NCBI GenBank assembly: GCA_028289605.1
Contig: JANQON010000009.1
Coordinates: forward strand, 496,001 to 560,000
DNA from: Hyphococcus sp.
GTDB lineage: Bacteria > Pseudomonadota > Alphaproteobacteria > Caulobacterales > Parvularculaceae
Direction of reading: 5' to 3'
DNA: 64,000 bases
Positions 1 to 64,000 of the stretch are shown piece after piece. The translations under genes were made by a program, and so were the position numbers. Numbering within the stretch: position 1 is the first letter of the stretch; the number at the start of each line of letters is the position of its first letter. Below the pieces are notes generated by a model. It did no database searches and was not told where the DNA came from. It saw nothing but the letters and a program-made list of their open reading frames with translations.

Positions 1-719
1 GCGAGGTCGTCATTGAACTCGATGGCGTCAAACGGCGTCGCCTTGCCCTGATAGATGCAGATATTCGCAAGATGCAGATCGCCGTGGCAATGACGGACCC
101 ATCCGTGCCGGCGTCGCGCCTCGAGAGACGGCGCCAGCCTTTCACAGGAATCAAACGCCAGCGTCGTCCAACGGGCGACATCCCGTTCGCGCGTGACGCT
201 GATTTGATGGTCATGCAGGGTCGTGGAAATCTGTTCGACCACCGTCGGTACGCCGCCGCCTGATTTGAAATCGTTGACGATAGCAGCCGATTGGTGAAAG
301 CCGGCAATGACATCTGCCAGTTCTTTGACCGCACCGATTTCCAGCTTCTCGTTGGCGACCAGAATGTCGAACTGCTGTTGCGTGTCGAAACGCGCCATTT
401 CCACCGCCCAGTCGACCGGCGGGCCCACGCCGCTCCAGCCGACAGCGCCGTCGTCGTCATAGAGCGGGACGGCGCGGCGATAAATCTCCGGCGCGGTGCG
501 CCGGTTGATCTCGACCTCTTTCTCGCATGCGGCCTTGCGCAGCATCACCGTTGAAAAGTCGGCGAAGTCATATCGGATCGCCCGCTTGATCTTGTAGGCT
601 CGGTCTTCCGTCAGAAAGACATGCGAAAGATGGGTGTCGATCCGTCTGACGGCCGATCCGCCGTGGCTTGCCGGCGACGATAGAAAGTCGACGACGCGTT
701 GCTGCGAGTCGCAGATCAT
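1..719 (-). CDS. COG2187 aminoglycoside-phosphotransferase-like kinase (partial)
   Basis: The frame opens at an ATG (717-719), 7 bases after an AGGA box, and runs off the left edge, so only about the first 239 residues are present. The translation starts MICDSQQRVVDFL and contains HGDLHLAN at about residues 212-219, the catalytic-loop motif of aminoglycoside/choline-kinase-like phosphotransferases (D214 would be the catalytic base), followed by FDAIEFND. This matches COG2187, in which an APH-like domain is usually fused to a C-terminal P-loop kinase; that half would lie outside the window. A GTG directly before the ATG is an alternative start. It lies 22 bases downstream of the universal stress protein on the same strand and is probably cotranscribed with it. 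The family is recognised with good confidence; the substrate is unknown. Confidence 0.85.
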   Translation of the reverse strand, partial: MICDSQQRVVDFLSSPASHGGSAVRRIDTHLSHVFLTEDRAYKIKRAIRYDFADFSTVMLRKAACEKEVEINRRTAPEIYRRAVPLYDDDGAVGWSGVGPPVDWAVEMARFDTQQQFDILVANEKLEIGAVKELADVIAGFHQSAAIVNDFKSGGGVPTVVEQISTTLHDHQISVTRERDVARWTTLAFDSCERLAPSLEARRRHGWVRHCHGDLHLANICIYQGKATPFDAIEFNDDL

Positions 720-741
720 CACTTTTTCCTGATGCGGCGCG

Positions 742-1623
742 TTAGTGCGCCATAAACAGCGGGATGCCGGATTCCTTGAGCAGATACCGCGTAAACCCGC
801 CCCAAATCACCTCGCGCAACCGACTATGCGAATACGCGCCCATAACGATGAGATCGGCTTTTCTCGTTTTGGCGTGAGACAGAAACGTCTCCTCGGCGTC
901 GTCGCCTTTTTCCAGCCTCGCGGCGAGGCTGGAGGCATGGACCCCGTGCAGCTTGAGGTGAGAGACGACATGATCGGCCGGTTCGGCGCCCGTGCGGATG
1001 GCTCCAACCGACGCGACTGTGACATCGCGAGCCTGTTTCAGGATCGGCATCGCCGCGGCGATCGCTCTGGCCGCCTCGCGCCCGCCGTCCCACGCAACCA
1101 TAATGGTGTCAGGAAACTCAAACGGTTTTGCGTCGCCCGGAACAATCAGGACTGGCCGCCCTGACTGGAACACCAGTTCCTTGATCAGTTCCAGTTCATC
1201 CTGCGGCGCGTCCGGTCCGGACGTTGCGAGCACGGCGAGATCGGCGACGCGGCCGCGCTTGGAAAAGTCATAGGAGGTCCTGGGGTCTACATCGCTCCAG
1301 GACGCCGTTGTTCCTTTGTCGTCGGTGTGTTCGGCTTCGCTATAGAGGCCGACATCGTGTTTCGCACATTGCGTTTCGAAGATCCTTTGCAGAGCTTCGG
1401 CCTGTTGACTGGCCTGCTCTTGGAGCGCGTCGATGGTCGCTTGAACGTAGTTGACAGCGATCGGATAGTAGCCTCCGCCCAATTGCGCGGCGGTGATCGG
1501 TGGACGCATGTAAACGACGTCAAGATGCGCTTTGAACCGATCGGCGAGCGCGACCGCCGCGTCGAACGCCGCCGGACCGGATTGCTCCTTCAGAAACGGG
1601 ACCATGATCTTTTGAAATGCCAT
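742..1623 (-). CDS. Tandem universal stress protein (two Usp domains)
   Basis: A 293-residue protein with two UspA-like domains, one beginning FQKIMVPFLK near the N-terminus and a second beginning DTIMVAWDGGREA. It ends with ADLIVMGAYSHSRLRE...GGFTRYLL, a degenerate form of the G-x2-G-x9-G(S/T) ATP-binding motif. I chose the ATG at 1621-1623 because GGAGGT lies 7 bases upstream; an upstream in-frame codon (1650) would add nine residues but has no such box. Tandem Usp proteins of this kind in Proteobacteria are often induced under low oxygen, which fits the perfect FNR-type palindrome centred 62 bases upstream of the start. It is likely the first gene of a leftward operon with the COG2187 kinase. 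Confidence 0.9.
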   Translation of the reverse strand: MAFQKIMVPFLKEQSGPAAFDAAVALADRFKAHLDVVYMRPPITAAQLGGGYYPIAVNYVQATIDALQEQASQQAEALQRIFETQCAKHDVGLYSEAEHTDDKGTTASWSDVDPRTSYDFSKRGRVADLAVLATSGPDAPQDELELIKELVFQSGRPVLIVPGDAKPFEFPDTIMVAWDGGREAARAIAAAMPILKQARDVTVASVGAIRTGAEPADHVVSHLKLHGVHASSLAARLEKGDDAEETFLSHAKTRKADLIVMGAYSHSRLREVIWGGFTRYLLKESGIPLFMAH

Positions 1624-1677
1624 TGCGCAGACCTCCGTTGTGCGAAACAACGCTACGGCGGAATGGCGCCGCCGTAT

Positions 1678-1691
1678 TTGATAAGGATCAA
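1678..1691. promoter_or_regulatory. FNR/FixK-type box (perfect TTGAT-N4-ATCAA)
   Basis: TTGATAAGGATCAA is an exact match to the FNR/ANR/FixK consensus half-sites. Its centre is 62 bases upstream of the usp ATG. With class II geometry (centre at about -41.5) this would put the transcription start about 20 bases before the ATG, which is reasonable. Confidence 0.65.
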
Positions 1692-1714
1692 GGGCTTAGA
1701 CGGTAACGCGTGGC

Positions 1715-1728
1715 TTGATAATGATCAG
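1715..1728. promoter_or_regulatory. Second FNR/FixK-like box (one mismatch)
   Basis: TTGATAATGATCAG keeps TTGAT-N4-ATCA with one terminal mismatch. It lies between the usp gene and the ABC operon and could serve either direction. Confidence 0.45.
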
Positions 1729-1804
1729 GTGCTCCGCAGGGGCCGACGCACAGGAATACACGCATGAGGCGTAGCGTGAAGGCGGCGGCGGCGGCGTAGT
1801 AACA

Positions 1805-1818
1805 TTGAGCTAGGTCAA
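1805..1818. promoter_or_regulatory. Degenerate FNR-like box before the ABC operon
   Basis: TTGAGCTAGGTCAA keeps the outer TTGA...TCAA halves. It is centred about 84 bases upstream of the ATPase start, a position compatible with activating the rightward operon. It is weaker than the other two sites. Confidence 0.35.
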
Positions 1819-1895
1819 GCGCCGAATGGGCGACGCCGCCTATGCTGGCCGCCGCAACAGCGCGCAATACGCCTGAGAACCACGCGGAGGAAACG

Positions 1896-2645
1896 ATGGC
1901 GCCGGGATTGGATGAGGACGCAGCCCTTCCGGTCGGTGACCGCGATACGATCTTTCACACGCGAGGCGTTACAAAAGTCTACGGCGAAGGCCCGGCGGCT
2001 GTTCACGCATTGCGCGGCGTCGATCTGGAGATACCGACCGGCGAACTTGTCGTTCTTTTGGGGCCTTCGGGCAGCGGCAAGTCAACACTCCTGAATATTC
2101 TGGGCGGCATCGACCGCGCCACTGACGGCGACGTCATGTTTAGGGACCAGAATTTAACGGCCATGAACGACCGGCGGTTGACGGCCTATCGGCGCGCGCA
2201 TGTCGGGTTTGTCTTTCAGTTCTATAATTTGATGCCCAGCCTGACCGCGCGCGAAAACGTTGAGCTTGTCGCGGAGATCTCTCCGGCCCCGATGCCGGCG
2301 ATGGAAGCTCTGACGCTTGTCGACCTTGGCGATCGCGCCGAACACTTTCCGTCCGAACTGTCCGGAGGGGAGCAACAGCGCGTCGCGATCGCGCGGGCGA
2401 TAGCGAAAAAACCGACGGTGCTGTTCTGCGACGAACCAACCGGCGCATTGGACAGCAAGACCGGCGTGACCGTCCTGACGGCGCTGCAGAAACTCAATCA
2501 GGAACTGGGCGCCACGACGCTCATCATAACCCATGCGGCGGCGACAGCGGCGATGGCGGACAGGGTTATTCACTTCGCCGACGGAAACATCCGGGAGATC
2601 GCAGTAAATCACAATCCGGCCTCAGCCTCAGAGATCAGTTGGTGA
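1896..2645 (+). CDS. ABC transporter ATP-binding protein (MacB/LolD type)
   Basis: A 249-residue ATPase of the LolD/MacB subfamily. It has Walker [10 protein letters not shown] (about residues 56-64), a Q-loop in [10 protein letters not shown], the signature [14 protein letters not shown], Walker [13 protein letters not shown] and a switch His in IITHAA. The start is placed at the ATG 1896, which has GGAGG five bases upstream; an earlier ATG at 1842 would add 18 residues without a good box. It is the first gene of an ATPase-permease-adaptor operon, and its partner permease begins 10 bases after its stop. This type powers FtsX-like permeases that act mechanically on periplasmic or membrane substrates rather than forming a classic import channel. 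Confidence 0.93.
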
Positions 2646-2655
2646 CGCGCCGGTC

Positions 2656-5025
2656 ATGACGCTCTCGGTCCTCGATAAGAAATTGCTGCGCGACCTCTGG
2701 CGCGTCAAAGGTCAGGCGGCGGCGATCATCTTTGTGATTGCCGCGGGAATTGCACTCTTCGTGATGTCGAGCGGCATGATACGCGCGCTCGACGAAACCA
2801 TGCGCGCATACTATGAGCGCCATCGCTTCGCTGACATTTACGCGCCCGCCAAGCGCGCGCCGAACGCCCTGCTGGCCGACATTCGCTCGTTACGCGGCGT
2901 CGCAGACGCTGAAGGAAGGATTAGGGGCGCGGGCCTGGTCACGCTCCCGAACGTCAATGCGCCGATCAGCGCCAGCGTTGTCTCTTACGACGCTGACGCA
3001 GCCGCGCCCATCAATAAGCTCTATCTTGTCGAGGGACGCATGCTGCGGTCGACCCACCCCAATGAAGTCCTGCTTCTCGACGCCTTCGCCAAAGCCCACG
3101 ATCTGGCGCTAGGCGATACGATCGCCATCACCATGTACGGGGTGCGTCACGAGTTTGACATTGTTGGTTTTGCGCAATCGCCGGAATTTATCTATGCGAT
3201 TCCGCCCGGCGACTTCATTGTAGACGATGCGCGCTACGCCGTGCTCTGGGCCGGGCGTGAGGCGATGGAAGCGGCGTTTGATCTTGACGGCGCCTTCAAC
3301 GAAGTCGTTCTCGTCACCTCGCGCGACGCCGACGAAAACTGGCTCATCGACCAACTCGACATTGTCCTCGCTTCATACGGCGCTGTCGGCGCCTATTCGC
3401 GCGACGATCAGATCTCAAACCGGTTTCTTGTCGAAGAACTTGCTCAGCTGGAAACCACCGGCCGGGTCATGCCGCCAATTTTTCTCGGTGTGGCGATCTT
3501 CCTCCTGAACGTGGTGATCACGCGACTGGTGCAAACCGAACGCGAGCAAATCGGCCTGTTGAAGGCCTATGGCTACACCAACCGAGAAGTTGGCGCGCAC
3601 TACTTCAAATTCGTCGCTGTAATCGCGATCGGCGGCGCGCTCGCAGGCTGGCTCGGCGGGCTCTATCTCGGCAAGCTCATCGCCGGCATTTTTCAAGGCT
3701 ACTATCATTTCCCGTTTCTGATTTACGAGGCTGAGTTCAGAACGTTCTGGTTGGCGCTGTTGTTCAGCAATGTCGCCGCGGCGGCGGGCGCGTTTGCAGC
3801 GATACGGGGCGCCGTGGCCTTGTCTCCCGCCGTCGCCATGCGGCCGCCGGCGCCGCCGAAATTTAAGCGCGGCGCCGCAGCGAGCCGCTATCTGCTCGCT
3901 TTTCTTGACCAGCCAAGCCGGATGATTGTGCGCCGATTGTCTCGTCATCCGATTCGAGCAGCGCTCACCACGCTCGGCATCGGCGCAGCGATGGGCCTGT
4001 CAGTAATGATGCGCTTCAACATGGACGCCACCGATTACATGATTGATCTCAGCTTCAACGTCATCGACCGAAGCGACGTCTTCGTTTCCTTTGTCGAACC
4101 GTTATCGGAAAAGACAGCGTTTGAGCTGTCGAGAACGCCCGGCGTCATCTATGTCGAGCCTTATCGAGCCGCCGCCGTGGCGTTTTCGCATAACCGCATC
4201 GACCATTTGGGGTCGATAACGGGTCTTCCGGAAAGTCCGATTCTGAACCGCGCCGTGGACAAAGACCTGAGGGATGTCGAAATTCGAGGCGATGGCGTCG
4301 TTTTGTCCGAACAGCTCGCAGAAATACTTGGCGCGCGCGTCGGCGAAACGCTCTCCGTAGAAGTGCGTGAAGGACGCCGCCCGCAACTTGATATTCCCGT
4401 GACCGGCATTGTCGAGGCGCTTATCGGCACGCCAGCCTACATGACAACCGAAACCCTCAACCGCAAGCTAAAGGAGCCGGGCCGCGTCTCGGGCGCGTAT
4501 CTGAAAATCGACCCGGCGCAGCGCGACCAGGTGTATGAAGACCTGAAGAACGCGCCGAACATCGCCGGCGTCAGCTTGCGCAATGAGGCGTATGAGAATT
4601 TCAAGAAAATGATCGAGGAAGGCCCTGGAACGTTTCGCAACATCATGACGATCTTTGCGGTCGTTATCGCCGCTGGCGTTGTCTACAATGGGGCGCGCAT
4701 CGCTTTTATTGAACGCCATCACGACCTCGCCAGCCTGCGCGTTCTTGGGTTCACAAAGATCGAAACCGGTTACGTCCTCCTAGGCGAGCTCTTCGTGCTT
4801 GCGATCCTGGCGCTGCCGATTGGTTCGCTTTTCGGCTATTGGCTTTGGGCGTATTTCGCGGACGCGCTCAGCACCGAGTTGTACCAGATTCCGATCGTAT
4901 TTCGTGAAGACGGGCTGGGCTACGCGGCGATCATTGTTTTATTGTCGACCATCGCAGCCGGCGCCTTTGTTCAGCGCGATATTGGAGACCTGGACATCGC
5001 ATCAGCTTTGAAAGCAAGAGAGTAG
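2656..5025 (+). CDS. ABC transporter permease with two FtsX domains
   Basis: A 789-residue inner-membrane protein. One helix lies near residues 17-38, then a large periplasmic MacB-PCD-like domain, then three helices (about 275-400: FLGVAIFLLNVVIT, FVAVIAIGGALAG, LLFSNVAAAAGAF). A second copy follows: a helix near 435, a second periplasmic domain, and three more helices at the C-terminus (IMTIFAVVIAAGVV, LFVLAILALPIGS, IIVLLSTIAAGAF). This 8-helix duplicated FtsX layout is typical of COG0577 permeases that work with LolD-like ATPases. It lies between the ATPase and a HlyD-type adaptor (3-base gap), so the operon encodes a tripartite export system. The substrate is not evident; macrolide-like, lipid or peptide export are all possible. 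Confidence 0.92.
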   Translation: MTLSVLDKKLLRDLWRVKGQAAAIIFVIAAGIALFVMSSGMIRALDETMRAYYERHRFADIYAPAKRAPNALLADIRSLRGVADAEGRIRGAGLVTLPNVNAPISASVVSYDADAAAPINKLYLVEGRMLRSTHPNEVLLLDAFAKAHDLALGDTIAITMYGVRHEFDIVGFAQSPEFIYAIPPGDFIVDDARYAVLWAGREAMEAAFDLDGAFNEVVLVTSRDADENWLIDQLDIVLASYGAVGAYSRDDQISNRFLVEELAQLETTGRVMPPIFLGVAIFLLNVVITRLVQTEREQIGLLKAYGYTNREVGAHYFKFVAVIAIGGALAGWLGGLYLGKLIAGIFQGYYHFPFLIYEAEFRTFWLALLFSNVAAAAGAFAAIRGAVALSPAVAMRPPAPPKFKRGAAASRYLLAFLDQPSRMIVRRLSRHPIRAALTTLGIGAAMGLSVMMRFNMDATDYMIDLSFNVIDRSDVFVSFVEPLSEKTAFELSRTPGVIYVEPYRAAAVAFSHNRIDHLGSITGLPESPILNRAVDKDLRDVEIRGDGVVLSEQLAEILGARVGETLSVEVREGRRPQLDIPVTGIVEALIGTPAYMTTETLNRKLKEPGRVSGAYLKIDPAQRDQVYEDLKNAPNIAGVSLRNEAYENFKKMIEEGPGTFRNIMTIFAVVIAAGVVYNGARIAFIERHHDLASLRVLGFTKIETGYVLLGELFVLAILALPIGSLFGYWLWAYFADALSTELYQIPIVFREDGLGYAAIIVLLSTIAAGAFVQRDIGDLDIASALKARE

Positions 5026-5028
5026 GCC

Positions 5029-6258
5029 ATGCACGGCGTGAAGTCCCGCACCATCGTTATCGGCGTCGTATTACTGTTTGTCGCGGCGTTTTTTCTTTAT
5101 GCGTTCTGGCCCCGCGCGCTTCGCGTCGATATGGCGGCGATCGAACGGGGCGCGATGATGGTGACCATCAATGAGGAGGCGAAGACGCGCGTTCACGACG
5201 CTTTTGTCGTCTCGGCGCCGGTCGCAGGGCGCTTGTTGCGAGTCGACGTTGAACCCGGCGACACGGTTATTGAGGCGGAAACGGTGGTGGCGAGATTGAC
5301 GCCCGCTAATCCCGCCGTGCTCGACATGCGCACGGAAGAACAAGCGAGAGCCGCCGTCGACGCCGCACGAGCCGCACTCACGCTTGCTAGAGCGGATGTG
5401 GACAAGGCGACGGCGGACGAAATCTACACGCTGGCGGAGGCCGAACGCGCCCGTGATCTGCGCCAAGACGATGCGGTTTCGCAATCGCAGCTCGATGCAG
5501 CGGAACGCGCCTGGCGCGCAGCATCCGCAGCGCTTGATATGGCCGAAGCGAGCGTCGACATGCGCGAAGCTGACCTCAAAAACGCGCAAGCCATGCTCAT
5601 GACGTTTTCGGAATCGGAGAACCTGAACTCGTCCGCGAACCCGCATCCCAGAGAAATCCTGTCCTTGCGTTCGCCGATCTCCGGACGGGTGCTTCGCGTC
5701 ATACAGGAAAGCGAGACCGTGGTGCAGGCCGGGGCGCCGGTGCTCGAAGTTGGCGATCCGCGCGGCGACCTTGAGGTCGTCGCTGAGCTCTTGTCCACCG
5801 ACGCCGTAAAAACGAAAGCCGGCGACCGGGTTGTTATTGAAGACTGGGGCGGCGGGATCCCCCTCGAAGGGGTCATTGAGCGAATTGAGCCCTGGGGATT
5901 TACGAAGTTCTCTGCACTCGGCGTAGAAGAACAACGCGTCAACGCCGTCATTCAGTTCACCGGCGAGGAAAGCGCACGCGACGCGCTTGGTCACGGTTAC
6001 AGAACCGAGGTGCGCATCGTCATTTGGGAAGCGGACGATGCGTTGAAGGTTCCCGCCAGTGCGATGTTTCGGTCTGACCAGGATTGGTCCGTGTTCCGTG
6101 TTGCAGACGGACGCGCGCGACTGACGACTATTCAAATCGACCGTAGCAACGGCTCTGAAGCCGCCGTCGTTTCAGGCCTGACGGAAGGCGACAACGTCAT
6201 CCTCTATCCGGGCAATCAGGTCGTCGACGGCGCTCGCGTTAAGCGCCGCCGGCTGTGA
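5029..6258 (+). CDS. HlyD/MacA-type periplasmic adaptor subunit
   Basis: A 409-residue membrane-fusion protein. It has an N-terminal anchor helix (about residues 8-28), a biotinyl-lipoyl-like half (VSAPVAGRLLRVDVEPGD), a long Ala/Glu/Arg-rich coiled-coil hairpin (about 100-190), the second lipoyl half (LRSPISGRVLRV) and a beta-barrel region. It completes the operon with the ATPase and permease. No outer-membrane TolC-like channel is encoded nearby, so a shared one would be needed. Its TGA stop overlaps an ATG (6258-6260) that is in frame with the next open stretch, which suggests translational coupling to the gene after it. Confidence 0.9.
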   Translation: MHGVKSRTIVIGVVLLFVAAFFLYAFWPRALRVDMAAIERGAMMVTINEEAKTRVHDAFVVSAPVAGRLLRVDVEPGDTVIEAETVVARLTPANPAVLDMRTEEQARAAVDAARAALTLARADVDKATADEIYTLAEAERARDLRQDDAVSQSQLDAAERAWRAASAALDMAEASVDMREADLKNAQAMLMTFSESENLNSSANPHPREILSLRSPISGRVLRVIQESETVVQAGAPVLEVGDPRGDLEVVAELLSTDAVKTKAGDRVVIEDWGGGIPLEGVIERIEPWGFTKFSALGVEEQRVNAVIQFTGEESARDALGHGYRTEVRIVIWEADDALKVPASAMFRSDQDWSVFRVADGRARLTTIQIDRSNGSEAAVVSGLTEGDNVILYPGNQVVDGARVKRRRL

Positions 6259-6323
6259 TGAGCCGGAACGGCGAATTCGCGCCCGACGGCGGCGGGCCGT
6301 TCTTGGCGCCGCCCCGCCATTGA

Positions 6324-7436
6324 CGACGACGCTCGATCAAGCGAACAAGCTCCCACAGCGAACATGACACAGGCCTTCACGGTCTCAGACCGCCGCAACT
6401 CGAGGACGCCATCGAAACGCCTGACGACAGCGACAAGGACGCCGTAACTCTATTCAGCCGCGCCGACGCCGGGCGGAAGAGATGGCTTGCACTCCTGTTT
6501 GTCGGCGTCGCCGGGGTCGCGGCCGTTATTCTTGTCGCAATCAATGTTGGCGAGATCGGCGCCTTCGCCGCTCAGGCGGCGCGCGCCGAGCCCGGATGGC
6601 TCGCCGCGGCCCTCTTGTCGCAACTGGCCACCTATGCAGGCGTCGCGATCGTCTGGTCGCGGGTGCTGACCCGTGTTGGCTATCCGCTGCGCCTTTCAAC
6701 GCTTTACCCCCTGGCGATCGCTAAGCTCTTCGCCGACCAAGCCGTCCCTTCGGGCGGCGTTTCCGGCGCTGCTTTCTTTTTTCACGCCCTTGGTCGGCGC
6801 GCCGTGCCGAACCGCATCGCCTTTTCCGTGTTTGTATTTGCAACAACCGCCTTTTTTGTCGCATTTCTCTCTGCCGCCATGATCAGTTTCGCCGCGCTCG
6901 CATTTGCCGGCGGAGCGACGCCGGCGCTGTCTGCGAGCGTCGCCGCCTTCGCCGCTGTCATTCTCTTTCTCCTTGTGTGCGTGTTTGCGATCTTTGTTCT
7001 GGGGTTCAAGGCGCCGTCCTGGGTAACGAGCCACCGCCGATATGAAGACTTCTCTCGCTGGATCGCCACCGCGACCAGACAGATCAGCGCACATCGTCGC
7101 CTCTTCCTCGAAGCGACAATCATTCAACTTGCCGTACGGTTTATCGACGGCCTCACGCTCTATCTTGCGTTTATGGCGATTGGGTATCCCGCGCCGTTTG
7201 CTGCTTGCTTTGTCGCTGTGGCGATGGCTTCAGTCGCCGCCACGGTTGCGCCGATGCCGATGGGGCTTGGCACGTTTGAGGCGGGCATGATTGCGACCCT
7301 GAGTGTCTTCGGCGTATCGGTCGAGAACGCACTGACGGCGACGCTTGTCTTTCGGGGGCTGTCTCTATGGCTTCCCCTGGCGCCGGGATTCTTCATCATT
7401 CAGCGCGAAATCCTACGCAAAAAAGTGCAGGCGTGA
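6324..7436 (+). CDS. Flippase-like / lysylphosphatidylglycerol-synthase-type membrane protein, start unresolved
   Basis: A polytopic membrane protein of the UPF0104 / LPG-synthase transmembrane family, with about seven hydrophobic segments and the loop LFADQAVPSGGVSG typical of the family. The first recognisable start is TTG 6615, but convincing coding continues upstream: RKRWLALLFVGVAGVAAVIL (about 6474-6533) looks like the missing first helix. The frame is open back to 6324, where it meets an in-frame TGA (6321-6323). There is no ATG, GTG or TTG between 6324 and 6615. An ATG at 6258 overlapping the adaptor stop is in the same frame but separated by that TGA. So the gene may carry a nonsense mutation, use a rare start codon, or contain a sequence error. 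Family call fairly sure, 5' end unsure. Confidence 0.7.
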   Translation, partial: RRRSIKRTSSHSEHDTGLHGLRPPQLEDAIETPDDSDKDAVTLFSRADAGRKRWLALLFVGVAGVAAVILVAINVGEIGAFAAQAARAEPGWLAAALLSQLATYAGVAIVWSRVLTRVGYPLRLSTLYPLAIAKLFADQAVPSGGVSGAAFFFHALGRRAVPNRIAFSVFVFATTAFFVAFLSAAMISFAALAFAGGATPALSASVAAFAAVILFLLVCVFAIFVLGFKAPSWVTSHRRYEDFSRWIATATRQISAHRRLFLEATIIQLAVRFIDGLTLYLAFMAIGYPAPFAACFVAVAMASVAATVAPMPMGLGTFEAGMIATLSVFGVSVENALTATLVFRGLSLWLPLAPGFFIIQREILRKKVQA

Positions 7437-7493
7437 TTGCGCCGCCTGGGTCTTGGACGTGAGGGCCGCGCGCCGCCGCAGGATATTCCGCGC

Positions 7494-8333
7494 CTAGACG
7501 TCGTTCCCGCGGAGATACGTCAGACTGGGAGAAAGGCGCCGCCGCACGCTCCATGAACGGGACAATGCCGAAGACATTGGCGTTCGGAACGGAAAGACCT
7601 GGCCGTAGCTCCTTGCAAACACCAGCCTCCAGCCCGGGACTGAACGAACGAACTGCGGTATTTCCCGTATTCGAATCCCCCAAGGCATCGGCGGCGATTT
7701 GTAGCTGCGCGTCAGGTACGCGCCGTTTCGCGCCGCCCGCGAAACAATGGGCGGGATCGTATCAAAAAAGAGCTCCGCGGTCGGAAAGCGTTTTATGATC
7801 ATTGCAAGGAGCCGGCGCACGTCGGTTTCAGGAAAATACATCAAGAGACCGGCCGCCGTGATGAACGGCGACGCGCCCTCCGGCACGTCATCCATCCAGG
7901 ACGGGTCGAGGGCGGAGCTGGCGACGAGGCGCTGGCTCGGGTGATTGGGCAATAGCCTGCGGCGAACCGCGGAAGCCTCCTCCACATCGACGCTGATCCA
8001 TCGCGCCGCCCCGGTCCCGGATCGCCACAATTGAGTCTCGAGACCTTCGCCGAGCGCTACGACGACGCCGTCGTTTGGGCGGCGTTCCAGATAGGCTCTT
8101 ATCAGTTCATCCGATACGCGAGCCCTTATCGCGAGAAAGGCCGCTGGGAATCCAAAACGGCGAAAAAAATCATAGTCGATGTGGTCGACAAGGAGCGCCG
8201 ACATCGGATCGTGAAGGATACTGTTAAAGCGTCGCGTTTCGGCGGCGCGGCACCAAAGCGGCCAAAGCATTGTTTCCGGGACGCCTTCCAGCTCCAGCGA
8301 AAACTTGGCCGTAGAAGAGGAATCCGGCGGCAT
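7494..8333 (-). CDS. LCM/TcmP-family class I SAM-dependent methyltransferase
   Basis: A 279-residue protein that resembles leucine-carboxyl-methyltransferase-type O-methyltransferases such as TcmP. Visible landmarks are VVALGEGLETQLWR (SAM-binding glycine-rich motif; family form is DLGAGLDTR), WISVDVEE (acidic residue after strand 2) and ITAAGLLMYFPE (family form AEGVLMYL). The ATG 8331-8333 has GGAGAG six bases upstream. It converges with the flippase-like gene (57 bases apart) and nothing nearby suggests a biosynthetic pathway, so the substrate is unknown. Confidence 0.85.
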   Translation of the reverse strand: MPPDSSSTAKFSLELEGVPETMLWPLWCRAAETRRFNSILHDPMSALLVDHIDYDFFRRFGFPAAFLAIRARVSDELIRAYLERRPNDGVVVALGEGLETQLWRSGTGAARWISVDVEEASAVRRRLLPNHPSQRLVASSALDPSWMDDVPEGASPFITAAGLLMYFPETDVRRLLAMIIKRFPTAELFFDTIPPIVSRAARNGAYLTRSYKSPPMPWGIRIREIPQFVRSVPGWRLVFARSYGQVFPFRTPMSSALSRSWSVRRRLSPSLTYLRGNDV

Positions 8334-8405
8334 TCAACGCTCTCCATTCCTATGCCGCCCGCCGGACTCCCCGGAGCGGCGGCGCACGGCGAGCAATCAC
8401 GGGAC

Positions 8406-8714
8406 TTATCGCAACGTCTTTACGGGCGCGGGAACCAGGACGCGATCAGGGACGCGACAACCGCGATCATCGCCGCCCTTTTCCTTGGGCAGCAGAAACA
8501 CAGCCGTCCCCATTGCAACAGAGCCCCATGTAATCGTCATCGCGATCGACAGGATAATAGCGGCGAGCCAGCGGCTTCCAGCCGCCGCCGCAAGCGATCC
8601 AATGCCGCCGACGTCAAACAGGAATATCGCGCCGACCGCCACGCACGCCGCGCCGGCGCCAAAAGCGAGATTGACCGCGAGAAAACGCAAAAGCCTATTT
8701 TTCTTGAAAAGCAT
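8406..8714 (-). CDS. Small membrane protein of unknown function
   Basis: About 102 residues, starting MLFKKNRLLRFLAVNLAF. There are two clear hydrophobic helices (FLAVNLAFGAGAACVAVGAI and WLAAIILSIAMTITWGSVAM) with a basic N-terminus and a charged tail rich in Lys, Asp and Arg. A TTG at 8726 could add four residues. No Shine-Dalgarno box is obvious. It stands just upstream of the methyltransferase on the same strand. I do not recognise a family. The composition and topology suggest a real gene, but evidence is limited. Confidence 0.5.
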   Translation of the reverse strand: MLFKKNRLLRFLAVNLAFGAGAACVAVGAIFLFDVGGIGSLAAAAGSRWLAAIILSIAMTITWGSVAMGTAVFLLPKEKGGDDRGCRVPDRVLVPAPVKTLR

Positions 8715-8914
8715 AATCGAGTGCAACGTAACAGGGCGCCGCTCGAGCAGGCAACTGTCAGCGCGCAGAAAGCGACCTCAGGCCGCAGCGGCGACGAATT
8801 CTACAATTGAGCCCCTATCGGAACGGAAAGGCGCACAGTTTGAACGCCAGTCTGAAGCCGCCCGAACAGGGACTTGTCGTTGCGCGTTCTCGCTCCAATC
8901 GTCAAAGCGCCGCA

Positions 8915-10321
8915 TCAACCATTCATCGCCTCAAGCTCTACGCCTTTTGTTTCATGCACCATTCGGAAAACAAAAATCACAGACAAAACCGCAAACCCTG
9001 CGTAAATTGAATAGGCGCCCGCAAGGCCAATCCCGGCCAGCAAAATGGGGAATGTCATGGTAATGGCGAAGTTTGACAGCCATTGCGCCAAGCCGCTCAC
9101 TGCGAGTCCCGAACCGCGGATCTGATTGGGAAACATTTCTCCCAGCATAACCCACATAACCGGCCCCCAGCTCATATTGAAAATGAATACATAGAGGTTC
9201 GCCGCGATCAGCGCGGTGCGGCCTGCGGCGTCGGAAAGCTGCAGCTGGCCGTCCTCTGCAACGCCTGCCGTTAAAAAAGACGCAGCCATCGCCGCCAGCG
9301 TCGCCGCCATGCCGATCGACCCGAACCACAATAGCGGTTTGCGGCCGATGCGATCGATTATCAGTATGGTGATAACACAGGCTAGAATACTGACAGCGCC
9401 GGAGACCACATTGATGAGGAGTGCGTCGCTCTCTGTGAAGCCGACGGACTGCCACAGGACTGCGCCATAATAGAATACGACGTTAATACCGACGAGTTGC
9501 TGAAAAACAGCGAGACCAAGTCCCACCCAGACAAGCTTGCGAACTTTCCGCGTGCCGGGGTCAAGCAGATCTGCAAGGCGCGGGCGATGGCGGTCGCTGG
9601 CGAGGGAATTTTCGATCTCCGCCAACTTGTCACGCGCTGTATCGTCGCCAAACAACCGCCGCAGGACGGATCGAGCCTGTTCGTTGTGTCCCTTCAGCAC
9701 CAAAAAGCGCGGGCTTTCGGGAATGAAAAAGAGGCAGAGCAAAAAGAGCGCAGCTGGCGCCATCTCCACCCAGAACATCCAGCGCCAGGCCGGGAAGCCG
9801 AACCAAAACGCCGAAAGGGAAGATCCGGCAGTCTGCGCCAGGACAAAATTGCTGAGAAATGCTGCGAACAGACCGGAGATAATCGCGATCTGCTGAACTG
9901 AGATCAGTGCGCCGCGAAACCGGGCAGGCGCAATTTCACTGATATAGGCTGGCGCCAACACGCTCGCCGCGCCGACGGCGAGACCGCCCAGAATGCGATA
10001 AAAGACAAATTCACCCGAACCGCCGGCGACGCCCGATCCCCAGGAGCTTGCCAGGAAAAAGACGGCCGCCGCCATCAACAGGCTGCGGCGCCCAAAGATG
10101 TCAGCGAGGCGCGCCGCGAAGAATGCGCCGACCGCACAACCGAGCAACATGGACGCCACATTGAATCCGGTCCCGACGCTGTCCGAGTTGAACGCGGTCT
10201 GCAGTCCTTCGACGGTGCCGTTGATGACCCCGCTGTCGAAACCGAACAGAAAACCGCCGATGGTCGCGACAACGGCGACCGCAATGATGAGCGACGTATT
10301 CTCGCGCCTGATCTCTGTCAC
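8915..10321 (-). CDS. Sugar-porter MFS transporter (XylE/AraE-like)
   Basis: A 468-residue, 12-helix carrier with sugar-porter signatures: GGFLFGFDSGVI in helix 1, ARLADIFGRRSLL (the D-R-x-GRR loop), PESPRFLV after helix 6, IDRIGRKPLL between helices 8 and 9, and HETKGVELE at the C-terminus in place of PETKG. The start is a GTG (10319-10321) with GGAGG about ten bases upstream. It lies 113 bases downstream of the TonB receptor on the same strand and is probably in its transcript, so it likely carries xylose or xylo-oligosaccharides across the inner membrane. Confidence 0.9.
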   Translation of the reverse strand: MTEIRRENTSLIIAVAVVATIGGFLFGFDSGVINGTVEGLQTAFNSDSVGTGFNVASMLLGCAVGAFFAARLADIFGRRSLLMAAAVFFLASSWGSGVAGGSGEFVFYRILGGLAVGAASVLAPAYISEIAPARFRGALISVQQIAIISGLFAAFLSNFVLAQTAGSSLSAFWFGFPAWRWMFWVEMAPAALFLLCLFFIPESPRFLVLKGHNEQARSVLRRLFGDDTARDKLAEIENSLASDRHRPRLADLLDPGTRKVRKLVWVGLGLAVFQQLVGINVVFYYGAVLWQSVGFTESDALLINVVSGAVSILACVITILIIDRIGRKPLLWFGSIGMAATLAAMAASFLTAGVAEDGQLQLSDAAGRTALIAANLYVFIFNMSWGPVMWVMLGEMFPNQIRGSGLAVSGLAQWLSNFAITMTFPILLAGIGLAGAYSIYAGFAVLSVIFVFRMVHETKGVELEAMNG

Positions 10322-10383
10322 TGGCCAGCCGCCTCCGCGTCACTTTTTCCAGGGCCGCCGTGGCCAAAAGGTCTTGCAACGCA

Positions 10384-10407
10384 GCCGCCGCCCTATGGGG
10401 CGGCGGC
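10384..10407 (-). other. GC-rich hairpin between TonB receptor and MFS gene
   Basis: A 10-bp perfect stem GCCGCCGCCC / GGGCGGCGGC with a four-base loop. There is no T-tract on either side, so it is more likely a processing or attenuation element in the receptor-permease transcript than a simple terminator. Confidence 0.4.
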
Positions 10408-10434
10408 GCGCGCATTATTCACCAGCGATCGGGC

Positions 10435-13269
10435 CTAGAAATCCCCTCGCACGCCAAAGGTCAGGCGCGGTTTTTGGTCGTTTTCAAAGAGGAACTGGTC
10501 CGTGAATCGACCGCGCTGGCGTTGGTCTTCGCCCGTGATATTCAGCGCTTCGGCAAAAACCGTAATGTTGTCGTTTACATTGTAGCTCGCGCTTGCATCG
10601 AGTTGAATAAACTCATCGAAGAACACAGGCTCGCCCTGAACGCGGAGTTGATTCTCAGCAAACAGAAACTCGTCGCGCCAGTTCGCCGCGATGCGCACCT
10701 GAAAGCTGTCGTTTTCGTAGAAACCGACGAGGTTCGCCGTGTCCGATAGACCAATCAGATTGACTGTCTGGGTCGTCGCCTGCGGGTCGAAATCAGCGTC
10801 CGACGTAACAAACGTATAGTTCGCTTGAAGGCCGAAGCCGCTATCGCCGAAGAGATGTTGGATCGCAATCTCAAGACCGTTGATGTTCGCATCGCCGGTG
10901 TTGACGTTTTGGAGAATATTGAAAATCGCAACCGGATCGGTGGGCAGGCTTTCAACGCTCGGCCCGTTCGGCCCCGGATCCGGAAAACGCGGGCTTGGAT
11001 CCGTTATCGGATCGCCGTTCGCATTGAGGATGGGACCTGTTGTCGTCTCGGTCCCGATGAAGTTCTGGACATTCTTATGGAAGAAAGTCAGCGACGCATA
11101 ACTTCCTTCATCGTAGTACCATTCCGCCGCGAAATCGATATTGTCTGAAAGGAACGGCAGAAGGTTCGGATTGCCGCGTATGGCGTTGAATGGTCCGAAC
11201 GGACGCGTATCGGCAATCTGCAAGGACGGACGCAAGGCGTTCAAATCGGGCCGCGCCAATGTTCTGCCGTAAGACAGACGCAACACGATATCGTCTGTGG
11301 GCTGAAGTTGAAAATCAATCGCCGGCAGGAAGTTGCTGTAGCTGCCCGATTGATTGAGCTCCTGCTCATCCGTCGTGAAAATAACCTCTTGTTCCGACCC
11401 GGTTGTTGTCCGCAACCCTAAGGGCAGGTTGGCTGTTGAAGACGACTCCACGTCTGTCGTTTCATAGCGGACGCCGGCGGAGAGCTTGGCGAGCATGCCG
11501 TTGAATTCCCCCTCAAGGTTCACGTTTACATAGGCGGAGAAGGATTCTTCGAGGATGTCGATAATGTCAAATTGCGGGATGACCGTCTGAACCGGGAACA
11601 GATCGTTGATCGCCACGGCGGAGTCGAAGAACTGGATTGTGTCAAAAATGCCTGTGTCGACATTCTGCACTTCTGTGAACAAACCGGCGCAACCGACGCA
11701 GTCATCCAGGTTCTGAAACACAAAGTTCGTGCTTAATGACCGCGTGGCGACGTCATATTCAATGTATGCTGCGCCAAAGTCGACAGACTGCAGAAGATCG
11801 CCGTCATCGCCGCGCCATGTCCCTCGGAACTGCGCTTGGTTGACTTCGTTTTTGATAGAAACCGTCCGCACAAGCGACCCGAGCGGGCTCAATCCGTCGA
11901 CGTCGAGAAAACTGTCGACGCCTGGTATCGGAGCGCCCGCGCCGAACTGATCCTCTCCGCGGAATGCGCCGGTGTCGTCCACCAGGATAGTCGGGCGGCC
12001 CTCGCCGTAGGTGATGTCGAAATCGACCCCCAACGCTCCTTGATAAATAGCGATCGCGTCATTGCTTTGGCCGTCGGGCTGGCTCTCTGATTCAGACAGA
12101 TGTCCGTCGAATTCGAGCATCAGCCTGTCGTTCAGGTCCCACTCAACGTTCACGCCGACCGAGTCGTTCTCGATTCTAATCTCGTTATTGTACGCAAGCG
12201 CGTCGGCTGCGCGGCTGGCGTAGGACACAGACGCGAGCGTCCCATTTGACGTCAACCCGATCGGACCCGTGATTGCGCCCGTCACCCCGGCGTCGGCGTA
12301 AAGCCCGAACAGCCCGGTTTGGTATCGCTGCTCCTCGACCGTAAAGCGCGACAACGTGTAATCGCCCGTAATGGTGAACGTATCGACCGGGCGGAACTGC
12401 ACCACGCCCTGCAGATTGGTCCGGGTTCGTCTATTGTCGGCAATCTCGGTAATATGGGTGCGCGGCGCGTAGACGGTTCCTTCCGTTGCATCAATGGCGC
12501 CGGCGGCAATAAGATTGTTGTGGCCGGAAGAACCCGGCGCCCAGACATCCCAGCCGTCCAGGTGGTCTTCGAATTCCCGGAAGTTGCGTCGCGAGAAAGA
12601 CCCGGTGACTAAAACGCCGAACATGTCATTAAACGTATGAGACGCGAGACCGCCAATCTCCGGCGTGACCGCGCTTCCTGTCTCGGACGAGAAATCGTGA
12701 ATGCCGGCCGCGCTCAACACGGCGCGCGTGCCGCTAACGTCGAATGGACGCGCCGTCAAAATATCCACTGTCGCGCCTATGCCGCCGGAAGGCAGGTCCG
12801 CCCGCGCAGTTTTGTACACATTGACGCCGGACACGGACTCTGAAGCGATCTCAGCGAAGTTGAACGCGCGGCTCTGCGTTTGGCTGTTGATGGTTTCAAG
12901 TTCGGGCGAGGACGACACCGGCATTTGCCGACCATTCAACGTAACCAGATTGAAGCTCGGCCCGAGACCCCGCACGGAAATCTGATTGCCTTCGTTGTTA
13001 CGGCGATCGATGGACACGCCAGTGATCCGTTGCAAGGATTCAGCGAGGTTGGCGTCGGGAAACTTGCCGATGTCTTCGGCTGTGATCGCGTCGACCACCC
13101 CGGCTTCGTTTCGCTTGATCTCCGCGGATGTCGTCAGGGAGCGGCGTATGCCCTCTACAACAATGACGTCGTCGCTTGCTCCCTCGTCCTGCGCAAAAGC
13201 CGACATCGGCGTCGCCCAAAATGATAGCGCTACCAATGACGAGCAACCTAATAGATTCAGCTTTTTCAT
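10435..13269 (-). CDS. TonB-dependent receptor, Caulobacter type (TIGR01782-like)
   Basis: A 944-residue outer-membrane receptor. The signal peptide is MKKLNLLGCSSLVALSFW...AFAQ. A short TonB-interacting stretch (DDVIVVEGIRRSL) is followed by the plug (DAITAEDIGKFPDANLAESL, GVSIDRRNNEGNQISVRGLG) and a long beta-barrel ending in a C-terminal Phe (GVRGDF). I chose the ATG 13267-13269 because of a GGAGGG box; an upstream codon at 13332 adds 21 residues before the signal peptide. The gene lies immediately downstream of a 20-bp LacI-type palindrome shared with the divergent GH26 operon, which points to uptake of xylan-derived oligosaccharides. Confidence 0.93.
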   Translation of the reverse strand: MKKLNLLGCSSLVALSFWATPMSAFAQDEGASDDVIVVEGIRRSLTTSAEIKRNEAGVVDAITAEDIGKFPDANLAESLQRITGVSIDRRNNEGNQISVRGLGPSFNLVTLNGRQMPVSSSPELETINSQTQSRAFNFAEIASESVSGVNVYKTARADLPSGGIGATVDILTARPFDVSGTRAVLSAAGIHDFSSETGSAVTPEIGGLASHTFNDMFGVLVTGSFSRRNFREFEDHLDGWDVWAPGSSGHNNLIAAGAIDATEGTVYAPRTHITEIADNRRTRTNLQGVVQFRPVDTFTITGDYTLSRFTVEEQRYQTGLFGLYADAGVTGAITGPIGLTSNGTLASVSYASRAADALAYNNEIRIENDSVGVNVEWDLNDRLMLEFDGHLSESESQPDGQSNDAIAIYQGALGVDFDITYGEGRPTILVDDTGAFRGEDQFGAGAPIPGVDSFLDVDGLSPLGSLVRTVSIKNEVNQAQFRGTWRGDDGDLLQSVDFGAAYIEYDVATRSLSTNFVFQNLDDCVGCAGLFTEVQNVDTGIFDTIQFFDSAVAINDLFPVQTVIPQFDIIDILEESFSAYVNVNLEGEFNGMLAKLSAGVRYETTDVESSSTANLPLGLRTTTGSEQEVIFTTDEQELNQSGSYSNFLPAIDFQLQPTDDIVLRLSYGRTLARPDLNALRPSLQIADTRPFGPFNAIRGNPNLLPFLSDNIDFAAEWYYDEGSYASLTFFHKNVQNFIGTETTTGPILNANGDPITDPSPRFPDPGPNGPSVESLPTDPVAIFNILQNVNTGDANINGLEIAIQHLFGDSGFGLQANYTFVTSDADFDPQATTQTVNLIGLSDTANLVGFYENDSFQVRIAANWRDEFLFAENQLRVQGEPVFFDEFIQLDASASYNVNDNITVFAEALNITGEDQRQRGRFTDQFLFENDQKPRLTFGVRGDF

Positions 13270-13353
13270 GATCCCTCCCGAACGCCTTTGAAATGTGCGT
13301 TGGATTCCCTGTTTGCGACCCTGCGGCGTCATTTGACTTTTGTCATCGCCATT

Positions 13354-13373
13354 TTATGGTAGCGCTACCATAA
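13354..13373. promoter_or_regulatory. XylR-type LacI-family operator (20-bp perfect palindrome)
   Basis: TTATGGTAGCGCTACCATAA is a perfect palindrome with the central CGCG-like step typical of LacI-family operators (core TGGTAGCGCTACCA). It lies in the divergent promoter region between the TonB receptor (leftward) and the GH26 operon (rightward). The same core occurs at two other places in this island. As I remember it, the C. crescentus xylose promoter carries a near-identical element. Confidence 0.8.
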
Positions 13374-13454
13374 TTGGCGCAGATCGCCGTTGTCAACTGG
13401 GATTGTGATCCCGCGCGGACCTTTTGATAGACTGTTGCAGGGAAGACCACAGCC

Positions 13455-14642
13455 ATGAACAGCCCGACACTTTCCGGCGGCCTCACGCCTCCCCTAACCG
13501 CCTTAATCGTTGCTCTGTCGGCTGCGCTCATCGCCGGATGCGCGCCGACACGGACTGTTGCGTCGGCGCAAAGCGGCAAGGCAACCTCCGATCGGAACAA
13601 TCTCTTTTTCATCGGTCAGGACCTGGATGCGATACGAGATTACGTCGACAGCGGTTGTTGCGTCGCAGCAGACGGCGCCACCGCTTATGTCGGACTTTAC
13701 AACGTATTGTCAGAAGAACTCGAGTTCGGGGGATTAGGCCTGGACGAAAAAAGCGATCCGATTTCGCTGGAGGGCTCATGGGGCGCCGGACCCGTCAGCG
13801 CGTACAAGACAGCGACGCACTTCGACGTTGATCATATCGCGATCGGTCTTTTTATCGCTAACAACGAGGAACCGGGCGCGCTCGCTGCGCTCGCCGCCGG
13901 ACAGCATGACGACAAAGTCCGCCAACTGGCGAAACTCTTTGCGCATGTCCGTGGAACGGTGTTTCTGCGGATCGGGTATGAATTCGACGGCGCCTGGAAC
14001 GCGGGATACGAGGATGTTGAGACCTATAAGGCAGCATGGCGGCGCGTTGTCGATATTATTCGCAACGACAATCACGATAATGTCGTCTTTGTTTGGCAAG
14101 CCAGCGCAGCGCCGATTGACGATGCAATAGAGAAGAAGCGCGAAGACATCGCCGCATGGTATCCGGGCGACGCATATGTCGACTGGGTCGGATTGTCGTG
14201 GTTCATTGACGGCGACGAATCGCAATCTGTTGATTCAGACTACGCAGCCCCGACAGCGCGCGCGCTTGCCGATGAGGTCGTCGACTTCGCGCGCGGACGG
14301 CGTAAACCGGTGATGATTGCGGAAGCGGCGCCGCAGGCGTTCGATATCGCCAACCTGACGACAAGTCATCATTCCCCGCTCTGGGACGGGGCGCCGAACA
14401 CAAACACGCGGGCCGTGACGGAAGATGAACTCTGGGAGGCCTGGTTTGCGCCGTTTTTCGCTTATGTGCGGGAAAATGACGACGTCATTGACGCAATCGC
14501 CTATATTAACTGCAATTGGGAATCACAGCCGATGTGGGGGCCGCCTTATGAAAGCGGATATTGGGGCGACACGCGCGTCAGTGTGAACGACGAAATTGCG
14601 CGGCGTTGGAACGCGGCGATAACAGAATGGCGCGGTCAATAG
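13455..14642 (+). CDS. GH26-like glycoside hydrolase lipoprotein
   Basis: A 395-residue protein with a lipoprotein signal (ALIAGC, lipidated Cys about residue 30). The fold resembles the GH26 (beta/alpha)8 barrel: VFLRIGYEFDGAWN carries the likely acid/base E176 and PVMIAEAAP the likely nucleophile E290. GH26 contains beta-mannanases and also beta-1,3-xylanases. The neighbourhood is entirely about xylose, and the gene shares the xylose-type operator with the TonB receptor. A GGGAAGACC box precedes the ATG. It is the first gene of a rightward operon with a sugar-porter carrier and a Gfo/Idh oxidoreductase. Family placement is from motifs only; the substrate is unproven. Confidence 0.75.
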   Translation: MNSPTLSGGLTPPLTALIVALSAALIAGCAPTRTVASAQSGKATSDRNNLFFIGQDLDAIRDYVDSGCCVAADGATAYVGLYNVLSEELEFGGLGLDEKSDPISLEGSWGAGPVSAYKTATHFDVDHIAIGLFIANNEEPGALAALAAGQHDDKVRQLAKLFAHVRGTVFLRIGYEFDGAWNAGYEDVETYKAAWRRVVDIIRNDNHDNVVFVWQASAAPIDDAIEKKREDIAAWYPGDAYVDWVGLSWFIDGDESQSVDSDYAAPTARALADEVVDFARGRRKPVMIAEAAPQAFDIANLTTSHHSPLWDGAPNTNTRAVTEDELWEAWFAPFFAYVRENDDVIDAIAYINCNWESQPMWGPPYESGYWGDTRVSVNDEIARRWNAAITEWRGQ

Positions 14643-14695
14643 GCCGACGCTTCAAGATCGGGCGAAAGAACCCGGCGCGAATATGAGGAAACGCC

Positions 14696-16270
14696 ATGCC
14701 ACGCCACACGCGCAATGCGTTGCTGTATTCAATGATTATCGCCCTCGGGGGGTTCGTCTTTGGATTTGACGCATCCGTTATTTCCGGGGTCGTCGTTTAC
14801 GTCACAAGAGAATTCAACCTGGATCCGATCCAGCAAGGTCTCGTGGTGAGCGCGCCGACGCTCGCCGCGATCTTCGCCTCTTTGACGGTCGGTCCGCTGG
14901 CTGACTTTGTCGGCCGAAAACGCGTGCTTCAGTTCCTCGCGCTGCTGTACACCATATCAGCGCTTCTTTCCGCGTTCGCCGACAGTTTCATGTCACTGGT
15001 TGTCGCCCGTGCGATCGGCGGATACGCCTTCGGCTCACTCGTGCTCGCGCCAATCTATATCGCCGAGCTCTCCCCTGCCCGACTGCGCGGGCGCTTTGTC
15101 GCTATCAACCAGTTTACGATCGTTGTCGGCCTTTCAACCGCGTATTTTGTCAACTACTTCATTCAGTCCGCCGCAACATCCGGCGCAGCATGGGTCTCAG
15201 CGCTCTCAATCGACGACAACACATGGAACTGGATGTTGGGCGTGGAAACCGCGCCGGCGCTTTTGTGGCTCATTCTGTTGACATTTGTGCCGCGCAGCCC
15301 GAGGTGGCTCGCAGCAAACGGACACTGGGATGAAGCCGAAAAGGTTCTCGCCAAAATTGTCGATCCGAAAAAGATTGACGCCGCTGCAGCGGAAATCCGC
15401 AGCGCCATCGGCGGTGTCAAGGCGACATTCGCCGACCGGCTGAGCGAGCTTTTCTCCCGTAAGATGGTGTTCATCCTGACGATCGGGATCATCGTCGCCA
15501 TCGTTCAGCAGATCACCGGCATCAACATCGTGTTCTTTTATGCGACGAGCATATTCGAACAGTCGGGCGTCGGCACAAACGCCGCTTTTGCGCAGGCGGT
15601 CATCGTCGGCGTGGTCAACGTCGTGTTCACCATCATTGCGATGGCCACTATCGATTCCCTCGGGCGCAAGCCGCTTTTGATCATCGGATTGGTCGGCGTC
15701 GCTGTCAGCATGGCGGTCGTCTCGTGGGGCTTTCACCAGGCCCGATACAAGATTGACGACGCGGCCCTCGCACAGCTCGAAGCCGCCGTCGATCGCGAAC
15801 AGTTCAGCGCCATCAAGAATGTCGAATATGAAAGCGATGTCGCCTTCAAAAGCGCCGTGCGCGGCGCCATTGGCGAAACATCGCTGAGGGACAACGAAGC
15901 GGCGATCCTGAAAGCGGCGATGTCTGCTGACTCACGGTTGATCCTGTTGGGTATTCTGGGCTTCGTCGCGTCGTTCGCGATTTCGCTTGGCCCGGTGATG
16001 TGGGTTCTGCTGTCGGAAATATTCCCGGTCAAAATAAGGGGCGTGGCGATTTCTCTCGTCACGATATTCAATAGCGGCGCAAGCTGGCTCGTACAATTTC
16101 TGTTTCCCTGGGAAGTGGCGACTTTTGGCGCCGCGGGCGTGTTCTTGTCCTTCTCCGTGTTTGCGGTGATTGGGCTTGTCTTGATTGCTTGGCTGCTGCC
16201 GGAGACGAAGGGGCTGTCCCTTGAACAACTAGAACAAAAGCTCGCCTCGCGCGCAGCGAAGGGCGGTTAG
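14696..16270 (+). CDS. Sugar-porter MFS transporter with an extra loop
   Basis: A 524-residue sugar-porter family carrier, longer than the usual 460-490. Signatures are GGFVFGFDASVISG (helix 1), GPLADFVGRKRVL, PRSPRWLAANG, QQITGINIVFFY (helix 7, sugar-binding QQ), IDSLGRKPLL and PETKGLSLEQLE. The added length is a charged segment of about 70 residues (about 345-415) between helices 9 and 10, predicted soluble. GAGGAAACGCC stands before the ATG. It lies 53 bases after the GH26 gene and 6 bases before the oxidoreductase gene. It probably takes up the product of the GH26 enzyme or free xylose. Confidence 0.9.
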   Translation: MPRHTRNALLYSMIIALGGFVFGFDASVISGVVVYVTREFNLDPIQQGLVVSAPTLAAIFASLTVGPLADFVGRKRVLQFLALLYTISALLSAFADSFMSLVVARAIGGYAFGSLVLAPIYIAELSPARLRGRFVAINQFTIVVGLSTAYFVNYFIQSAATSGAAWVSALSIDDNTWNWMLGVETAPALLWLILLTFVPRSPRWLAANGHWDEAEKVLAKIVDPKKIDAAAAEIRSAIGGVKATFADRLSELFSRKMVFILTIGIIVAIVQQITGINIVFFYATSIFEQSGVGTNAAFAQAVIVGVVNVVFTIIAMATIDSLGRKPLLIIGLVGVAVSMAVVSWGFHQARYKIDDAALAQLEAAVDREQFSAIKNVEYESDVAFKSAVRGAIGETSLRDNEAAILKAAMSADSRLILLGILGFVASFAISLGPVMWVLLSEIFPVKIRGVAISLVTIFNSGASWLVQFLFPWEVATFGAAGVFLSFSVFAVIGLVLIAWLLPETKGLSLEQLEQKLASRAAKGG

Positions 16271-16276
16271 CGCGAA

Positions 16277-17251
16277 ATGAAGAAGCTGCGTTGGGGCGTC
16301 TTGAGCACCGGCCGCATCGCCGATTGGTTCTGCGCCGACTTTCATCAAGTGAAAGACGCCGAGCTCACCGCCGTTTGTTCGCGCACGCAGAGCGCCGCCG
16401 ACGCCTTCGCTGAAAAACACAAAATCGCGAACGCATATTGTGTCTATGACGACATGCTGGCGGATCCGGCGATCGATGCCATCTATATCGGAACGCCGCA
16501 CACGCTGCATTTCGACAACGCAAGCGCCGCGTTGCGTGCGGGGAAAGCCGTGCTGTGCGAAAAGCCGCTCACCGTCGGCGCGCTGGAATGCCGGCGGCTG
16601 ATCGATATTGCGGCCGAGACAAACGCCTATCTCATGGAAGCGATGTGGACGTATTTCCTGCCGGCGATGCGGCGGGCGAAAGAATGGTGCGATCAGGGCA
16701 GAATTGGCGACCTCCTCCACATCAAAACAGACTTCGGCTATCCAATACCGTTCGACCCGAAGCAGCGTGAATATGACTCTGAACTCGGCGGCGGCTGCCT
16801 CCTGGAAATGGGCGTTTATCCCATCGCCATCGCCAGTTATTTTGCGCCGGGCGAGCCGTCGCTGGTCGAGGCCGTAGGCGCCAAAGCGCCGAACGGCGTT
16901 GAGGACGACGTGACAGCGATCTTTAAGTTCGGCGAGATTACGGCGACGATTGGCGCAAGCTATCGCGCGCGGTTGCGCAATGCGGCGCATATCATCGGGA
17001 CAGACGGCTACATCGTCATTCCCGACGCATTTCGATGCCATTCGTGCTTCCTCTATAGGCTCGACGAGTGCATCGATCGCTTTGAAGCGCCCCGCCAAAC
17101 GCGCGGTTATGAATACCAGGCGATTTCAATGTGTACGGATCTGCTGCGCGGCGATCCTCAGTCGTCGATCGTTCCACTCGACAAGAGCCTGCTTTTTCAA
17201 ACCGCAATCGACGACGTCAAAGCGCGGCTTGGCGTGAGACAGGCCGCCTAG
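16277..17251 (+). CDS. Gfo/Idh/MocA-family NAD(P)-dependent oxidoreductase
   Basis: A 324-residue dehydrogenase with a Rossmann start (WGVLSTGRIA), the family motif CEKP at about residues 94-97 (K96 catalytic) and a C-terminal alpha/beta domain with GGGCLLEMGVYPI. The sequence is close in style to dimeric dihydrodiol dehydrogenases and NADP-linked D-xylose 1-dehydrogenases, which fits its place as third gene of the xylose-controlled operon. If it oxidises xylose it would give xylonolactone alongside the isomerase route; other aldoses are equally possible. Its 3' end overlaps the convergent PhyH gene by four bases. Confidence 0.85.
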   Translation: MKKLRWGVLSTGRIADWFCADFHQVKDAELTAVCSRTQSAADAFAEKHKIANAYCVYDDMLADPAIDAIYIGTPHTLHFDNASAALRAGKAVLCEKPLTVGALECRRLIDIAAETNAYLMEAMWTYFLPAMRRAKEWCDQGRIGDLLHIKTDFGYPIPFDPKQREYDSELGGGCLLEMGVYPIAIASYFAPGEPSLVEAVGAKAPNGVEDDVTAIFKFGEITATIGASYRARLRNAAHIIGTDGYIVIPDAFRCHSCFLYRLDECIDRFEAPRQTRGYEYQAISMCTDLLRGDPQSSIVPLDKSLLFQTAIDDVKARLGVRQAA

Positions 17252-17979
17252 ACGCCGTTTGCCGCCGTGCGGTCAACAACGACTTCAGAGGTCGAAAACT
17301 GAAATCGCATGTTTCGATAGACGCAGATGTCCGTGAGATCTTCAGGCGCCCCCGCAGAGGCCGATCGAAAGTTTGTTGAAAAGCGATGCCGCCGCTTGAT
17401 CGGTAGAACGCGATGCCAACAAAACCCGTGCAGGAAGAGAACGTCGCCCTTCTTGGGCGACAGCACGACCTGACCCGCCATATCGCCGTGGGGATCGCCC
17501 GGCGTCAGTTCGCCGGCCTTGTGCGATCGCGGTTTTACAACGACTTGGCCGCCGATTTCATCGACAATGTCCGACGTGTAGACCAGTCTGTTGAGGTTGT
17601 AGAACGAACCCTCCGGCGGACAGTCCTGATGCCAGGCCTGACCGGAAGTTCCCGCCTTTGAAAACATGACCATGCAATACTGGCTCTCCCAACCGTCGTC
17701 CAGAATGGCTTGCGTTATCGCCCGGAAGTCCGCGTCGTTTTCTACTTCATCGAAATCGCCGACGCCTTCGCGCTGCGGAAACCAGGGCACAACTTCCGTC
17801 GCGGACTTCTCGATGAATTCGTCGCTGTGCTCAAAAGCCGGGTTCTGACCGAAATGGTTTTCGATCAGCCCGTTCAAATGATCCATTGATGCGGCGTCAA
17901 AAAAAGCCGGGAGATGAACAAAACCTTCTCGCCAGAAGTCTTCGGAAATGCGGTTGGGATCAATTTGCCTTGTGCTCAT
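17248..17979 (-). CDS. Phytanoyl-CoA dioxygenase (PhyH) family protein
   Basis: A 243-residue Fe(II)/2-oxoglutarate oxygenase-like protein. AWHQDCPP supplies the H117-x-D119 iron ligands, and LHGFCWHR contains the distal His (H184 or H189). KRRHRFSTNFR probably holds the 2-oxoglutarate-binding Arg. No signal peptide. It is the last gene of the leftward GH43-galM-phyH unit (27-base gap to galM). PhyH members act on many substrates. A sugar, a lignin-linked aromatic or a substituted xylan side group are guesses; nothing in the sequence decides. Confidence 0.85.
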   Translation of the reverse strand: MSTRQIDPNRISEDFWREGFVHLPAFFDAASMDHLNGLIENHFGQNPAFEHSDEFIEKSATEVVPWFPQREGVGDFDEVENDADFRAITQAILDDGWESQYCMVMFSKAGTSGQAWHQDCPPEGSFYNLNRLVYTSDIVDEIGGQVVVKPRSHKAGELTPGDPHGDMAGQVVLSPKKGDVLFLHGFCWHRVLPIKRRHRFSTNFRSASAGAPEDLTDICVYRNMRFQFSTSEVVVDRTAANGV

Positions 17980-18006
17980 TTCAAAAACCTCGACGCCGGC
18001 TGGCGC

Positions 18007-19068
18007 TCATTCTGTTGTGAAAGACAATTGCGTGCGGTGGCGATAAACGTCTCCGGGCTCAAGTCGGGTTGACGGAAACCGCGGAATGTTCGGGGCGTTG
18101 GGAAATTTTTGCGTTTCAAGACAGATTCCCGCTGACCGCGAGAACCCGGATTTCCCGCCGTTTTCCAACTTGCCGCCCGTATAGACATGCAGCGACGGTT
18201 GGTCGGTTGAAACGTCAATCCGCCGGCCGCTCAACGCATGGCGAAGCGTCGCGGCTTGTTGCAGCCCGTCGCCGAAATCCGCCAACACAAAGTCATGGTC
18301 GAGCCATTCCGCCGCTTCGCCCAGAACTCGACGCTTGCGAAAATCAAAGTCGGATTGCGCGACACCGATATACTCCCCCGTCGGAACAGCGTCTCTGTCC
18401 AGCGCGAGGCGATTGTCTGCACAGATCTCAAGCTCATGACCGCCAACCGAAAAGAACGGAGCGCCGGCCAGATTGAAATAGGCGTGATGGGTCATGTTGA
18501 CATGCGTTACCGCGTCACATTCAGCCTCAAATTCAGTCGTCATTATGTCGTCATTGCTCAGGCGGTAGCGAACGGTTGCCTTGAGTTCTCCTGGAAATCC
18601 GCCGGCGCCGGCGGGGGAAACACAGGAAAATGCGATCGCCTCGCCCGCCGCGTCGCCAAGCGCTTCGCCGCGCCACACAGTCTTATGAAATCCTTCAACA
18701 CCGCTGTGAAGATGGTTTCCGTTTTCGTTTCTGTCGAGACGAACGACAGACCCATTGTCTTCATATTCGCCGTTTCTGATTCGGCCGGCGAAACGCCCGA
18801 CCACCGCGCCGATATAGTGAGAACAACGTTCGTACTCCTCCAGCGTCTCGTAGCTGAGGACGATATTGCGCCGCCGACCCGCCCGATCCGGCGTCCTGAT
18901 GCTGGTGATCGATGCGCCATACTCAATAGCGCGAAGCTCGAGCCCGTTTTTGTTTGAGATCGCAAATTCGGCGACCGGCGCACCAGATCGCGTCGCGCCG
19001 AAAATCCGGGTTGATTGTTCAGGGCGGTCCCGCTGCATGCGCAATTCATTTGATTCCACAATACTCAT
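18007..19068 (-). CDS. galM: Aldose 1-epimerase (mutarotase)
   Basis: A 353-residue GalM-family protein with YGASITSIRTPDR, VVGRFAGRIRNG, NHLHSGVEGF (active-site His), VNMTHHAYFNLAG (second catalytic His) and a C-terminal GICLETQKFPNAPN carrying the catalytic Glu. No signal peptide is visible, so it is probably cytoplasmic. It starts 9 bases after the stop of the GH43 gene and would interconvert anomers of xylose released by that enzyme, supplying the alpha anomer used by xylose isomerase. Confidence 0.93.
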   Translation of the reverse strand: MSIVESNELRMQRDRPEQSTRIFGATRSGAPVAEFAISNKNGLELRAIEYGASITSIRTPDRAGRRRNIVLSYETLEEYERCSHYIGAVVGRFAGRIRNGEYEDNGSVVRLDRNENGNHLHSGVEGFHKTVWRGEALGDAAGEAIAFSCVSPAGAGGFPGELKATVRYRLSNDDIMTTEFEAECDAVTHVNMTHHAYFNLAGAPFFSVGGHELEICADNRLALDRDAVPTGEYIGVAQSDFDFRKRRVLGEAAEWLDHDFVLADFGDGLQQAATLRHALSGRRIDVSTDQPSLHVYTGGKLENGGKSGFSRSAGICLETQKFPNAPNIPRFPSTRLEPGDVYRHRTQLSFTTE

Positions 19069-19077
19069 AGCGCGCGT

Positions 19078-20649
19078 TCAAAACTCCCGGTAGCAGAAGG
19101 ACGAAAAATCAGCATGCGCTCTTTGGCCGGTCAAATCCTGGCAAGCCATACCAACGAAAGCGCCGGTGAAATTGGCCCCTTCGCCTTTGCCGGCTTCATC
19201 GGACAGAATGCTTGCATCGAGCGCTTCGCCGACTTGCTTCCATCGCTCGCCGTCGCTCGACCAGAAGAATTCGAGTTTCGCGCCCTCAACGCGCACGCGC
19301 AGCCAAACCTCACTTATTTCCGACAGTGCGACAGGCGCATCCTTGATCGGGAATACAACGTGCAGGGATTGGTCGCCCAAACAACTCATGACCTGAAGCA
19401 CGCACCCGGCTTCGTCGTCGTGTGTGATATAGCAATAGTGAAACTTGTGGGCGTTGTAATAGACGGCAAGGCCCGCCGCCTGTTGAAAGTCATCGGGCGC
19501 AAACGCAACGCATGTCGATGCTTCAAAGTTAAAGTGCTGCTGGCGCCGGGCGACCAGAGCGGAATGAAACAAGCTGCCGAGGGAATCGCGTCCATAGAGC
19601 CTGAGGGCGCTCGGATTCTCCGTCAGCGAAAACAATTCAGACGGATCGGGAACACGCAACCACTGAAAGTCTTCCGGCAAGTCGCCGCCCGTGAATTCAT
19701 ACGTAACGTCCTGCAGCTCCGACGCGTCAGTCGCGTCGAGCGCCGATTCCGGATCGCTGAGCCGGACCCAACCGTCGTCGCTCCAGTGAATGGGTTGAAG
19801 CGCGGTTTCTCGACCCAGGAGACTGCGCTTTGAGTTCCCTAAGGGCCGGCTGCACAAATGCGCCAGCCACCAGTTACCGTCCTGGTCGTCAATGATTGAC
19901 CCGTGTCCGGTGCGTTGCAATTGCGCGGACGGGCGGTCGCGCGCGGTCAAGACATGCAACGCCGGATCGATTTCGTAGGGTCCCCAGATGTTCCGGGATC
20001 TGGCGAATGTGACCGCATGGCCATAGCCCGTGCCGCCTTCGGCCGTGATCAGGTAATAATACAAGCCGCGTTTGTAGAGATGCGGCCCCTCGGTGAAGCC
20101 TGTTGTTGATCCGTCAAAAATGATCTTCCGGGGGCCAACAAGTCTCCGCTCTTGGTGCGCATATTCCTGCAACACGATGCCGCGGAAATGGGTGCGGTCC
20201 GGGCGATGGTCCCAAACCATGTTCGTATGCCATTTGCGGCCGTCATCATCGTGAAACAGACTCGGGTCAAATCCGCTTGAATTGACATAGACGGGATCCG
20301 CCCATTCTCCATCAATACTAGGCGACCATGTTAAGAAGTTATGCGTGTCCTTAAAGTCTCCGTCGAAACGCGTGACCACCGTATAACAAAGCCAAAACAT
20401 CCCGTCCGCATAGGAAAGACACGGCGCCCAAACGCCGCATGAATCAGGGACGCCGGTCAAATCCAGCAGGCGCGCTTCATTGAGCGGCCTGCCCGCCAGA
20501 CGCCATGTCTGCAAATCGTTGGAATGATGAATCTGAACGCCCGGATACCATTCGAATGTCGAGGTCGCGATGTAGAAATCATCTCCGGCCCGGCAGATCG
20601 AGGGATCGGGATTGAATCCCCTGAGGATCGGATTCTTTATGCTCGCCAT
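19078..20649 (-). CDS. GH43 beta-xylosidase / alpha-L-arabinofuranosidase
   Basis: A 523-residue glycoside hydrolase family 43 enzyme. The five-bladed propeller starts NPILRGFNPDPSI (base D15), with the pKa-modulating Asp at 128 (SSGFDPSLFHDDDG) and the acid Glu at about 187 (GFTEGPHLYKRG). A C-terminal beta-sandwich (about 330-523) completes the layout of the XynB-like GH43 subfamily. No signal peptide, so it acts in the cytoplasm on imported xylo-oligosaccharides. It is first in a leftward operon with galM and the PhyH gene. A copy of the xylose-type operator lies about 165 bases upstream. Confidence 0.92.
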   Translation of the reverse strand: MASIKNPILRGFNPDPSICRAGDDFYIATSTFEWYPGVQIHHSNDLQTWRLAGRPLNEARLLDLTGVPDSCGVWAPCLSYADGMFWLCYTVVTRFDGDFKDTHNFLTWSPSIDGEWADPVYVNSSGFDPSLFHDDDGRKWHTNMVWDHRPDRTHFRGIVLQEYAHQERRLVGPRKIIFDGSTTGFTEGPHLYKRGLYYYLITAEGGTGYGHAVTFARSRNIWGPYEIDPALHVLTARDRPSAQLQRTGHGSIIDDQDGNWWLAHLCSRPLGNSKRSLLGRETALQPIHWSDDGWVRLSDPESALDATDASELQDVTYEFTGGDLPEDFQWLRVPDPSELFSLTENPSALRLYGRDSLGSLFHSALVARRQQHFNFEASTCVAFAPDDFQQAAGLAVYYNAHKFHYCYITHDDEAGCVLQVMSCLGDQSLHVVFPIKDAPVALSEISEVWLRVRVEGAKLEFFWSSDGERWKQVGEALDASILSDEAGKGEGANFTGAFVGMACQDLTGQRAHADFSSFCYREF

Positions 20650-20805
20650 CTTTGACCCACCGTTGTCTCCGCTGACCCTAGAATAGTCTTGATCGGGACG
20701 AAAACGGCCGACGTTTGGGAGGAGACGCCGGCCGCCGCCGCAGACAAAGCGGACTGAACCCCACTTTCAACATTTTCGCTCGGGCGCCGCCCGGCGGAAT
20801 GTGAA

Positions 20806-20823
20806 AATGGTAGCGCTACCATT
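20806..20823. promoter_or_regulatory. XylR-type operator upstream of the GH43 operon
   Basis: AATGGTAGCGCTACCATT, an 18-bp perfect palindrome with the same 14-base core as the sites at 13354 and 22029. It lies between the end of the regulator gene and the start of the GH43 gene, in position to control the GH43-galM-phyH unit. Confidence 0.8.
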
Positions 20824-20864
20824 CTGACGTTTCACCGCCGCCTGTCAATAGCGGTTCTCCGCGC

Positions 20865-21926
20865 TCAGCTTGACGCCGGCGGCGCGCTTGTGCTCGCGCC
20901 CAAAACGATTTTGTATTTCATCTTCACCAGTTCAGACTGGTTTGCGCCGACGACTTGCGCGCTCCCGATCAGGTCCAGAAGCGAATTGATGGCCCCTGCG
21001 GCCATTTCCGCGAGAGGCTGCTTGACCGTCGTCAGCCGCGGAAACACCGCAGAGGCCAGGGGCGAATCGTCGAAACCGACAACAGAAAGGTTTGTCGGAA
21101 CCTTCAACCCTTCTGACGCCGCGACCGCAAGACATGCCGCCGCCATATCGTCATTGCTTGCAAATATCGCTGTTGGTCGCGGCGCCATAGCCAACAGCTT
21201 GCGCGCCGCCTTCAAGCCGGAATCATACGTGAACAGACCGCGTACGATCAGTTTCTTGTCGAACGCCAGACCGTGCGCCGCAAGCGCGTCTTTGTATCCG
21301 CGAAGACGCTCGCCCGTGGAAAACTGATTGGGGTTGCCCTTGATAAAGCCTATCCGCTCATGGCCGAGTTCGATAAGATAGTCGGTGATTTCCTTTGCAG
21401 CTGCATAGTCGTCAATGCAGATTTTTCGATTGCGGCCGCTCCCGCTCAGTCCGGACAAAAACACCGCGGGAATGTCGTTTTCCAGCAGGAAATCGCGGAC
21501 ACTGGCGTAGTCGCTGAGCGGCGGCGGCACAATGACACCATCATATTCTCCGATCAGGCTGGAAAGGCTGTCCTCGACCTTTTCTTCGGAAGCGGATTCT
21601 GAAACCTTTTGCACCAGCAACTGGTGTCCGTGCCGACTGATCTCCTCCAGGGCGCCGACGAGCAATTCACTCAAATAAAACGCCGACGGGTTTCCATAGA
21701 GAAGCGCAACCTTATAGGCCCGATTGCCGGCAAGCGCCCGCGCCGACAGATTTGGCTTATAATTAAGCGCGGCGACAGACTCTAGAACGCGCTCCTTGGT
21801 GGAGCTGCGAACATTCGCCTCTCCGTTAATGACGCGCGACACCGTCATCGGCGACACGCCTGCATGGCGCGCCACATCGCTGAGCTTGACTGTTTTTTCC
21901 TTCTGCAATGCGCTCCGGCCCGCCAT
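20865..21926 (-). CDS. LacI-family transcriptional regulator, probable xylose regulator
   Basis: A 353-residue repressor. The LacI helix-turn-helix is at about residues 14-35 (VKLSDVARHAGVSPMTVSRVING), followed by a hinge (YKPNLSARALAG) and a periplasmic-binding-protein-like effector domain (VALLYGNPSAFYLSELL, GHERIGFIKGNP, AIFASNDDMAAACL, LSVVGFDDSPLA). It is divergent from xylB, with one operator between them, and two more copies of that operator lie upstream of the GH43 and TonB/GH26 units. That arrangement makes it the obvious regulator, with xylose or a related sugar as inducer. It probably acts like C. crescentus XylR, but orthology is not shown. Confidence 0.92.
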   Translation of the reverse strand: MAGRSALQKEKTVKLSDVARHAGVSPMTVSRVINGEANVRSSTKERVLESVAALNYKPNLSARALAGNRAYKVALLYGNPSAFYLSELLVGALEEISRHGHQLLVQKVSESASEEKVEDSLSSLIGEYDGVIVPPPLSDYASVRDFLLENDIPAVFLSGLSGSGRNRKICIDDYAAAKEITDYLIELGHERIGFIKGNPNQFSTGERLRGYKDALAAHGLAFDKKLIVRGLFTYDSGLKAARKLLAMAPRPTAIFASNDDMAAACLAVAASEGLKVPTNLSVVGFDDSPLASAVFPRLTTVKQPLAEMAAGAINSLLDLIGSAQVVGANQSELVKMKYKIVLGASTSAPPASS

Positions 21927-22028
21927 GAACGTATCCGCCTTATCGCCTCCCTTTAACCCGATTGCCGTCGTCCGGTAAGTGCGGCCCGGCCTTCAAACGT
22001 CACGCGCCGCCACGATTGACGAACCGAA

Positions 22029-22044
22029 ATGTTAGCGCTACCAT
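22029..22044. promoter_or_regulatory. XylR-type operator before xylB (one mismatch)
   Basis: ATGTTAGCGCTACCAT has the same core as the other two sites with one base breaking symmetry. It overlaps an in-frame ATG at 22029, which argues that the true xylB start is the ATG at 22080. It stands between the divergent regulator and xylB genes, allowing control of both. Confidence 0.75.
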
Positions 22045-22079
22045 TTTCAAAATCAAGTCAGCCGGAAACTCCTGATCTT

Positions 22080-23540
22080 ATGTATTTGGGCATCGACATC
22101 GGTACGTCAGCAGTCAAATGCGTCGCGGTCGACGCTGACGGCGAAACGCTGGAACAGACGTCGGCGGCGCTCGCGGTGTCGCGCCCAAAGCCGCTTTATT
22201 CGGAGCAAAATCCCGCCGACTGGTGGGCCGCGACGAATAAAGCCGTTGCGGACGTCTCCCCCGCTCTCCGCGCGGACGTCGCCGCGATCGGCCTGTCCGG
22301 CCAGATGCACGGCGCGACGCTCATCGGCGAAGACGGCGCAGCGATTCGCCCGGCGATCCTCTGGAATGACGGGCGCAGTCTTGACGAATGCCATCAGCTC
22401 GAAGCGCAGTGTCCCGCGCTTGGGGATGTTACCGGAAACCGGGCGATGCCAGGTTTTACGGCGCCCAAACTCCTGTGGCTGAAAAACCATGAGCCCGACG
22501 CCTTTGATGCGGCCAAGCGCGTCCTCTTACCGAAGGACTATGTCAGGCTCCGGATGACCGGAGACTATGCATCGGATATGTCTGACTCCGCTGGGACGCT
22601 TTGGCTGAACACAGAGCGGAGAGATTGGGCTGACGACGTCCTTGAGGTCTGCGGCCTATCGCGACAGCAGATGCCGTCTCTATACGAAGGAAACGACTTT
22701 ACGGGGGAACTGCGCCGGGAATTGGCGGAGGCGTGGGGCATGCGCGTTGTTCCGGTCGCAGCGGGCGGCGGGGACAACGCCGCCGGCGCCGTCGGTTCAG
22801 GCACGGTCAGGCCGGGCGACGCCTTCCTTTCGTTGGGCACCTCAGGCGTGACATTTCTCGCGGATGATCGCTATCGCCCTAATCCTGAAGGCGGCGTTCA
22901 TACATTTTGTCATGCGCTTCCGGGACGATGGCACCAGATGTCGGTCATGTTGAGTGCGGCGAGCGCTGTCGACTGGGTCGCCAAGATCGCCGGCTTCAGA
23001 GATCCCGCAAGCCTTTTTGACGCGGCTGAACACGCAAATGCGCTCTGCTTGAGCGAGCTGTTTCTGCCCTATCTGACAGGCGAGCGAACGCCCCATAATG
23101 ATCCCCTTGCGCAGGGCGTTTTCTTTGGGCTGACGCAAAACACGGATCGCGTATCGCTTGCGCAGGCGGCGCTGGAAGGCGTGGCGTTCGGCCTCGCCGA
23201 CGGCGTCGACGCGCTGCACGACACAGGCGCGGCGATTGAAACGCTCACCGTGATCGGCGGCGGCGCAAGGTCGAAATACTGGGGCAGGATCCTGGCGTCG
23301 GTTCTAAACCAGCCTTTGATCTATCGCGCCGGCGCCGAAGTCGGTCCCGCCTACGGCGCCGCCCGCCTCGCCCGGCTCGCATTAACCGGAGAAAGCGTTG
23401 AAGACGTCTGCACCCCGCCGCCGATACGCGACATTATCGAACCGTCCGAGAAGATGAGAGATCACTTCGCCGCACGGCGCGGCCTGTTCCAGAACCTCTA
23501 CAAAAACCTGTCGCCGCTGTTCAGGGAGAACGTTCAATGA
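22080..23540 (+). CDS. xylB: Xylulokinase
   Basis: A 486-residue FGGY-family kinase. It has the N-terminal phosphate-1 motif [26 protein letters not shown] (sugar-binding region), AILWNDGRS with the substrate-contacting Asp, and the C-terminal FGGY-type motif ending [15 protein letters not shown]. The start at ATG 22080 gives the usual MYLGIDIG beginning; the upstream in-frame ATG at 22029 falls inside the operator. The stop overlaps the xylA start (ATGA), indicating coupled translation. It phosphorylates D-xylulose made by xylose isomerase. Confidence 0.95.
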
Positions 23541-24856
23541 CGGCTAGCTATTTCGCTGACATTCCAAAGGTTGAGTTCAAGGGACCAGACAGCGAGGACC
23601 CATTCTCTTACCGGTACTACGACCGCTCCCAAATTGTTCTCGGAAAAACGATGGAGGAGCATTTACGCTTCGCCGTCTGTTACTGGCATACGTTCTGTTG
23701 GGACGGGTTCGACGTCTTCGGCGCCGGGACGTTCAATCGCCCATGGCATGCGGGCGACCTCGATCAGGCTGCGGCGGAACGCAAACTTGATGAAGCGTTC
23801 GCGTTTTTTACGCGGCTTGGCGTTCCCTATTTTTGTTTCCACGATGTCGACGTGATGGCGGCGGCCGAGACGCCGGCGGACCATGTTCGCCATCTGTCGG
23901 CGATTGTCGACAAGATTGCCGACAAAATGGCCGAGACCGGGGTAAATCTTCTTTGGGGTACGGCCAATGTCTTCAGTCACCCCCGATATATGGCCGGCGG
24001 CGCAACCAATCCGGACCCGGACGTCGCCGCTTTTGCAGCGTTGCAAGTGGCGCACGCTATGGAAGCCACGCACAAGCTGAACGGCGAAAACTACGTTCTC
24101 TGGGGCGGCCGCGAGGGGTATGACTGTCTTCTGAACACCGATATGCGCCGGGAGCTCGACCAGTTAGGCCGCTTCCTGACAATGGTTGTCGAACACAAAC
24201 ACAAAATCGGATTTGAGGGCACGATACTGATCGAGCCTAAACCGCATGAGCCTACGAAACACCAATACGACACTGATGTCGCAACGGTTTACGGCTTTCT
24301 GAAACGCTATGGCCTCGAGAACGAGGTGCGCGTCAATATTGAAGCCAACCACGCAACGCTTGCTGGACACTCATTCGAACACGAAATCGCACTTGCAAGC
24401 GACCTCGGCATATTCGGATCGGTTGATATGAACCGCGGCGACCCTCAAAATGGGTGGGACACCGATCAATTTCCCAATGACCTTCGAGAGATTACGCTCG
24501 CGCTGTACTATATACTGAAAAGTGGCGGGTTCACGACGGGCGGTTTTAACTTTGATGCGAAAGTTCGGCGTCAAAGCATTGATGCGGAAGATCTGTTTCA
24601 CGGGCACATCGGCGCGATAGACCTGACCGCCCGGGCATTTCTGAACGCCGCCGCCATGCTCGAAGACAACGTAATTTCCCAATTCGTCGAAGATCGTTAC
24701 GCCGGTTGGAAGACCGGCATCGGCGCGCAAATGCTGGGTCGGGACGCAAGCCTTGCCGACGTCGCCGCCTATGCGGTCGATCAAAATATTCAGCCTGCGC
24801 TTAAATCGGGCCGCCAGGAGTGGCTTGAAAATTACCTCACCCGTCATGTGAAATAG
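23537..24856 (+). CDS. xylA: Xylose isomerase
   Basis: A 439-residue class II xylose isomerase. YFCFHDVDV carries the H102/D105 pair, [10 protein letters not shown] the early aromatic and His residues, [16 protein letters not shown] the metal-binding Glu and substrate Lys, and [17 protein letters not shown] the second metal site. A GGGAGAAC box precedes the ATG that overlaps the xylB stop. Together with xylB and the transaldolase it defines the isomerase route into the pentose-phosphate pathway, not the oxidative Weimberg route known from Caulobacter. Confidence 0.96.
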
Positions 24857-24870
24857 ACAAGGGAACATTC

Positions 24871-25524
24871 ATGAAGTTTTTTGCAGACACAGCCGAGGTC
24901 GACGCAATCCGGTCGCTGGAAGAAGCCGGCCTGATTGATGGCGTAACAACAAATCCGTCCCTGATCAAAAAGTCGGGAAGAGCGTTTCGTCAAGTCGTCG
25001 AGGAGATCTGCGCCGTAACCAAAGGTCCTGTGAGCGCGGAAGTCACCGCCGTGAACGCCCAGGCGATGATTGATGAGGGGCAATCGCTCGCCGCGATTGC
25101 TAACAATATTACAGTCAAGCTGCCGCTCACAGTGGAGGGCCTCAAAGCATGCCGCGCCCTGACCCGTGACGGCGTCATGACAAACGTAACGCTTTGCTTT
25201 TCAGCGCCCCAGGCGCTACTCGCTGCGAAAGCCGGCGCAACGTTTATTTCGCCCTTCGTGGGACGGCTTGATGATATTCATACGGACGGCATGGCGCTCA
25301 TTCAGGACATCCGGACAATCTACGACAATTACGATTACAAAACGGAAGTTCTTGCAGCCTCCATTCGTACGCCTAATCATATCAAAGAGTGCGCAATAGC
25401 CGGCGCCGATGTCGCCACGGCGCCGCCTGACGTATTGTGGCGACTGGCCGAACACCCGCTGACGCATAGTGGGCTCGACGCATTTCTGAAAGACTGGCAA
25501 GCGACCGGCCAGTCCGTGATTTAA
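24871..25524 (+). CDS. Transaldolase / fructose-6-phosphate aldolase (small type)
   Basis: A 217-residue TalC/FSA-type class I aldolase. The start [14 protein letters not shown] and the [12 protein letters not shown] motif are typical, and the Schiff-base Lys is K83 in NNITVKLPL. The C-terminal [13 protein letters not shown] also fits the family. The ATG has AGGGAAC upstream and follows xylA by 14 bases. In this operon a transaldolase role in recycling pentose phosphates is more likely than free aldolase activity. Confidence 0.92.
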
Positions 25525-25553
25525 ATCAACAAGCGGAGACCTATGACTGCCGG

Positions 25554-25566
25554 CGAAACCGTTTCG
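25554..25566. promoter_or_regulatory. Inverted repeat upstream of the GH3 gene
   Basis: CGAAAC-C-GTTTCG, two 6-base arms around one base, about 180 bases before the GH3 start. It resembles some LacI/GalR half-sites but differs from the three xylose-type operators. Confidence 0.25.
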
Positions 25567-25740
25567 AGTATCGGATCTCTTTAGCAGGTAAAATATCGGG
25601 AGGCCCTGGAATTATCCGTTTACGCCGCGACCTTGTTTGATGTAGCAACCATGTCGGTATCATCAACCGGACCTTTCGGACTATCCAGCGGACTAGAACG
25701 CGCTGCTGCATTCGCATCGACCATCAAAGGCAAGGCCGTC

Positions 25741-28311
25741 ATGACGCGACATTCGTTTTCCATGGGTTGGCGCCCGCGTTTCGCTCTCAGCATTTGTCTC
25801 AGCCTTGTTTTAGCAGCCTGTATAGAGGCGCCGGAGACCGATCCCATGCCAGAAGCCACATCCAGCGACATGAAGGCAAGTGTTGTCGCAACTCCCGAAA
25901 ACTGGCCGCCGATAGCCGTTCCCATCGCAAAGGACGAAGCGTTGGAGAAAGAAATCGACGAGATTCTTGCGCGGATGAGTCTGGAACACAAAGTCGGGCA
26001 AATCATTCAGGCGGATATCGGGTCCGTCACCCCTGAAGACGTTCGCCGCTACCATCTCGGCTCCGTTTTGAATGGCGGAAATTCAGCTCCGGGTGGAAAT
26101 CTGCGCGCCTCGCCCGACGAATGGCTGGCGCTCGCGGACGCATTCTGGGAAGCGTCCATGACCGCGGACGGACCGGGGATTCCGATAATCTGGGGAACAG
26201 ATGCGGTTCACGGCCATTCGAATGTGACGGGGGCGACCGTGTTCCCTCACAACATCGGCCTTGGCGCGACGCGCGACGCGACGTTGATTGAAGCGATCGG
26301 TGCCGCAACCGCAAGAGAAGTCGCTGTTACCGGTCTCGACTGGACATTCGCCCCAACGCTCGCCGTAGCATTGGACGATCGGTGGGGCAGGTCATATGAA
26401 TCCTATGCGGAGGATCCGGCGCTGGTCGCGGAGTTAGGCGCTGCGTTGGTCGTCGGACTTCAGGGCGCCCCCGGTTCGGATGCGTTCCTTGGCCACGATA
26501 AGGTTGTCGCAACATCAAAGCATTTTGTCGGCGACGGCGGCACGCTGGACGGCCGCGATCAGGGCGAAACCATCGCCTCGGAAGCGGAGCTACGCGACAT
26601 TCACGCTGCCGGTTACGTCACCACCCTGGAAGCGGGCGTTCAAAGCGTCATGGCGTCTTTCTCCAGTTGGGAAGGACGCAAAATGCATGGCCGCGAAGAC
26701 TTGTTGACCGATCTCCTGAAGCACCGGTGGCGGTTTGACGGTATGGTTGTCGGCGACTGGAACGGGCACGGACAAATTGAAGGCTGCACCGCGGAAGACT
26801 GCCCCGACGCGGTGAATGCGGGGCTTGATCTCTACATGGCGCCGGACAGCTGGAAGAACCTCTACCGATCAACGCTCGCCCATGTACGGTCGGGACGCAT
26901 CGCCGAATCCCGCCTTGAAGACGCTGTGCGCCGCGTCTTGCGGACGAAACTGCGCGCTGGCCTCTTTGACAAACCGAAACCCAGTGAGCGTCCGCTCGCC
27001 GCTAATTGGGCGTTGCTCGGCGGCGTCGATCACACCGACTTGGCGCGGGAAGCGGTGCGTAAATCCGCCGTCTTGCTGAAAAACAATGCAAACGTATTAC
27101 CGCTCCAGCCGAAGTTGCGCGTCCTGATCGCCGGTGCCGCCGCGGACGATCTCAGCATGCTTTCCGGCGGCTGGACTCTTTCCTGGCAAGGCGACGGCGT
27201 CAGCAAGGCGGACTTTCCCAACAGCGAAACCATCCTCGACGGCGTACGTCGCGTCGTAAGCGCAGCAGGCGGCGAAACGGAATACAGCGCTGAAGGCGAG
27301 TGGAACGAAAATCCGGACGCCGCAATCGTTGTCTTTGGCGAAGCGCCTTACGCCGAATTTCGCGGCGATATTGCGACGCTCGACTACAAGCCGGGCGACG
27401 ACCGGGACCTCGCCATGCTAAAGCGATTACGAATGGATGGTATTCCCACAATCGCCGTCTTCCTTTCGGGGCGGCCGCTTTGGGTCAATCCGGAACTGAA
27501 CGCATCCGACGCATTCGTTGCCGCCTTCCTTCCCGGCGCACAGGCGGGCGCCCTCGCCGACATTCTCTTTTCAGATGAAGCGGGAAACGTCACTCACGAC
27601 TTCAGCGGGCGGCTATCGTTTTCATGGCCCGAGGATGCCGACCAATACCGTCTTAATCCTGACGATCCCGGCTATGAACCGCTCTTTCCCTTCGGATACG
27701 GACTGACCTACGCTGATCGCGAAAACATCGGGCCGCTTCATAAAAATGCGGTCGTTGCGGATGTCGATTACAGTATCCTGTTTGATCGCGGCGCGCCGCT
27801 TGGCGAGTGGAAGGCGTTTCTGGCTGACGGCGAAGGCGTGTCGGAATGGCGATCCGGCCGGACGTCGTCTCCGACCGGCGCATTAACGGCGCAGTCCGCA
27901 GACCTCGGCCAGCAGGAAAACGCCGTCCGTCTCGCCTGGAATGGAAACGGCGCGGCGCGTTACGTCATGCAACACGAAGCGGTGGACCTGACGCGCGAGG
28001 TCGACGCCCAATTTGAGCTTATAATCGATTACCTGGTCGAAATTCCGGCCGAAGGCCCGGTATCCCTCACCTTCACCTGCGGCGATGATTGCGCGTCAGC
28101 TTTTGACGTCAGCGAATCGTTTCAGTTGTCGCCCGACGCGGGCGTTTCCAGCCTGGCGATACCGCTGAATTGTCTGACGCAATATGGCGTAGACGTTGCT
28201 CAAATCGACACATTTTCTCTGAGTGCGAGCGCGCGCCTGACGGCGGTCATATCCCGTATTGCGATTGCGCCAAGGACCGAACCATCAGAATGCCCGACGC
28301 TCGCGCAATAA
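25741..28311 (+). CDS. GH3 beta-glycosidase lipoprotein (ExoP-like)
   Basis: An 856-residue glycoside hydrolase family 3 enzyme. The N-terminal lipoprotein signal ends LVLAAC. The TIM-barrel domain contains GIPIIWGTDAVHGHSNV and FVGDGGTLDGRDQGE. The nucleophile Asp lies in MVVGDWNGHG. The alpha/beta sandwich (VLLKNNANVLPL) and a C-terminal domain starting about residue 680 (VVADVDYSILFDRG) complete the ExoP layout. Members cleave beta-glucosides or beta-xylosides; here xylosides are plausible. I chose ATG 25741 because the lipoprotein signal begins there; the frame is open to 25633 without a good start. It follows the xylose operon but lacks the xylose-type palindrome. Confidence 0.9.
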   Translation: MTRHSFSMGWRPRFALSICLSLVLAACIEAPETDPMPEATSSDMKASVVATPENWPPIAVPIAKDEALEKEIDEILARMSLEHKVGQIIQADIGSVTPEDVRRYHLGSVLNGGNSAPGGNLRASPDEWLALADAFWEASMTADGPGIPIIWGTDAVHGHSNVTGATVFPHNIGLGATRDATLIEAIGAATAREVAVTGLDWTFAPTLAVALDDRWGRSYESYAEDPALVAELGAALVVGLQGAPGSDAFLGHDKVVATSKHFVGDGGTLDGRDQGETIASEAELRDIHAAGYVTTLEAGVQSVMASFSSWEGRKMHGREDLLTDLLKHRWRFDGMVVGDWNGHGQIEGCTAEDCPDAVNAGLDLYMAPDSWKNLYRSTLAHVRSGRIAESRLEDAVRRVLRTKLRAGLFDKPKPSERPLAANWALLGGVDHTDLAREAVRKSAVLLKNNANVLPLQPKLRVLIAGAAADDLSMLSGGWTLSWQGDGVSKADFPNSETILDGVRRVVSAAGGETEYSAEGEWNENPDAAIVVFGEAPYAEFRGDIATLDYKPGDDRDLAMLKRLRMDGIPTIAVFLSGRPLWVNPELNASDAFVAAFLPGAQAGALADILFSDEAGNVTHDFSGRLSFSWPEDADQYRLNPDDPGYEPLFPFGYGLTYADRENIGPLHKNAVVADVDYSILFDRGAPLGEWKAFLADGEGVSEWRSGRTSSPTGALTAQSADLGQQENAVRLAWNGNGAARYVMQHEAVDLTREVDAQFELIIDYLVEIPAEGPVSLTFTCGDDCASAFDVSESFQLSPDAGVSSLAIPLNCLTQYGVDVAQIDTFSLSASARLTAVISRIAIAPRTEPSECPTLAQ

Positions 28312-28389
28312 TCAGCATCGCCAAGCAACGATCTCACTACACGGCGCTTTGACAAGGCTTTGTTTCGGCCGCGCCCTAAAGTGCGCTTG

Positions 28390-28827
28390 TCAATCCTCTA
28401 CCGGCGGAAGCCACGTAAGCGATGAATGGTGCAACGAGATGAGAACGCGACCGTCCAGCTTGTGGTAGGCGAATGTATAGTCGGCGCGCGTCGCATTGCC
28501 GTCGCCGTCAATGAAAGTGTAGTGCCCCATATCCTTGTATCCGAGACCGCCTGCCTTCAGAACCGGACCAGCGGCGCTCTGGAAGTCAACCCGGCGCCAA
28601 CCGCGATTGAGAAAGCCATGATCGTGGGGGTAGTTCGGATCACCGCCGACAAAATAAGATCGCGCGCCTGCGCGATCGAGCCGAATAACATCCGCCAAGG
28701 TCGGCTTGAAAAGCAGCGGCTCGTCCGGGGCGCCGAAGTCATAAAGGTCCAGGAGCTTTTCGACGTCTTGCTCCGTAACGTATTTGGCCCATGCGCGTTG
28801 CGCGGCGACCACTTCGGCCTTCGTCAT
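28390..28827 (-). CDS. NTF2-like / DUF4440-type protein
   Basis: A 145-residue protein of the SnoaL/NTF2-like cone fold: MTKAEVVAAQRAWAKYVTEQDVEKLLDLYD is the usual N-terminal helix pair, and the C-terminal strands HYTFIDGDGNATRADYTFAYHKL and GRVLISLHHSSL match association-domain-like proteins. No signal peptide and no catalytic residues that can be named. It converges with the GH3 gene and appears monocistronic. Function unknown. Confidence 0.75.
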   Translation of the reverse strand: MTKAEVVAAQRAWAKYVTEQDVEKLLDLYDFGAPDEPLLFKPTLADVIRLDRAGARSYFVGGDPNYPHDHGFLNRGWRRVDFQSAAGPVLKAGGLGYKDMGHYTFIDGDGNATRADYTFAYHKLDGRVLISLHHSSLTWLPPVED

Positions 28828-29350
28828 AGGCTCGTAAATTCGATCAGTAATCCTGAAAACTCCTCATCTGCCGGCAGCAGCTAATGGTGCAGGACGCGGC
28901 CGGTTATGTCTAGATCGAGACCGTCGCGGCGGAGTCTCTTCGACACCGCGTCGCCGCCCGAGTAAATCTCACAACAGAGCTTGAGCCGATACTCAGGCTG
29001 CCTCCTAAATCATCCGCAGGGATCCGACGCTGCGCCCGGCCGGCGACTGACCGCAAGCATCACACGCAACGCGCGTCGGCAGATCGGAGTCCGGCCCGAA
29101 ATACAACAGAACAGCCCAATCGCAATGACCGATTGTTCATCATTGTTACTTCATATCAGTGTTTCTGAGCGTCTCTCTCAATCCGTGAAAAAGCGGGCCT
29201 GCGGATTGCGCGCCGTCACCTCCTGTCGTGTACACGCATACAGTACGCGTTCGCCTGCCGCCCTTTTATCGACTCGCTTCAACCGCGCCGGCCTGCTACT
29301 ATTGACCCAGCGTTGCGTTCCAATTGATCGCAGACCATGGGGAGAGAGAG
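28828..29350. other. Intergenic stretch, nothing recognised
   Basis: About 520 bases between two divergently oriented genes. Open frames here have no coding character, and no repeat, RNA gene or clear operator was seen. It must hold the promoters of the NTF2-like gene and of the large VWA protein. Confidence 0.5.
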
Positions 29351-32215
29351 ATGGTCGCCAAGAGATCCGCGCTTGCAAACACTATTCAGTCTTTGTCTTT
29401 TGTCGTCGCATTGGCGTTTGCGCCGGCGGCGCAATCGGGCGTCATCGGCGCCGACGGCGGCGTTACGCTCTGGATATCCTGGGACAATTTGGACGCTACC
29501 GGCGCAGAACTGAATGATCCGATTACGGAGGCAAACAGCTCCACGACTGTGCCTGGCGCGTCATCATGCACTCCAACCAACAATGCTCGCGGCGCACAGG
29601 GAGCATCGAATTCGCCGGCGTCCTGCCCTGCGACAGGAACGTGCACCGGACGGGACAAGATATCCGGCGACATCGAATTTCTCGCCGACTACATTTTCAG
29701 CGCATCTGAAGGGGCGCATTATCTTCGGCGTGTTTACATCGCCGACCAGGGTCGCTCGTGGGAAACATCAGACGTCAAATGGAATGTCGGCGGCGGCGGC
29801 TCTTCTGCGCGGTCGGGGGCATGGGCCAATCCCGATGTTGCAATGAATATGCGGTCTGCGTTCCGGACCTGCATTCACGACGTGGCGCATCACGAACTGG
29901 GGCATTACTTTTACACGCTTCCCGATCGATATCGGGACGTCTATGATTCGACCAATCCGGACGATGATCCCTATTACAGGGGACGGATTGACGGCGGCGA
30001 TATCTTCAACGTCGACATCAATGTCGGCGATCCGAATACCGTTATGTCCGGCAACTTCCCGCATCGTTTCGTCGATACGACCAACGCATCGATTACCGTG
30101 AGTTATGATCCGCCCGGCGGCCCCGCCGTCAGCAATGAGGTGCTGACGCCCGACTTGCTGACAGACGGCGATCCGGACAATGACGGACCCGATCGAGCCC
30201 ATCACGGACACACCATGCCCTTCGCTTCCGACGAATGGAGCTTGTTGCCGGACCGGCACGCAGATATGACCGGCGTTCACACCGAAGGCTCTTTTCCGGC
30301 TCCAGGCGCGCGGCCGGCGGTGGACATCGTTTTCATCGGCGACGACGAACCGTTTCCCGGTTTGGTTCTCCTGCTCGACCGATCCGGCTCCATGAGCGTC
30401 GAGACAGACGGCGTTCCTGCATCGCAGTTTGTGCAGGAGGCCGGCATGTATCTTTACCATTCTTCGGAAGACGACGATTTCGTTGGCACATACCATTACA
30501 ACGAGAATGTCGATGAACTTTTTGAATATGCGCTTTACGATTCAGCCAACTCGCTTGCAGCGGCTGATTTTGCGGACGCGCAAGGTCTCACCGACATAGC
30601 GGAAGCGTTGGAGACGGCAATCGACGCCCTTATCGCAGAACACGGCGAAGGAGCGGTGAACGGAGCTCAAATCTATTTGATGTCCGACGGACGCCAAACC
30701 ACAGGCGACAGTCTTTGGGATCAAGTCGAACGCGCAAGCGAACGCGGCATCATCATCAACACGTTTTCGTTCGGCAACGCCGACACTGAAACAATGGACA
30801 GCATCGCCAACGGAACGTCAGGCAGCAACACGCCCGTGTCCGAACGCGACGACGCTTCCGAGCTTAAGTCGTTGATGACGCGGAAACTCTCAACGGGACG
30901 CGGATGGACGCCCGTGTACTCACTGAAAGGCCCGCTCCCCCTGAATGCCGACGCGATAACCACCGGCGCAGCGCGGTTTCAGCCCCATACCGGTTCTTTC
31001 GTAGTGCCCGGCGCCAGTCGCAACCTGCAATTCTACGCTTTTATTGACGGCGGCGACGCCTCGCGCGATCTCGCGTTTCAACTGGTCGATCCGAGCGGCG
31101 ACGTCTTTACCGCCAGTTCGCCGAACAATGTCGCGAGAAAAGGCCGTTTTAATGGGATCAGCGTCAACCAACCGGAGGCCGGCGTTTGGAATTATTTGAT
31201 CGCCCCCGGCAATCTCGATGCGCGCTGGCCGCCGGATGGGCCGGTGGAAGTGACGGCTTATGTCGAGAATCGCGAGTTGACCAGTCGATTCTGGCTTGGC
31301 GATTTGCGCGAAGACGGCAGGGTTCCGATGCATGCGGAACTATCATTCCGCTATGCGTTGAGCGACATCGACGCGCGCGCGCAACTGTTCGTCGGCGGCC
31401 AGAATGTTGGATCCGTGCAACTGCTCGACGACGGCGCAGGGGCAGACACGCAAGCGCAGGACGGAATTTATTCCGCATTTATAAGCGCTGGCCAATGGCG
31501 CAAACTCATCAATTCAGTTGACGACGATGCCGACACGTTGCGCGTCGATGTTGAGTTTACCGTTACCAATGCGTCGCGCCCGGCGCCGCTCGCCCATTAT
31601 GAAACCGGTTATACGCCGGCGCGGGCGGAAGCCGATTATCGCAATCGGAACAGTTTCGAATTCAAAGCATGGACGACCGGCGTCATCAAAGCCAGAGACT
31701 TTGACGACAGCACTCGGCCGTTCATCGAACCTGATGGACGGGGACCGGGCGCGCCTGGAGGCGACGGTTGGCGCGACTTTGGCTTCAACATCTTCAATGC
31801 GCGCCCGCTAGAAAGTCAGCTGCGCGTCACATTGGGAACCGATTATGAAGTGGAAATCGATGATGTTTCCGAATGCGATCAATCGGCGACGCAGAGAGAT
31901 TATGTCCTGTGCGCCCATGTGACAGGCCGGTTTCGGCCCCGCGACAGCGGCAATGACGTCGATCCCGGACCAATGCGCGCGCAGTTTAACGACGTCATCG
32001 TCGCAACGCCTGATGTCTTCGGATCAGACGATGGCGGCGACGGCGGAAGCGGCATTCCGCCGAAAACGGACCCTCATCAACATGACACGCATTGCATCAA
32101 GCTATGCAGCGACAACCCATACCTGCTTTGGGGCCTTGTATTCCTGCTGTGCCTGATTGCGCTGTTGTTGTTGATTATCGTGCTTCGGCTGACGTTCATG
32201 CGCGTCAATCGATGA
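29351..32215 (+). CDS. CLCA-like secreted metalloprotease-VWA membrane protein
   Basis: A 954-residue protein. The signal peptide runs from MVAKRSALANTIQ to about residue 29. An N-terminal domain holds the zinc motif H181-E-L-G-H185, with D192 seven residues on, the spacing of the CLCA form HExxH-x6-D. A VWA domain follows with MIDAS D343-x-S345-x-S347 (DRSGSMS), a Thr in GLTDIAEAL and the Asp in LMSDGRQTTG. Then comes a beta-rich region with the LLDDGAGADTQAQDGIYS motif (about 691-708), close to the equivalent CLCA segment. It ends with a membrane helix (about 926-947) and a short basic tail. The start has GGGGAGAGAGAG before the ATG. Domain order matches animal CLCA proteins. No partner gene is adjacent; function unknown. 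Confidence 0.8.
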   Translation: MVAKRSALANTIQSLSFVVALAFAPAAQSGVIGADGGVTLWISWDNLDATGAELNDPITEANSSTTVPGASSCTPTNNARGAQGASNSPASCPATGTCTGRDKISGDIEFLADYIFSASEGAHYLRRVYIADQGRSWETSDVKWNVGGGGSSARSGAWANPDVAMNMRSAFRTCIHDVAHHELGHYFYTLPDRYRDVYDSTNPDDDPYYRGRIDGGDIFNVDINVGDPNTVMSGNFPHRFVDTTNASITVSYDPPGGPAVSNEVLTPDLLTDGDPDNDGPDRAHHGHTMPFASDEWSLLPDRHADMTGVHTEGSFPAPGARPAVDIVFIGDDEPFPGLVLLLDRSGSMSVETDGVPASQFVQEAGMYLYHSSEDDDFVGTYHYNENVDELFEYALYDSANSLAAADFADAQGLTDIAEALETAIDALIAEHGEGAVNGAQIYLMSDGRQTTGDSLWDQVERASERGIIINTFSFGNADTETMDSIANGTSGSNTPVSERDDASELKSLMTRKLSTGRGWTPVYSLKGPLPLNADAITTGAARFQPHTGSFVVPGASRNLQFYAFIDGGDASRDLAFQLVDPSGDVFTASSPNNVARKGRFNGISVNQPEAGVWNYLIAPGNLDARWPPDGPVEVTAYVENRELTSRFWLGDLREDGRVPMHAELSFRYALSDIDARAQLFVGGQNVGSVQLLDDGAGADTQAQDGIYSAFISAGQWRKLINSVDDDADTLRVDVEFTVTNASRPAPLAHYETGYTPARAEADYRNRNSFEFKAWTTGVIKARDFDDSTRPFIEPDGRGPGAPGGDGWRDFGFNIFNARPLESQLRVTLGTDYEVEIDDVSECDQSATQRDYVLCAHVTGRFRPRDSGNDVDPGPMRAQFNDVIVATPDVFGSDDGGDGGSGIPPKTDPHQHDTHCIKLCSDNPYLLWGLVFLLCLIALLLLIIVLRLTFMRVNR

Positions 32216-32293
32216 CGCGGCCGGCGGGTTGAGTTGGCTAACTGGCGGCCGTATCGCACGGAACGCTGGTTGAATAAGTGAGGGGAAGCTGCG

Positions 32294-32534
32294 CTATTCC
32301 TGCGACCCATATCGAGCAGCTGTCTTGCGGACGTTCTCGGCAGAGGCCTCACGACGTCAACGTCTTCAACCCTTCCCGGCCCGCATAGTCCCCATGTAAA
32401 TCCGGCAATGCAGGATTGAAGAAATGGAAAACCAGGTTCTCCGAAAAGATATCCGCTGACGCGTTCACGTCCGCCGGGTTAAATCGTTTGAGGGTAGAGA
32501 TGTTGGGATGCTCTGCCGGCATGGCCTGTTTCAT
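32294..32534 (-). pseudogene. Decayed NTF2/SnoaL-like gene
   Basis: The frame starts MKQAMPAEHPNISTLKRFNP and continues ENLVFHFFNPALPDLHGDYAGREGLKTL, which reads like the N-terminal half of a nuclear-transport-factor-2-like protein. It stops at 32352. In another frame just beyond, SAENVRKTAARYGSQE resembles the expected next helix and then stops at 32294. The rest of the domain (normally 110-140 residues) is absent. I read this as a frameshifted, truncated remnant. Confidence 0.5.
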
Positions 32535-32592
32535 TAGAGCTGGAAATCACGATCAGCATCGCCGAGAATAGTTAGGCTGATCAGCGCAATAA

Positions 32593-32606
32593 TTGACTAG
32601 GATCAA
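32593..32606. promoter_or_regulatory. FNR/FixK-like box before the hydrolase-like lipoprotein
   Basis: TTGACTAGGATCAA matches TTGAT-N4-ATCAA with one mismatch. It is centred about 102 bases upstream of the lipoprotein ATG. Confidence 0.4.
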
Positions 32607-32701
32607 TCCGCTGGAGGCGGCGTCGGGAATACGTCAGGCTCAGCAGTAACCGACCACATCCCGATCGGCTATGCGGCGCAGAGCAGGAGGAGTTTTTGGG
32701 C

Positions 32702-34117
32702 ATGACGTTCGTAGAGGGACTCGGCTCAGGCGCGCGACAAGGTTTACGGACGCCGCTTCTCGTCGCGCTGGCGACAATGTTGCTCGCCGGGTGCGCTCAA
32801 ACGTCAATACGCGCCGACGACGTATCGTTCGCGCAGACGGCGCAGACCGAATCAATCACGCATTATGAAGGTCTCAAAGCGCGGTTCGAACGCATGACCG
32901 ATCCGGACGCCGCGCAGCGCATTCTTGTCGTCAACGGCATGGCGACGGACGCCCACGGCTATTCCTTCGACCTCCAGAAGAAGATTGCGAAACGCCTTGG
33001 ACAAGAGACGTGTTTGGACGACAGCATTTTCGCGCTTGATCCTCCAGCCTTCATCTTGGGACACATTGATGAGGAACGGTTTGAATACCCGCCGGCGACG
33101 CTCAGGGTGACCGGGTGGACGAGCCGTGAAAACAACAGATCAAAGCTGATTTTCTACGAAGTGCTGTGGACGCCCTACGCCGACGCCATGACCGACCAAT
33201 TCCTTGCGCCGTTTGAAACGGATCTTCGTTTTGCGTCAAATCCGGAGTGGACGCGGTGCGGCGGCGAACCCGACCGTCCGCCAGCCAGCGAACGCCGGGT
33301 CCAGGGGCGCGAACGGCCGCGCCGCGCTCTGCTCAATGCGCTTATCAAAGACGACTTCATGGTCGGGGGGCTCACCGACGCCGTGTTGTCAGTCGGGCCG
33401 CTTGGGGCCGCCGCCCGAGACGCCATTCGTCAAGGCATCTGCTTTATGGCCGCTGACGCGCTCGAAGCGCCCTCAAGACCGGAAAGCGCCGCGCGGTGCC
33501 GGCTGACCGAAGAAACGCTTGCCCGGTTCGGCGGCGCAAGCGGCGTCGCCGAACGCCTCGGCCAGCATGATTTCACCTTTCTGGCCTATTCGCTTGGCAG
33601 CTTCATGCTGCTCGATTCGCTTGACGAATTCCGGTTGTGGCCCGGCGATCTGGGTCCGCCGGAACTGACCTGTCGACTCATGCCGCCGCTTCTGGACGAC
33701 GCGCCCGTGTACATGTTCTCAAATCAGATTTCGCTGTTGCTGGCCGCGCACCCGCAATTCGGGTGTGATCCCGATTCCAATTGCGACCTCTATGGAGAGT
33801 TCGGCAATCGCCGCCTCTTGCTGGCGGATCCGAGAGATCATGGGCGCAACGGCGGCGAACCCGAAGCGTGCGCGGTGGAGACAAGTCTTCAAGTGATCGC
33901 GTTCAACGATCCCAACGACATCATGGGCTATCGCGTGCCCGACTATGTTACCGACAGCCCGCTGATTGACAGCGTGATGAATGTCCGCGTGCGCAATCCG
34001 GCGTTTCGCATTCCGGGCCTTCTCGTCAGTCCCGTCGCCGCCCATACAAATCACGGCGATAATGCAGCGATACTGGATTTCATTATTGAAGGCTGGGCGC
34101 GTCGGTCACAACCGTGA
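32702..34117 (+). CDS. Lipoprotein with alpha/beta-hydrolase features, unknown function
   Basis: A 471-residue protein with a lipoprotein signal (MLLAGC). The body contains ILVVNGMATD near the N-terminus (possible oxyanion region), FLAYSLGSFMLLDSL with a nucleophile-elbow-like Y-S-L-G-S, IAFNDPNDIMGY (possible catalytic Asp) and SPVAAHTNHGDN (possible catalytic His), in the right order for a serine hydrolase triad. I do not recognise a named family. AGGAGGAG lies about ten bases before ATG 32702 and about four before an in-frame TTG at 32696; the ATG is preferred. It seems to stand alone, with an FNR-like box upstream. Hydrolase assignment is inference. Confidence 0.7.
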   Translation: MTFVEGLGSGARQGLRTPLLVALATMLLAGCAQTSIRADDVSFAQTAQTESITHYEGLKARFERMTDPDAAQRILVVNGMATDAHGYSFDLQKKIAKRLGQETCLDDSIFALDPPAFILGHIDEERFEYPPATLRVTGWTSRENNRSKLIFYEVLWTPYADAMTDQFLAPFETDLRFASNPEWTRCGGEPDRPPASERRVQGRERPRRALLNALIKDDFMVGGLTDAVLSVGPLGAAARDAIRQGICFMAADALEAPSRPESAARCRLTEETLARFGGASGVAERLGQHDFTFLAYSLGSFMLLDSLDEFRLWPGDLGPPELTCRLMPPLLDDAPVYMFSNQISLLLAAHPQFGCDPDSNCDLYGEFGNRRLLLADPRDHGRNGGEPEACAVETSLQVIAFNDPNDIMGYRVPDYVTDSPLIDSVMNVRVRNPAFRIPGLLVSPVAAHTNHGDNAAILDFIIEGWARRSQP

Positions 34118-34555
34118 CATTCAGCAAGAACGCTCAAACACCGCGACGCCGGACAAGCGACGCTGAACAAATCGGCGCGCGAAAGCGCGCGCATATGATT
34201 GCAGAGTGAAACGACTGATAGAGTCATGAGCGTCAGAACCGTTTCCACAGTTTCGCCGCCGCCGCCCGCGACCCGATCGAACGCGTAGTCGCTGATCATA
34301 TCTGCACAAAAAGATTAGACTCCGGCTCGTTTTATACGTCTGCGCTTCAGTTATGCTGCGCCCGAGCAACACGAACCGACCCTTTTGAAACGAGCATCTC
34401 CTATAACGAGCGCGCACCAGATACGCCGACCGGCGCGGAAATCCACGCTGCGCCCTTCAAGGGTTGATCGGCGCAAACCGGAAATCTTCGGTCATGAAAC
34501 CTGCCAGGCCTTGCCGCCAACGACGCGCCGCCGCAATGCGCCCTGAGCGACGGGC
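34118..34555. other. Intergenic stretch with a strong hairpin
   Basis: About 440 bases without a convincing gene. Besides the hairpin at 34175-34190 nothing is recognised; a promoter for the dioxygenase gene should lie near its right end. Confidence 0.5.
34175..34190 (+). terminator. Hairpin with GAAA tetraloop after the lipoprotein gene
   Basis: GCGCGC-GAAA-GCGCGC forms a 6-bp all-GC stem capped by a GNRA tetraloop, 58 bases after the lipoprotein stop. There is no T-tract, so it could be a 3'-end stability or processing structure instead of an intrinsic terminator. Confidence 0.35.
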
Positions 34556-35233
34556 ATGCTGATCACCATCGCGAACATGCTCGACGCGTCTGCGCTCAGC
34601 GAAATACGCGAAACGGCAAAAAACCTTGAGTGGCGCGACGGCGCGCTCACTGCCGGCGCGACGGCGCGCCAGGTCAAGCGCAATGAGCAAGCCGACCTCA
34701 CGTCGACTGCGGGCGCCGCGCTTCACGACATGCTTCTGAACACAATCCAAATCCACGAAGTCGTGAAAGCAGCCTCACTGCCAAGGCAGTTCTCCAGACT
34801 AATGCTCAGTCGCACGTCCGAAGGCGGCGGATACGGCTTACACATCGACAACGCAATCATGGGCGCAGGCGCAGGTGCGCTCAGGGCCGACATGTCGTTC
34901 ACGTTGTTTCTGTCCGATCCGGAAACTTATGAGGGCGGCGAGTTAGTCCTCGAATGGCAAGGCGCGACGCAGATCTGCAAGCCCCCGGCGGGACATATGG
35001 TCCTTTATCCTTCCACCGCATTACATCGCGTTGAAACGGTCAGCAGCGGCGAACGGCTGGCATGCGTCGGTTGGATTCAAAGTCTGGTCCCCGATCTGCC
35101 GCAGCGGGAGATCCTGTTCGACCTGCAAAAACTGCGCGGTTCATTGCACCACACCCTGCCCGATCAATCGATCGAGATGCTCACGGTGGCTAAAATCATC
35201 GCAAACCTCATGCGGCATTGGGCCAAGCCGTAG
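34556..35233 (+). CDS. PKHD-type Fe(II)/2-oxoglutarate hydroxylase (PiuC/YbiX-like)
   Basis: A 225-residue PKHD-type hydroxylase. YGLHIDNAI gives H96 and D98, LYPSTALHRVETV gives H157 (HxD...H iron triad), and R167 in GERLACVGW would bind 2-oxoglutarate. DMSFTLFLSDPETYEGGEL is a family hallmark. In other bacteria this gene often neighbours a siderophore TonB receptor and is iron-regulated. Here no receptor is adjacent: it converges with the giant autotransporter, 26 bases apart. Natural substrate of the family is unknown. Confidence 0.9.
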   Translation: MLITIANMLDASALSEIRETAKNLEWRDGALTAGATARQVKRNEQADLTSTAGAALHDMLLNTIQIHEVVKAASLPRQFSRLMLSRTSEGGGYGLHIDNAIMGAGAGALRADMSFTLFLSDPETYEGGELVLEWQGATQICKPPAGHMVLYPSTALHRVETVSSGERLACVGWIQSLVPDLPQREILFDLQKLRGSLHHTLPDQSIEMLTVAKIIANLMRHWAKP

Positions 35234-35259
35234 AATTAAGGCGCCCCACATCGCGTCGA

Positions 35260-36120
35260 TCAAAACCGCTTCTGCACGTTCACGCTGCCGCCATAAAGAG
35301 TGAGATCGCCGGTTTCGCCGAAGGCGCCGACGGAGACGACAAAGCCGGACTTATGCGCATAGGCGAGCGCGGCGTCGAGTTGCACCTGCCGATCGACCGC
35401 GCGGCCCGTGGTGCGGAAGGAGGGTGAGCCCGCCGGCGCCGCGGCGAAGCGGCTGGCGAAGATGTTCTCAGTGTCGTCGAAATACTGAACGCCGGTCGCC
35501 CGCGCGCTGAGCGACAGTCTGCCGGCGACGCGCCGTTCATACGTCGCCCCGACGCCGATCTGCCAGCGCGTGTTGTTGAGCCCGTCCACCGCCAGCGCCG
35601 TCGTTTCCGCGGCGCCGAGATTGATCGCATCCTGGCGATAGACGGCGACGCCGGTCTGCAGGTGGGGTTTCAACGCCCATGCGTCGCCGCCGGTCCTGCC
35701 GTCGAGGGTGAGGCGGGTCAGCCAGTCGACGCTGGAAACGCCGGCGTCGCCGCGCTGGACGACCGTTTCATCTGTGGCCGGATCACCTAAGGTCATGGCG
35801 AGCTCCGTATCGCCGGTCGCATAGCCGACGACACTGTCGAGGCGAGCATCGAAAGCGCTGAAGCCGAAGCGGGCGCTTGCGGTCCCGGCGATGTGGAAGA
35901 GGTCGGCGTCGGCGGCGTCGCCGAACGCCCCGTCGACCTCGCCGTCGAAATTCGAGTAGCCGCCGGCGATCCCGAACGAGAACGGTCCGGCCGCGATCCC
36001 CGACACGCCCGCCGCAAAGGAGAAGGCGGATCCGTCGAAATCGATATGCTGGGTCCCGCCGTCCTGGCTGAGACCATAGACTTCCATCGCGCCCCAGGCG
36101 GTTGCGGCATCGCCTCCGGA
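35260..36120 (-). other. Autotransporter beta-barrel domain
   Basis: The last roughly 285 residues show alternating hydrophobic strands (AFSFAAGVSGIAAGPFSFGIAGGYS, FDARLDSVVGYATG, RQVQLDAALAYAHKSG) and a terminal aromatic (QKRF). This is the standard C-terminal translocation barrel and supports outer-membrane anchoring of the passenger. Confidence 0.85.
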
Positions 36121-39100
36121 CGCCGCGGCGACAGGCCCGCCGCTTAAAGACGCGAGCCTGGCGGAATGCCGCGCGCCGCCCGCAATCGACGCCTGACTGA
36201 GCGCCAGGCCAATGAACCGCGACTGCGACGCCGACAGGAATTTCAGCCCGAGATCGAGCCCCTCCGGCGTCAGTTCCCCGAGCGCGTCCCCGAGTGCGTC
36301 AACGTCCTCGATTCCGCCCACCGCATTGATCACGCTGAGCAGTCCCGAATGGAGCGATGGGTCACCCAGAAGTCCAATGAGATTGTCGCCCACCGCAATC
36401 TGGTTTTTGTTCAATCCGTTTACTGACGATGCGGTATTGACAGTAGTGGTCAACACGACGTCGAAATTGGCGGCGTCGACGTCGATCGCCTGACTGATGA
36501 GCAGGCCGTTCTGGGCGTTGACCGTATCGAATGCGCCGCTTACCCCGGTCCCGCCGTCAATAATTGTCCGCGTCGAAACCCCGAACGGCGCGCCCGCCAG
36601 GGTGATGACCTCAAGCGTTCCTCCGAGCGTGACGTCGCCGGCAACGACAACAAGATCGCTCGTCGCGCCGATCTCGATCGGCAGAACGCCGGTCGCGCCG
36701 AGCACGAGATTGCCGTTGACCGTAAACGTCCCCGGAGAATCGCCCACATCGAGCGTGCCGTTGTTGGTGAGAACGCCGGTCAGGATCGAGCCGTCGGCGG
36801 CGTTGAGCGTCGCGCCCGACGCGATGAGCGCCGTCGTCGCCTCCAGCGAGCCTGACAGTCTGGTCTCGCCCGACACGAAAGTCGCTTCGTCGAAGTTCAC
36901 GAGCGCGCCGGTGATGTCCTGCCCGCCGCCGAGGAAGTTCGCGATCTCGAAGCCTGAGAAGGCGTCGCCCGCCCCGTTGCCATCGCCGATCGCGCGGGCG
37001 GGACCTGAGAAGGTCACTGTATCGACACCGTCCCCACCCAGAACATTCGTGAACGATCCGCCGGCTTCATTAAACGTGTCGTCGCCCGCCAGTAAAAGCG
37101 CGTCGCCCGTGACCGAGCCGCCGGCATTGATGGTCAGCATGTCGTTGACCGGATCGCCCGCCGCAACGCTGCTGTCGGTGACAATCGCCGCCGCCCCGCC
37201 GGTCACCGAACCGCCGTCCTCGACGATGACGCTTGCGCCGCTCGCCGTCGCGGCGCGCACGCCCTCTTCGGTTTCGCCCGCAACGGCGCCGGCGATCCTG
37301 ATCACCGTCTCGCCGGCCCCTTCGCTGTGCGCGTCAATGCCCTTCAGGGAGCCTTTGACATTGCCGACCGGCGCTTCGCCGCCGATGTTTACGCCGCCCG
37401 CGCCGGCGCGGACATAGAGGCCCGAGCCGCCCCGGCCGTCGACCAGAGCGCCGTCCCCCACGCCGACGTTCTGAATGGAGATGTCGCCGCCGCTGGAAAC
37501 CGCCCTGACGCCGTGGCCGTCATAAAAATAGCTGTTAGAATAGCTGTAATACGCACCGGGGTTGCCGGTGATGGTCGTCACATCGCTGATGGTTATGTCG
37601 CCGCCGCCCGAGTCGAGATCCAGCCCGTAGCCGCCTTCGCCCGTGACGGAGTCGAGAGTCTGCACCGTGATATTTCCGCCGTTGGATCGCTGACGAACGC
37701 CGTGCACCGCGCCAACGATGTAGCCGCCGGACGATCCTTGCAACAGGATATTTCCGCCAATGGAACTCGCATAGACGCCGTCTCTATACCAGCCCGTAAC
37801 GCGCGCCGCCCCTGTAGCCGTCGACGTAAGCGTGATGTCCACATCGCCGTCGCCGACATCGTTAGAGGAAGAATTGAATCTGCCAAAAGCAGCGATGCCG
37901 TAACCGCCGGTCACATCGCCGACGGTGATCGATGTGCGGCCGCTTGAGCCAGAATTGACGGTGCTAATGCCACTGGAAAGAACGGCGCCCACAGCGGTGT
38001 AGACGGCGCCCGCCGTGGTGTCGATCGTCAGATTGTTATCGAAGCCGTTGACGCCTATTTTGGCGTCGATCCCGGAAACCCACACTCCGCCGGCGACGTT
38101 GATATCCGCCGTTGTGATTGAAACATCGCCTTGTCCCAAGTTGCCTACCTGTATGCCGTCGCCGAAAGTGCTGGTCACCGTTCCGTTCGTGGTGTCGACG
38201 ACGACGTCGCCAGTCGTCGTATACCCGCTATTGACGTTGATCCCAAAGAGGGACGTCACATCGCCCGTGGTTATGCTTGTCCCGCCCGTTCCAAAGTTTC
38301 TTGCAATAATCCCGGTACCAGCAAGCCTGGTACCGGAATTGACGATCACATGGCCCGTGACATTGACTATAATATCCGTCGCTTCGGAGTCGCGATCGTT
38401 TCGCACTAAGATGCCGTTGCCGCCCTTGTCGCCGTTGGCGGCGGAGATGTCGGCCACGTTCACGACGGTCGCCCCGACGCCATTGTTGGACGCCCAGACG
38501 CCAGTACGACCGGCGTTGATTGTTCCCGCCACCGTGACGGAAAGACCCGCGCCGGCCCCGTTCTCCGCATTGACGCCGTCCTGGCTGGCCGTGACATTGC
38601 CGATCGCCTCTACGCCGCCGATGTTTAAGTCGCCGGTCCCGGAACGCGCATAGACGCCGTGGCCGTCCCGGCCGTCCACCAGGGCGCCCTCCCCGACGCC
38701 GACGCCCTGAATGGAGATGTCGCCGCCGTCGGAAATCGCCTTGACGCCGTGGCCTTCGTTCGGGTTTGCGTTGTCGCCATAGCCGGTGATGTTCGTCACC
38801 CTGCTGACCGTGATGTCGCCGCCGTAAGAGGCGAGATCCAGCCCGTGGCCGCCCTGGCCCGTGACAGAGTCAAGCTTCTGCACGGTGATGTCCGCGCCGG
38901 CGGTTCTGAGATAGGTTCCGTGCGTCGATCCCGTGATGTCGCCCGACGAACCCTGCACGGTGACGTGCGCCTCGGCGCCGGTCGACGCCGCGTCAACGCC
39001 GGCCCCGTCCCCGCCCTCTACATCGCCGGTGGAGCCCAGGGTGATAACTGTCTCCCCGTCGGCCGCGCGCGCGTATACGCCAGCGCCGCCTTCCGCCGTA

Positions 39101-42100
39101 AGCTCCGCGACGGTGACGTTAATCGCGCCGTCATTTTCGACCGCAACGTCGACGCCGTTTGAATCGGTTCCGGTCGACACAATCGATCCGGTGGACATGA
39201 TGTTGAAATCGCCGCCGCCTGTACGGGCGTAAACGGCGTGCGAATCGATGAAGCCGCCTGTGGAGATAAGTGCGGTGGATGTGATGGAGATGTCGCCGTT
39301 CTCGGATTCCGCCCAGATGGCGGGCGATCTGAAGCCGGGATTGTTCACCGCGGCAGTATCGGTGAGCGCGATCACTATCGACCCGTCGCCGTGCGTCGTC
39401 GCAACGACGGCCCTGCCGCTATTGCCTGCGCCGTAAATCTTGCCGTTCGGCGTTTCGCCGCCGATATTGATGTCGCCGCCGGCGGCGGAAGCCAAGATGC
39501 TTACGCTGTCGCCTCTGATCCCGCCGACGAGGCCCGAACCCTGGATCGAGATCGCGCCGCCGTTGCTGAACGCCTCGATCGCGGACGGCGCGCTCGAATT
39601 GCGACCAATGAGCGTATCAACCCCGCTCACCGTGATAACGGAATCGCCGCCGTATGTTCTCGCAGTAATGGCGTCGCTGCCATTGCCGATGATGGAGTCG
39701 AGGTTCCGCACCGTGATATTCCCGCCCGGGCCGCCGCCGCGCTTTGCGCCGGATTGCAGACGAACCCCCTTCGTCGCCCCGTAAATCTCGCCGCCCGAAA
39801 GGCCTTGCAGCAGAATGTCCCCGGCGAAGGCGTTAACATCGACGCCCATGGTCGAGCGGCTCTGAAGGACCGCCGTCGACGTCAGGGTAATCTCTGTCTC
39901 GCCGTATTCGCCGGTCTTCGCATAGACGCCGAGGTCGCCGATAACGTCGTCCACTGTCAGGCTGAGGCCATCTCCGCCGTATTGAATCGCGTTGATGCCG
40001 ATAGCGCCGCCGGTGACGGCCCCGCCCGAAGTGTCGATAGTGAGATCGCCGCCGGTGTACGCAACGCGTGCGTCTATGCCGTGGCGGCTGCCCGTAACAT
40101 TGCCGATCGCCTCCAGGCCGCCGATGTTGACGCCGCCGGCGCCGCGGGCGAGGGCGCGGGCGTAGATCCCGTGGCCTTCCCGGCCCTCGACCAGACCGTT
40201 CGTCCCTGTACCGACATTCTGTATAGAGACGCCGCCGTTGCTTGAAACCGCTTTGACGCCATGGCCCTGATCGCCGGGGGTTGTCGTATCGCCGTAGCCG
40301 ACAATGGTCGTCACGTCGCTGATTGTGACGGCGCCGTCGCCTGCATCCGCATCGACCCCGTGGCCGCCCTGGCCCGTTACGGAATCGAGGGTCTGCACGG
40401 TGATGTTCGCGCCGGCCGAGCGCATGTAAATCCCGTCCGTCCCGCCGATGACGTCGCCGGAGGCGCCTTGGACGGTGATATGGGCGGTTGACTGTTCGCT
40501 CTGTGCGAAAATGCCCGCCTCGCTTTGACCGGTGACGTCATTGACGGTGATCGTCGTCACGCCGCCGCCTTCATTGGTTGTGTTTATGCCCCGGCGCGCG
40601 CCGTCCACCGCGCCGGCGCTCGTATCGATCGTCAGGTCGCCGCTGACCGCGGCGCCGGGGGAGACGGGTGCAATGCGCACCTCGACGCCGTCGTCGCCGC
40701 CGGTGACATCGCCCAGCGCCGCCTCGCCGCCGAGCGTCACGTCGCCGGTGCGCGACCGGACGTATATCCCGTCCGCCTGGCCCGTGCTTGTAATGCCGCC
40801 GGCGAGACCGGAGCCCTGAATCGAAACGTCGCCATAAACGCCGACAACGTGCATGCCGGCGCCGCTTCGACCGCTCGCCGCCCCGACAGACGTGATCTCG
40901 ATAGCGCCGTTTCTGGAGTAGGCCTGAACGCCTCTGCCCTCTCCCAGCGCATCGATGGCGACAGAGGCGATGTTGCTGATCGTGATGTCGCCGTCCGCGG
41001 TTTCAACATCGATCGCTCTGTTGGAGGCGCCGGTGACGCTCCCGAGATCTGAAATGGTGATGGAACCGTCCGCAGCCTCGGCCCTGATCCCCGAGCCGTT
41101 TTCGCCGTCGATTGCGGTGATTGACGATATGGTGATTTCGCCCAGGCCGTCGGTCTCGGTTTCGATTCCGTGGTGACCTTGGCCCGTGACGGAGTCAAGC
41201 GTCTGCACCGTGACGTTCGCGCCGTAGGCGCGCGCAAAAATCCCATGCTCCCCGCCGACGACGTCGCCGGAGGAGCCCTGCACGGTGATATGAGCAGTCG
41301 ACTCTCTGCTCCTCGCGAGAATCCCTTCCCCGCTTCGGCCGGTGACGTCATTGACGGTAATCGTCATCACGCCGACGCCTTGACTGAATGCGTTTATGCC
41401 CCTTTGCGCGCCGTCCACCTCGCCGGCGCTCGTATTGATCGTTATGGCGGCGCCGTTTGTTGAGTTGAAAGTGTAAATGCCGTCGTCGCTGACGCTGGTT
41501 ACGCGAGCCGTCGTAATGTCAATTGCGGCGCCGGCGCCGGCGGTATGCGCAAAGATTCCCTGATTAGCGCCCGACACCACCCCGGTCGTTATGATCGTTA
41601 CGTCGTTACTTGTACTAGTCGCGCGGATTGCCGCGCCCCCGCCAGCGAGCGAAGTAACGTCTCGCGCCGTGACCGACACGACAGAACCCGAGGAACTGTA
41701 GGCGTAGATTCCCACCTCGCCGCCGGTCACGGCGCCCGCGCTCGTATTGATCGTTATGGGGCCGCCGGAATCAACTTTCGCAAAAACGCCGTGTCGGCTG
41801 CCCGTGACATTGCCGACGGCGCCGATGACTTCGCCGGTCACGCTGTCAACTTCGCCGCCGATATTGACTTCGCCAAATTCGGTATAGGCGTAAATCCCGT
41901 GGCCGTCCCGGCCTTCGACGAGATTGCCGTCGCCCAGGCCGACGCGCTGGATGGAGATGTCGCCGCCGTCGGAAACCGCCCGGACGCCATGGCCATTAGC
42001 GATCTGGGCGCCTGCGTCGCCGACGCCGGTGATGTTCGTCACGTCGGCGATCGTGATGTCGCCGTCTTCGGTTAAAGTGTAGATTCCTGCGCCGGCCGAG

Positions 42101-43467
42101 CCGGTGACGGCGTCTATGGAAGTTATCGTGACGGCGCCGTCTTTGTTGGCGCCGAGTTCTAGTCCGTCGCCGCCCTGACCGGTGACGGCGTCAAGGTTCT
42201 GGACTGTGAGCGCGCCGTCGGAAAACATGATAACGCCGTCCGTCGCGCCGATAATCCGGCCCGACGAGCCTTTGAGCGTAATGTCTCCCACGTCCGACTG
42301 CGCTTCGACGCCCGCGCCCGTCGTTCCCTGAACAAGCGCCGTCGAGATCAGCGTGATTTCCGTGGCGCCGTCCTGCGCGCTCGTAAATATGCCCACGCCG
42401 CCGGTAACATCGTCCACTTTTATGCTGAGGAGCGCATCGTTTTCCTGACCGACCTTAAGGCCCGCGTTAACGCCCTGGACGGTCCCGGCGGACGTGTCGA
42501 TGATGACGGCGCCGCCGCCCGACGGGCTCTCGGCGCGAATCCCGTAACGGCCGGTCGCGGTGACGTTCCCGGTCGTGATCGTCATGGCGCCGCTGCCGGC
42601 GTGGTCGGCGTAAATTCCGTCGCCCGCGCTGTTCACCGCGCCGGCGACGGTGTTGATCGTCAAACCGGTTGTCGCGGATTCCGTTGACGCGCTGATGCCG
42701 ACAACGCTGACATTGCGGTTAGCGATGTCGCGGGCGGTCACGTTCCCCGTCGTGATGCGCGTTTCGCCGGTCCCGTTGTTTTCGACGTTGATCCCCTGGA
42801 CGCCGACGACGGTTCCGGCCGTGGTGTCGATCGTCAGGCTCGTCGCGCTGAAATCGTTGGCGGCGCGAATGGCGGCGTCGTCTCTTCCGTAGACATCGGC
42901 CGTGGTGATCGACGTGGCGCCCGCGCCGTTATTGGTCGCGTTGACGCCCTTTTTCGAGCCGCGAAGCTCCCCGGCGCTTTCGATGGTGAGGCCGCCTTCG
43001 CCGCCCCTGACGATGATTTCTGCGCCGTCCTCACTCCCGTAGAGACGAGATCCGGCGTTGACGACGGTCAGGGTCTGCGCGCCGTAGCCGTACATGAACA
43101 GCGCGTCGCCGGACCCGTTGCCGAGGTTCCCTTCGGTCGTATCGTCGCCGACGACAACGGTGAGGTCGTCGACATTGGCCCCGAGCGGCGCAGAGGCCGT
43201 GCCGGCGGGGTCGAGGCACGTGATGGTCTCGCCGTCCTCGATGACGCGGTCGCCGTCATTCGGCGTGCCGGCGGTGACCTCATCCGAACAGGTCGGCGGC
43301 AACTGCGCCCGGGCGCGGCCGCCGTAAAAGCCCATATAGCCGGGCGTCGCCGCGGCGATCGCGCCGGCCGACGCGGCGACCAGCCAATGGCGTCTTATCG
43401 ATCGCGCGCGCTTTGTTGACGTCGTTCCCGAGTGGCGATTCGCGCCTTCAGCGACCAGCATATTCAT
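35260..43467 (-). CDS. Giant autotransporter with modular repeat passenger
   Basis: A 2735-residue type V autotransporter. The N-terminus has a long basic leader (KRARSIRRHW) and a signal peptide ending about residue 54 (RARA|Q), then a Cys pair (C60, C84). The passenger (about 85-2430) is built of Gly/Thr/Asp-rich short beta repeats typical of beta-helices. Composite modules recur: a QGSSG-type segment and a TVQTLDSVTGQGGHG-type segment occur about six times each, and a HGV-A-S-GGDISIQ / GR-GHG-Y / VNIGG segment four times (near 41.9, 40.2, 38.7 and 37.5 kb). A linker (GLKFLSASQSRFIGLALSQ) precedes a C-terminal barrel of about 285 residues (coding about 36120-35260) ending in Phe. Likely an adhesin or surface-structure protein. 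No Shine-Dalgarno box is obvious; M3 is an alternative start. Confidence 0.93.
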   Translation of the reverse strand: MNMLVAEGANRHSGTTSTKRARSIRRHWLVAASAGAIAAATPGYMGFYGGRARAQLPPTCSDEVTAGTPNDGDRVIEDGETITCLDPAGTASAPLGANVDDLTVVVGDDTTEGNLGNGSGDALFMYGYGAQTLTVVNAGSRLYGSEDGAEIIVRGGEGGLTIESAGELRGSKKGVNATNNGAGATSITTADVYGRDDAAIRAANDFSATSLTIDTTAGTVVGVQGINVENNGTGETRITTGNVTARDIANRNVSVVGISASTESATTGLTINTVAGAVNSAGDGIYADHAGSGAMTITTGNVTATGRYGIRAESPSGGGAVIIDTSAGTVQGVNAGLKVGQENDALLSIKVDDVTGGVGIFTSAQDGATEITLISTALVQGTTGAGVEAQSDVGDITLKGSSGRIIGATDGVIMFSDGALTVQNLDAVTGQGGDGLELGANKDGAVTITSIDAVTGSAGAGIYTLTEDGDITIADVTNITGVGDAGAQIANGHGVRAVSDGGDISIQRVGLGDGNLVEGRDGHGIYAYTEFGEVNIGGEVDSVTGEVIGAVGNVTGSRHGVFAKVDSGGPITINTSAGAVTGGEVGIYAYSSSGSVVSVTARDVTSLAGGGAAIRATSTSNDVTIITTGVVSGANQGIFAHTAGAGAAIDITTARVTSVSDDGIYTFNSTNGAAITINTSAGEVDGAQRGINAFSQGVGVMTITVNDVTGRSGEGILARSRESTAHITVQGSSGDVVGGEHGIFARAYGANVTVQTLDSVTGQGHHGIETETDGLGEITISSITAIDGENGSGIRAEAADGSITISDLGSVTGASNRAIDVETADGDITISNIASVAIDALGEGRGVQAYSRNGAIEITSVGAASGRSGAGMHVVGVYGDVSIQGSGLAGGITSTGQADGIYVRSRTGDVTLGGEAALGDVTGGDDGVEVRIAPVSPGAAVSGDLTIDTSAGAVDGARRGINTTNEGGGVTTITVNDVTGQSEAGIFAQSEQSTAHITVQGASGDVIGGTDGIYMRSAGANITVQTLDSVTGQGGHGVDADAGDGAVTISDVTTIVGYGDTTTPGDQGHGVKAVSSNGGVSIQNVGTGTNGLVEGREGHGIYARALARGAGGVNIGGLEAIGNVTGSRHGIDARVAYTGGDLTIDTSGGAVTGGAIGINAIQYGGDGLSLTVDDVIGDLGVYAKTGEYGETEITLTSTAVLQSRSTMGVDVNAFAGDILLQGLSGGEIYGATKGVRLQSGAKRGGGPGGNITVRNLDSIIGNGSDAITARTYGGDSVITVSGVDTLIGRNSSAPSAIEAFSNGGAISIQGSGLVGGIRGDSVSILASAAGGDINIGGETPNGKIYGAGNSGRAVVATTHGDGSIVIALTDTAAVNNPGFRSPAIWAESENGDISITSTALISTGGFIDSHAVYARTGGGDFNIMSTGSIVSTGTDSNGVDVAVENDGAINVTVAELTAEGGAGVYARAADGETVITLGSTGDVEGGDGAGVDAASTGAEAHVTVQGSSGDITGSTHGTYLRTAGADITVQKLDSVTGQGGHGLDLASYGGDITVSRVTNITGYGDNANPNEGHGVKAISDGGDISIQGVGVGEGALVDGRDGHGVYARSGTGDLNIGGVEAIGNVTASQDGVNAENGAGAGLSVTVAGTINAGRTGVWASNNGVGATVVNVADISAANGDKGGNGILVRNDRDSEATDIIVNVTGHVIVNSGTRLAGTGIIARNFGTGGTSITTGDVTSLFGINVNSGYTTTGDVVVDTTNGTVTSTFGDGIQVGNLGQGDVSITTADINVAGGVWVSGIDAKIGVNGFDNNLTIDTTAGAVYTAVGAVLSSGISTVNSGSSGRTSITVGDVTGGYGIAAFGRFNSSSNDVGDGDVDITLTSTATGAARVTGWYRDGVYASSIGGNILLQGSSGGYIVGAVHGVRQRSNGGNITVQTLDSVTGEGGYGLDLDSGGGDITISDVTTITGNPGAYYSYSNSYFYDGHGVRAVSSGGDISIQNVGVGDGALVDGRGGSGLYVRAGAGGVNIGGEAPVGNVKGSLKGIDAHSEGAGETVIRIAGAVAGETEEGVRAATASGASVIVEDGGSVTGGAAAIVTDSSVAAGDPVNDMLTINAGGSVTGDALLLAGDDTFNEAGGSFTNVLGGDGVDTVTFSGPARAIGDGNGAGDAFSGFEIANFLGGGQDITGALVNFDEATFVSGETRLSGSLEATTALIASGATLNAADGSILTGVLTNNGTLDVGDSPGTFTVNGNLVLGATGVLPIEIGATSDLVVVAGDVTLGGTLEVITLAGAPFGVSTRTIIDGGTGVSGAFDTVNAQNGLLISQAIDVDAANFDVVLTTTVNTASSVNGLNKNQIAVGDNLIGLLGDPSLHSGLLSVINAVGGIEDVDALGDALGELTPEGLDLGLKFLSASQSRFIGLALSQASIAGGARHSARLASLSGGPVAAASGGDAATAWGAMEVYGLSQDGGTQHIDFDGSAFSFAAGVSGIAAGPFSFGIAGGYSNFDGEVDGAFGDAADADLFHIAGTASARFGFSAFDARLDSVVGYATGDTELAMTLGDPATDETVVQRGDAGVSSVDWLTRLTLDGRTGGDAWALKPHLQTGVAVYRQDAINLGAAETTALAVDGLNNTRWQIGVGATYERRVAGRLSLSARATGVQYFDDTENIFASRFAAAPAGSPSFRTTGRAVDRQVQLDAALAYAHKSGFVVSVGAFGETGDLTLYGGSVNVQKRF
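36800..42900 (-). repeat. Degenerate tandem modules of the autotransporter passenger
   Basis: Sequence similarity between modules is visible at both protein and DNA level. The stretch encoding TVQ-LDSVTGQGG recurs near 42.18, 41.19, 40.38, 39.69, 38.86 and 37.64 kb. The one encoding ISIQ-VG-G---LV-GR-G recurs near 41.93, 40.20, 38.69 and 37.45 kb. Spacing is unequal (0.7-1.7 kb), as expected if modules have been gained, lost and diverged by recombination. Confidence 0.7.
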
Positions 43468-43954
43468 AGGATGTTGGTTGTTCCGATTTTTTTGAAATGA
43501 CGGTTCGTGCCCCTGAATGGTTAATGTCGACCGAAACCGAAGCTTGCGCGAGACAAAGTCTGCGAGCGGTCGCGTTTGGCCGACCAGCGGTATTTCAAGA
43601 CGGGATGATCTAGGCGCCGCGACGGTTTTTCATTGAACGGTCGTCGACGAGCCGCTTCAAAAGCCTTGGCGAGGATTCGAACGCGTTTTGATTCGCATTC
43701 TTGGCGCGCGCTTTTTGAGATGAATTAAATCTGCAGATAAAGTGTTTTTTGCGCGCGCGCTTTGCGTTTTTGTTGTTCACGCGGCGCCGCAAGCCGTTGC
43801 GTCACGGCGACAACGCACCCCGCCGTTGAAACAACAAGTCCTGCGTTATGCAACCGGCGTTTTCGTGTCCGGACCTGTTGGCCTGCGGATATGTTCCGTT
43901 TCTCGACGCGGATGAAATTCTTTCAATGAAACCCAAGCGCGCCGACCGCCAACG
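43468..43954. other. Intergenic stretch upstream of the autotransporter
   Basis: About 490 bases between two leftward genes. The part near 43690-43790 is richer in A/T and contains GC-run/T-run patterns (a gcgcgc stretch beside poly-T) but no clean terminator or operator. The autotransporter promoter should lie here. Confidence 0.45.
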
Positions 43955-45280
43955 TCACTCCGCCAAACTCGCCTCCGCCATCAGCACCGTAAGCGCCAAT
44001 TGCGTCGATAACGCAGTCTGGTCGTCTGTCCAGGTTTCTGCAAGCGAATGGGCCCATCTGGTGACGCCGCCGCGACTGAGCGTTACCGCCGGCACGCCGA
44101 GCGAAATCGGGATATTGGAATCTGTCGATGAAATTCGCAGATCCGGCTCCAACCCGAAAGCCGTCATCGCTGCAATGCTGCGTTGAACCAGCGGCGCCTC
44201 TTTATCGCCTGCGCCCGCCGGACGGTCGCCGACGGGCTTAATGTCGAGCGTCAACGCCTCGCCGTCGTTTCGGGCCGCGTTCTCCTGCTCCAGCGCGCGC
44301 ATCATCGACTGTCGAAACACGGCGTCGATCTCGGCGAGTTTCGCCGGGTCGCCGGAACGCATATCGACCTCCATCCACGACTCAAACGGAATGGAGTTGA
44401 TCGAGGTGCCGCCGCCGATACGGCCCACATTAAAGGTTGTCTTGTCGCCCGACTTGACGACATCCGCCGCGGCGCCGACAAATTCATCGATGGCCCGGCC
44501 GACGGCGTGATGCGGATTGCCGAGACCGAAGGCGCTCCAGGAATGCCCGCCCGGCCCCTTGAATGTCACGCGATACCGGAGCGAGCCGACGGCGCCATAG
44601 ACCAACCGGTTGCGCCGCCCCCCGTCGATCGCAATAAACGCGTCAATCGGCTCGGCGCCGTCGCGAAACAAATGACGCACGCCGCGCAAATCCCCTAGCC
44701 CCTCTTCGCCTACGTTCCCGATCAGGAGAATGTCGGCATTGACGTCAACGCCGCTCGCCGCAATCGCCCGCGCCAATTCCAGCAGTAGAACGGCGCCGCG
44801 AGAGTTATCGCCAACGCCAGGAGCTGCGTAGGTGTCGCCGCGCTGTCTGACGCTGATGCCGGACGTCATCGGGAACACCGTATCAAGATGCGCGACGACG
44901 GCGACTACGCGACCTCCGACGCTTCCTTCGCGCCGGGCGATGACATTGCCGATCTCGTCGGTCGTCACCGGACCGAAACCAGTCTCGTCCATCATCTCTG
45001 CAAACAACGCCGCGCGCGCCTCTTCGTTGAAGGGCGGCGCCGGGGTTTCCGTGAGCGCAATCAGATCCTCAAGGCCGCGTTCGTGGTTCCGTTCAATGTA
45101 CGCGAACGCATCGGCGACTTTTGGGCGCGCGATGACGTCGCAGATTTCGCGCATATAGGCGTCGTCGGTATCGGCGTTGCGGCAATGGTCGACACTATCA
45201 TTCGCAAAGGCGCCTGATCCGAACCCGAGCATGAGCATGGCGAGTCCAACCGTTGCCCGCCTGATGGACCGCGGGCGCAT
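43955..45280 (-). CDS. Secreted M20-family metallopeptidase
   Basis: About 441 residues with a signal peptide (MRPRSIRRATVGLAMLMLGFGSGAFA). The zinc and catalytic motifs are AHLDTVF (His ligand and Asp), GVGDNSRG (bridging Asp) and GNVGEEGLGDLRG (general base Glu and Glu ligand), with the dimerisation-domain motif FKGPGGHSW and a late SSTDSNIP. I chose the start that gives a compact signal peptide; in-frame starts at 45316 and 45355 are possible and no Shine-Dalgarno box settles it. It follows the S9 peptidase on the same strand and would finish degradation of short peptides in the periplasm. Confidence 0.88.
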   Translation of the reverse strand: MRPRSIRRATVGLAMLMLGFGSGAFANDSVDHCRNADTDDAYMREICDVIARPKVADAFAYIERNHERGLEDLIALTETPAPPFNEEARAALFAEMMDETGFGPVTTDEIGNVIARREGSVGGRVVAVVAHLDTVFPMTSGISVRQRGDTYAAPGVGDNSRGAVLLLELARAIAASGVDVNADILLIGNVGEEGLGDLRGVRHLFRDGAEPIDAFIAIDGGRRNRLVYGAVGSLRYRVTFKGPGGHSWSAFGLGNPHHAVGRAIDEFVGAAADVVKSGDKTTFNVGRIGGGTSINSIPFESWMEVDMRSGDPAKLAEIDAVFRQSMMRALEQENAARNDGEALTLDIKPVGDRPAGAGDKEAPLVQRSIAAMTAFGLEPDLRISSTDSNIPISLGVPAVTLSRGGVTRWAHSLAETWTDDQTALSTQLALTVLMAEASLAE

Positions 45281-45371
45281 CATAGCGAAATACGCCGTCC
45301 CGGGAAATTCGTTCATAGTGCGCCGCCGCAATGTCCAAGCAATCATCTGATTCACTCAGGAAAACCCATCT

Positions 45372-47441
45372 CTATTCACACTGACATTCGTCCTCGTCTT
45401 CTTTTTCTTCCTTCGGCTCGCTCGCTATGGCGGGCAATGTCGCCACATAGTCCGCATCATGAACATATCGGGCGAACCATTGAAGGTCCCTGATGATCTT
45501 GAACAGACGATAGGACGGTTTGCGAAATCCGTGCGGTTGCCCGGGAGCGACGTAGAGTTCGGTCGCGGCGCCCGCCCCCTTCACCCCGCGATACATGAGA
45601 ATGGATTGCGTCGGCGGGACGCGCACATCATCGCCCCCGACAAAAAAGAGCGTAGGCGTCGTTACGCGCCAGGCGTCTTTGAGCATAGACTGTCGGTGAA
45701 AGCTCTTTAGCGGCGCCCGGCGTTCCCACGGCGCGCCGCCGAAAACGGGCGTTCGATTGTGGCGAACGTCGCTTTCGCCGTACATCGACACCCAGTCGGC
45801 GGCCCCCGCTCCGGAAGACGCGGCTTTGAACCGATCGGTCACGGTGATCAATTTGTTCGTCATGTGACCGCCGGCGCTCCAACCCATTTTGACCAAACGG
45901 TCCGGGTCCGCGAGACCGCGGTCGATGAGCGCGTCGATACCGTCGAGAATGTCATGGTGGGCGTTGTTGAAGTAATTCCCCACCATGTCGCGCATGAAGG
46001 CGTCTCCATAGCCGGTGCCGCCGCGGTGATTGGGCAGGAACACGCCATAGCCTTCACCGGCCAGCACCGGGACATGTCGCGAGTTGTTCCAGGACCCGAA
46101 CTGAGACGAGGATCGCGGGCCGCCATGGGTAATCGTCACCAGCGGAAACGCTTCGCCTTGTTCATAGTCCACGGGATAGACAAGCAGCCCTTCTATCGTC
46201 ACACGGCCGCGACCGCGCCATTGAACAGCCTCCTGTTTTGGCAATGTAAACCGCTCAGGCCAGGCGTCATATTCGTCGCTTATCTGTTCAAAGCCTTCCG
46301 TCCCGTCGCGCTTTATGAAAATCTCGCCGGGATTGGCCGCAGTCGTAACAATCGCTGTGTGCGCGTTCAGCGACGGCAGATACGACCAGTCGCCAACGAC
46401 GTGATCGCCTTCGGTGAGTCTGGTCAGAGCGTCATCCGACAGTGAATAGTGGAAAAGCTCCGTCCGCACGCCGATATTGCCGAGCACGAACAGACCGTCG
46501 CCATCCTGGCTCCACGAAAAATCAAGCACTTCCATAGCCTCATCCGGCATGAGAAGCCGCGGCGTCTCTTCGCCGACCGTTTGAACAAAGAGATTGTCTT
46601 CGTAATAGGCCTCGCCGTCTTCGTTGACCGTGGCGATAAAGGCGAACGACCCGTTGTCGGGAGAAAGCGCCGGCGAGGCTTCGCTGTAGCGGTTATTGGT
46701 AAGCCTAACCTCGTCGCCTGTTTCGATGTCGAACAACCAGAGATCGCCGTTATGGACGTCGTCGCCCAGCGGGCCGGGCGCGCGCATATGGATGATCTTT
46801 GAACCGTCTCGGGACAATGCGTAGCGACGAACCGAATACGCATCGCCGCCGATGACCCGCGTGCTTTCGCGCGTTTCAAGGTCAAACCGCCAGACCTCGC
46901 GAAAGGGCCGATCTTCATATTCGCGAATGAGCCAGTCGTCGTCGAGCAGCAGGCGCCGCTCGGGGCTCCGCGCGCGTTCCGCGGAAAAATAAAAGTGACC
47001 GCCGTTCGGCGCCCAAACGACGTCGGACACGTCCTCATCGTGACTGGTCAGCGCCTCGAGCGTTCCGGTCTCAACAGAAAAAAAGTAGGCTTGTTCGTGT
47101 TCGTCGTCCTCACGCTCCAGCAGCGTAACAAAACCGGAACCGTCCGGCGCCCAGACCCCGCGTCCGACAGACTCCTTCGCATCCTCATACGCAAACACCG
47201 GCAAATCGTTTCCGGTGTTCAAGTCAATCAGCCGATATCGTTGAACAACTCTGTTCTCGCGCCAATCCGTCTGTGACCGTCGGAACAAGAGTTTGCCGCC
47301 GTCAGGCGACAAGGCCGGATCGCTCAGGCGACGAATCTCGACCATGTCAACCGGCGTCATGGGTCGGGGCGCCTCGGCCGCCGCCGCAACGCCGCTGAGA
47401 ACAAACATTGCAACGAATAGAATTCCCAGCCTGCAACTCAT
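45372..47441 (-). CDS. Secreted S9-family prolyl-oligopeptidase-like peptidase
   Basis: A 689-residue peptidase. A signal peptide (MSCRLGILFVAMFVLSGVAAAA) precedes a WD40/TolB-like beta-propeller (DPALSPDGGKLLF, GVWAPDGSGF, FSWSQDGDGLF) and a C-terminal alpha/beta-hydrolase domain. The triad is S522 in KMGWSAGGHM, D605 in GGDDVRVPPTQS and H637 in PGQPHGF. The tail is highly acidic (EEKEDEDE) and ends CQCE. GAGGG lies 7 bases before the ATG. It lies between the TonB receptor and the M20 peptidase on one strand, forming a peptide-uptake and cleavage set. Confidence 0.92.
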   Translation of the reverse strand: MSCRLGILFVAMFVLSGVAAAAEAPRPMTPVDMVEIRRLSDPALSPDGGKLLFRRSQTDWRENRVVQRYRLIDLNTGNDLPVFAYEDAKESVGRGVWAPDGSGFVTLLEREDDEHEQAYFFSVETGTLEALTSHDEDVSDVVWAPNGGHFYFSAERARSPERRLLLDDDWLIREYEDRPFREVWRFDLETRESTRVIGGDAYSVRRYALSRDGSKIIHMRAPGPLGDDVHNGDLWLFDIETGDEVRLTNNRYSEASPALSPDNGSFAFIATVNEDGEAYYEDNLFVQTVGEETPRLLMPDEAMEVLDFSWSQDGDGLFVLGNIGVRTELFHYSLSDDALTRLTEGDHVVGDWSYLPSLNAHTAIVTTAANPGEIFIKRDGTEGFEQISDEYDAWPERFTLPKQEAVQWRGRGRVTIEGLLVYPVDYEQGEAFPLVTITHGGPRSSSQFGSWNNSRHVPVLAGEGYGVFLPNHRGGTGYGDAFMRDMVGNYFNNAHHDILDGIDALIDRGLADPDRLVKMGWSAGGHMTNKLITVTDRFKAASSGAGAADWVSMYGESDVRHNRTPVFGGAPWERRAPLKSFHRQSMLKDAWRVTTPTLFFVGGDDVRVPPTQSILMYRGVKGAGAATELYVAPGQPHGFRKPSYRLFKIIRDLQWFARYVHDADYVATLPAIASEPKEEKEDEDECQCE

Positions 47442-47508
47442 GGAGAGACCCTCAATAATCCGAAAAACCGTGACACGCGCGTTGTTTCGATTGACGTCGC
47501 TAAAGAAG

Positions 47509-47532
47509 ACTGGCGACGAATTCGTCGCCAGT
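47509..47532 (-). terminator. Intrinsic terminator-like palindrome after the TonB receptor
   Basis: ACTGGCGACGAATTCGTCGCCAGT is a 24-base perfect palindrome. Reading leftward it is followed by CTTCTTT; reading rightward by TTTGTTTT. It lies 30 bases beyond the receptor stop and before the S9 start, so it should end or attenuate the receptor transcript, possibly in both directions. Confidence 0.7.
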
Positions 47533-47561
47533 TTTGTTTTGGGAGGACAGGTTGCGCGAGA

Positions 47562-50500
47562 TCAAAATCGAATGCGCGTTCCGATGTAGAACTCGCGCCC
47601 AAGGGCGTCGTTCAGTTCTTCTTCAATGTTGCGCGAACCGCCATTGTCGAGACCGGTCGGCAGCAACGGACCGAAGTTGTCGAAGAGATTGTTGACCCCG
47701 CCATAAATCCGGAAGCGGTCGCCCTCTCCGAAAGTATAGCCCAGATAGATGCGGTGAAACGCCTGGCCGCCGACTTGGAAGAAGCGATCAAACGACGGAT
47801 CGGGATCCGCCTCAAGATCATCAATGCCGCCGTCAAGGTAGGTCACCGTATAGGTGGCCCGGAACCCGCCGTTGCGATAGCCCGCTTTGGCGCGAAATTC
47901 GTCATTGCCGTCGTTGATTTCGCCCAGCGCCGATGTGGTGATCAGAGTTCCGCCGATGCCTTCGAAGGTTACTTCTTGATCGAAGTAATGCGAGTAGCGG
48001 AAATCGATATCAAACTCGCCCGGCAGGCCCCCAAGTTCAAAGTCATAGAGAACAGTGGCGTCAATTCCGGAAACGAGCTCCTCGTTGAGGTTTTCCTGGA
48101 AGTTGATGACTTGCAGCACCTCGCCGCTGAACTGGCTGCGCGTAATCACGTCGCAGAATTTGTTGTTTGGGAAGTCGGCCGCCGCGTAACAAAGATCCAC
48201 GGTGTCCTGGGTGCTAACCGACGTAATCGCATCGGATATCTCGATACGGTAATAGTCAGCGACCAGGGTCAATCCGGGTACGAAGCGAGGCTGCAAAACA
48301 ACACCGGCCGTATAGGTGTTGGCCGTTTCCTCTTTGACGTCCGGATTCCCTGAATTCGGCCCCTGGATCGAACCGTCAAATTCAAACGGGTCGCCGGCAT
48401 TGTCCGGGTCGGCGAAAAAGGCCTGAATCCCCGGCTCGGTCAGACAGTTGGCGGCGACAAGCGCAAGGTCGGCATTTTCGCCGCCGACCCCGGCAGGCGT
48501 GCTAAGACCCGATCCGTCGGGAAGCAAGCCGTCGCAAGGATCGGTCAAATCGTCGGAGTCCGGACGCGGCGGCGAGAACAGCTCCGTCAGGTTCGGCGCC
48601 CGTTGCGAGCGCGAAAACTGTCCGCGGAACCGAATGTCTTCAATCGGTTGCCACACGAAACCTGCGTTGTAGCTGACAATGGTGCCGATCGTGTTGTAGT
48701 GTCCAACGCGCGCGGCGCCCTGAATGTTAAATCCTTCAAAAACCGGAATGTCGATTTCCGCGAACCCTTCGATCACGTTATAGCTGGCTTCAAGGTCGGG
48801 AAATGTCGCGAGCGACGTCAGGTTGAAGTCATCCGTCGTCGGGTCGCCATCGATACCCCCGACATCATCGCCGTCAGGGTCGCCCTGCGTATCTTGCGCT
48901 TCATGGCGATACTCAACGCCAGCCACCGCTTTCACCGCCCCGGCCGGCAGATCGAAGATCGAACCAGTAACGTAGCCGCCGCCGCTATACTGGGTGCGGG
49001 TCTGCCTGGCGAAGCCGTTGTAGCGAATGTAATTGGCGGCCGCTTCGCTAATTGACCCTTCGCCGAAAATGTTAAGCGGAACGCAGCCTGACGCCCTTGC
49101 GGCCGCATCGGCGCATTGAAAGCCGCCGGCGCCGTCGGACTCAACATCAAGCGCATACTGCGCCCTCAGAAAGTTCACCTCATTGGGGTTAAACTGCTCC
49201 TGGGTAAACCGGCCATACGTTCCGTAGACTTCCCATTCAAAGTCCCCGCCGAGTTCGCCCGTAAGGTCGGCGATGATCCTGACGGTCTGGCGGTCATTGA
49301 TGCGTTGCTGTTCGCCAAGCTCGACGAGGCGTCGGTCGAACGACACGCTGCCTGCTCTTGTCTCTTCGACAGCTGGGTGAATGAAAGGATGGCTCGACGA
49401 AATATTCCCGATCTCGTCAGGATCGACCGGATTGCCGAATTCGTCGTTGTCATTCAGCGTTTCAAAACCGCCGGCGGTTCTAGTATCGACATCGGCGTAG
49501 GTGATCGTCACCGACCCTTCAATTGTCGGCGTAAACTCATAAGTCGTGTGCCCGGCGATGCTCAACACGCTGCGTTCGCTGAGCAATGTACGGCCCGGCC
49601 GGAAATTGAAACCATCAACGTCGCCAAAAAAATCGCTGCCGACGGGGCGGTCGCCGGGGTCGTAGATCCCGCCCTGGTCATTGAACCATTGCCCGCCGAC
49701 ATTCCATGCGTCGCCTTCGAAAACCCCGCCGGGCGTTGAGATGCTTCGAGAGCCGACAAAACAATGCTGCTCCGTATCAACGCCGCCGCAGCCGGGAAGA
49801 TTGATCTCGCCGGTCCAGCCGTCGCTGCCGGTGGACGACACCGGATCGTCGAACTCCACCGCCAACACCGACAGCGGGCGCGTATCGTCGGCGCGCACCA
49901 TTTGTTCATCGCGATAGCTGATGCCGAAGAGAAGGTAGCCTTTGTCGTCGGCGTATTTGTTGCCGGCGAGAAAATTGATGCGATATTCGTCGCCGCCGCT
50001 CGCCTCCGGCGTTGCAAACCGGCCGTCGATTTCAACCCCTTCAAAATCATCTTCGAGGAGGAAATTCGCAACGCCGGCGATGGCGTCGGAACCGTAGATC
50101 GCCGACGCGCCGCCGGTGGTGATCTCTGTTCGCTCCACAAAACCGGCCGGCAGGGTGGAAAGGCTGACGCGGTCCGAGTTGCCGGAGTTCGAAACGGCGC
50201 GCTTTCCGTTGATCAACACCAGGGTGCGGTCATCACCGAGCCGGCGCAGACTGACCGTCGACAGGCCCGATGTTTGAATCAGATTATTCGAGCTTTGCGG
50301 GGAGATGGACTCTGAAACGCCGGGCAGTTGAAGCAGCGCCTCAGCAAGGTCGGTCGTGCCGATCTCGTCGAGGTCTTCCGCCCCGAAAACCTGAAGCGGA
50401 ACAGCAGAAGACGCGTTCGTCCGGCGAATGCGCGAACCGGTGACGATAACGACGTCGTCGGATGCTTCGCTTTCCGCCGCGTTCCCGTCAGGAATTGTCT

Positions 50501-50624
50501 GGACATCCTGCGCATGGGCGGACCCGGCGCCGGCGATCAAGGCAGCCGCCGCCGCACCGGCGAGAATCCTTTGTTTAATGACCTTCTCTTTGACCGTTTC
50601 ACCTCGAACACCGTTCCCGCGCAT
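47562..50624 (-). CDS. TonB-dependent receptor (no STN domain)
   Basis: A 1020-residue receptor. The start is the ATG 50622-50624 with GGGAGGG box; the open frame extends 48 codons further without need. The signal peptide (RILAGAAAAALIAGAGSAHAQ) is followed by a TonB box-like DDVVIVTGSRIRR, plug motifs (FGAEDLDEIGTTDLAEAL, GGASAIYGSDAIAGVANFLL) and a barrel ending FYIGTRIRF. It shares several segments with the STN-type receptor at 52.6 kb (CVPLNIFG-GSI, LPAGA, GPNSGNPD / GPNAGNRD), so the two are paralogues. Secreted peptidases follow on the same strand, suggesting peptides as ligand. Confidence 0.93.
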   Translation of the reverse strand: MRGNGVRGETVKEKVIKQRILAGAAAAALIAGAGSAHAQDVQTIPDGNAAESEASDDVVIVTGSRIRRTNASSAVPLQVFGAEDLDEIGTTDLAEALLQLPGVSESISPQSSNNLIQTSGLSTVSLRRLGDDRTLVLINGKRAVSNSGNSDRVSLSTLPAGFVERTEITTGGASAIYGSDAIAGVANFLLEDDFEGVEIDGRFATPEASGGDEYRINFLAGNKYADDKGYLLFGISYRDEQMVRADDTRPLSVLAVEFDDPVSSTGSDGWTGEINLPGCGGVDTEQHCFVGSRSISTPGGVFEGDAWNVGGQWFNDQGGIYDPGDRPVGSDFFGDVDGFNFRPGRTLLSERSVLSIAGHTTYEFTPTIEGSVTITYADVDTRTAGGFETLNDNDEFGNPVDPDEIGNISSSHPFIHPAVEETRAGSVSFDRRLVELGEQQRINDRQTVRIIADLTGELGGDFEWEVYGTYGRFTQEQFNPNEVNFLRAQYALDVESDGAGGFQCADAAARASGCVPLNIFGEGSISEAAANYIRYNGFARQTRTQYSGGGYVTGSIFDLPAGAVKAVAGVEYRHEAQDTQGDPDGDDVGGIDGDPTTDDFNLTSLATFPDLEASYNVIEGFAEIDIPVFEGFNIQGAARVGHYNTIGTIVSYNAGFVWQPIEDIRFRGQFSRSQRAPNLTELFSPPRPDSDDLTDPCDGLLPDGSGLSTPAGVGGENADLALVAANCLTEPGIQAFFADPDNAGDPFEFDGSIQGPNSGNPDVKEETANTYTAGVVLQPRFVPGLTLVADYYRIEISDAITSVSTQDTVDLCYAAADFPNNKFCDVITRSQFSGEVLQVINFQENLNEELVSGIDATVLYDFELGGLPGEFDIDFRYSHYFDQEVTFEGIGGTLITTSALGEINDGNDEFRAKAGYRNGGFRATYTVTYLDGGIDDLEADPDPSFDRFFQVGGQAFHRIYLGYTFGEGDRFRIYGGVNNLFDNFGPLLPTGLDNGGSRNIEEELNDALGREFYIGTRIRF

Positions 50625-50910
50625 GGTTCCCTCCCGTGCTTCGCCATCCAAATTCGGGCGGCGCCAGCCTGACCCGACCAAAAACCCCGGCCGGCGACTT
50701 GCGCGCCGCCTGCAATCCCCCGACGTTCGGTTGGCTCGATTTGGGAATGGATTGGAGCCAAAAGCCAAAAAGTGTGACGAAAATGATACATTCGTGCGGC
50801 ATCGCGGCCGTCCGCACGCGTTTACCGCCGAAATTCAGGCGGGCTGGAATAATGCATTCCCAACTGGGGCGGCCGATACGTCTAAGGAGCGCGAAAGCCT
50901 GAAAAGCCTG

Positions 50911-51465
50911 ATGACGATACGTTCAACAGATATCGGACCGCCGACCAGCGCCGCTGAGACAAATCGGACAAAGTTTGCGGAACTGGTCGAGGCGCACAAT
51001 GAAAAGCTCGTCAGTTTCCTGGCGGCGCGGCTCGGCGACGAGCAGGAAGCGCGGGACGTCGTGCAGGAAGCCTACGCCAAGCTTTTGGGATTGGGAGAAA
51101 AGACGGTCGTCAGCTTTCACCGCGCCTATCTTTATCGCACGGCGACGAATATCGCGATTGACCGGTTGCGCGCCAGAAAGCGCCGTTCTGAAGTGACGGC
51201 GAAGCTGGTCGACGCCCACGACAACCTTCCCTCAGACGTCCCCACCGCCGATGAAGTCCTGACTTCACGGGAAACTCTACAAAAACTGCAAACCATCATT
51301 GGAGCATTGCCGCCCAAATGCCGGTATGCGTTCCTGGAATACAGGATGAATAATCGGACCTATGCTGAAATTGCCGAGGACCTGTCCATCAGCGAAAGCA
51401 TGGTTCGAAAGTATGTTTTGAGGGCTCTGCGTCACTGTAAGGCCAAACTGGCCGAAGAGGATTAG
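50911..51465 (+). CDS. ECF RNA polymerase sigma factor (FecI-like)
   Basis: A 184-residue sigma-70 family protein with region 2 (LVSFLAARLGDEQEARDVVQEAYAKLL, YRTATNIAIDRLR) and region 4 (LPPKCRYAFLEYRMNNRTYAEIAEDLSISESMVRKYV). The last helix-turn-helix resembles FecI-group sigmas. The start ATG 50911 has no close Shine-Dalgarno box; upstream in-frame sequence lacks coding character. The downstream FecR-like gene begins four bases after the stop. This pair normally responds to a ligand sensed by an STN-type TonB receptor, which follows here. Confidence 0.9.
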   Translation: MTIRSTDIGPPTSAAETNRTKFAELVEAHNEKLVSFLAARLGDEQEARDVVQEAYAKLLGLGEKTVVSFHRAYLYRTATNIAIDRLRARKRRSEVTAKLVDAHDNLPSDVPTADEVLTSRETLQKLQTIIGALPPKCRYAFLEYRMNNRTYAEIAEDLSISESMVRKYVLRALRHCKAKLAEED

Positions 51466-51469
51466 CGTC

Positions 51470-52495
51470 ATGCCGGACACCATGCGTCCTTTTGAAAAAC
51501 TTAGACGTTTCCTGTCGTCGTTGGATCGTAAGCGTGAACGCGACGCCGTTGAAGTGTTTCTCAACGCCAATGACAGCGATGGGGATAACGACGCCTTTGA
51601 GGCTTATTTCGAGTTCATCGAAGATGATCCGCAAAACGCTGATGATATGCGCGCCCTCAACGAAATATGGGACCGCGTGGGCGATCTTTCGGATCCTCCC
51701 TATCCCAACGTTAAAGACTTGACGACCGACGGACGCGCAAGCCCTTTTGAGGGGCCGAAAATAGCCGCGATCGCCGCCGGCGTCGCGGCCGTCGCCATCG
51801 CCGCCGCTTACCTTTTGTTCGCCGAGCCGACAGAACACGCGGCCCAGATTGCGGCGTATTCCACCGAACGCGGCGAACGCAGGCCGATTGTGCTGGAGGA
51901 CGGCACCACCGTTACGCTTGGCGGCGCGTCGCAGATTCAAGTCGCTATCAATGACGCTGAGCGAACGGTCACTCTTCTCTCAGGCGATTCTTTTCTCGAC
52001 GTTGTTTCTGACCGCAACCGACGGTTTGTCGTTAACGCCGGAGAGATATCCGTGCACGCCGTCGGCACCGCATTCAGCGTAAACCGGCTTGCGGACGACG
52101 TCACGGTGGCCGTCAGCGAGGGGATTGTGGACGTTTCAAAAGGCGGCGCCGACCAACCTCTCGCGCGTCTTTCGGCTGGAGAACAGATCCGTGTCCGGGC
52201 GGCCGGCGACAATAGCGCGGTGACGGCGATCGATACGGACAATATCGCCGCCTGGCGTCGCGGCCAGCTAATCCTCAATGACGAAGCCCTGCCTCATGCT
52301 GTCGCAACCATCAATCGCTATTACGACGGCGTCATCACCGCCGAAGACCCGCGACTTGCGACGTTACGCGCCAGCGGCGTGGTTGACATGTACAACCCCG
52401 CCGAATGGCTGAACGGCCTCCAGACAGTGCTGCCGATCGAAGTGCGTCAAATTGATGCGAACGCCTATCTTCTAACATACAAGGGGGAAACCTGA
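51470..52495 (+). CDS. FecR-family anti-sigma / sigma regulator
   Basis: A 341-residue inner-membrane protein. An N-terminal cytoplasmic domain (DUF4880-like position; EAYFEFIEDDPQNADDMRALNEIWD) precedes one membrane helix (about 98-114, IAAIAAGVAAVAIAAAYLL) and the periplasmic FecR domain (RRPIVLEDGTTVTLGGAS, VTLLSGDSFLDV, VHAVGTAFSVN, GIVDVSKGG) with a C-terminal STN-like segment. It would hold or activate the ECF sigma factor depending on contact with the STN domain of the receptor encoded next. Confidence 0.9.
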   Translation: MPDTMRPFEKLRRFLSSLDRKRERDAVEVFLNANDSDGDNDAFEAYFEFIEDDPQNADDMRALNEIWDRVGDLSDPPYPNVKDLTTDGRASPFEGPKIAAIAAGVAAVAIAAAYLLFAEPTEHAAQIAAYSTERGERRPIVLEDGTTVTLGGASQIQVAINDAERTVTLLSGDSFLDVVSDRNRRFVVNAGEISVHAVGTAFSVNRLADDVTVAVSEGIVDVSKGGADQPLARLSAGEQIRVRAAGDNSAVTAIDTDNIAAWRRGQLILNDEALPHAVATINRYYDGVITAEDPRLATLRASGVVDMYNPAEWLNGLQTVLPIEVRQIDANAYLLTYKGET

Positions 52496-52606
52496 CGGTT
52501 GTGATCGGCGATGGCGCAACCAGGATTCCCGTCCAGCAATCTTTCAGTTGTACAATGCCGAACGGTAGTTCTAGCCTTGCTGTGAGTTGGCTGGGGAGCA
52601 ACGTCA

Positions 52607-55600
52607 TTGAGTGCGGTGGGCATTGATGACCAACGAAGACGCGGCGGCGACGGGCGTTCGAGAGATACCCTGCGCACTTCGTCATGCGCAAAATTATCCC
52701 GCATCCTGATCACAGCGCTGACAGCGAGCGCCGTTCTTGTTGTCCCGCCGGCGCAGGCCCAAACGGCCGGCTCGGCCGCTCCCCATCGCCCCCTCGATGA
52801 GCCGCTCGTCCCTCCGGTTGCGGACGAACTTCGCCGCTATGCGATTCCTCGACAGTCGTTGCATGATGCGCTTGTCGCCTTCGCTCGACAATCAGGGCTT
52901 CAACTTGCCTGGCGCGCGGAGGATTTTCGCGACCTCGACGCCGGCCCGCTCGAAGGCGAGATGACAGCGCGGGACGCTTTGTCGTCGCTCCTGGCGCCGC
53001 TGAACGCAGACTTTGTTTTCACATCGCAGAAGGTTGTGGCGATTCCAACGCCGGCGGCCCTCGCATCTGATTCGGCGACGCCCCTCACAATCGCGCCGTC
53101 AACACCCGCGTCAGCACAAGACCCCGCCGCCTATGAGGCGCCGGGACCGGATGAAATAACGGTCACGGGCACGCGCTTGAAGCCGCTTCGGGAAAATGCG
53201 CGTTTCGCATCCAAACACGCATTGGACGCCGACGACGTTAAGCGGTCAGGATACAATGACTTCCTGAACGCGATTGCCGACCTGCCGACCGTGAACGCGC
53301 CCACGACGCCGGAGAACACGCAAACCAGCGTTCCATCGAGTGGGCAGTCGTTTATTGAAATCCGCGGTCTTGGTTCAAACCGGACGCTGGTCCTCTTCGA
53401 CGGCCGCCGTTCAGTTTCGAATTCCTACACATCCAATAGAATTGATCTCAACACCGTTCCGCTCGACCTGGTGAAGCGCGTTGAATTCGTCAAAGGCGGC
53501 GCGTCAGCTGTCTACGGCGCCGACGCTATTGCGGGCGCGGTGAACATCATTTTCGAAAAGGACTTCGAGGGCGTGCGGTTGAAAATGCGCGGCGGCCTCG
53601 CCGAACAGGGCGGCGGCGAGGAGTTTGGCGCATCGGCGCTTTTCGGGACCAGCATCAATGATGAAAGCGGCAATATCACCATCTATGCCGGCTTTGAGCA
53701 TGAGGGAGCCGTTCGCGCCACGGATCGCGATTTCGCAATAATTTCAGCTGAATTCGATCCTGAAGATAATGAACTCGAGACGCCCGATTTCTCTTCCTAC
53801 GTTCCGGGCGGACGCTTCCCGAGGCCGGGACCTGACTTTTTCTTCGACGAAACCGGGCTGCAGGACGACTTTTCCAGATCCGACAACGGGTTTGCGTTTC
53901 GGCCCTTCTCAACGCTCAGCATCCCTCAGGAGCGTTACTATGGATCAACGTTGTTTCGCCAGTCCTTGTCGCCCGCAGTGGAACTCTTCAGCAATACCCA
54001 TCTCACCTATCTTGAGACGGAAAGCAGCAGAGCGCCGCAAACCATCAGTGATTTGAGCACTGGTTTTCTCATCCCGCTTGACAATCCGTTCGTACCCGAC
54101 GTCATCAGAGACGACGCTCTGCTGCGCGGCGCAGACGGCGTCGCCTATCGCAGGCGCCTGTCCGAGTTGGGATTGCGCGGGCGGGAGGCCGACCGCCTCA
54201 CCCTCCGGCACTGGACCGGGGTGCGCAGCGCCCCAGATCGCGACTCATGGAACTGGGAGTTGGTCGCCGGATACGGCAGGCACCGCCAGGAGCAATCGCG
54301 TCGCGGTTTGGTTGTTGTGCCCAATTTTGTGAACGCATTGAACGTTGAACCCGATCCGGACAATCCCGGGTCATTCAGGTGTCTCGATCCGGACGCGCGC
54401 GCCAACGGATGCGTTCCGCTCAACATTTTCGGCGTTGGATCAATCGACGACACCGCAGCCGAGTATATTCGCCATGCGGATCACGTTGACGCGCTGCTTG
54501 AGCAGTACACGGTCGCCGGCTCTGCGTTCGGGTCCATCGCCGCTTTGCCGGCAGGACCGCTGGACGCCGCGATCGGGATCGAATGGCGCCGCGACCGACT
54601 GCGCGTGGCGAGCGACCCTGTAAACGCCGCCGGCGCCACCTCTGCAAGCCCGATCATCCCCTTCGGCGCGTCTCAATCCTCCTTTGATCTTTTCGCTGAA
54701 GCGCGGGCGCCGCTGCTGCGTGATCATCCGGTAGCGACTTTTTTGTCGCTCCAGGCCGCAACGCGCCTGACCATCTTTGGTGAGGGTCCGGACCGGATCG
54801 GTGTAAGCTATAACCTGGGCGCCGCCTGGGCGCCGGTTTCATCGCTCAAGTTCGACATCGGACTGGCGCAGTCGATCCGCGAACCCGATCTGACTGAGCG
54901 GTTTTCGCCGCCGCGCGGCGATGTGGACGGCTTCACCGATCCTTGCAATGGCGTCACATCAGCGCCGATAGACACCGCTTCTCAAAACTGCCTCCTCGAT
55001 CCCGGCATCGCGGCGTCCGTTGCAACAGGCGGCGCATTTCAACAACAAGACGATGAGATCTCCGGGCCGAACGCGGGCAATCGTGATCTGACATTCGAGC
55101 GTGGGCGGACGCTTTCCGCTCGCGTTGCCGTGGCGCCTGATGTGACATGGCGCCCGCGACTGATTATCGAGTATTTTGACACCACCATCGACAATGCAGT
55201 CGAAGCATTTTCCAGCAATGAAATTGCAAGACAATGCTATCTGCGCGCGGACCCGGGCCGCGGCGCTTTTTGCGATCTCATCGATCGAGACGGGCAGGGA
55301 CAGGTTGTCGAGATTCTTAATCCCCAGCTCAATCTTATCAGTATAAAGAGCGCAGGCGTCGAGAGTGAGTTCTCTGCGAGCCTGCCCGTCAGCGCGCTCG
55401 GCGCGGTCGGGGACGTTGAACTCACCATGCGTCATACAAGACTGATCAAGCTCGAAGAGCGGTTTGACTCCCCACTCGACGGCGGCGTTATTGACAATGA
55501 TCTTGGGGAGCCGGGATCGGCCAAAAACACGGCGCAGTTTCTGGGTGCGATAAACGTCTCGCAGGTTTCTGCACGGTGGCGATCGCAGTATTTCAGTCGG

Positions 55601-55876
55601 ACCATCGACAGCGATTCGCGAACTCGGTTGTTTGCGGAACTCGGCATTGCCGACCCGCTTTTTTTTGAGATTCCAGCAAGCTGGCGGCATGATATCTATG
55701 CGGAGTGGCGTACGGGAGACGATCGTTTTACGCTCTTTGCAGGCGTCAATAACCTCTTCGACGACACGGGCCCGTTTTTCCCGGACGGAACAATCCAGGG
55801 CGGCTCCGACAATCACATTTCCGAATTTGATGTTCTCGGACGGTTCTTTTTCGCCGGCGTGGAAAAGTCGTTTTAA
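52607..55876 (+). CDS. TonB-dependent transducer with N-terminal STN signalling domain (FecA-like)
   Basis: A 1089-residue receptor. After a signal peptide (RILITALTASAVLVVPPAQAQ) comes an STN secretin/TonB N-terminal domain (about 75-150: YAIPRQSLHDALVAFARQSG, LEGEMTARDALSSLL), then a TonB box region (PDEITVTGTRLK), the plug (KGGASAVYGADAIAGAVNIIF) and a barrel ending FFFAGVEKSF. The best start is TTG 52607 with GGGGAG eight bases upstream; GTG 52616 is an alternative. With the sigma and FecR genes it forms a complete cell-surface signalling system. The ligand is not evident from sequence. Confidence 0.92.
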   Translation: MSAVGIDDQRRRGGDGRSRDTLRTSSCAKLSRILITALTASAVLVVPPAQAQTAGSAAPHRPLDEPLVPPVADELRRYAIPRQSLHDALVAFARQSGLQLAWRAEDFRDLDAGPLEGEMTARDALSSLLAPLNADFVFTSQKVVAIPTPAALASDSATPLTIAPSTPASAQDPAAYEAPGPDEITVTGTRLKPLRENARFASKHALDADDVKRSGYNDFLNAIADLPTVNAPTTPENTQTSVPSSGQSFIEIRGLGSNRTLVLFDGRRSVSNSYTSNRIDLNTVPLDLVKRVEFVKGGASAVYGADAIAGAVNIIFEKDFEGVRLKMRGGLAEQGGGEEFGASALFGTSINDESGNITIYAGFEHEGAVRATDRDFAIISAEFDPEDNELETPDFSSYVPGGRFPRPGPDFFFDETGLQDDFSRSDNGFAFRPFSTLSIPQERYYGSTLFRQSLSPAVELFSNTHLTYLETESSRAPQTISDLSTGFLIPLDNPFVPDVIRDDALLRGADGVAYRRRLSELGLRGREADRLTLRHWTGVRSAPDRDSWNWELVAGYGRHRQEQSRRGLVVVPNFVNALNVEPDPDNPGSFRCLDPDARANGCVPLNIFGVGSIDDTAAEYIRHADHVDALLEQYTVAGSAFGSIAALPAGPLDAAIGIEWRRDRLRVASDPVNAAGATSASPIIPFGASQSSFDLFAEARAPLLRDHPVATFLSLQAATRLTIFGEGPDRIGVSYNLGAAWAPVSSLKFDIGLAQSIREPDLTERFSPPRGDVDGFTDPCNGVTSAPIDTASQNCLLDPGIAASVATGGAFQQQDDEISGPNAGNRDLTFERGRTLSARVAVAPDVTWRPRLIIEYFDTTIDNAVEAFSSNEIARQCYLRADPGRGAFCDLIDRDGQGQVVEILNPQLNLISIKSAGVESEFSASLPVSALGAVGDVELTMRHTRLIKLEERFDSPLDGGVIDNDLGEPGSAKNTAQFLGAINVSQVSARWRSQYFSRTIDSDSRTRLFAELGIADPLFFEIPASWRHDIYAEWRTGDDRFTLFAGVNNLFDDTGPFFPDGTIQGGSDNHISEFDVLGRFFFAGVEKSF

Positions 55877-55946
55877 TCTCAACTGACCGTCGACCGGCCC
55901 GAGTTCGGCATTGGCTGGGGGATCGACTTGTGCAAGTCTCTTTGAA

Positions 55947-56606
55947 ATGCCTTTTGAGCAGATTCTATTTGCGCTCCTGCACCTCCTGGCGTTCGCCTAT
56001 TGGCTCGGCGGCGATATCGGCGCCTTTTATGCGAGCACGCTCCTCACGGACGAAAAGCGCGAACCGGCTGGACGCGTCGCCGCGGCGAAGATTCTTTCCG
56101 ACGTCGACCTTGCCCCGCGCATATGCCTATTGCTCACTTTTCCAACCGGCCTGGCGCTCGCCAACGCCAAAGGATGGCTCCAGGTCGGCGGCGCGCCGGT
56201 CGTTGCTGCATTCGTGATCGCTATCGCCTGGATCTATGGGGTCGTGCGGATGCATTTGACGCATGGCGGCGGCGCATGGATGAAGCGGGGCGACATCGTT
56301 CTTCGCTATGTGTTTCTTGCAGGGCTGGCCAGCGCTGCGGTCGGCGGGCTCGCCGGCGTGATCGACCTTCCGCTGTTTCTCGCGCTCAAATTCCTGGCGC
56401 TGGCCTTTGCCATCGCCATGGGCCTTGTGATCAGAAAGATGCTGGAACCGTTCGGGCCCGCTTTCGCTACGCTTGCGACCGACGGACCCGACGAGCAAAC
56501 AAATCAAACGATAAAGTCCTGTCTCGACCGCGCGCGTCCCGCCGTCGTCGCCATCTGGGCGGCGCTTGCAACCGCCGCCTGGCTTGGCGTCTCCACGCCG
56601 ATGTAG
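55947..56606 (+). CDS. Membrane protein, CopD-like, unknown function
   Basis: About 219 residues with six hydrophobic segments (ILFALLHLLAFAYWLGGDIGAF, ICLLLTFPTGLALA, VVAAFVIAIAWIYGVV, YVFLAGLASAAVGGLAGV, LFLALKFLALAFAIAMGLV, AVVAIWAALATAAWLG). The first helix HLLAFAYWLGGDIGAF and the later conserved Arg and Lys resemble CopD/DUF2269-type membrane proteins, but I cannot name a function. The ATG 55947 is preferred; the frame is open to 55911. It follows the receptor gene by about 70 bases, so it may be read from the same transcript. Confidence 0.65.
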   Translation: MPFEQILFALLHLLAFAYWLGGDIGAFYASTLLTDEKREPAGRVAAAKILSDVDLAPRICLLLTFPTGLALANAKGWLQVGGAPVVAAFVIAIAWIYGVVRMHLTHGGGAWMKRGDIVLRYVFLAGLASAAVGGLAGVIDLPLFLALKFLALAFAIAMGLVIRKMLEPFGPAFATLATDGPDEQTNQTIKSCLDRARPAVVAIWAALATAAWLGVSTPM

Positions 56607-56669
56607 GATAGTGCGGGACAACGCGGTTTCACGCTCAACGACCGCGGTCGAAAGACGAGGAGACTGCGC

Positions 56670-57317
56670 ATGCGGATCGGATTTTTCACACTATTGATCG
56701 CAATGACCGCCGTTCCGACGTTGGCGGTTGGAAAAACCGTTTCCCTCGCGGACATTGAAACCTATGACCGCGGCGCCTACCAGCGGGATGTCACCGACTG
56801 CGACCGCCTCGCTGCGCATCCGAGCGATCCGGAAAAAGTAACCGAAGGCGTGTCGCAAGCCGCCATGGACAAGCCTGCCGCGATTGAGGCCTGCCTTCGC
56901 GCTGTCGCCGACGACCCCGACAATCCGCGCCTCAACTATCAACTGGCGAGAGCGTATGGTTATTCCGGCCGACATGAAGAAGGCGATCCCTATCGCGACA
57001 AAGCCGTCGCAAAAGGCTATCCGCAGTCGTTGTTCGTCGTCGGATATATCCGCCTCGAAGGCTGGGACGGCCGAGCGAAAGACCCTTGCTATGGCGGCGC
57101 ATTGATACGGCGTTCAGCCCTTGCCGGTCGATACGCCGGCCTTGTCGGCTTTCCCCACTATGTTATGACGGGGCGGTTTGACGGCTGTGAGACGTATCCC
57201 GTCATTGACGAAAGTGAAATCACGAGATTTCTAACCACCGCCGAAGAGCGCGCCGGCGACTACTATCAGCGCTTGCTCGTTGAACAGCTGAAGACGCAGT
57301 TCAAGACGTCCGATTAG
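56670..57317 (+). CDS. Secreted Sel1/TPR-like repeat protein, unknown function
   Basis: A 215-residue protein with a signal peptide (MRIGFFTLLIAMTAVPTLAVG). A short helical-repeat region follows (AAIEACLRAVADDPDNPRLNYQLARAYGYSGRHEEGDPYRDKAVAKGYPQSLFVVGYI), like TPR or Sel1 units, with Cys residues (positions about 48, 74, 148, 173) that may pair in the periplasm. GAGGAGAC precedes the ATG. It overlaps the end of the convergent DUF1330 gene by four bases. No enzymatic motif is visible. Confidence 0.75.
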   Translation: MRIGFFTLLIAMTAVPTLAVGKTVSLADIETYDRGAYQRDVTDCDRLAAHPSDPEKVTEGVSQAAMDKPAAIEACLRAVADDPDNPRLNYQLARAYGYSGRHEEGDPYRDKAVAKGYPQSLFVVGYIRLEGWDGRAKDPCYGGALIRRSALAGRYAGLVGFPHYVMTGRFDGCETYPVIDESEITRFLTTAEERAGDYYQRLLVEQLKTQFKTSD

Positions 57318-57730
57318 TCTTCCTGCTGACTCATTTCCGGCAGTCCCTCCAGCAGATAGACATCGAACTTTGACCACTCCTCTTCGATGCGTTCGTTTTT
57401 GAGTTTTTCATATTCCGGATCGGACCAGAACGCCTGCGCCGCTTCCATCGACGGCCACTTAGAAATCACAAAGCTCTCAAACTCGGCGCCGTTCTCAAGA
57501 ATGTCTTTGTTGCGGCCGACGGCGAGATACTCTCCGCCGTATTTTTCGTAAAGGGGCGCCAGCTTGGCCGTGTAACCCTGCATAAAAGCGTCGCGATCAT
57601 AAACATCGCCGAGCACCACAAGATAGGCCGGCCTCGCCGGCGCCTCTCGCGCCGCCGCGCCCTGTTCCGCGGCCCACACGCCGCCTGCGCCTATTGCTAT
57701 ACCGATAATGCCAGCAAGAACCGTCCTCAT
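57314..57730 (-). CDS. Exported DUF1330-family protein
   Basis: About 138 residues. An N-terminal signal or anchor (MRTVLAGIIGIAIGAGGVWA) is followed by a DUF1330 (dimeric alpha-beta barrel-like) domain: AYLVVLGDVYDRDAFMQGYTAKLAPLYEKYGGEYLAVG and FVISKWPSMEAAQAFWSDPEYEKL. GAGGGG lies 4 bases before ATG 57730; a GTG at 57742 directly abutting the VOC stop is an alternative. Most DUF1330 proteins are cytoplasmic, so export is notable. It is the last gene of the symporter-VOC-DUF1330 unit. Confidence 0.85.
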   Translation of the reverse strand: MRTVLAGIIGIAIGAGGVWAAEQGAAAREAPARPAYLVVLGDVYDRDAFMQGYTAKLAPLYEKYGGEYLAVGRNKDILENGAEFESFVISKWPSMEAAQAFWSDPEYEKLKNERIEEEWSKFDVYLLEGLPEMSQQED

Positions 57731-57742
57731 TGTTCCCCTCAC

Positions 57743-58252
57743 TCAGTTTCTGTTGAATTCGTAAATGACAATCAGATGACCATCCGGATCAAGAAACCCC
57801 ATCTCTACGCCGTTCTCGCCTAACGGATGCGGCGACAACAGGTGATAGCCGCCTTGCTCCAGCTGAGACTTGATCTCTTCGAACCGACCGTTCGCGTTGA
57901 CCAGCACCGCTGCGCGCCGAAGTCCGGACTTGGCGTCGATCGCGTCCATTGCTCTGTATTCCACAAGGGAAAGCGTTCGTTTCTCATCATCGGAATCAAG
58001 CGTTGCGTGCATAGCGGTCGCTTCGAGTGGAACGTTGAACGCTTCAAAAACGTAAGAGTCTTTCGGGTCCTCCTTGAGGCTGCCGAGGCGGAAACCCAAA
58101 ATGTCGCGGTAGAGTGCAAGGGACGCGTCCATGTCGCTAACGACCAGCGTCGGGCGTCGAACATACGAGCCATCATAGACCTCCTCGTTCTCTGCGGCGT
58201 AAGCAGGAACCAGACAGGCAAGCAAAACGAATATGCAGGTTATGAGTTTCAC
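57743..58252 (-). CDS. Exported VOC (glyoxalase/bleomycin-resistance fold) protein
   Basis: A 169-residue VOC protein with a signal peptide (MKLITCIFVLLACLVPAYAA). The VOC domain is clear: RRPTLVVSDMDASLALYRDILGF, the second half GLRRAAVLVNANGRFEEIKSQLEQGGY, and GFLDPDGHLIVIYEF with the metal-ligand-like Glu at the end. Its ATG overlaps the symporter stop (ATGA), so translation is coupled. The role may be in converting or sequestering the compound carried by the symporter; this is inference. Confidence 0.88.
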   Translation of the reverse strand: MKLITCIFVLLACLVPAYAAENEEVYDGSYVRRPTLVVSDMDASLALYRDILGFRLGSLKEDPKDSYVFEAFNVPLEATAMHATLDSDDEKRTLSLVEYRAMDAIDAKSGLRRAAVLVNANGRFEEIKSQLEQGGYHLLSPHPLGENGVEMGFLDPDGHLIVIYEFNRN

Positions 58253-59694
58253 GCCAAAGCCTCCTTTCGCGCATCACGTCTGCGAGACGCGCCGAATACG
58301 ATGACAAGCGCGACGAGCCACGGCAAAATGCGCTCTTTCCAGGCGCCGGGACCGGCGTCGGCGAACTGGTTGAAATAGACCGCAAGCGAGAACCCGGTGA
58401 TCATCGCCGCCAGGATAAAGGGCGGCGCTGGCTCGCGTCCTACTGCGCGCGCAACGACAATCGGTCCGAAGGCGGCGCCGAGCGCGGTCCACGCAAACAA
58501 GACCCGCCCGAATATGGTCGCCGGTAGATAGAGCGTCAGTAAGACGGCGCCGACGCACAGCGCCGCGATTACCGCGCGGGTGATCATGACTTCCTTGCCG
58601 GGCGCTGCTTTCGCCAGCCCCATGTCGCGGCTGGCGGCGGCGGAAGCGACCAACAGTTGGCTATCCACCGTTGACATGATCGCGGACAAAATCGCGGCGT
58701 ACACCAGCGCCGGCAACAGGCCGGGGAGCAGCGTCTGCGCCGCGTCGAAGACGATGGATTCCCCAAGCGCCGAACCAGGTTCCGCCATTGCCCGCGCCGA
58801 GAGCGCAACGACAGACATGCCTGCATATACAAGCGCGCCCCAACTGATGGCGACAAGGCCGCCCTGGACGCGCGCCTTGCGGTCGCGCGCCGCCATGATC
58901 CAGGTCAGGAGATGGGGTTGTCCAAGCGCGCCGAAGCCAATCGCGCTTAGCCCCAAAACAAATCCGAATGCGGACCACCCGGCGTATTCGCCGAAGGGCG
59001 CCGACATTGTCGAGGCTTCTTTTGCAAGACCGTCTGCGATGCCTTCAAAACCGCCGGCGGCGCCGAAAACAGCAAAAGGCAGGATCGTTGCAATGGCCGC
59101 GATCGACAGCCCTTGCAACGTATCTGTGACGCTGACAGCCCAAAAACCGCCAAGAAACGTATACGCCAAAATGACCGCGGCGCCGACGATGACGGCGGTT
59201 GTTGCACTCATGCCGAACACGTCCGCCAGCGCCGTTCCCGCTCCTTGAAACTGCGCAGCGATGTAAAACGAAAAACAGAATAGAATCATCAGCGCGGCGA
59301 CGACCTTGATCGCCGTCGCCATCGGCCCGCGCGCGCCGGCGGCGATCACGTCAAGCGCCGTGAGGTGTCCCTCCTCCCTCGAGACCCGATTAAGCCAGGG
59401 GCCAAGCCCGAACCACACCGCGGCGTAGCCGGCGAGGATTCCAGGGACCATCCACAAAGCGGAAACGCCAACGCCTGCGACAAATCCCGTGAACCCAAGC
59501 AGCACCCATGCGGACGAGGTCGACGCCGCATAAGCGAGCCCGGCGACGACCGGTCCGAGCGAACGGCCCCCTAAGAGAAAATCGTCTTCCGAAGCGCCGG
59601 CGCGACGAGCCGCCCACACGCCGATGCCGAGCAGGGCGAGCATATAGAGTATGAGCGTGACCGCGCTGCCCGCAGCGGCCGGCGGATTTTCCAT
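58249..59694 (-). CDS. Sodium/solute symporter (SSS family, PutP-like)
   Basis: A 481-residue carrier with about 13 hydrophobic helices. Family marks are the N-terminal DDFLLGGRSLGPVVAGLAYAASTSSAWVLLGFTGF (sodium-site region of SSS proteins), FSFYIAAQFQGAGTALADVFG and SAIMSTVDSQLLVASAAASRDM. A GGAGGCAGGGAT box precedes ATG 59692-59694. It is first in a leftward unit with the VOC and DUF1330 genes and is divergent from the amidohydrolase operon, so it probably imports that operon's substrate. Confidence 0.92.
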   Translation of the reverse strand: MENPPAAAGSAVTLILYMLALLGIGVWAARRAGASEDDFLLGGRSLGPVVAGLAYAASTSSAWVLLGFTGFVAGVGVSALWMVPGILAGYAAVWFGLGPWLNRVSREEGHLTALDVIAAGARGPMATAIKVVAALMILFCFSFYIAAQFQGAGTALADVFGMSATTAVIVGAAVILAYTFLGGFWAVSVTDTLQGLSIAAIATILPFAVFGAAGGFEGIADGLAKEASTMSAPFGEYAGWSAFGFVLGLSAIGFGALGQPHLLTWIMAARDRKARVQGGLVAISWGALVYAGMSVVALSARAMAEPGSALGESIVFDAAQTLLPGLLPALVYAAILSAIMSTVDSQLLVASAAASRDMGLAKAAPGKEVMITRAVIAALCVGAVLLTLYLPATIFGRVLFAWTALGAAFGPIVVARAVGREPAPPFILAAMITGFSLAVYFNQFADAGPGAWKERILPWLVALVIVFGASRRRDARKEALA

Positions 59695-59712
59695 ATCCCT
59701 GCCTCCGGCTAG

Positions 59713-59757
59713 GATATATTTTGACCTGAAACGGGGTTCGGGTCAAAATGATATATC
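59713..59757. promoter_or_regulatory. Inverted repeat in divergent promoter (GATATAT...TTTTGACC / GGTCAAAA...GATATATC)
   Basis: Two arms, TTTTGACC (59719-59726) and GGTCAAAA (59741-59748), are exact complements separated by 14 bases; each is flanked outward by GATATAT-like sequence, with a slightly different gap. Its place between the symporter and the catabolic operon suggests a shared regulator binding site. Confidence 0.5.
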
Positions 59758-59761
59758 ATTT
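59746..59761. promoter_or_regulatory. 16-bp perfect palindrome AAATGATATATCATTT
   Basis: A perfect palindrome 26 bases upstream of the isochorismatase-like start, overlapping the right arm of the larger inverted repeat. It is typical in size and AT-rich core of GntR-type operators. No matching regulator gene is in the window. Confidence 0.5.
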
Positions 59762-59787
59762 GAACGGACCGGAGAGGCGACGCGCGC

Positions 59788-60477
59788 ATGACCCTAGAAT
59801 TTGAGCCGACCATGGCCTGCCCGGGCAAAACAGCACGGGAAATCTATGAAGAGGTCAAGGCCAATCCAGCGCGCGCCCGGTTCGGGTTCGGTGAAAAGCT
59901 CGCCATCGTCAATGTCGACTTCCAACAGGCTTATACGCGCCCCGATCTCTTCCCGAAGACAGCCTATGTGACGAATCCCAACCAAATCGCGTTCGCGAAT
60001 CAGATTTCGGCGTTGGCCCGATCCCGCGACATGCCCGTGGTTTGGAGCCATGTGGCCTACAAAGGTGACGCCGGGGATGCGGGCGTATGGGGAACGCGCA
60101 CTGACACGCCGGACAGCCTTCAAAACATTAAGTATGAGTCCGATCGCCACGCCTTCGATCCGCGCTGCGAAATCGATGAAGCCGTTGATCTCGTTTACAC
60201 CAAACGCATGCCGAGCGCTTTTTTTGAAACGCCGCTCGCGAGCTATCTGACCTGGCATAAGGTTGACACGGTCGTCGTCACCGGCGGTTCAACATCAGGC
60301 TGCGTGCGCGCAACGGCGGTCGATTCCCTATCTCACGGCTACCGCACTATCGTGCCGGAAGAATGCGTCGCCGACAAACACGAGAGCTACCACTTCGCCA
60401 ATCTCACCGACTTGCAGCTGAAGTATGCTGACGTCGTCGCGGTCCAAGAAGTTATCGACTGGCTGGAGGCGCGGTGA
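59788..60477 (+). CDS. Isochorismatase-family cysteine amidohydrolase
   Basis: A 229-residue member of the isochorismatase-like hydrolases, closer in style to N-carbamoylsarcosine / ureidoacrylate amidohydrolases than to EntB. The triad is D44 (AIVNVDFQQAY), K139 (VYTKRMPSAF) and C172 (GSTSGCVRAT). No signal peptide. It is the first gene of a five-gene rightward operon, and its stop overlaps the next start (ATGATG region). It likely hydrolyses an amide or carbamoyl C-N bond in the degradation of an N-containing compound. Confidence 0.92.
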   Translation: MTLEFEPTMACPGKTAREIYEEVKANPARARFGFGEKLAIVNVDFQQAYTRPDLFPKTAYVTNPNQIAFANQISALARSRDMPVVWSHVAYKGDAGDAGVWGTRTDTPDSLQNIKYESDRHAFDPRCEIDEAVDLVYTKRMPSAFFETPLASYLTWHKVDTVVVTGGSTSGCVRATAVDSLSHGYRTIVPEECVADKHESYHFANLTDLQLKYADVVAVQEVIDWLEAR

Positions 60478-61430
60478 TGCAGGCCGATCCGAACCTTTAC
60501 GATTATTGGCCGTACCAGGATCGCCCGAAGATCGAGTGGCCCGGCGGCAAAAAACTCGCATTCTGGATCGCGCCGAATATTGAGTATTATGAGTTCGATC
60601 CGCCGGTGAATCCGTCGCGGCCGGGCTGGCCCAAGCCGACGCCTGACATTGTCGGCTATTCCCAGCGCGACTGGGGCAACCGCATCGGTCATTGGCGGCT
60701 GATGGAGCTCCTCGACAGATACGATATGCGCGGATCGATCTCGCTTAATGTCGCCATGTGCGATCACTGCCCGGAGATTATCGAAGCCTGCAACGAACGA
60801 AACTGGGAGTTTTTCTCCCACGGGATTTACAACACGCGTTACTCCTACGGCATGACCGAAGAGCAGGAGCGCGCGGTTTTGGAAGATTCCATCCGCACGG
60901 TCGAAGCCGCGACCGGCAAGCGCATTCGCGGGTACCTCGCCCCTGCGCTCACCCATACCGAACGCACCTTCGATCTAATTGCGGAGTTTGATTTCTGGTA
61001 CACATGCGACCTCTTTCAGGACGATCAGCCGCAACCGATCAAGACAAAGTCCGGCAAGTTGATCTCAATGCCCTATTCGCTGGAGGTGAATGACGTCATT
61101 ACCTATGGGGCTCAGGCGATGAGCCCCTGGCGCTATGCCGATATTTTGAAGCGGCATTTCGACGAACTCTTGCAAGAAGGCGAACAGAGCGGAACGGTCA
61201 TGTGCATTCCGCTCCACGCCTATCTCGTCAGCCAGCCCCATCGGATCCGCCCCTTTGAAGACGCCCTGAAGCATATCGCTTCGCATAAGGACCATGTCTG
61301 GATCACGACCGGGGCCGAGATCGCCGAGCATTACCGCGAGCGCTATTGGGATCAAACATTAGGCGATATTGAACGGCGCGGCCTCGTCCGCCCGGGTACG
61401 GGCTTTAACGGCCGGGGAGCCGCGTCATGA
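60474..61430 (+). CDS. Polysaccharide-deacetylase-fold hydrolase (PuuE-like), first copy
   Basis: A 318-residue NodB-homology protein. Landmarks are KKLAFWIAPNIEYYEFD, YSQRDWGNRIGHWRLMELLDRYDMRGSISLNV, EFFSHGIYNTRY (His motif) and GYLAPALTHTERTFDLI; IPLHAYLVSQPHRI provides the late His. The sequence resembles metal-dependent allantoinases of the PuuE type rather than chitin or peptidoglycan deacetylases, with no signal peptide. That favours hydrolysis of a cyclic amide inside the cell. It overlaps both neighbours by four bases. Confidence 0.88.
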   Translation: MMQADPNLYDYWPYQDRPKIEWPGGKKLAFWIAPNIEYYEFDPPVNPSRPGWPKPTPDIVGYSQRDWGNRIGHWRLMELLDRYDMRGSISLNVAMCDHCPEIIEACNERNWEFFSHGIYNTRYSYGMTEEQERAVLEDSIRTVEAATGKRIRGYLAPALTHTERTFDLIAEFDFWYTCDLFQDDQPQPIKTKSGKLISMPYSLEVNDVITYGAQAMSPWRYADILKRHFDELLQEGEQSGTVMCIPLHAYLVSQPHRIRPFEDALKHIASHKDHVWITTGAEIAEHYRERYWDQTLGDIERRGLVRPGTGFNGRGAAS

Positions 61431-62338
61431 GCCTGCCGAAGGACTATCTTTCCTATCCGAACCGAAAGCGCGGCCAGGACATCGATCGCTATGCGATGCG
61501 GTACGCACCCGATCGTAAACCCGTATCCTTGCCGGGCGGCGCTGCGCTCGGCGTCGCGATCATTGTACCGCTCGAATTCTTTATGCTGAACCCTTCCGGC
61601 AAGCCGTTCAAGCACCCGGGGGCGATGGCGACGCCCTATCCGGATCTCAGGCACTATACGACAAGAGACTATGGCAACCGCGTGGGCGCCTTTCGCCTGT
61701 TGCGCGCATTCAGATCCACCGGCGTGCGCGCGACATTTGCTGTCAACGCTGCACTGTTGGACCGCGTTCGTCCATTGATCGATGCAATCCTTGAAGACGG
61801 CCACGAAATTGCGGCCCACGGCCGGGATACCGATTCTATCCACTGGGGCGGGGTCGATGATGAGACGGAGACACGATATGTCGATGAAACGCGCGCAGTA
61901 TTTGAAAAAGCGGACCTCGCCCCACGCGCATGGATGAGCCCTGCGCGGCAACAGTCTCGCCAAACGCTCGACCTCATCACGGCGGCGGGATTTGACATCT
62001 GCCTCGACTGGGAGACGGATACGGTCCCGGTCAGTATGCAGACCAAAAGCGGCGCCGTCGCCGGGTTTCCGGTGCTCAACGAACTTGACGACCGTTTCCT
62101 GCTGACAACGAAAAACCACACGGAAGCAGACTGGCGCGACCAGATTCTTGAGGCCGCCGACATGACCGCGTCGGAGGCGCCGCGATACGGCGCTCAAGTA
62201 TTCGGCTTCACGATGACGCCCTATATCGCCGGCCAGCCCTTCCGCATGTGGGCGGTTCGCGACATACTGGAGAAACTAAGCCAACGCGAGGGCGTTATGT
62301 TGGGCGCCGTTTCAGAGCTGACGGACGCCGCCTCATGA
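61427..62338 (+). CDS. Polysaccharide-deacetylase-fold hydrolase (PuuE-like), second copy
   Basis: A 303-residue paralogue of the previous gene: YGNRVGAFRLLRAFRSTGVRATFAVNAALL, GHEIAAHGRDTDSIHWGG, ARAWMSP-like RAWMSPARQQS and FGFTMTPYIAGQPFRM. Two adjacent homologues in one operon suggest a heteromeric enzyme or two successive ring-opening steps. It overlaps the preceding and following genes by four bases each (ATGA), indicating tight translational coupling. Confidence 0.88.
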   Translation: MSLPKDYLSYPNRKRGQDIDRYAMRYAPDRKPVSLPGGAALGVAIIVPLEFFMLNPSGKPFKHPGAMATPYPDLRHYTTRDYGNRVGAFRLLRAFRSTGVRATFAVNAALLDRVRPLIDAILEDGHEIAAHGRDTDSIHWGGVDDETETRYVDETRAVFEKADLAPRAWMSPARQQSRQTLDLITAAGFDICLDWETDTVPVSMQTKSGAVAGFPVLNELDDRFLLTTKNHTEADWRDQILEAADMTASEAPRYGAQVFGFTMTPYIAGQPFRMWAVRDILEKLSQREGVMLGAVSELTDAAS

Positions 62339-63444
62339 ACCGCCGCACCTTTCTCGCCGCATCAACCGCCGCCGGAGTTCTCATGACCAACGCCGCCGCT
62401 GATTCTCGCGAACGATATACGGCGCTTGCGCTGCAGACGCTGTGCGACGCCGTCAATCAGGACAAGTCCCGGCGCGGGGCGCGCAAGCGGATGGAAGCGT
62501 CCCTCGCCCGCGTCACCGGTCAAATCGCCGCCTCCAAAGGCTTCCTGAAAAGCTTCAACGGCTATGACCTGAAGCTCGTTGTCCTGCCGGAATACTGGAT
62601 GACGGGTTTCCCGCTGGGAGAAACCCGCGAGGAGTGGCAGGACAAAGCCGTGATCGAGATGGACGGCGCCTTTGCGGGTATGATGGCCGACATGGCGAAG
62701 AAGTTCGGCATCTATCTGTGCTCTAACCATTACGAGAACGATCCCAATTTTCCGGACCTCTATTTTCAGGCGAATGTCGTTTATTCTCCCGCCGGCGAGT
62801 CCATATTGCGCTACCGGCGCATGATTTCTCTGTATTCGCCGAGCCCCTATGACGTTTGGGACCGCTATCTTGAAATCTACGGCGCCGATGCAATCTTCCC
62901 GGTCGCCGATACGGAGATTGGCGTTGTCGGCACCATCGCAAGCGAGGAAATCCTGTTTCCGGAGATCGCGCGCATGCATGCAATGAAGGGGGCTGAACTT
63001 CTGTTGCATCCAACGTCGGAAGTGGGATCGCCGAAACTGACGCCGAAGGACGTCGCCAAGCGCGCCCGCGCGCTTGAAAACATCGCCTATGTGATATCCG
63101 CCAATTCGGGCGGCATTGCCGGCACGGCCGTACCGCAAACATCGACCGACGGCATGTCGAAAATCGTCGACTGGAAAGGCGCCGTCGCCGCCGAAGCCAA
63201 TCAGGGCGAAACCATGAACGCCAACGCGGTGATCGACCTCGAAGGACTGCGCTCCGCACGCCGCAAGACCGGCATGTCGAATTTCCTCTCGCGCTTGCCC
63301 ATGGCCGCCTTTGCGCCGACCTATGATGGCGACATCGCGCCGGCCAATCGTACGCCGGACGGCAAGATGATCGAACGCAAAGACGCGATCGCCGGACAAC
63401 AGAACGTCATTGATCGCTTGGTCGCTGACGGCATTATCAAATAG
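62335..63444 (+). CDS. Tat-exported nitrilase-superfamily protein lacking the catalytic Cys
   Basis: A 369-residue protein with a twin-arginine leader (MNRRTFLAASTAAGVLM) and a carbon-nitrogen hydrolase fold. The Glu of the triad is present (E86 in VVLPEYWMTG). The Lys position reads Arg (R162 in ILRYRRMIS), and the Cys position reads Ser (S203 in GTIASEEILFPE, where active members have C-Y-D/E-x-x-FPE). The canonical E-K-C triad is therefore E-R-S. The start ATG overlaps the upstream stop. It is either a pseudoenzyme or one with altered chemistry. The Tat leader also separates it from its cytoplasmic operon mates. Confidence 0.85.
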   Translation: MNRRTFLAASTAAGVLMTNAAADSRERYTALALQTLCDAVNQDKSRRGARKRMEASLARVTGQIAASKGFLKSFNGYDLKLVVLPEYWMTGFPLGETREEWQDKAVIEMDGAFAGMMADMAKKFGIYLCSNHYENDPNFPDLYFQANVVYSPAGESILRYRRMISLYSPSPYDVWDRYLEIYGADAIFPVADTEIGVVGTIASEEILFPEIARMHAMKGAELLLHPTSEVGSPKLTPKDVAKRARALENIAYVISANSGGIAGTAVPQTSTDGMSKIVDWKGAVAAEANQGETMNANAVIDLEGLRSARRKTGMSNFLSRLPMAAFAPTYDGDIAPANRTPDGKMIERKDAIAGQQNVIDRLVADGIIK

Positions 63445-63450
63445 CGCGCG

Positions 63451-64000
63451 ATGACCGAAACGCTGCAATACAGGCCGGGGAGCCCCATCGGCGAGATCAT
63501 TCTCAACCAGCCGTCGAAACGCAACGCAATCAATGCGGACATGTGGCGCGGCCTTGGCGAGACTGTTGCAAAGGCGACGGCGGACGCGAGCGTGAAAGTC
63601 GTTGTTGTGCGCGGGCAAGGCGACCATTTCGCGGCCGGCGCCGACATCAGCGAGTTCGAACAAACCTACGCCACCACACAGAGCGCTGCCCGCTACACGC
63701 AGACCATGCTCGACTCATTGGCGGCGCTTGAACACTGCCCCAAGCCGACGATCGCCATGATCCGAGGCTCGTGCGTCGGCGGCGGCTGTTCGATCGCGCT
63801 CGCCTGCGATTTCCGGTTTGCCAGCGATACGGCGCGGTTCGGTGCGACGCCCGGCAAACTGGGGCTGGTCTATTCGCTGGCGGATACAAGGCGTCTCGTT
63901 CAGACCGTCGGCGTCAGCGGCGCGAAAGACCTTCTGTTCACCGGGCGCTTGATTGATGCGAGCGAAGCGCAGGCGATGGGACTGTGTGACCGCATCTATC
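63451..64000 (+). CDS. Enoyl-CoA hydratase/isomerase-family protein (partial)
   Basis: The first 183 residues of a crotonase, cut by the right edge. The fold is clear: IGEIILNQPSKRNAINADMW, GDHFAAGADISEFE (oxyanion hole) and MIRGSCVGGGCSIALACDFRFAS. The segment after it reads FGATPGKLGLVYS, without the Glu that hydratases carry in the FGQPE position, so hydratase chemistry is uncertain. The start ATG is 7 bases after the nitrilase stop. As fifth gene of the operon it suggests that degradation ends in a CoA thioester. Confidence 0.88.
   Translation, partial: MTETLQYRPGSPIGEIILNQPSKRNAINADMWRGLGETVAKATADASVKVVVVRGQGDHFAAGADISEFEQTYATTQSAARYTQTMLDSLAALEHCPKPTIAMIRGSCVGGGCSIALACDFRFASDTARFGATPGKLGLVYSLADTRRLVQTVGVSGAKDLLFTGRLIDASEAQAMGLCDRIY

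Follow-up and report, generated by a model that had tools for sequence, protein, structure and literature searches.

The window, a stretch of 64,000 nucleotides from Hyphococcus sp., encodes a protein (P0001) that is rather likely, judging from its sequence and from its relatives, to be a zinc metalloprotease that is secreted, stays tethered to the membrane and follows the plan of the CLCA proteins. Its probable role is that of a zinc protease of the envelope, with the VWA domain serving for docking. In animals, CLCAs are important for mucus, asthma and the control of channels, and the origin of their unusual architecture is unsettled. The P0001 family makes this question of origin testable, and it offers bacterial models of a protein that joins a zinc protease, a VWA domain and a membrane anchor. 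The CLCA layout is already known from bacteria (PMC3650047), and P0001 adds a variant whose protease domain lies outside the CLCA model.

Gene and domain architecture

The gene runs from an ATG at 29351 to a stop codon ending at 32215 and encodes 954 residues. GGGGAGAGAGAG stands ahead of the ATG; an alternative in-frame TTG at 29324 opens the frame and would give 963 residues. Along the protein, a signal-like N-terminus is followed by the zinc site, a VWA domain with a MIDAS, a beta-rich part, the segment LLDDGAGAD..DGIYS and a C-terminal membrane helix. Hydropathy averaged over 19 residues exceeds 1.4 at two places, 15-33 (1.67) and 929-947 (3.29), and a short basic tail comes after the latter. 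These peaks bear out the signal peptide, in the form of a signal-like hydrophobic N-terminus, and the single C-terminal membrane helix that an earlier sequence-only reading of this DNA had proposed. Because of the signal-like N-terminus and the C-terminal helix with its basic tail, about 890 residues are expected to form an ectodomain outside the cytoplasm.

Two sets of sequences were used for comparison: six close members of the family (P0001 to P0004, P0008 and P0009), and an alignment of eight rows that adds P0005 and P0007. The features of the gene are as follows.

29351..32215, + strand: whole gene, 954 aa, CLCA-like zinc protease/VWA protein (open reading frame and full-length kin)
29351..29437, + strand: signal-peptide-like N-terminus, residues 1-29 (hydrophobic peak 15-33; signal end estimated by eye)
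29438..30355, + strand: N-terminal domain of presumed zincin fold, residues 30-335, with conserved Cys 73, 92, 98 and 174 (comparison of kin)
29891..29932, + strand: zinc site HELGHYFYTLPDRY, residues 181-194 (five residues identical in 8/8 rows)
30035..30049, + strand: NTVMS, residues 229-233, possible Met-turn by presumed role (M232 kept in the six close members, the remaining two of the eight rows not being aligned there)
30362..30880, + strand: VWA domain, residues 338-510, MIDAS D343/S345/S347/T414/D446 (PF00092, E 9.2e-12; CLCA1 best solved match)
30983..31270, + strand: beta-rich region, about residues 545-640 (TIGR00868 reaches over this region in P0003 and P0004)
31418..31489, + strand: choice-of-anchor X with LLDDGAGAD..DGIYS, residues 690-713 (NF041940, E 3.2e-6, 26.7 bits, cut-off 25)
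31580..31609, + strand: PAPLAHYETG, residues 744-753, speculative counterpart of the CLCA processing region (H749, Y750 and E751 present in the six close members)
32135..32191, + strand: C-terminal membrane helix, residues 929-947 (hydropathy)

With the whole protein as query, Pfam gave only VWA-type models above cut-off (PF00092 and VWA_2), with two sub-threshold matches in the same region, and NCBIfam gave TIGR00868, NF041940 and one sub-threshold match in the VWA region. P0001 alone had no match in the PDB at E<=1 (phmmer). GC content by codon position (0.614, 0.479 and 0.646) falls inside the range of ten window genes, so that a compositional sign of recent transfer is absent; the third-position value (0.646) is near the low end for these genes (0.632-0.730).

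Distribution of the family and its differing C-terminal ends

The P0001 family is rare and patchy among the genomes searched, as few matches emerged from the relative, class, order and contig searches. P0001 was the single match in its own genome. Among relative genomes 4 of 149 matched, namely its own, G059 (full-length, 50% identity, another genus of the same family) and two with matches in the VWA region only; among class genomes the own genome was the one match out of 385. A contig scan with the single P0001 sequence found no relative; the scan with a two-row alignment yielded three loci from 58 pattern matches: L005 from a Parvularculaceae MAG (the same match as G059), L006 from a Myxococcota MAG and L007 from a Marinagarivorans MAG. 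The order of the L006 genome had 3 matches in 79 genomes (its own, L062 and L063), and that of the L007 genome had 2 in 194 (its own and L060, the latter via the N-terminal domain). Full-length kin are found in one other Parvularculaceae genome, in the Myxococcota MAG and two further genomes of its order, and in the one Marinagarivorans MAG; P0005 and P0007 (loci L011 and L060) come from the gammaproteobacterial class and order sample. Phage and plasmid records held no relative of P0001 (tblastn, E<=1e-3), and two viral-contig scans gave 25 and 249 pattern matches, none of them confirmed as relatives.

Identities to P0001 in the eight-row alignment are 49, 47, 45, 47, 46, 21 and 21%. When the tree of these rows is rooted at its midpoint, P0001 pairs with L005 (85/81), and L006, L062 and L063 form a group (88/94); neither node is starred. 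Inspection by eye showed no neighbour genes in common among the window, L005, L006 and L007. GH3 matched 9 of 40 relatives in the search for a syntenic site.

The C-terminal ends differ from member to member. Both Parvularculaceae proteins finish in a membrane helix, P0003 has an unassigned hydrophobic end and P0004 is without an anchor end. The end of P0008 is a PEP-CTERM (20.4 bits in Pfam, under the cut-off of 20.7; 18.6 bits with TIGR02595, over the cut-off of 16), that of P0009 resembles it by eye alone, and P0005 ends in JDVT-CTERM (27.1 bits, cut-off 27). The frame of P0007 is cut by the end of its locus.

The zinc site and the N-terminal domain

The HELGH motif, with an Asp at the spacing used by animal CLCAs, had been pointed out from the sequence alone and holds up in the alignment: HELGH occupies residues 181-185, with the Glu at 182 as stated, D192 lies seven residues past the second His, and H181, E182, H185, D192 and Y194 are identical in all eight rows, P0001 included. 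The count of HExxH expected from the composition of P0001 is 0.019. The site also departs from CLCA in ways absent from that reading. P0001 has Thr where the CLCA consensus has Gly, Arg replaces the Glu of DEY to give DRY, and Cys between HExxH and the DxSGS of the VWA domain number zero in 8/8 rows; four Cys ahead of HExxH are common to the six close members. At the position of the DEY Glu, Arg is found in five of the six close members, Leu in the remaining one and Glu in both P0005 and P0007. The sites of the latter two, HEFAHYAHALYDEY and HEFGHYAHSLYDEY, agree with the M64 pattern HExxHxxxxLxDEY and, apart from the Gly, with that of CLCA.

Profile comparisons indicate that the protease domain of P0001 is homologous to that of P0005 and P0007, both gammaproteobacterial and both with the site HExxHxxxxLxDEY. 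A core profile of the six close members, P0001 among them, scored P0007 at 40.1 bits and P0005 at 29.1 bits; among 2000 shuffles of P0005 the highest score was 11.7. L064 (89.5 bits in this search) holds part of P0001 and was not counted as evidence. A four-row profile reached the N-terminal domain of P0007 (model positions 98-195) at E 7.1e-10 in a whole-genome search, and profile-profile comparison of the N-terminal domains gave 92% with E 7.9e-8, compared to 0.1% for the control, one unrelated HExxH protein.

What kind of zinc protease is this? No named protease family in Pfam matches P0001 or its excised core. The nearest named matches of the protease domain, across the excised cores, are the M64 and reprolysin models, and these matches are weak. 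M64 (PF09471) matched four of the eight excised cores (best E 0.0054), that of P0001 not among them at a limit of E 10; Reprolysin_5 matched two (best E 0.0035), Reprolysin_3 two (0.007) and Reprolysin_4 one (0.026). Peptidase_M48 and Peptidase_Mx each matched two of the eight (best E 0.0085 and 0.028), and PHROGs gave the excised cores a best E of only 0.019. Matches of a core to a herpesvirus protein, phycodnavirus, acetone carboxylase and phage families (Pfam, E 0.1-0.22) were put down to chance. Searched against the PDB, the eight-row core profile had a single match at E<=10, 3P1V ('Metallo-endopeptidase'), at a sub-significant E of 0.24 and with the active sites aligned. Because of the homology to P0005 and P0007, the site patterns, 3P1V and the weak M64 and reprolysin matches, the N-terminal domain of P0001 is most likely a zincin standing close to M64 and CLCA.

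The strict claim of a CLCA N-terminal domain, for which an HMM search had been suggested, fails at the profile level. PF08434 matched neither P0001 to P0004 nor the excised N-terminal domain (limit E 10, positive control lacking), and neither P0005 nor any of the eight excised cores. Since the model also matched nothing in the own genome (0/1), phylum genomes (0/398) and control genomes (0/14), this negative stands without a bacterial CLCA_N as positive control; and since even P0005, with its intact DEY, escapes the model, the lack of a match does not settle the matter. Despite the limit of E 10, HMMER filters discard most matches above about E 0.1. FN3 had no match in P0001 to P0004 (limit E 10) nor in P0008 and P0009 (limit 0.01). 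A RALY or KALY cleavage site is absent from all eight rows, the sole ALY of P0001 being at 394, within the VWA domain. Judged by the refuting outcome that the sequence-only reading had named, profiles that match only generic zinc proteases plus VWA, the strict claim of a CLCA_N domain falls at this level; the M64 and reprolysin models match some of the cores, and weakly.

The VWA domain and the choice-of-anchor X chassis

The MIDAS-competent VWA domain read from the sequence is confirmed: DxSGS stands at residues 343-347, T414 and D446 complete the MIDAS, and D343, S345, S347, T414 and D446 are identical in the eight rows, P0001 included. Comparison with solved structures indicates that this VWA domain is of CLCA type. 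A six-row VWA profile matched the VWA domain of human CLCA1 (6PYO) at E 6.3e-9; of the 23 solved sequences listed within E<=10, the second-best stood at 0.09. A full-length profile of four rows matched the CLCA1 VWA domain alone at E<=0.1. The VWA domain of P0005, as a single sequence, matched CLCA1 at 3.8e-12 and the next at 1.2e-4. Three control VWA domains, single sequences where the test used a profile, placed CLCA1 first for L029 (8.1e-8, next 2.7e-7), second for L017 and sixth for L053. A CLCA1 match taken alone was rejected as specific, CLCA1 being also top for L029 with rivals close behind; the argument comes from the gap to the next match, not from the top rank itself.

TIGR00868, whose cut-off is 900.85, gives P0001 54.8 bits, the best of its two stretches covering 339-511. 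This score was rejected as proof of CLCA kinship, as unrelated VWA proteins reach 56.4 bits. The best stretch spans the VWA domain and the beta part in two of the six family members, P0003 (335-699) and P0004 (327-694), and likewise in P0005, P0007 and an archaeal plasmid protein (L074) that has no HExxH; in P0001, P0002, P0008 and P0009 it is confined to the VWA domain. For 8/8 other hand-picked VWA proteins, TIGR00868 ends by model position 505 and NF041940 is absent at E<=1e-4. A whole-genome search at E<=1e-8 matched 17 of 321 genomes, the own genome of P0004 not among them, which makes TIGR00868 a blunt tool for the P0001 family; among 175 relatives of G960 it matched one, again L011. The beta part alone had no match in the PDB at E<=10, and the Pfam models PPC and hemicentin-GBD each matched three of six excised beta regions weakly, that of P0001 not included.

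LLDDGAGAD begins at residue 691 and DGIYS at 704, so the segment is present as had been noticed. Its standing as a CLCA hallmark was rejected: it is the choice-of-anchor X of NF041940, which occurs too in prokaryotic proteins with another HExxH domain, or none, in place of the P0001-type protease. Among the six close members P0001 alone passes the cut-off of 25 (P0002 18.3, P0004 22, P0008 22.6 and P0009 22.4; P0003 not listed), and P0005, P0006, P0007 and the archaeal L074 pass it as well. P0006 combines choice-of-anchor X and a VWA domain with a MXAN_6640-type HExxH domain (28.8 bits, cut-off 140). We read the part from VWA through beta region to choice-of-anchor X as a prokaryotic chassis held in common with CLCA. 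In the P0001 family a CLCA-like bacterial layout sits on this chassis, which also occurs, minus the protease, in the archaeal plasmid protein.

Proposed function and origin

In the proposed mechanism, His181, His185 and Asp192 would hold the zinc and Glu182 would activate water, and the VWA domain, by way of a divalent metal, would capture a partner or substrate and bring the bound molecule to the protease. The C-terminal module would set where the protein is held, which would explain the variety of ends among relatives (membrane helix, PEP-CTERM-like, JDVT-CTERM or none). By analogy with CLCA, self-cleavage of P0001 is possible and would take place past choice-of-anchor X; the cleavage point of CLCA itself presumably falls shortly past its LLDDGAGAD-like segment. 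A putative site near PAPLAHYETG (744-753) is a guess. Processing of envelope or extracellular proteins is a more likely role than the channel regulation raised earlier, for which no supporting context was seen.

The alternatives do not exclude this functional reading. Could P0001 be a true CLCA, orthologous to the animal proteins and gained by horizontal transfer, with a CLCA_N diverged beyond the reach of PF08434? The same domain order, the spacing of the third ligand and the CLCA-type VWA domain would fit, bacterial CLCAs and a transfer hypothesis have been published, and PF08434, for which a positive control is lacking, misses the DEY-bearing P0005 too. We consider it unlikely, however, given that PF08434 has no match, DEY and an FN3 match are missing, and all eight rows lack both Cys from HExxH to the VWA domain and an R/ALY or K/ALY site. 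An independent fusion of protease and VWA domain, in which the likeness to CLCA is a convergence of architecture, would agree with the occurrence of VWA and choice-of-anchor X behind other N-terminal parts (P0006, and the archaeal plasmid protein without HExxH) and with published cases in which M10 or CHAP replaces CLCA_N. The homology of the N-terminal domain to those of P0005 and P0007, whose DEY site has the M64/CLCA form, makes such convergence rather unlikely.

The VWA domain might instead do the work in a sensor or adhesin, the zinc site being structural or decayed. The Glu of DEY is lost, and PMC3650047 describes many CLCAs with substituted active sites; yet all eight rows retain HExxH, the Asp of the third ligand and the Tyr after it, unexpected for a decayed site, and this account seems quite improbable. 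As to the origin of the zinc protease on the CLCA plan, we tentatively put forward a scenario that is itself doubtful: a prokaryotic chassis of VWA, beta part and choice-of-anchor X, both bacterial and archaeal, would have received M64-like zincins, perhaps repeatedly; the P0001 family and P0005/P0007 would be stem or sister lineages. If the CLCA architecture took shape in prokaryotes in this way, animals would have got CLCA from bacteria, opposite to the direction of the published transfer hypothesis.

Comparison with known systems

Lenart et al. described CLCA-layout proteins from bacteria in 2013 (PMC3650047), among them Shewanella, Alkalilimnicola and Plesiocystis, in a paper that gives the CLCA active-site consensus as HExxHxxxGxxDEY, likens the CLCA and M64 sites and names 3P1V as an M64 peptidase; no later title on bacterial CLCA beyond it was seen among the matches listed. 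For the animal proteins, a C-terminal helix is described in CLCA2 and CLCA4 (PMC9007345, PMC10669480) and self-cleavage near residue 700 (PMC10669480), and PMC6851300 is a further source for their features. Compared to CLCA (PF08434; TIGR00868), P0001 has the same signal, HExxH with Asp at its spacing, MIDAS VWA domain and C-terminal helix, and a beta-rich part that may correspond to that of CLCA, whereas PF08434 is silent, Gly is replaced by Thr and DEY by DRY, and the FN3 match and R/ALY are missing. CLCA has a Cys-rich region after HExxH; P0001 has none there and carries four Cys before HExxH instead. The full CLCA layout claimed from the sequence alone therefore stands in its domain order, spacing, MIDAS, helix and type of VWA domain, and falls on PF08434, DEY, the Cys past HExxH, FN3 and R/ALY.

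With M64 (IgA peptidase, PF09471; 3P1V), P0001 shares the pattern HExxHxxxxLxDxY, but in 3P1V there is a DEY, and three Cys further along hold a second zinc; P0001 is without both. With choice-of-anchor X (NCBIfam NF041940), it has the LLDDGAGAD..DGIYS segment in common and scores over the cut-off, although that model covers a domain of only 37 positions and the parts preceding it vary among proteins. P0005 and P0007 differ from P0001 in their 21% identity, in keeping DEY and, for P0005, in the JDVT-CTERM end, but they share with it an HExxH domain, a VWA domain and choice-of-anchor X, and their N-terminal domains appear homologous to its own.

Genes flanking the CLCA-like protease/VWA gene

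Upstream, the gene is preceded by sugar-use genes and a small protein encoded on the reverse strand; downstream lie two further frames.

19078-28311, genes for the use of sugars (arabinanase-like, LacI regulator, FGGY kinase, TIM-barrel protein, transaldolase, GH3), from Pfam and NCBIfam searches
28390-28827 (-), protein of 145 aa that partly matches the NCBIfam model for metal-independent carbonic anhydrase
32696-34117 (+), frame of about 470 aa with a lipoprotein-like start
35260-43467 (-), repeat-rich frame of 2735 aa, autotransporter-like as judged by eye

The partial carbonic anhydrase match reached 78 bits against a model cut-off of 350, and Pfam returned nothing for this protein at E<=0.01. 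Neither Pfam nor NCBIfam gave a match at that threshold for the frame of about 470 aa. Next to the full-length homologue in a Marinagarivorans MAG, a divergently oriented gene (L007:4214-5668, -) was assigned by eye as TrkH-like potassium uptake.

N-terminal parts of other VWA proteins

The VWA-beta-choice-of-anchor X arrangement also occurs in a haloarchaeal plasmid protein (L074:2044-4389), which is hydrophobic near its C-terminus (mean hydropathy 1.73 for the segment starting at residue 756); a search of its sequence for HExxH found none. Two proteins (from L024 and L025) have a tyrosinase-like N-terminal match (~86 bits against a cut-off of 450) followed by VWA. In P0006, encoded at locus L012, a weak MXAN_6640-type HExxH match (28.8 bits against a cut-off of 140) precedes VWA and choice-of-anchor X, giving the chassis shared with the window protein a different protease-like part.
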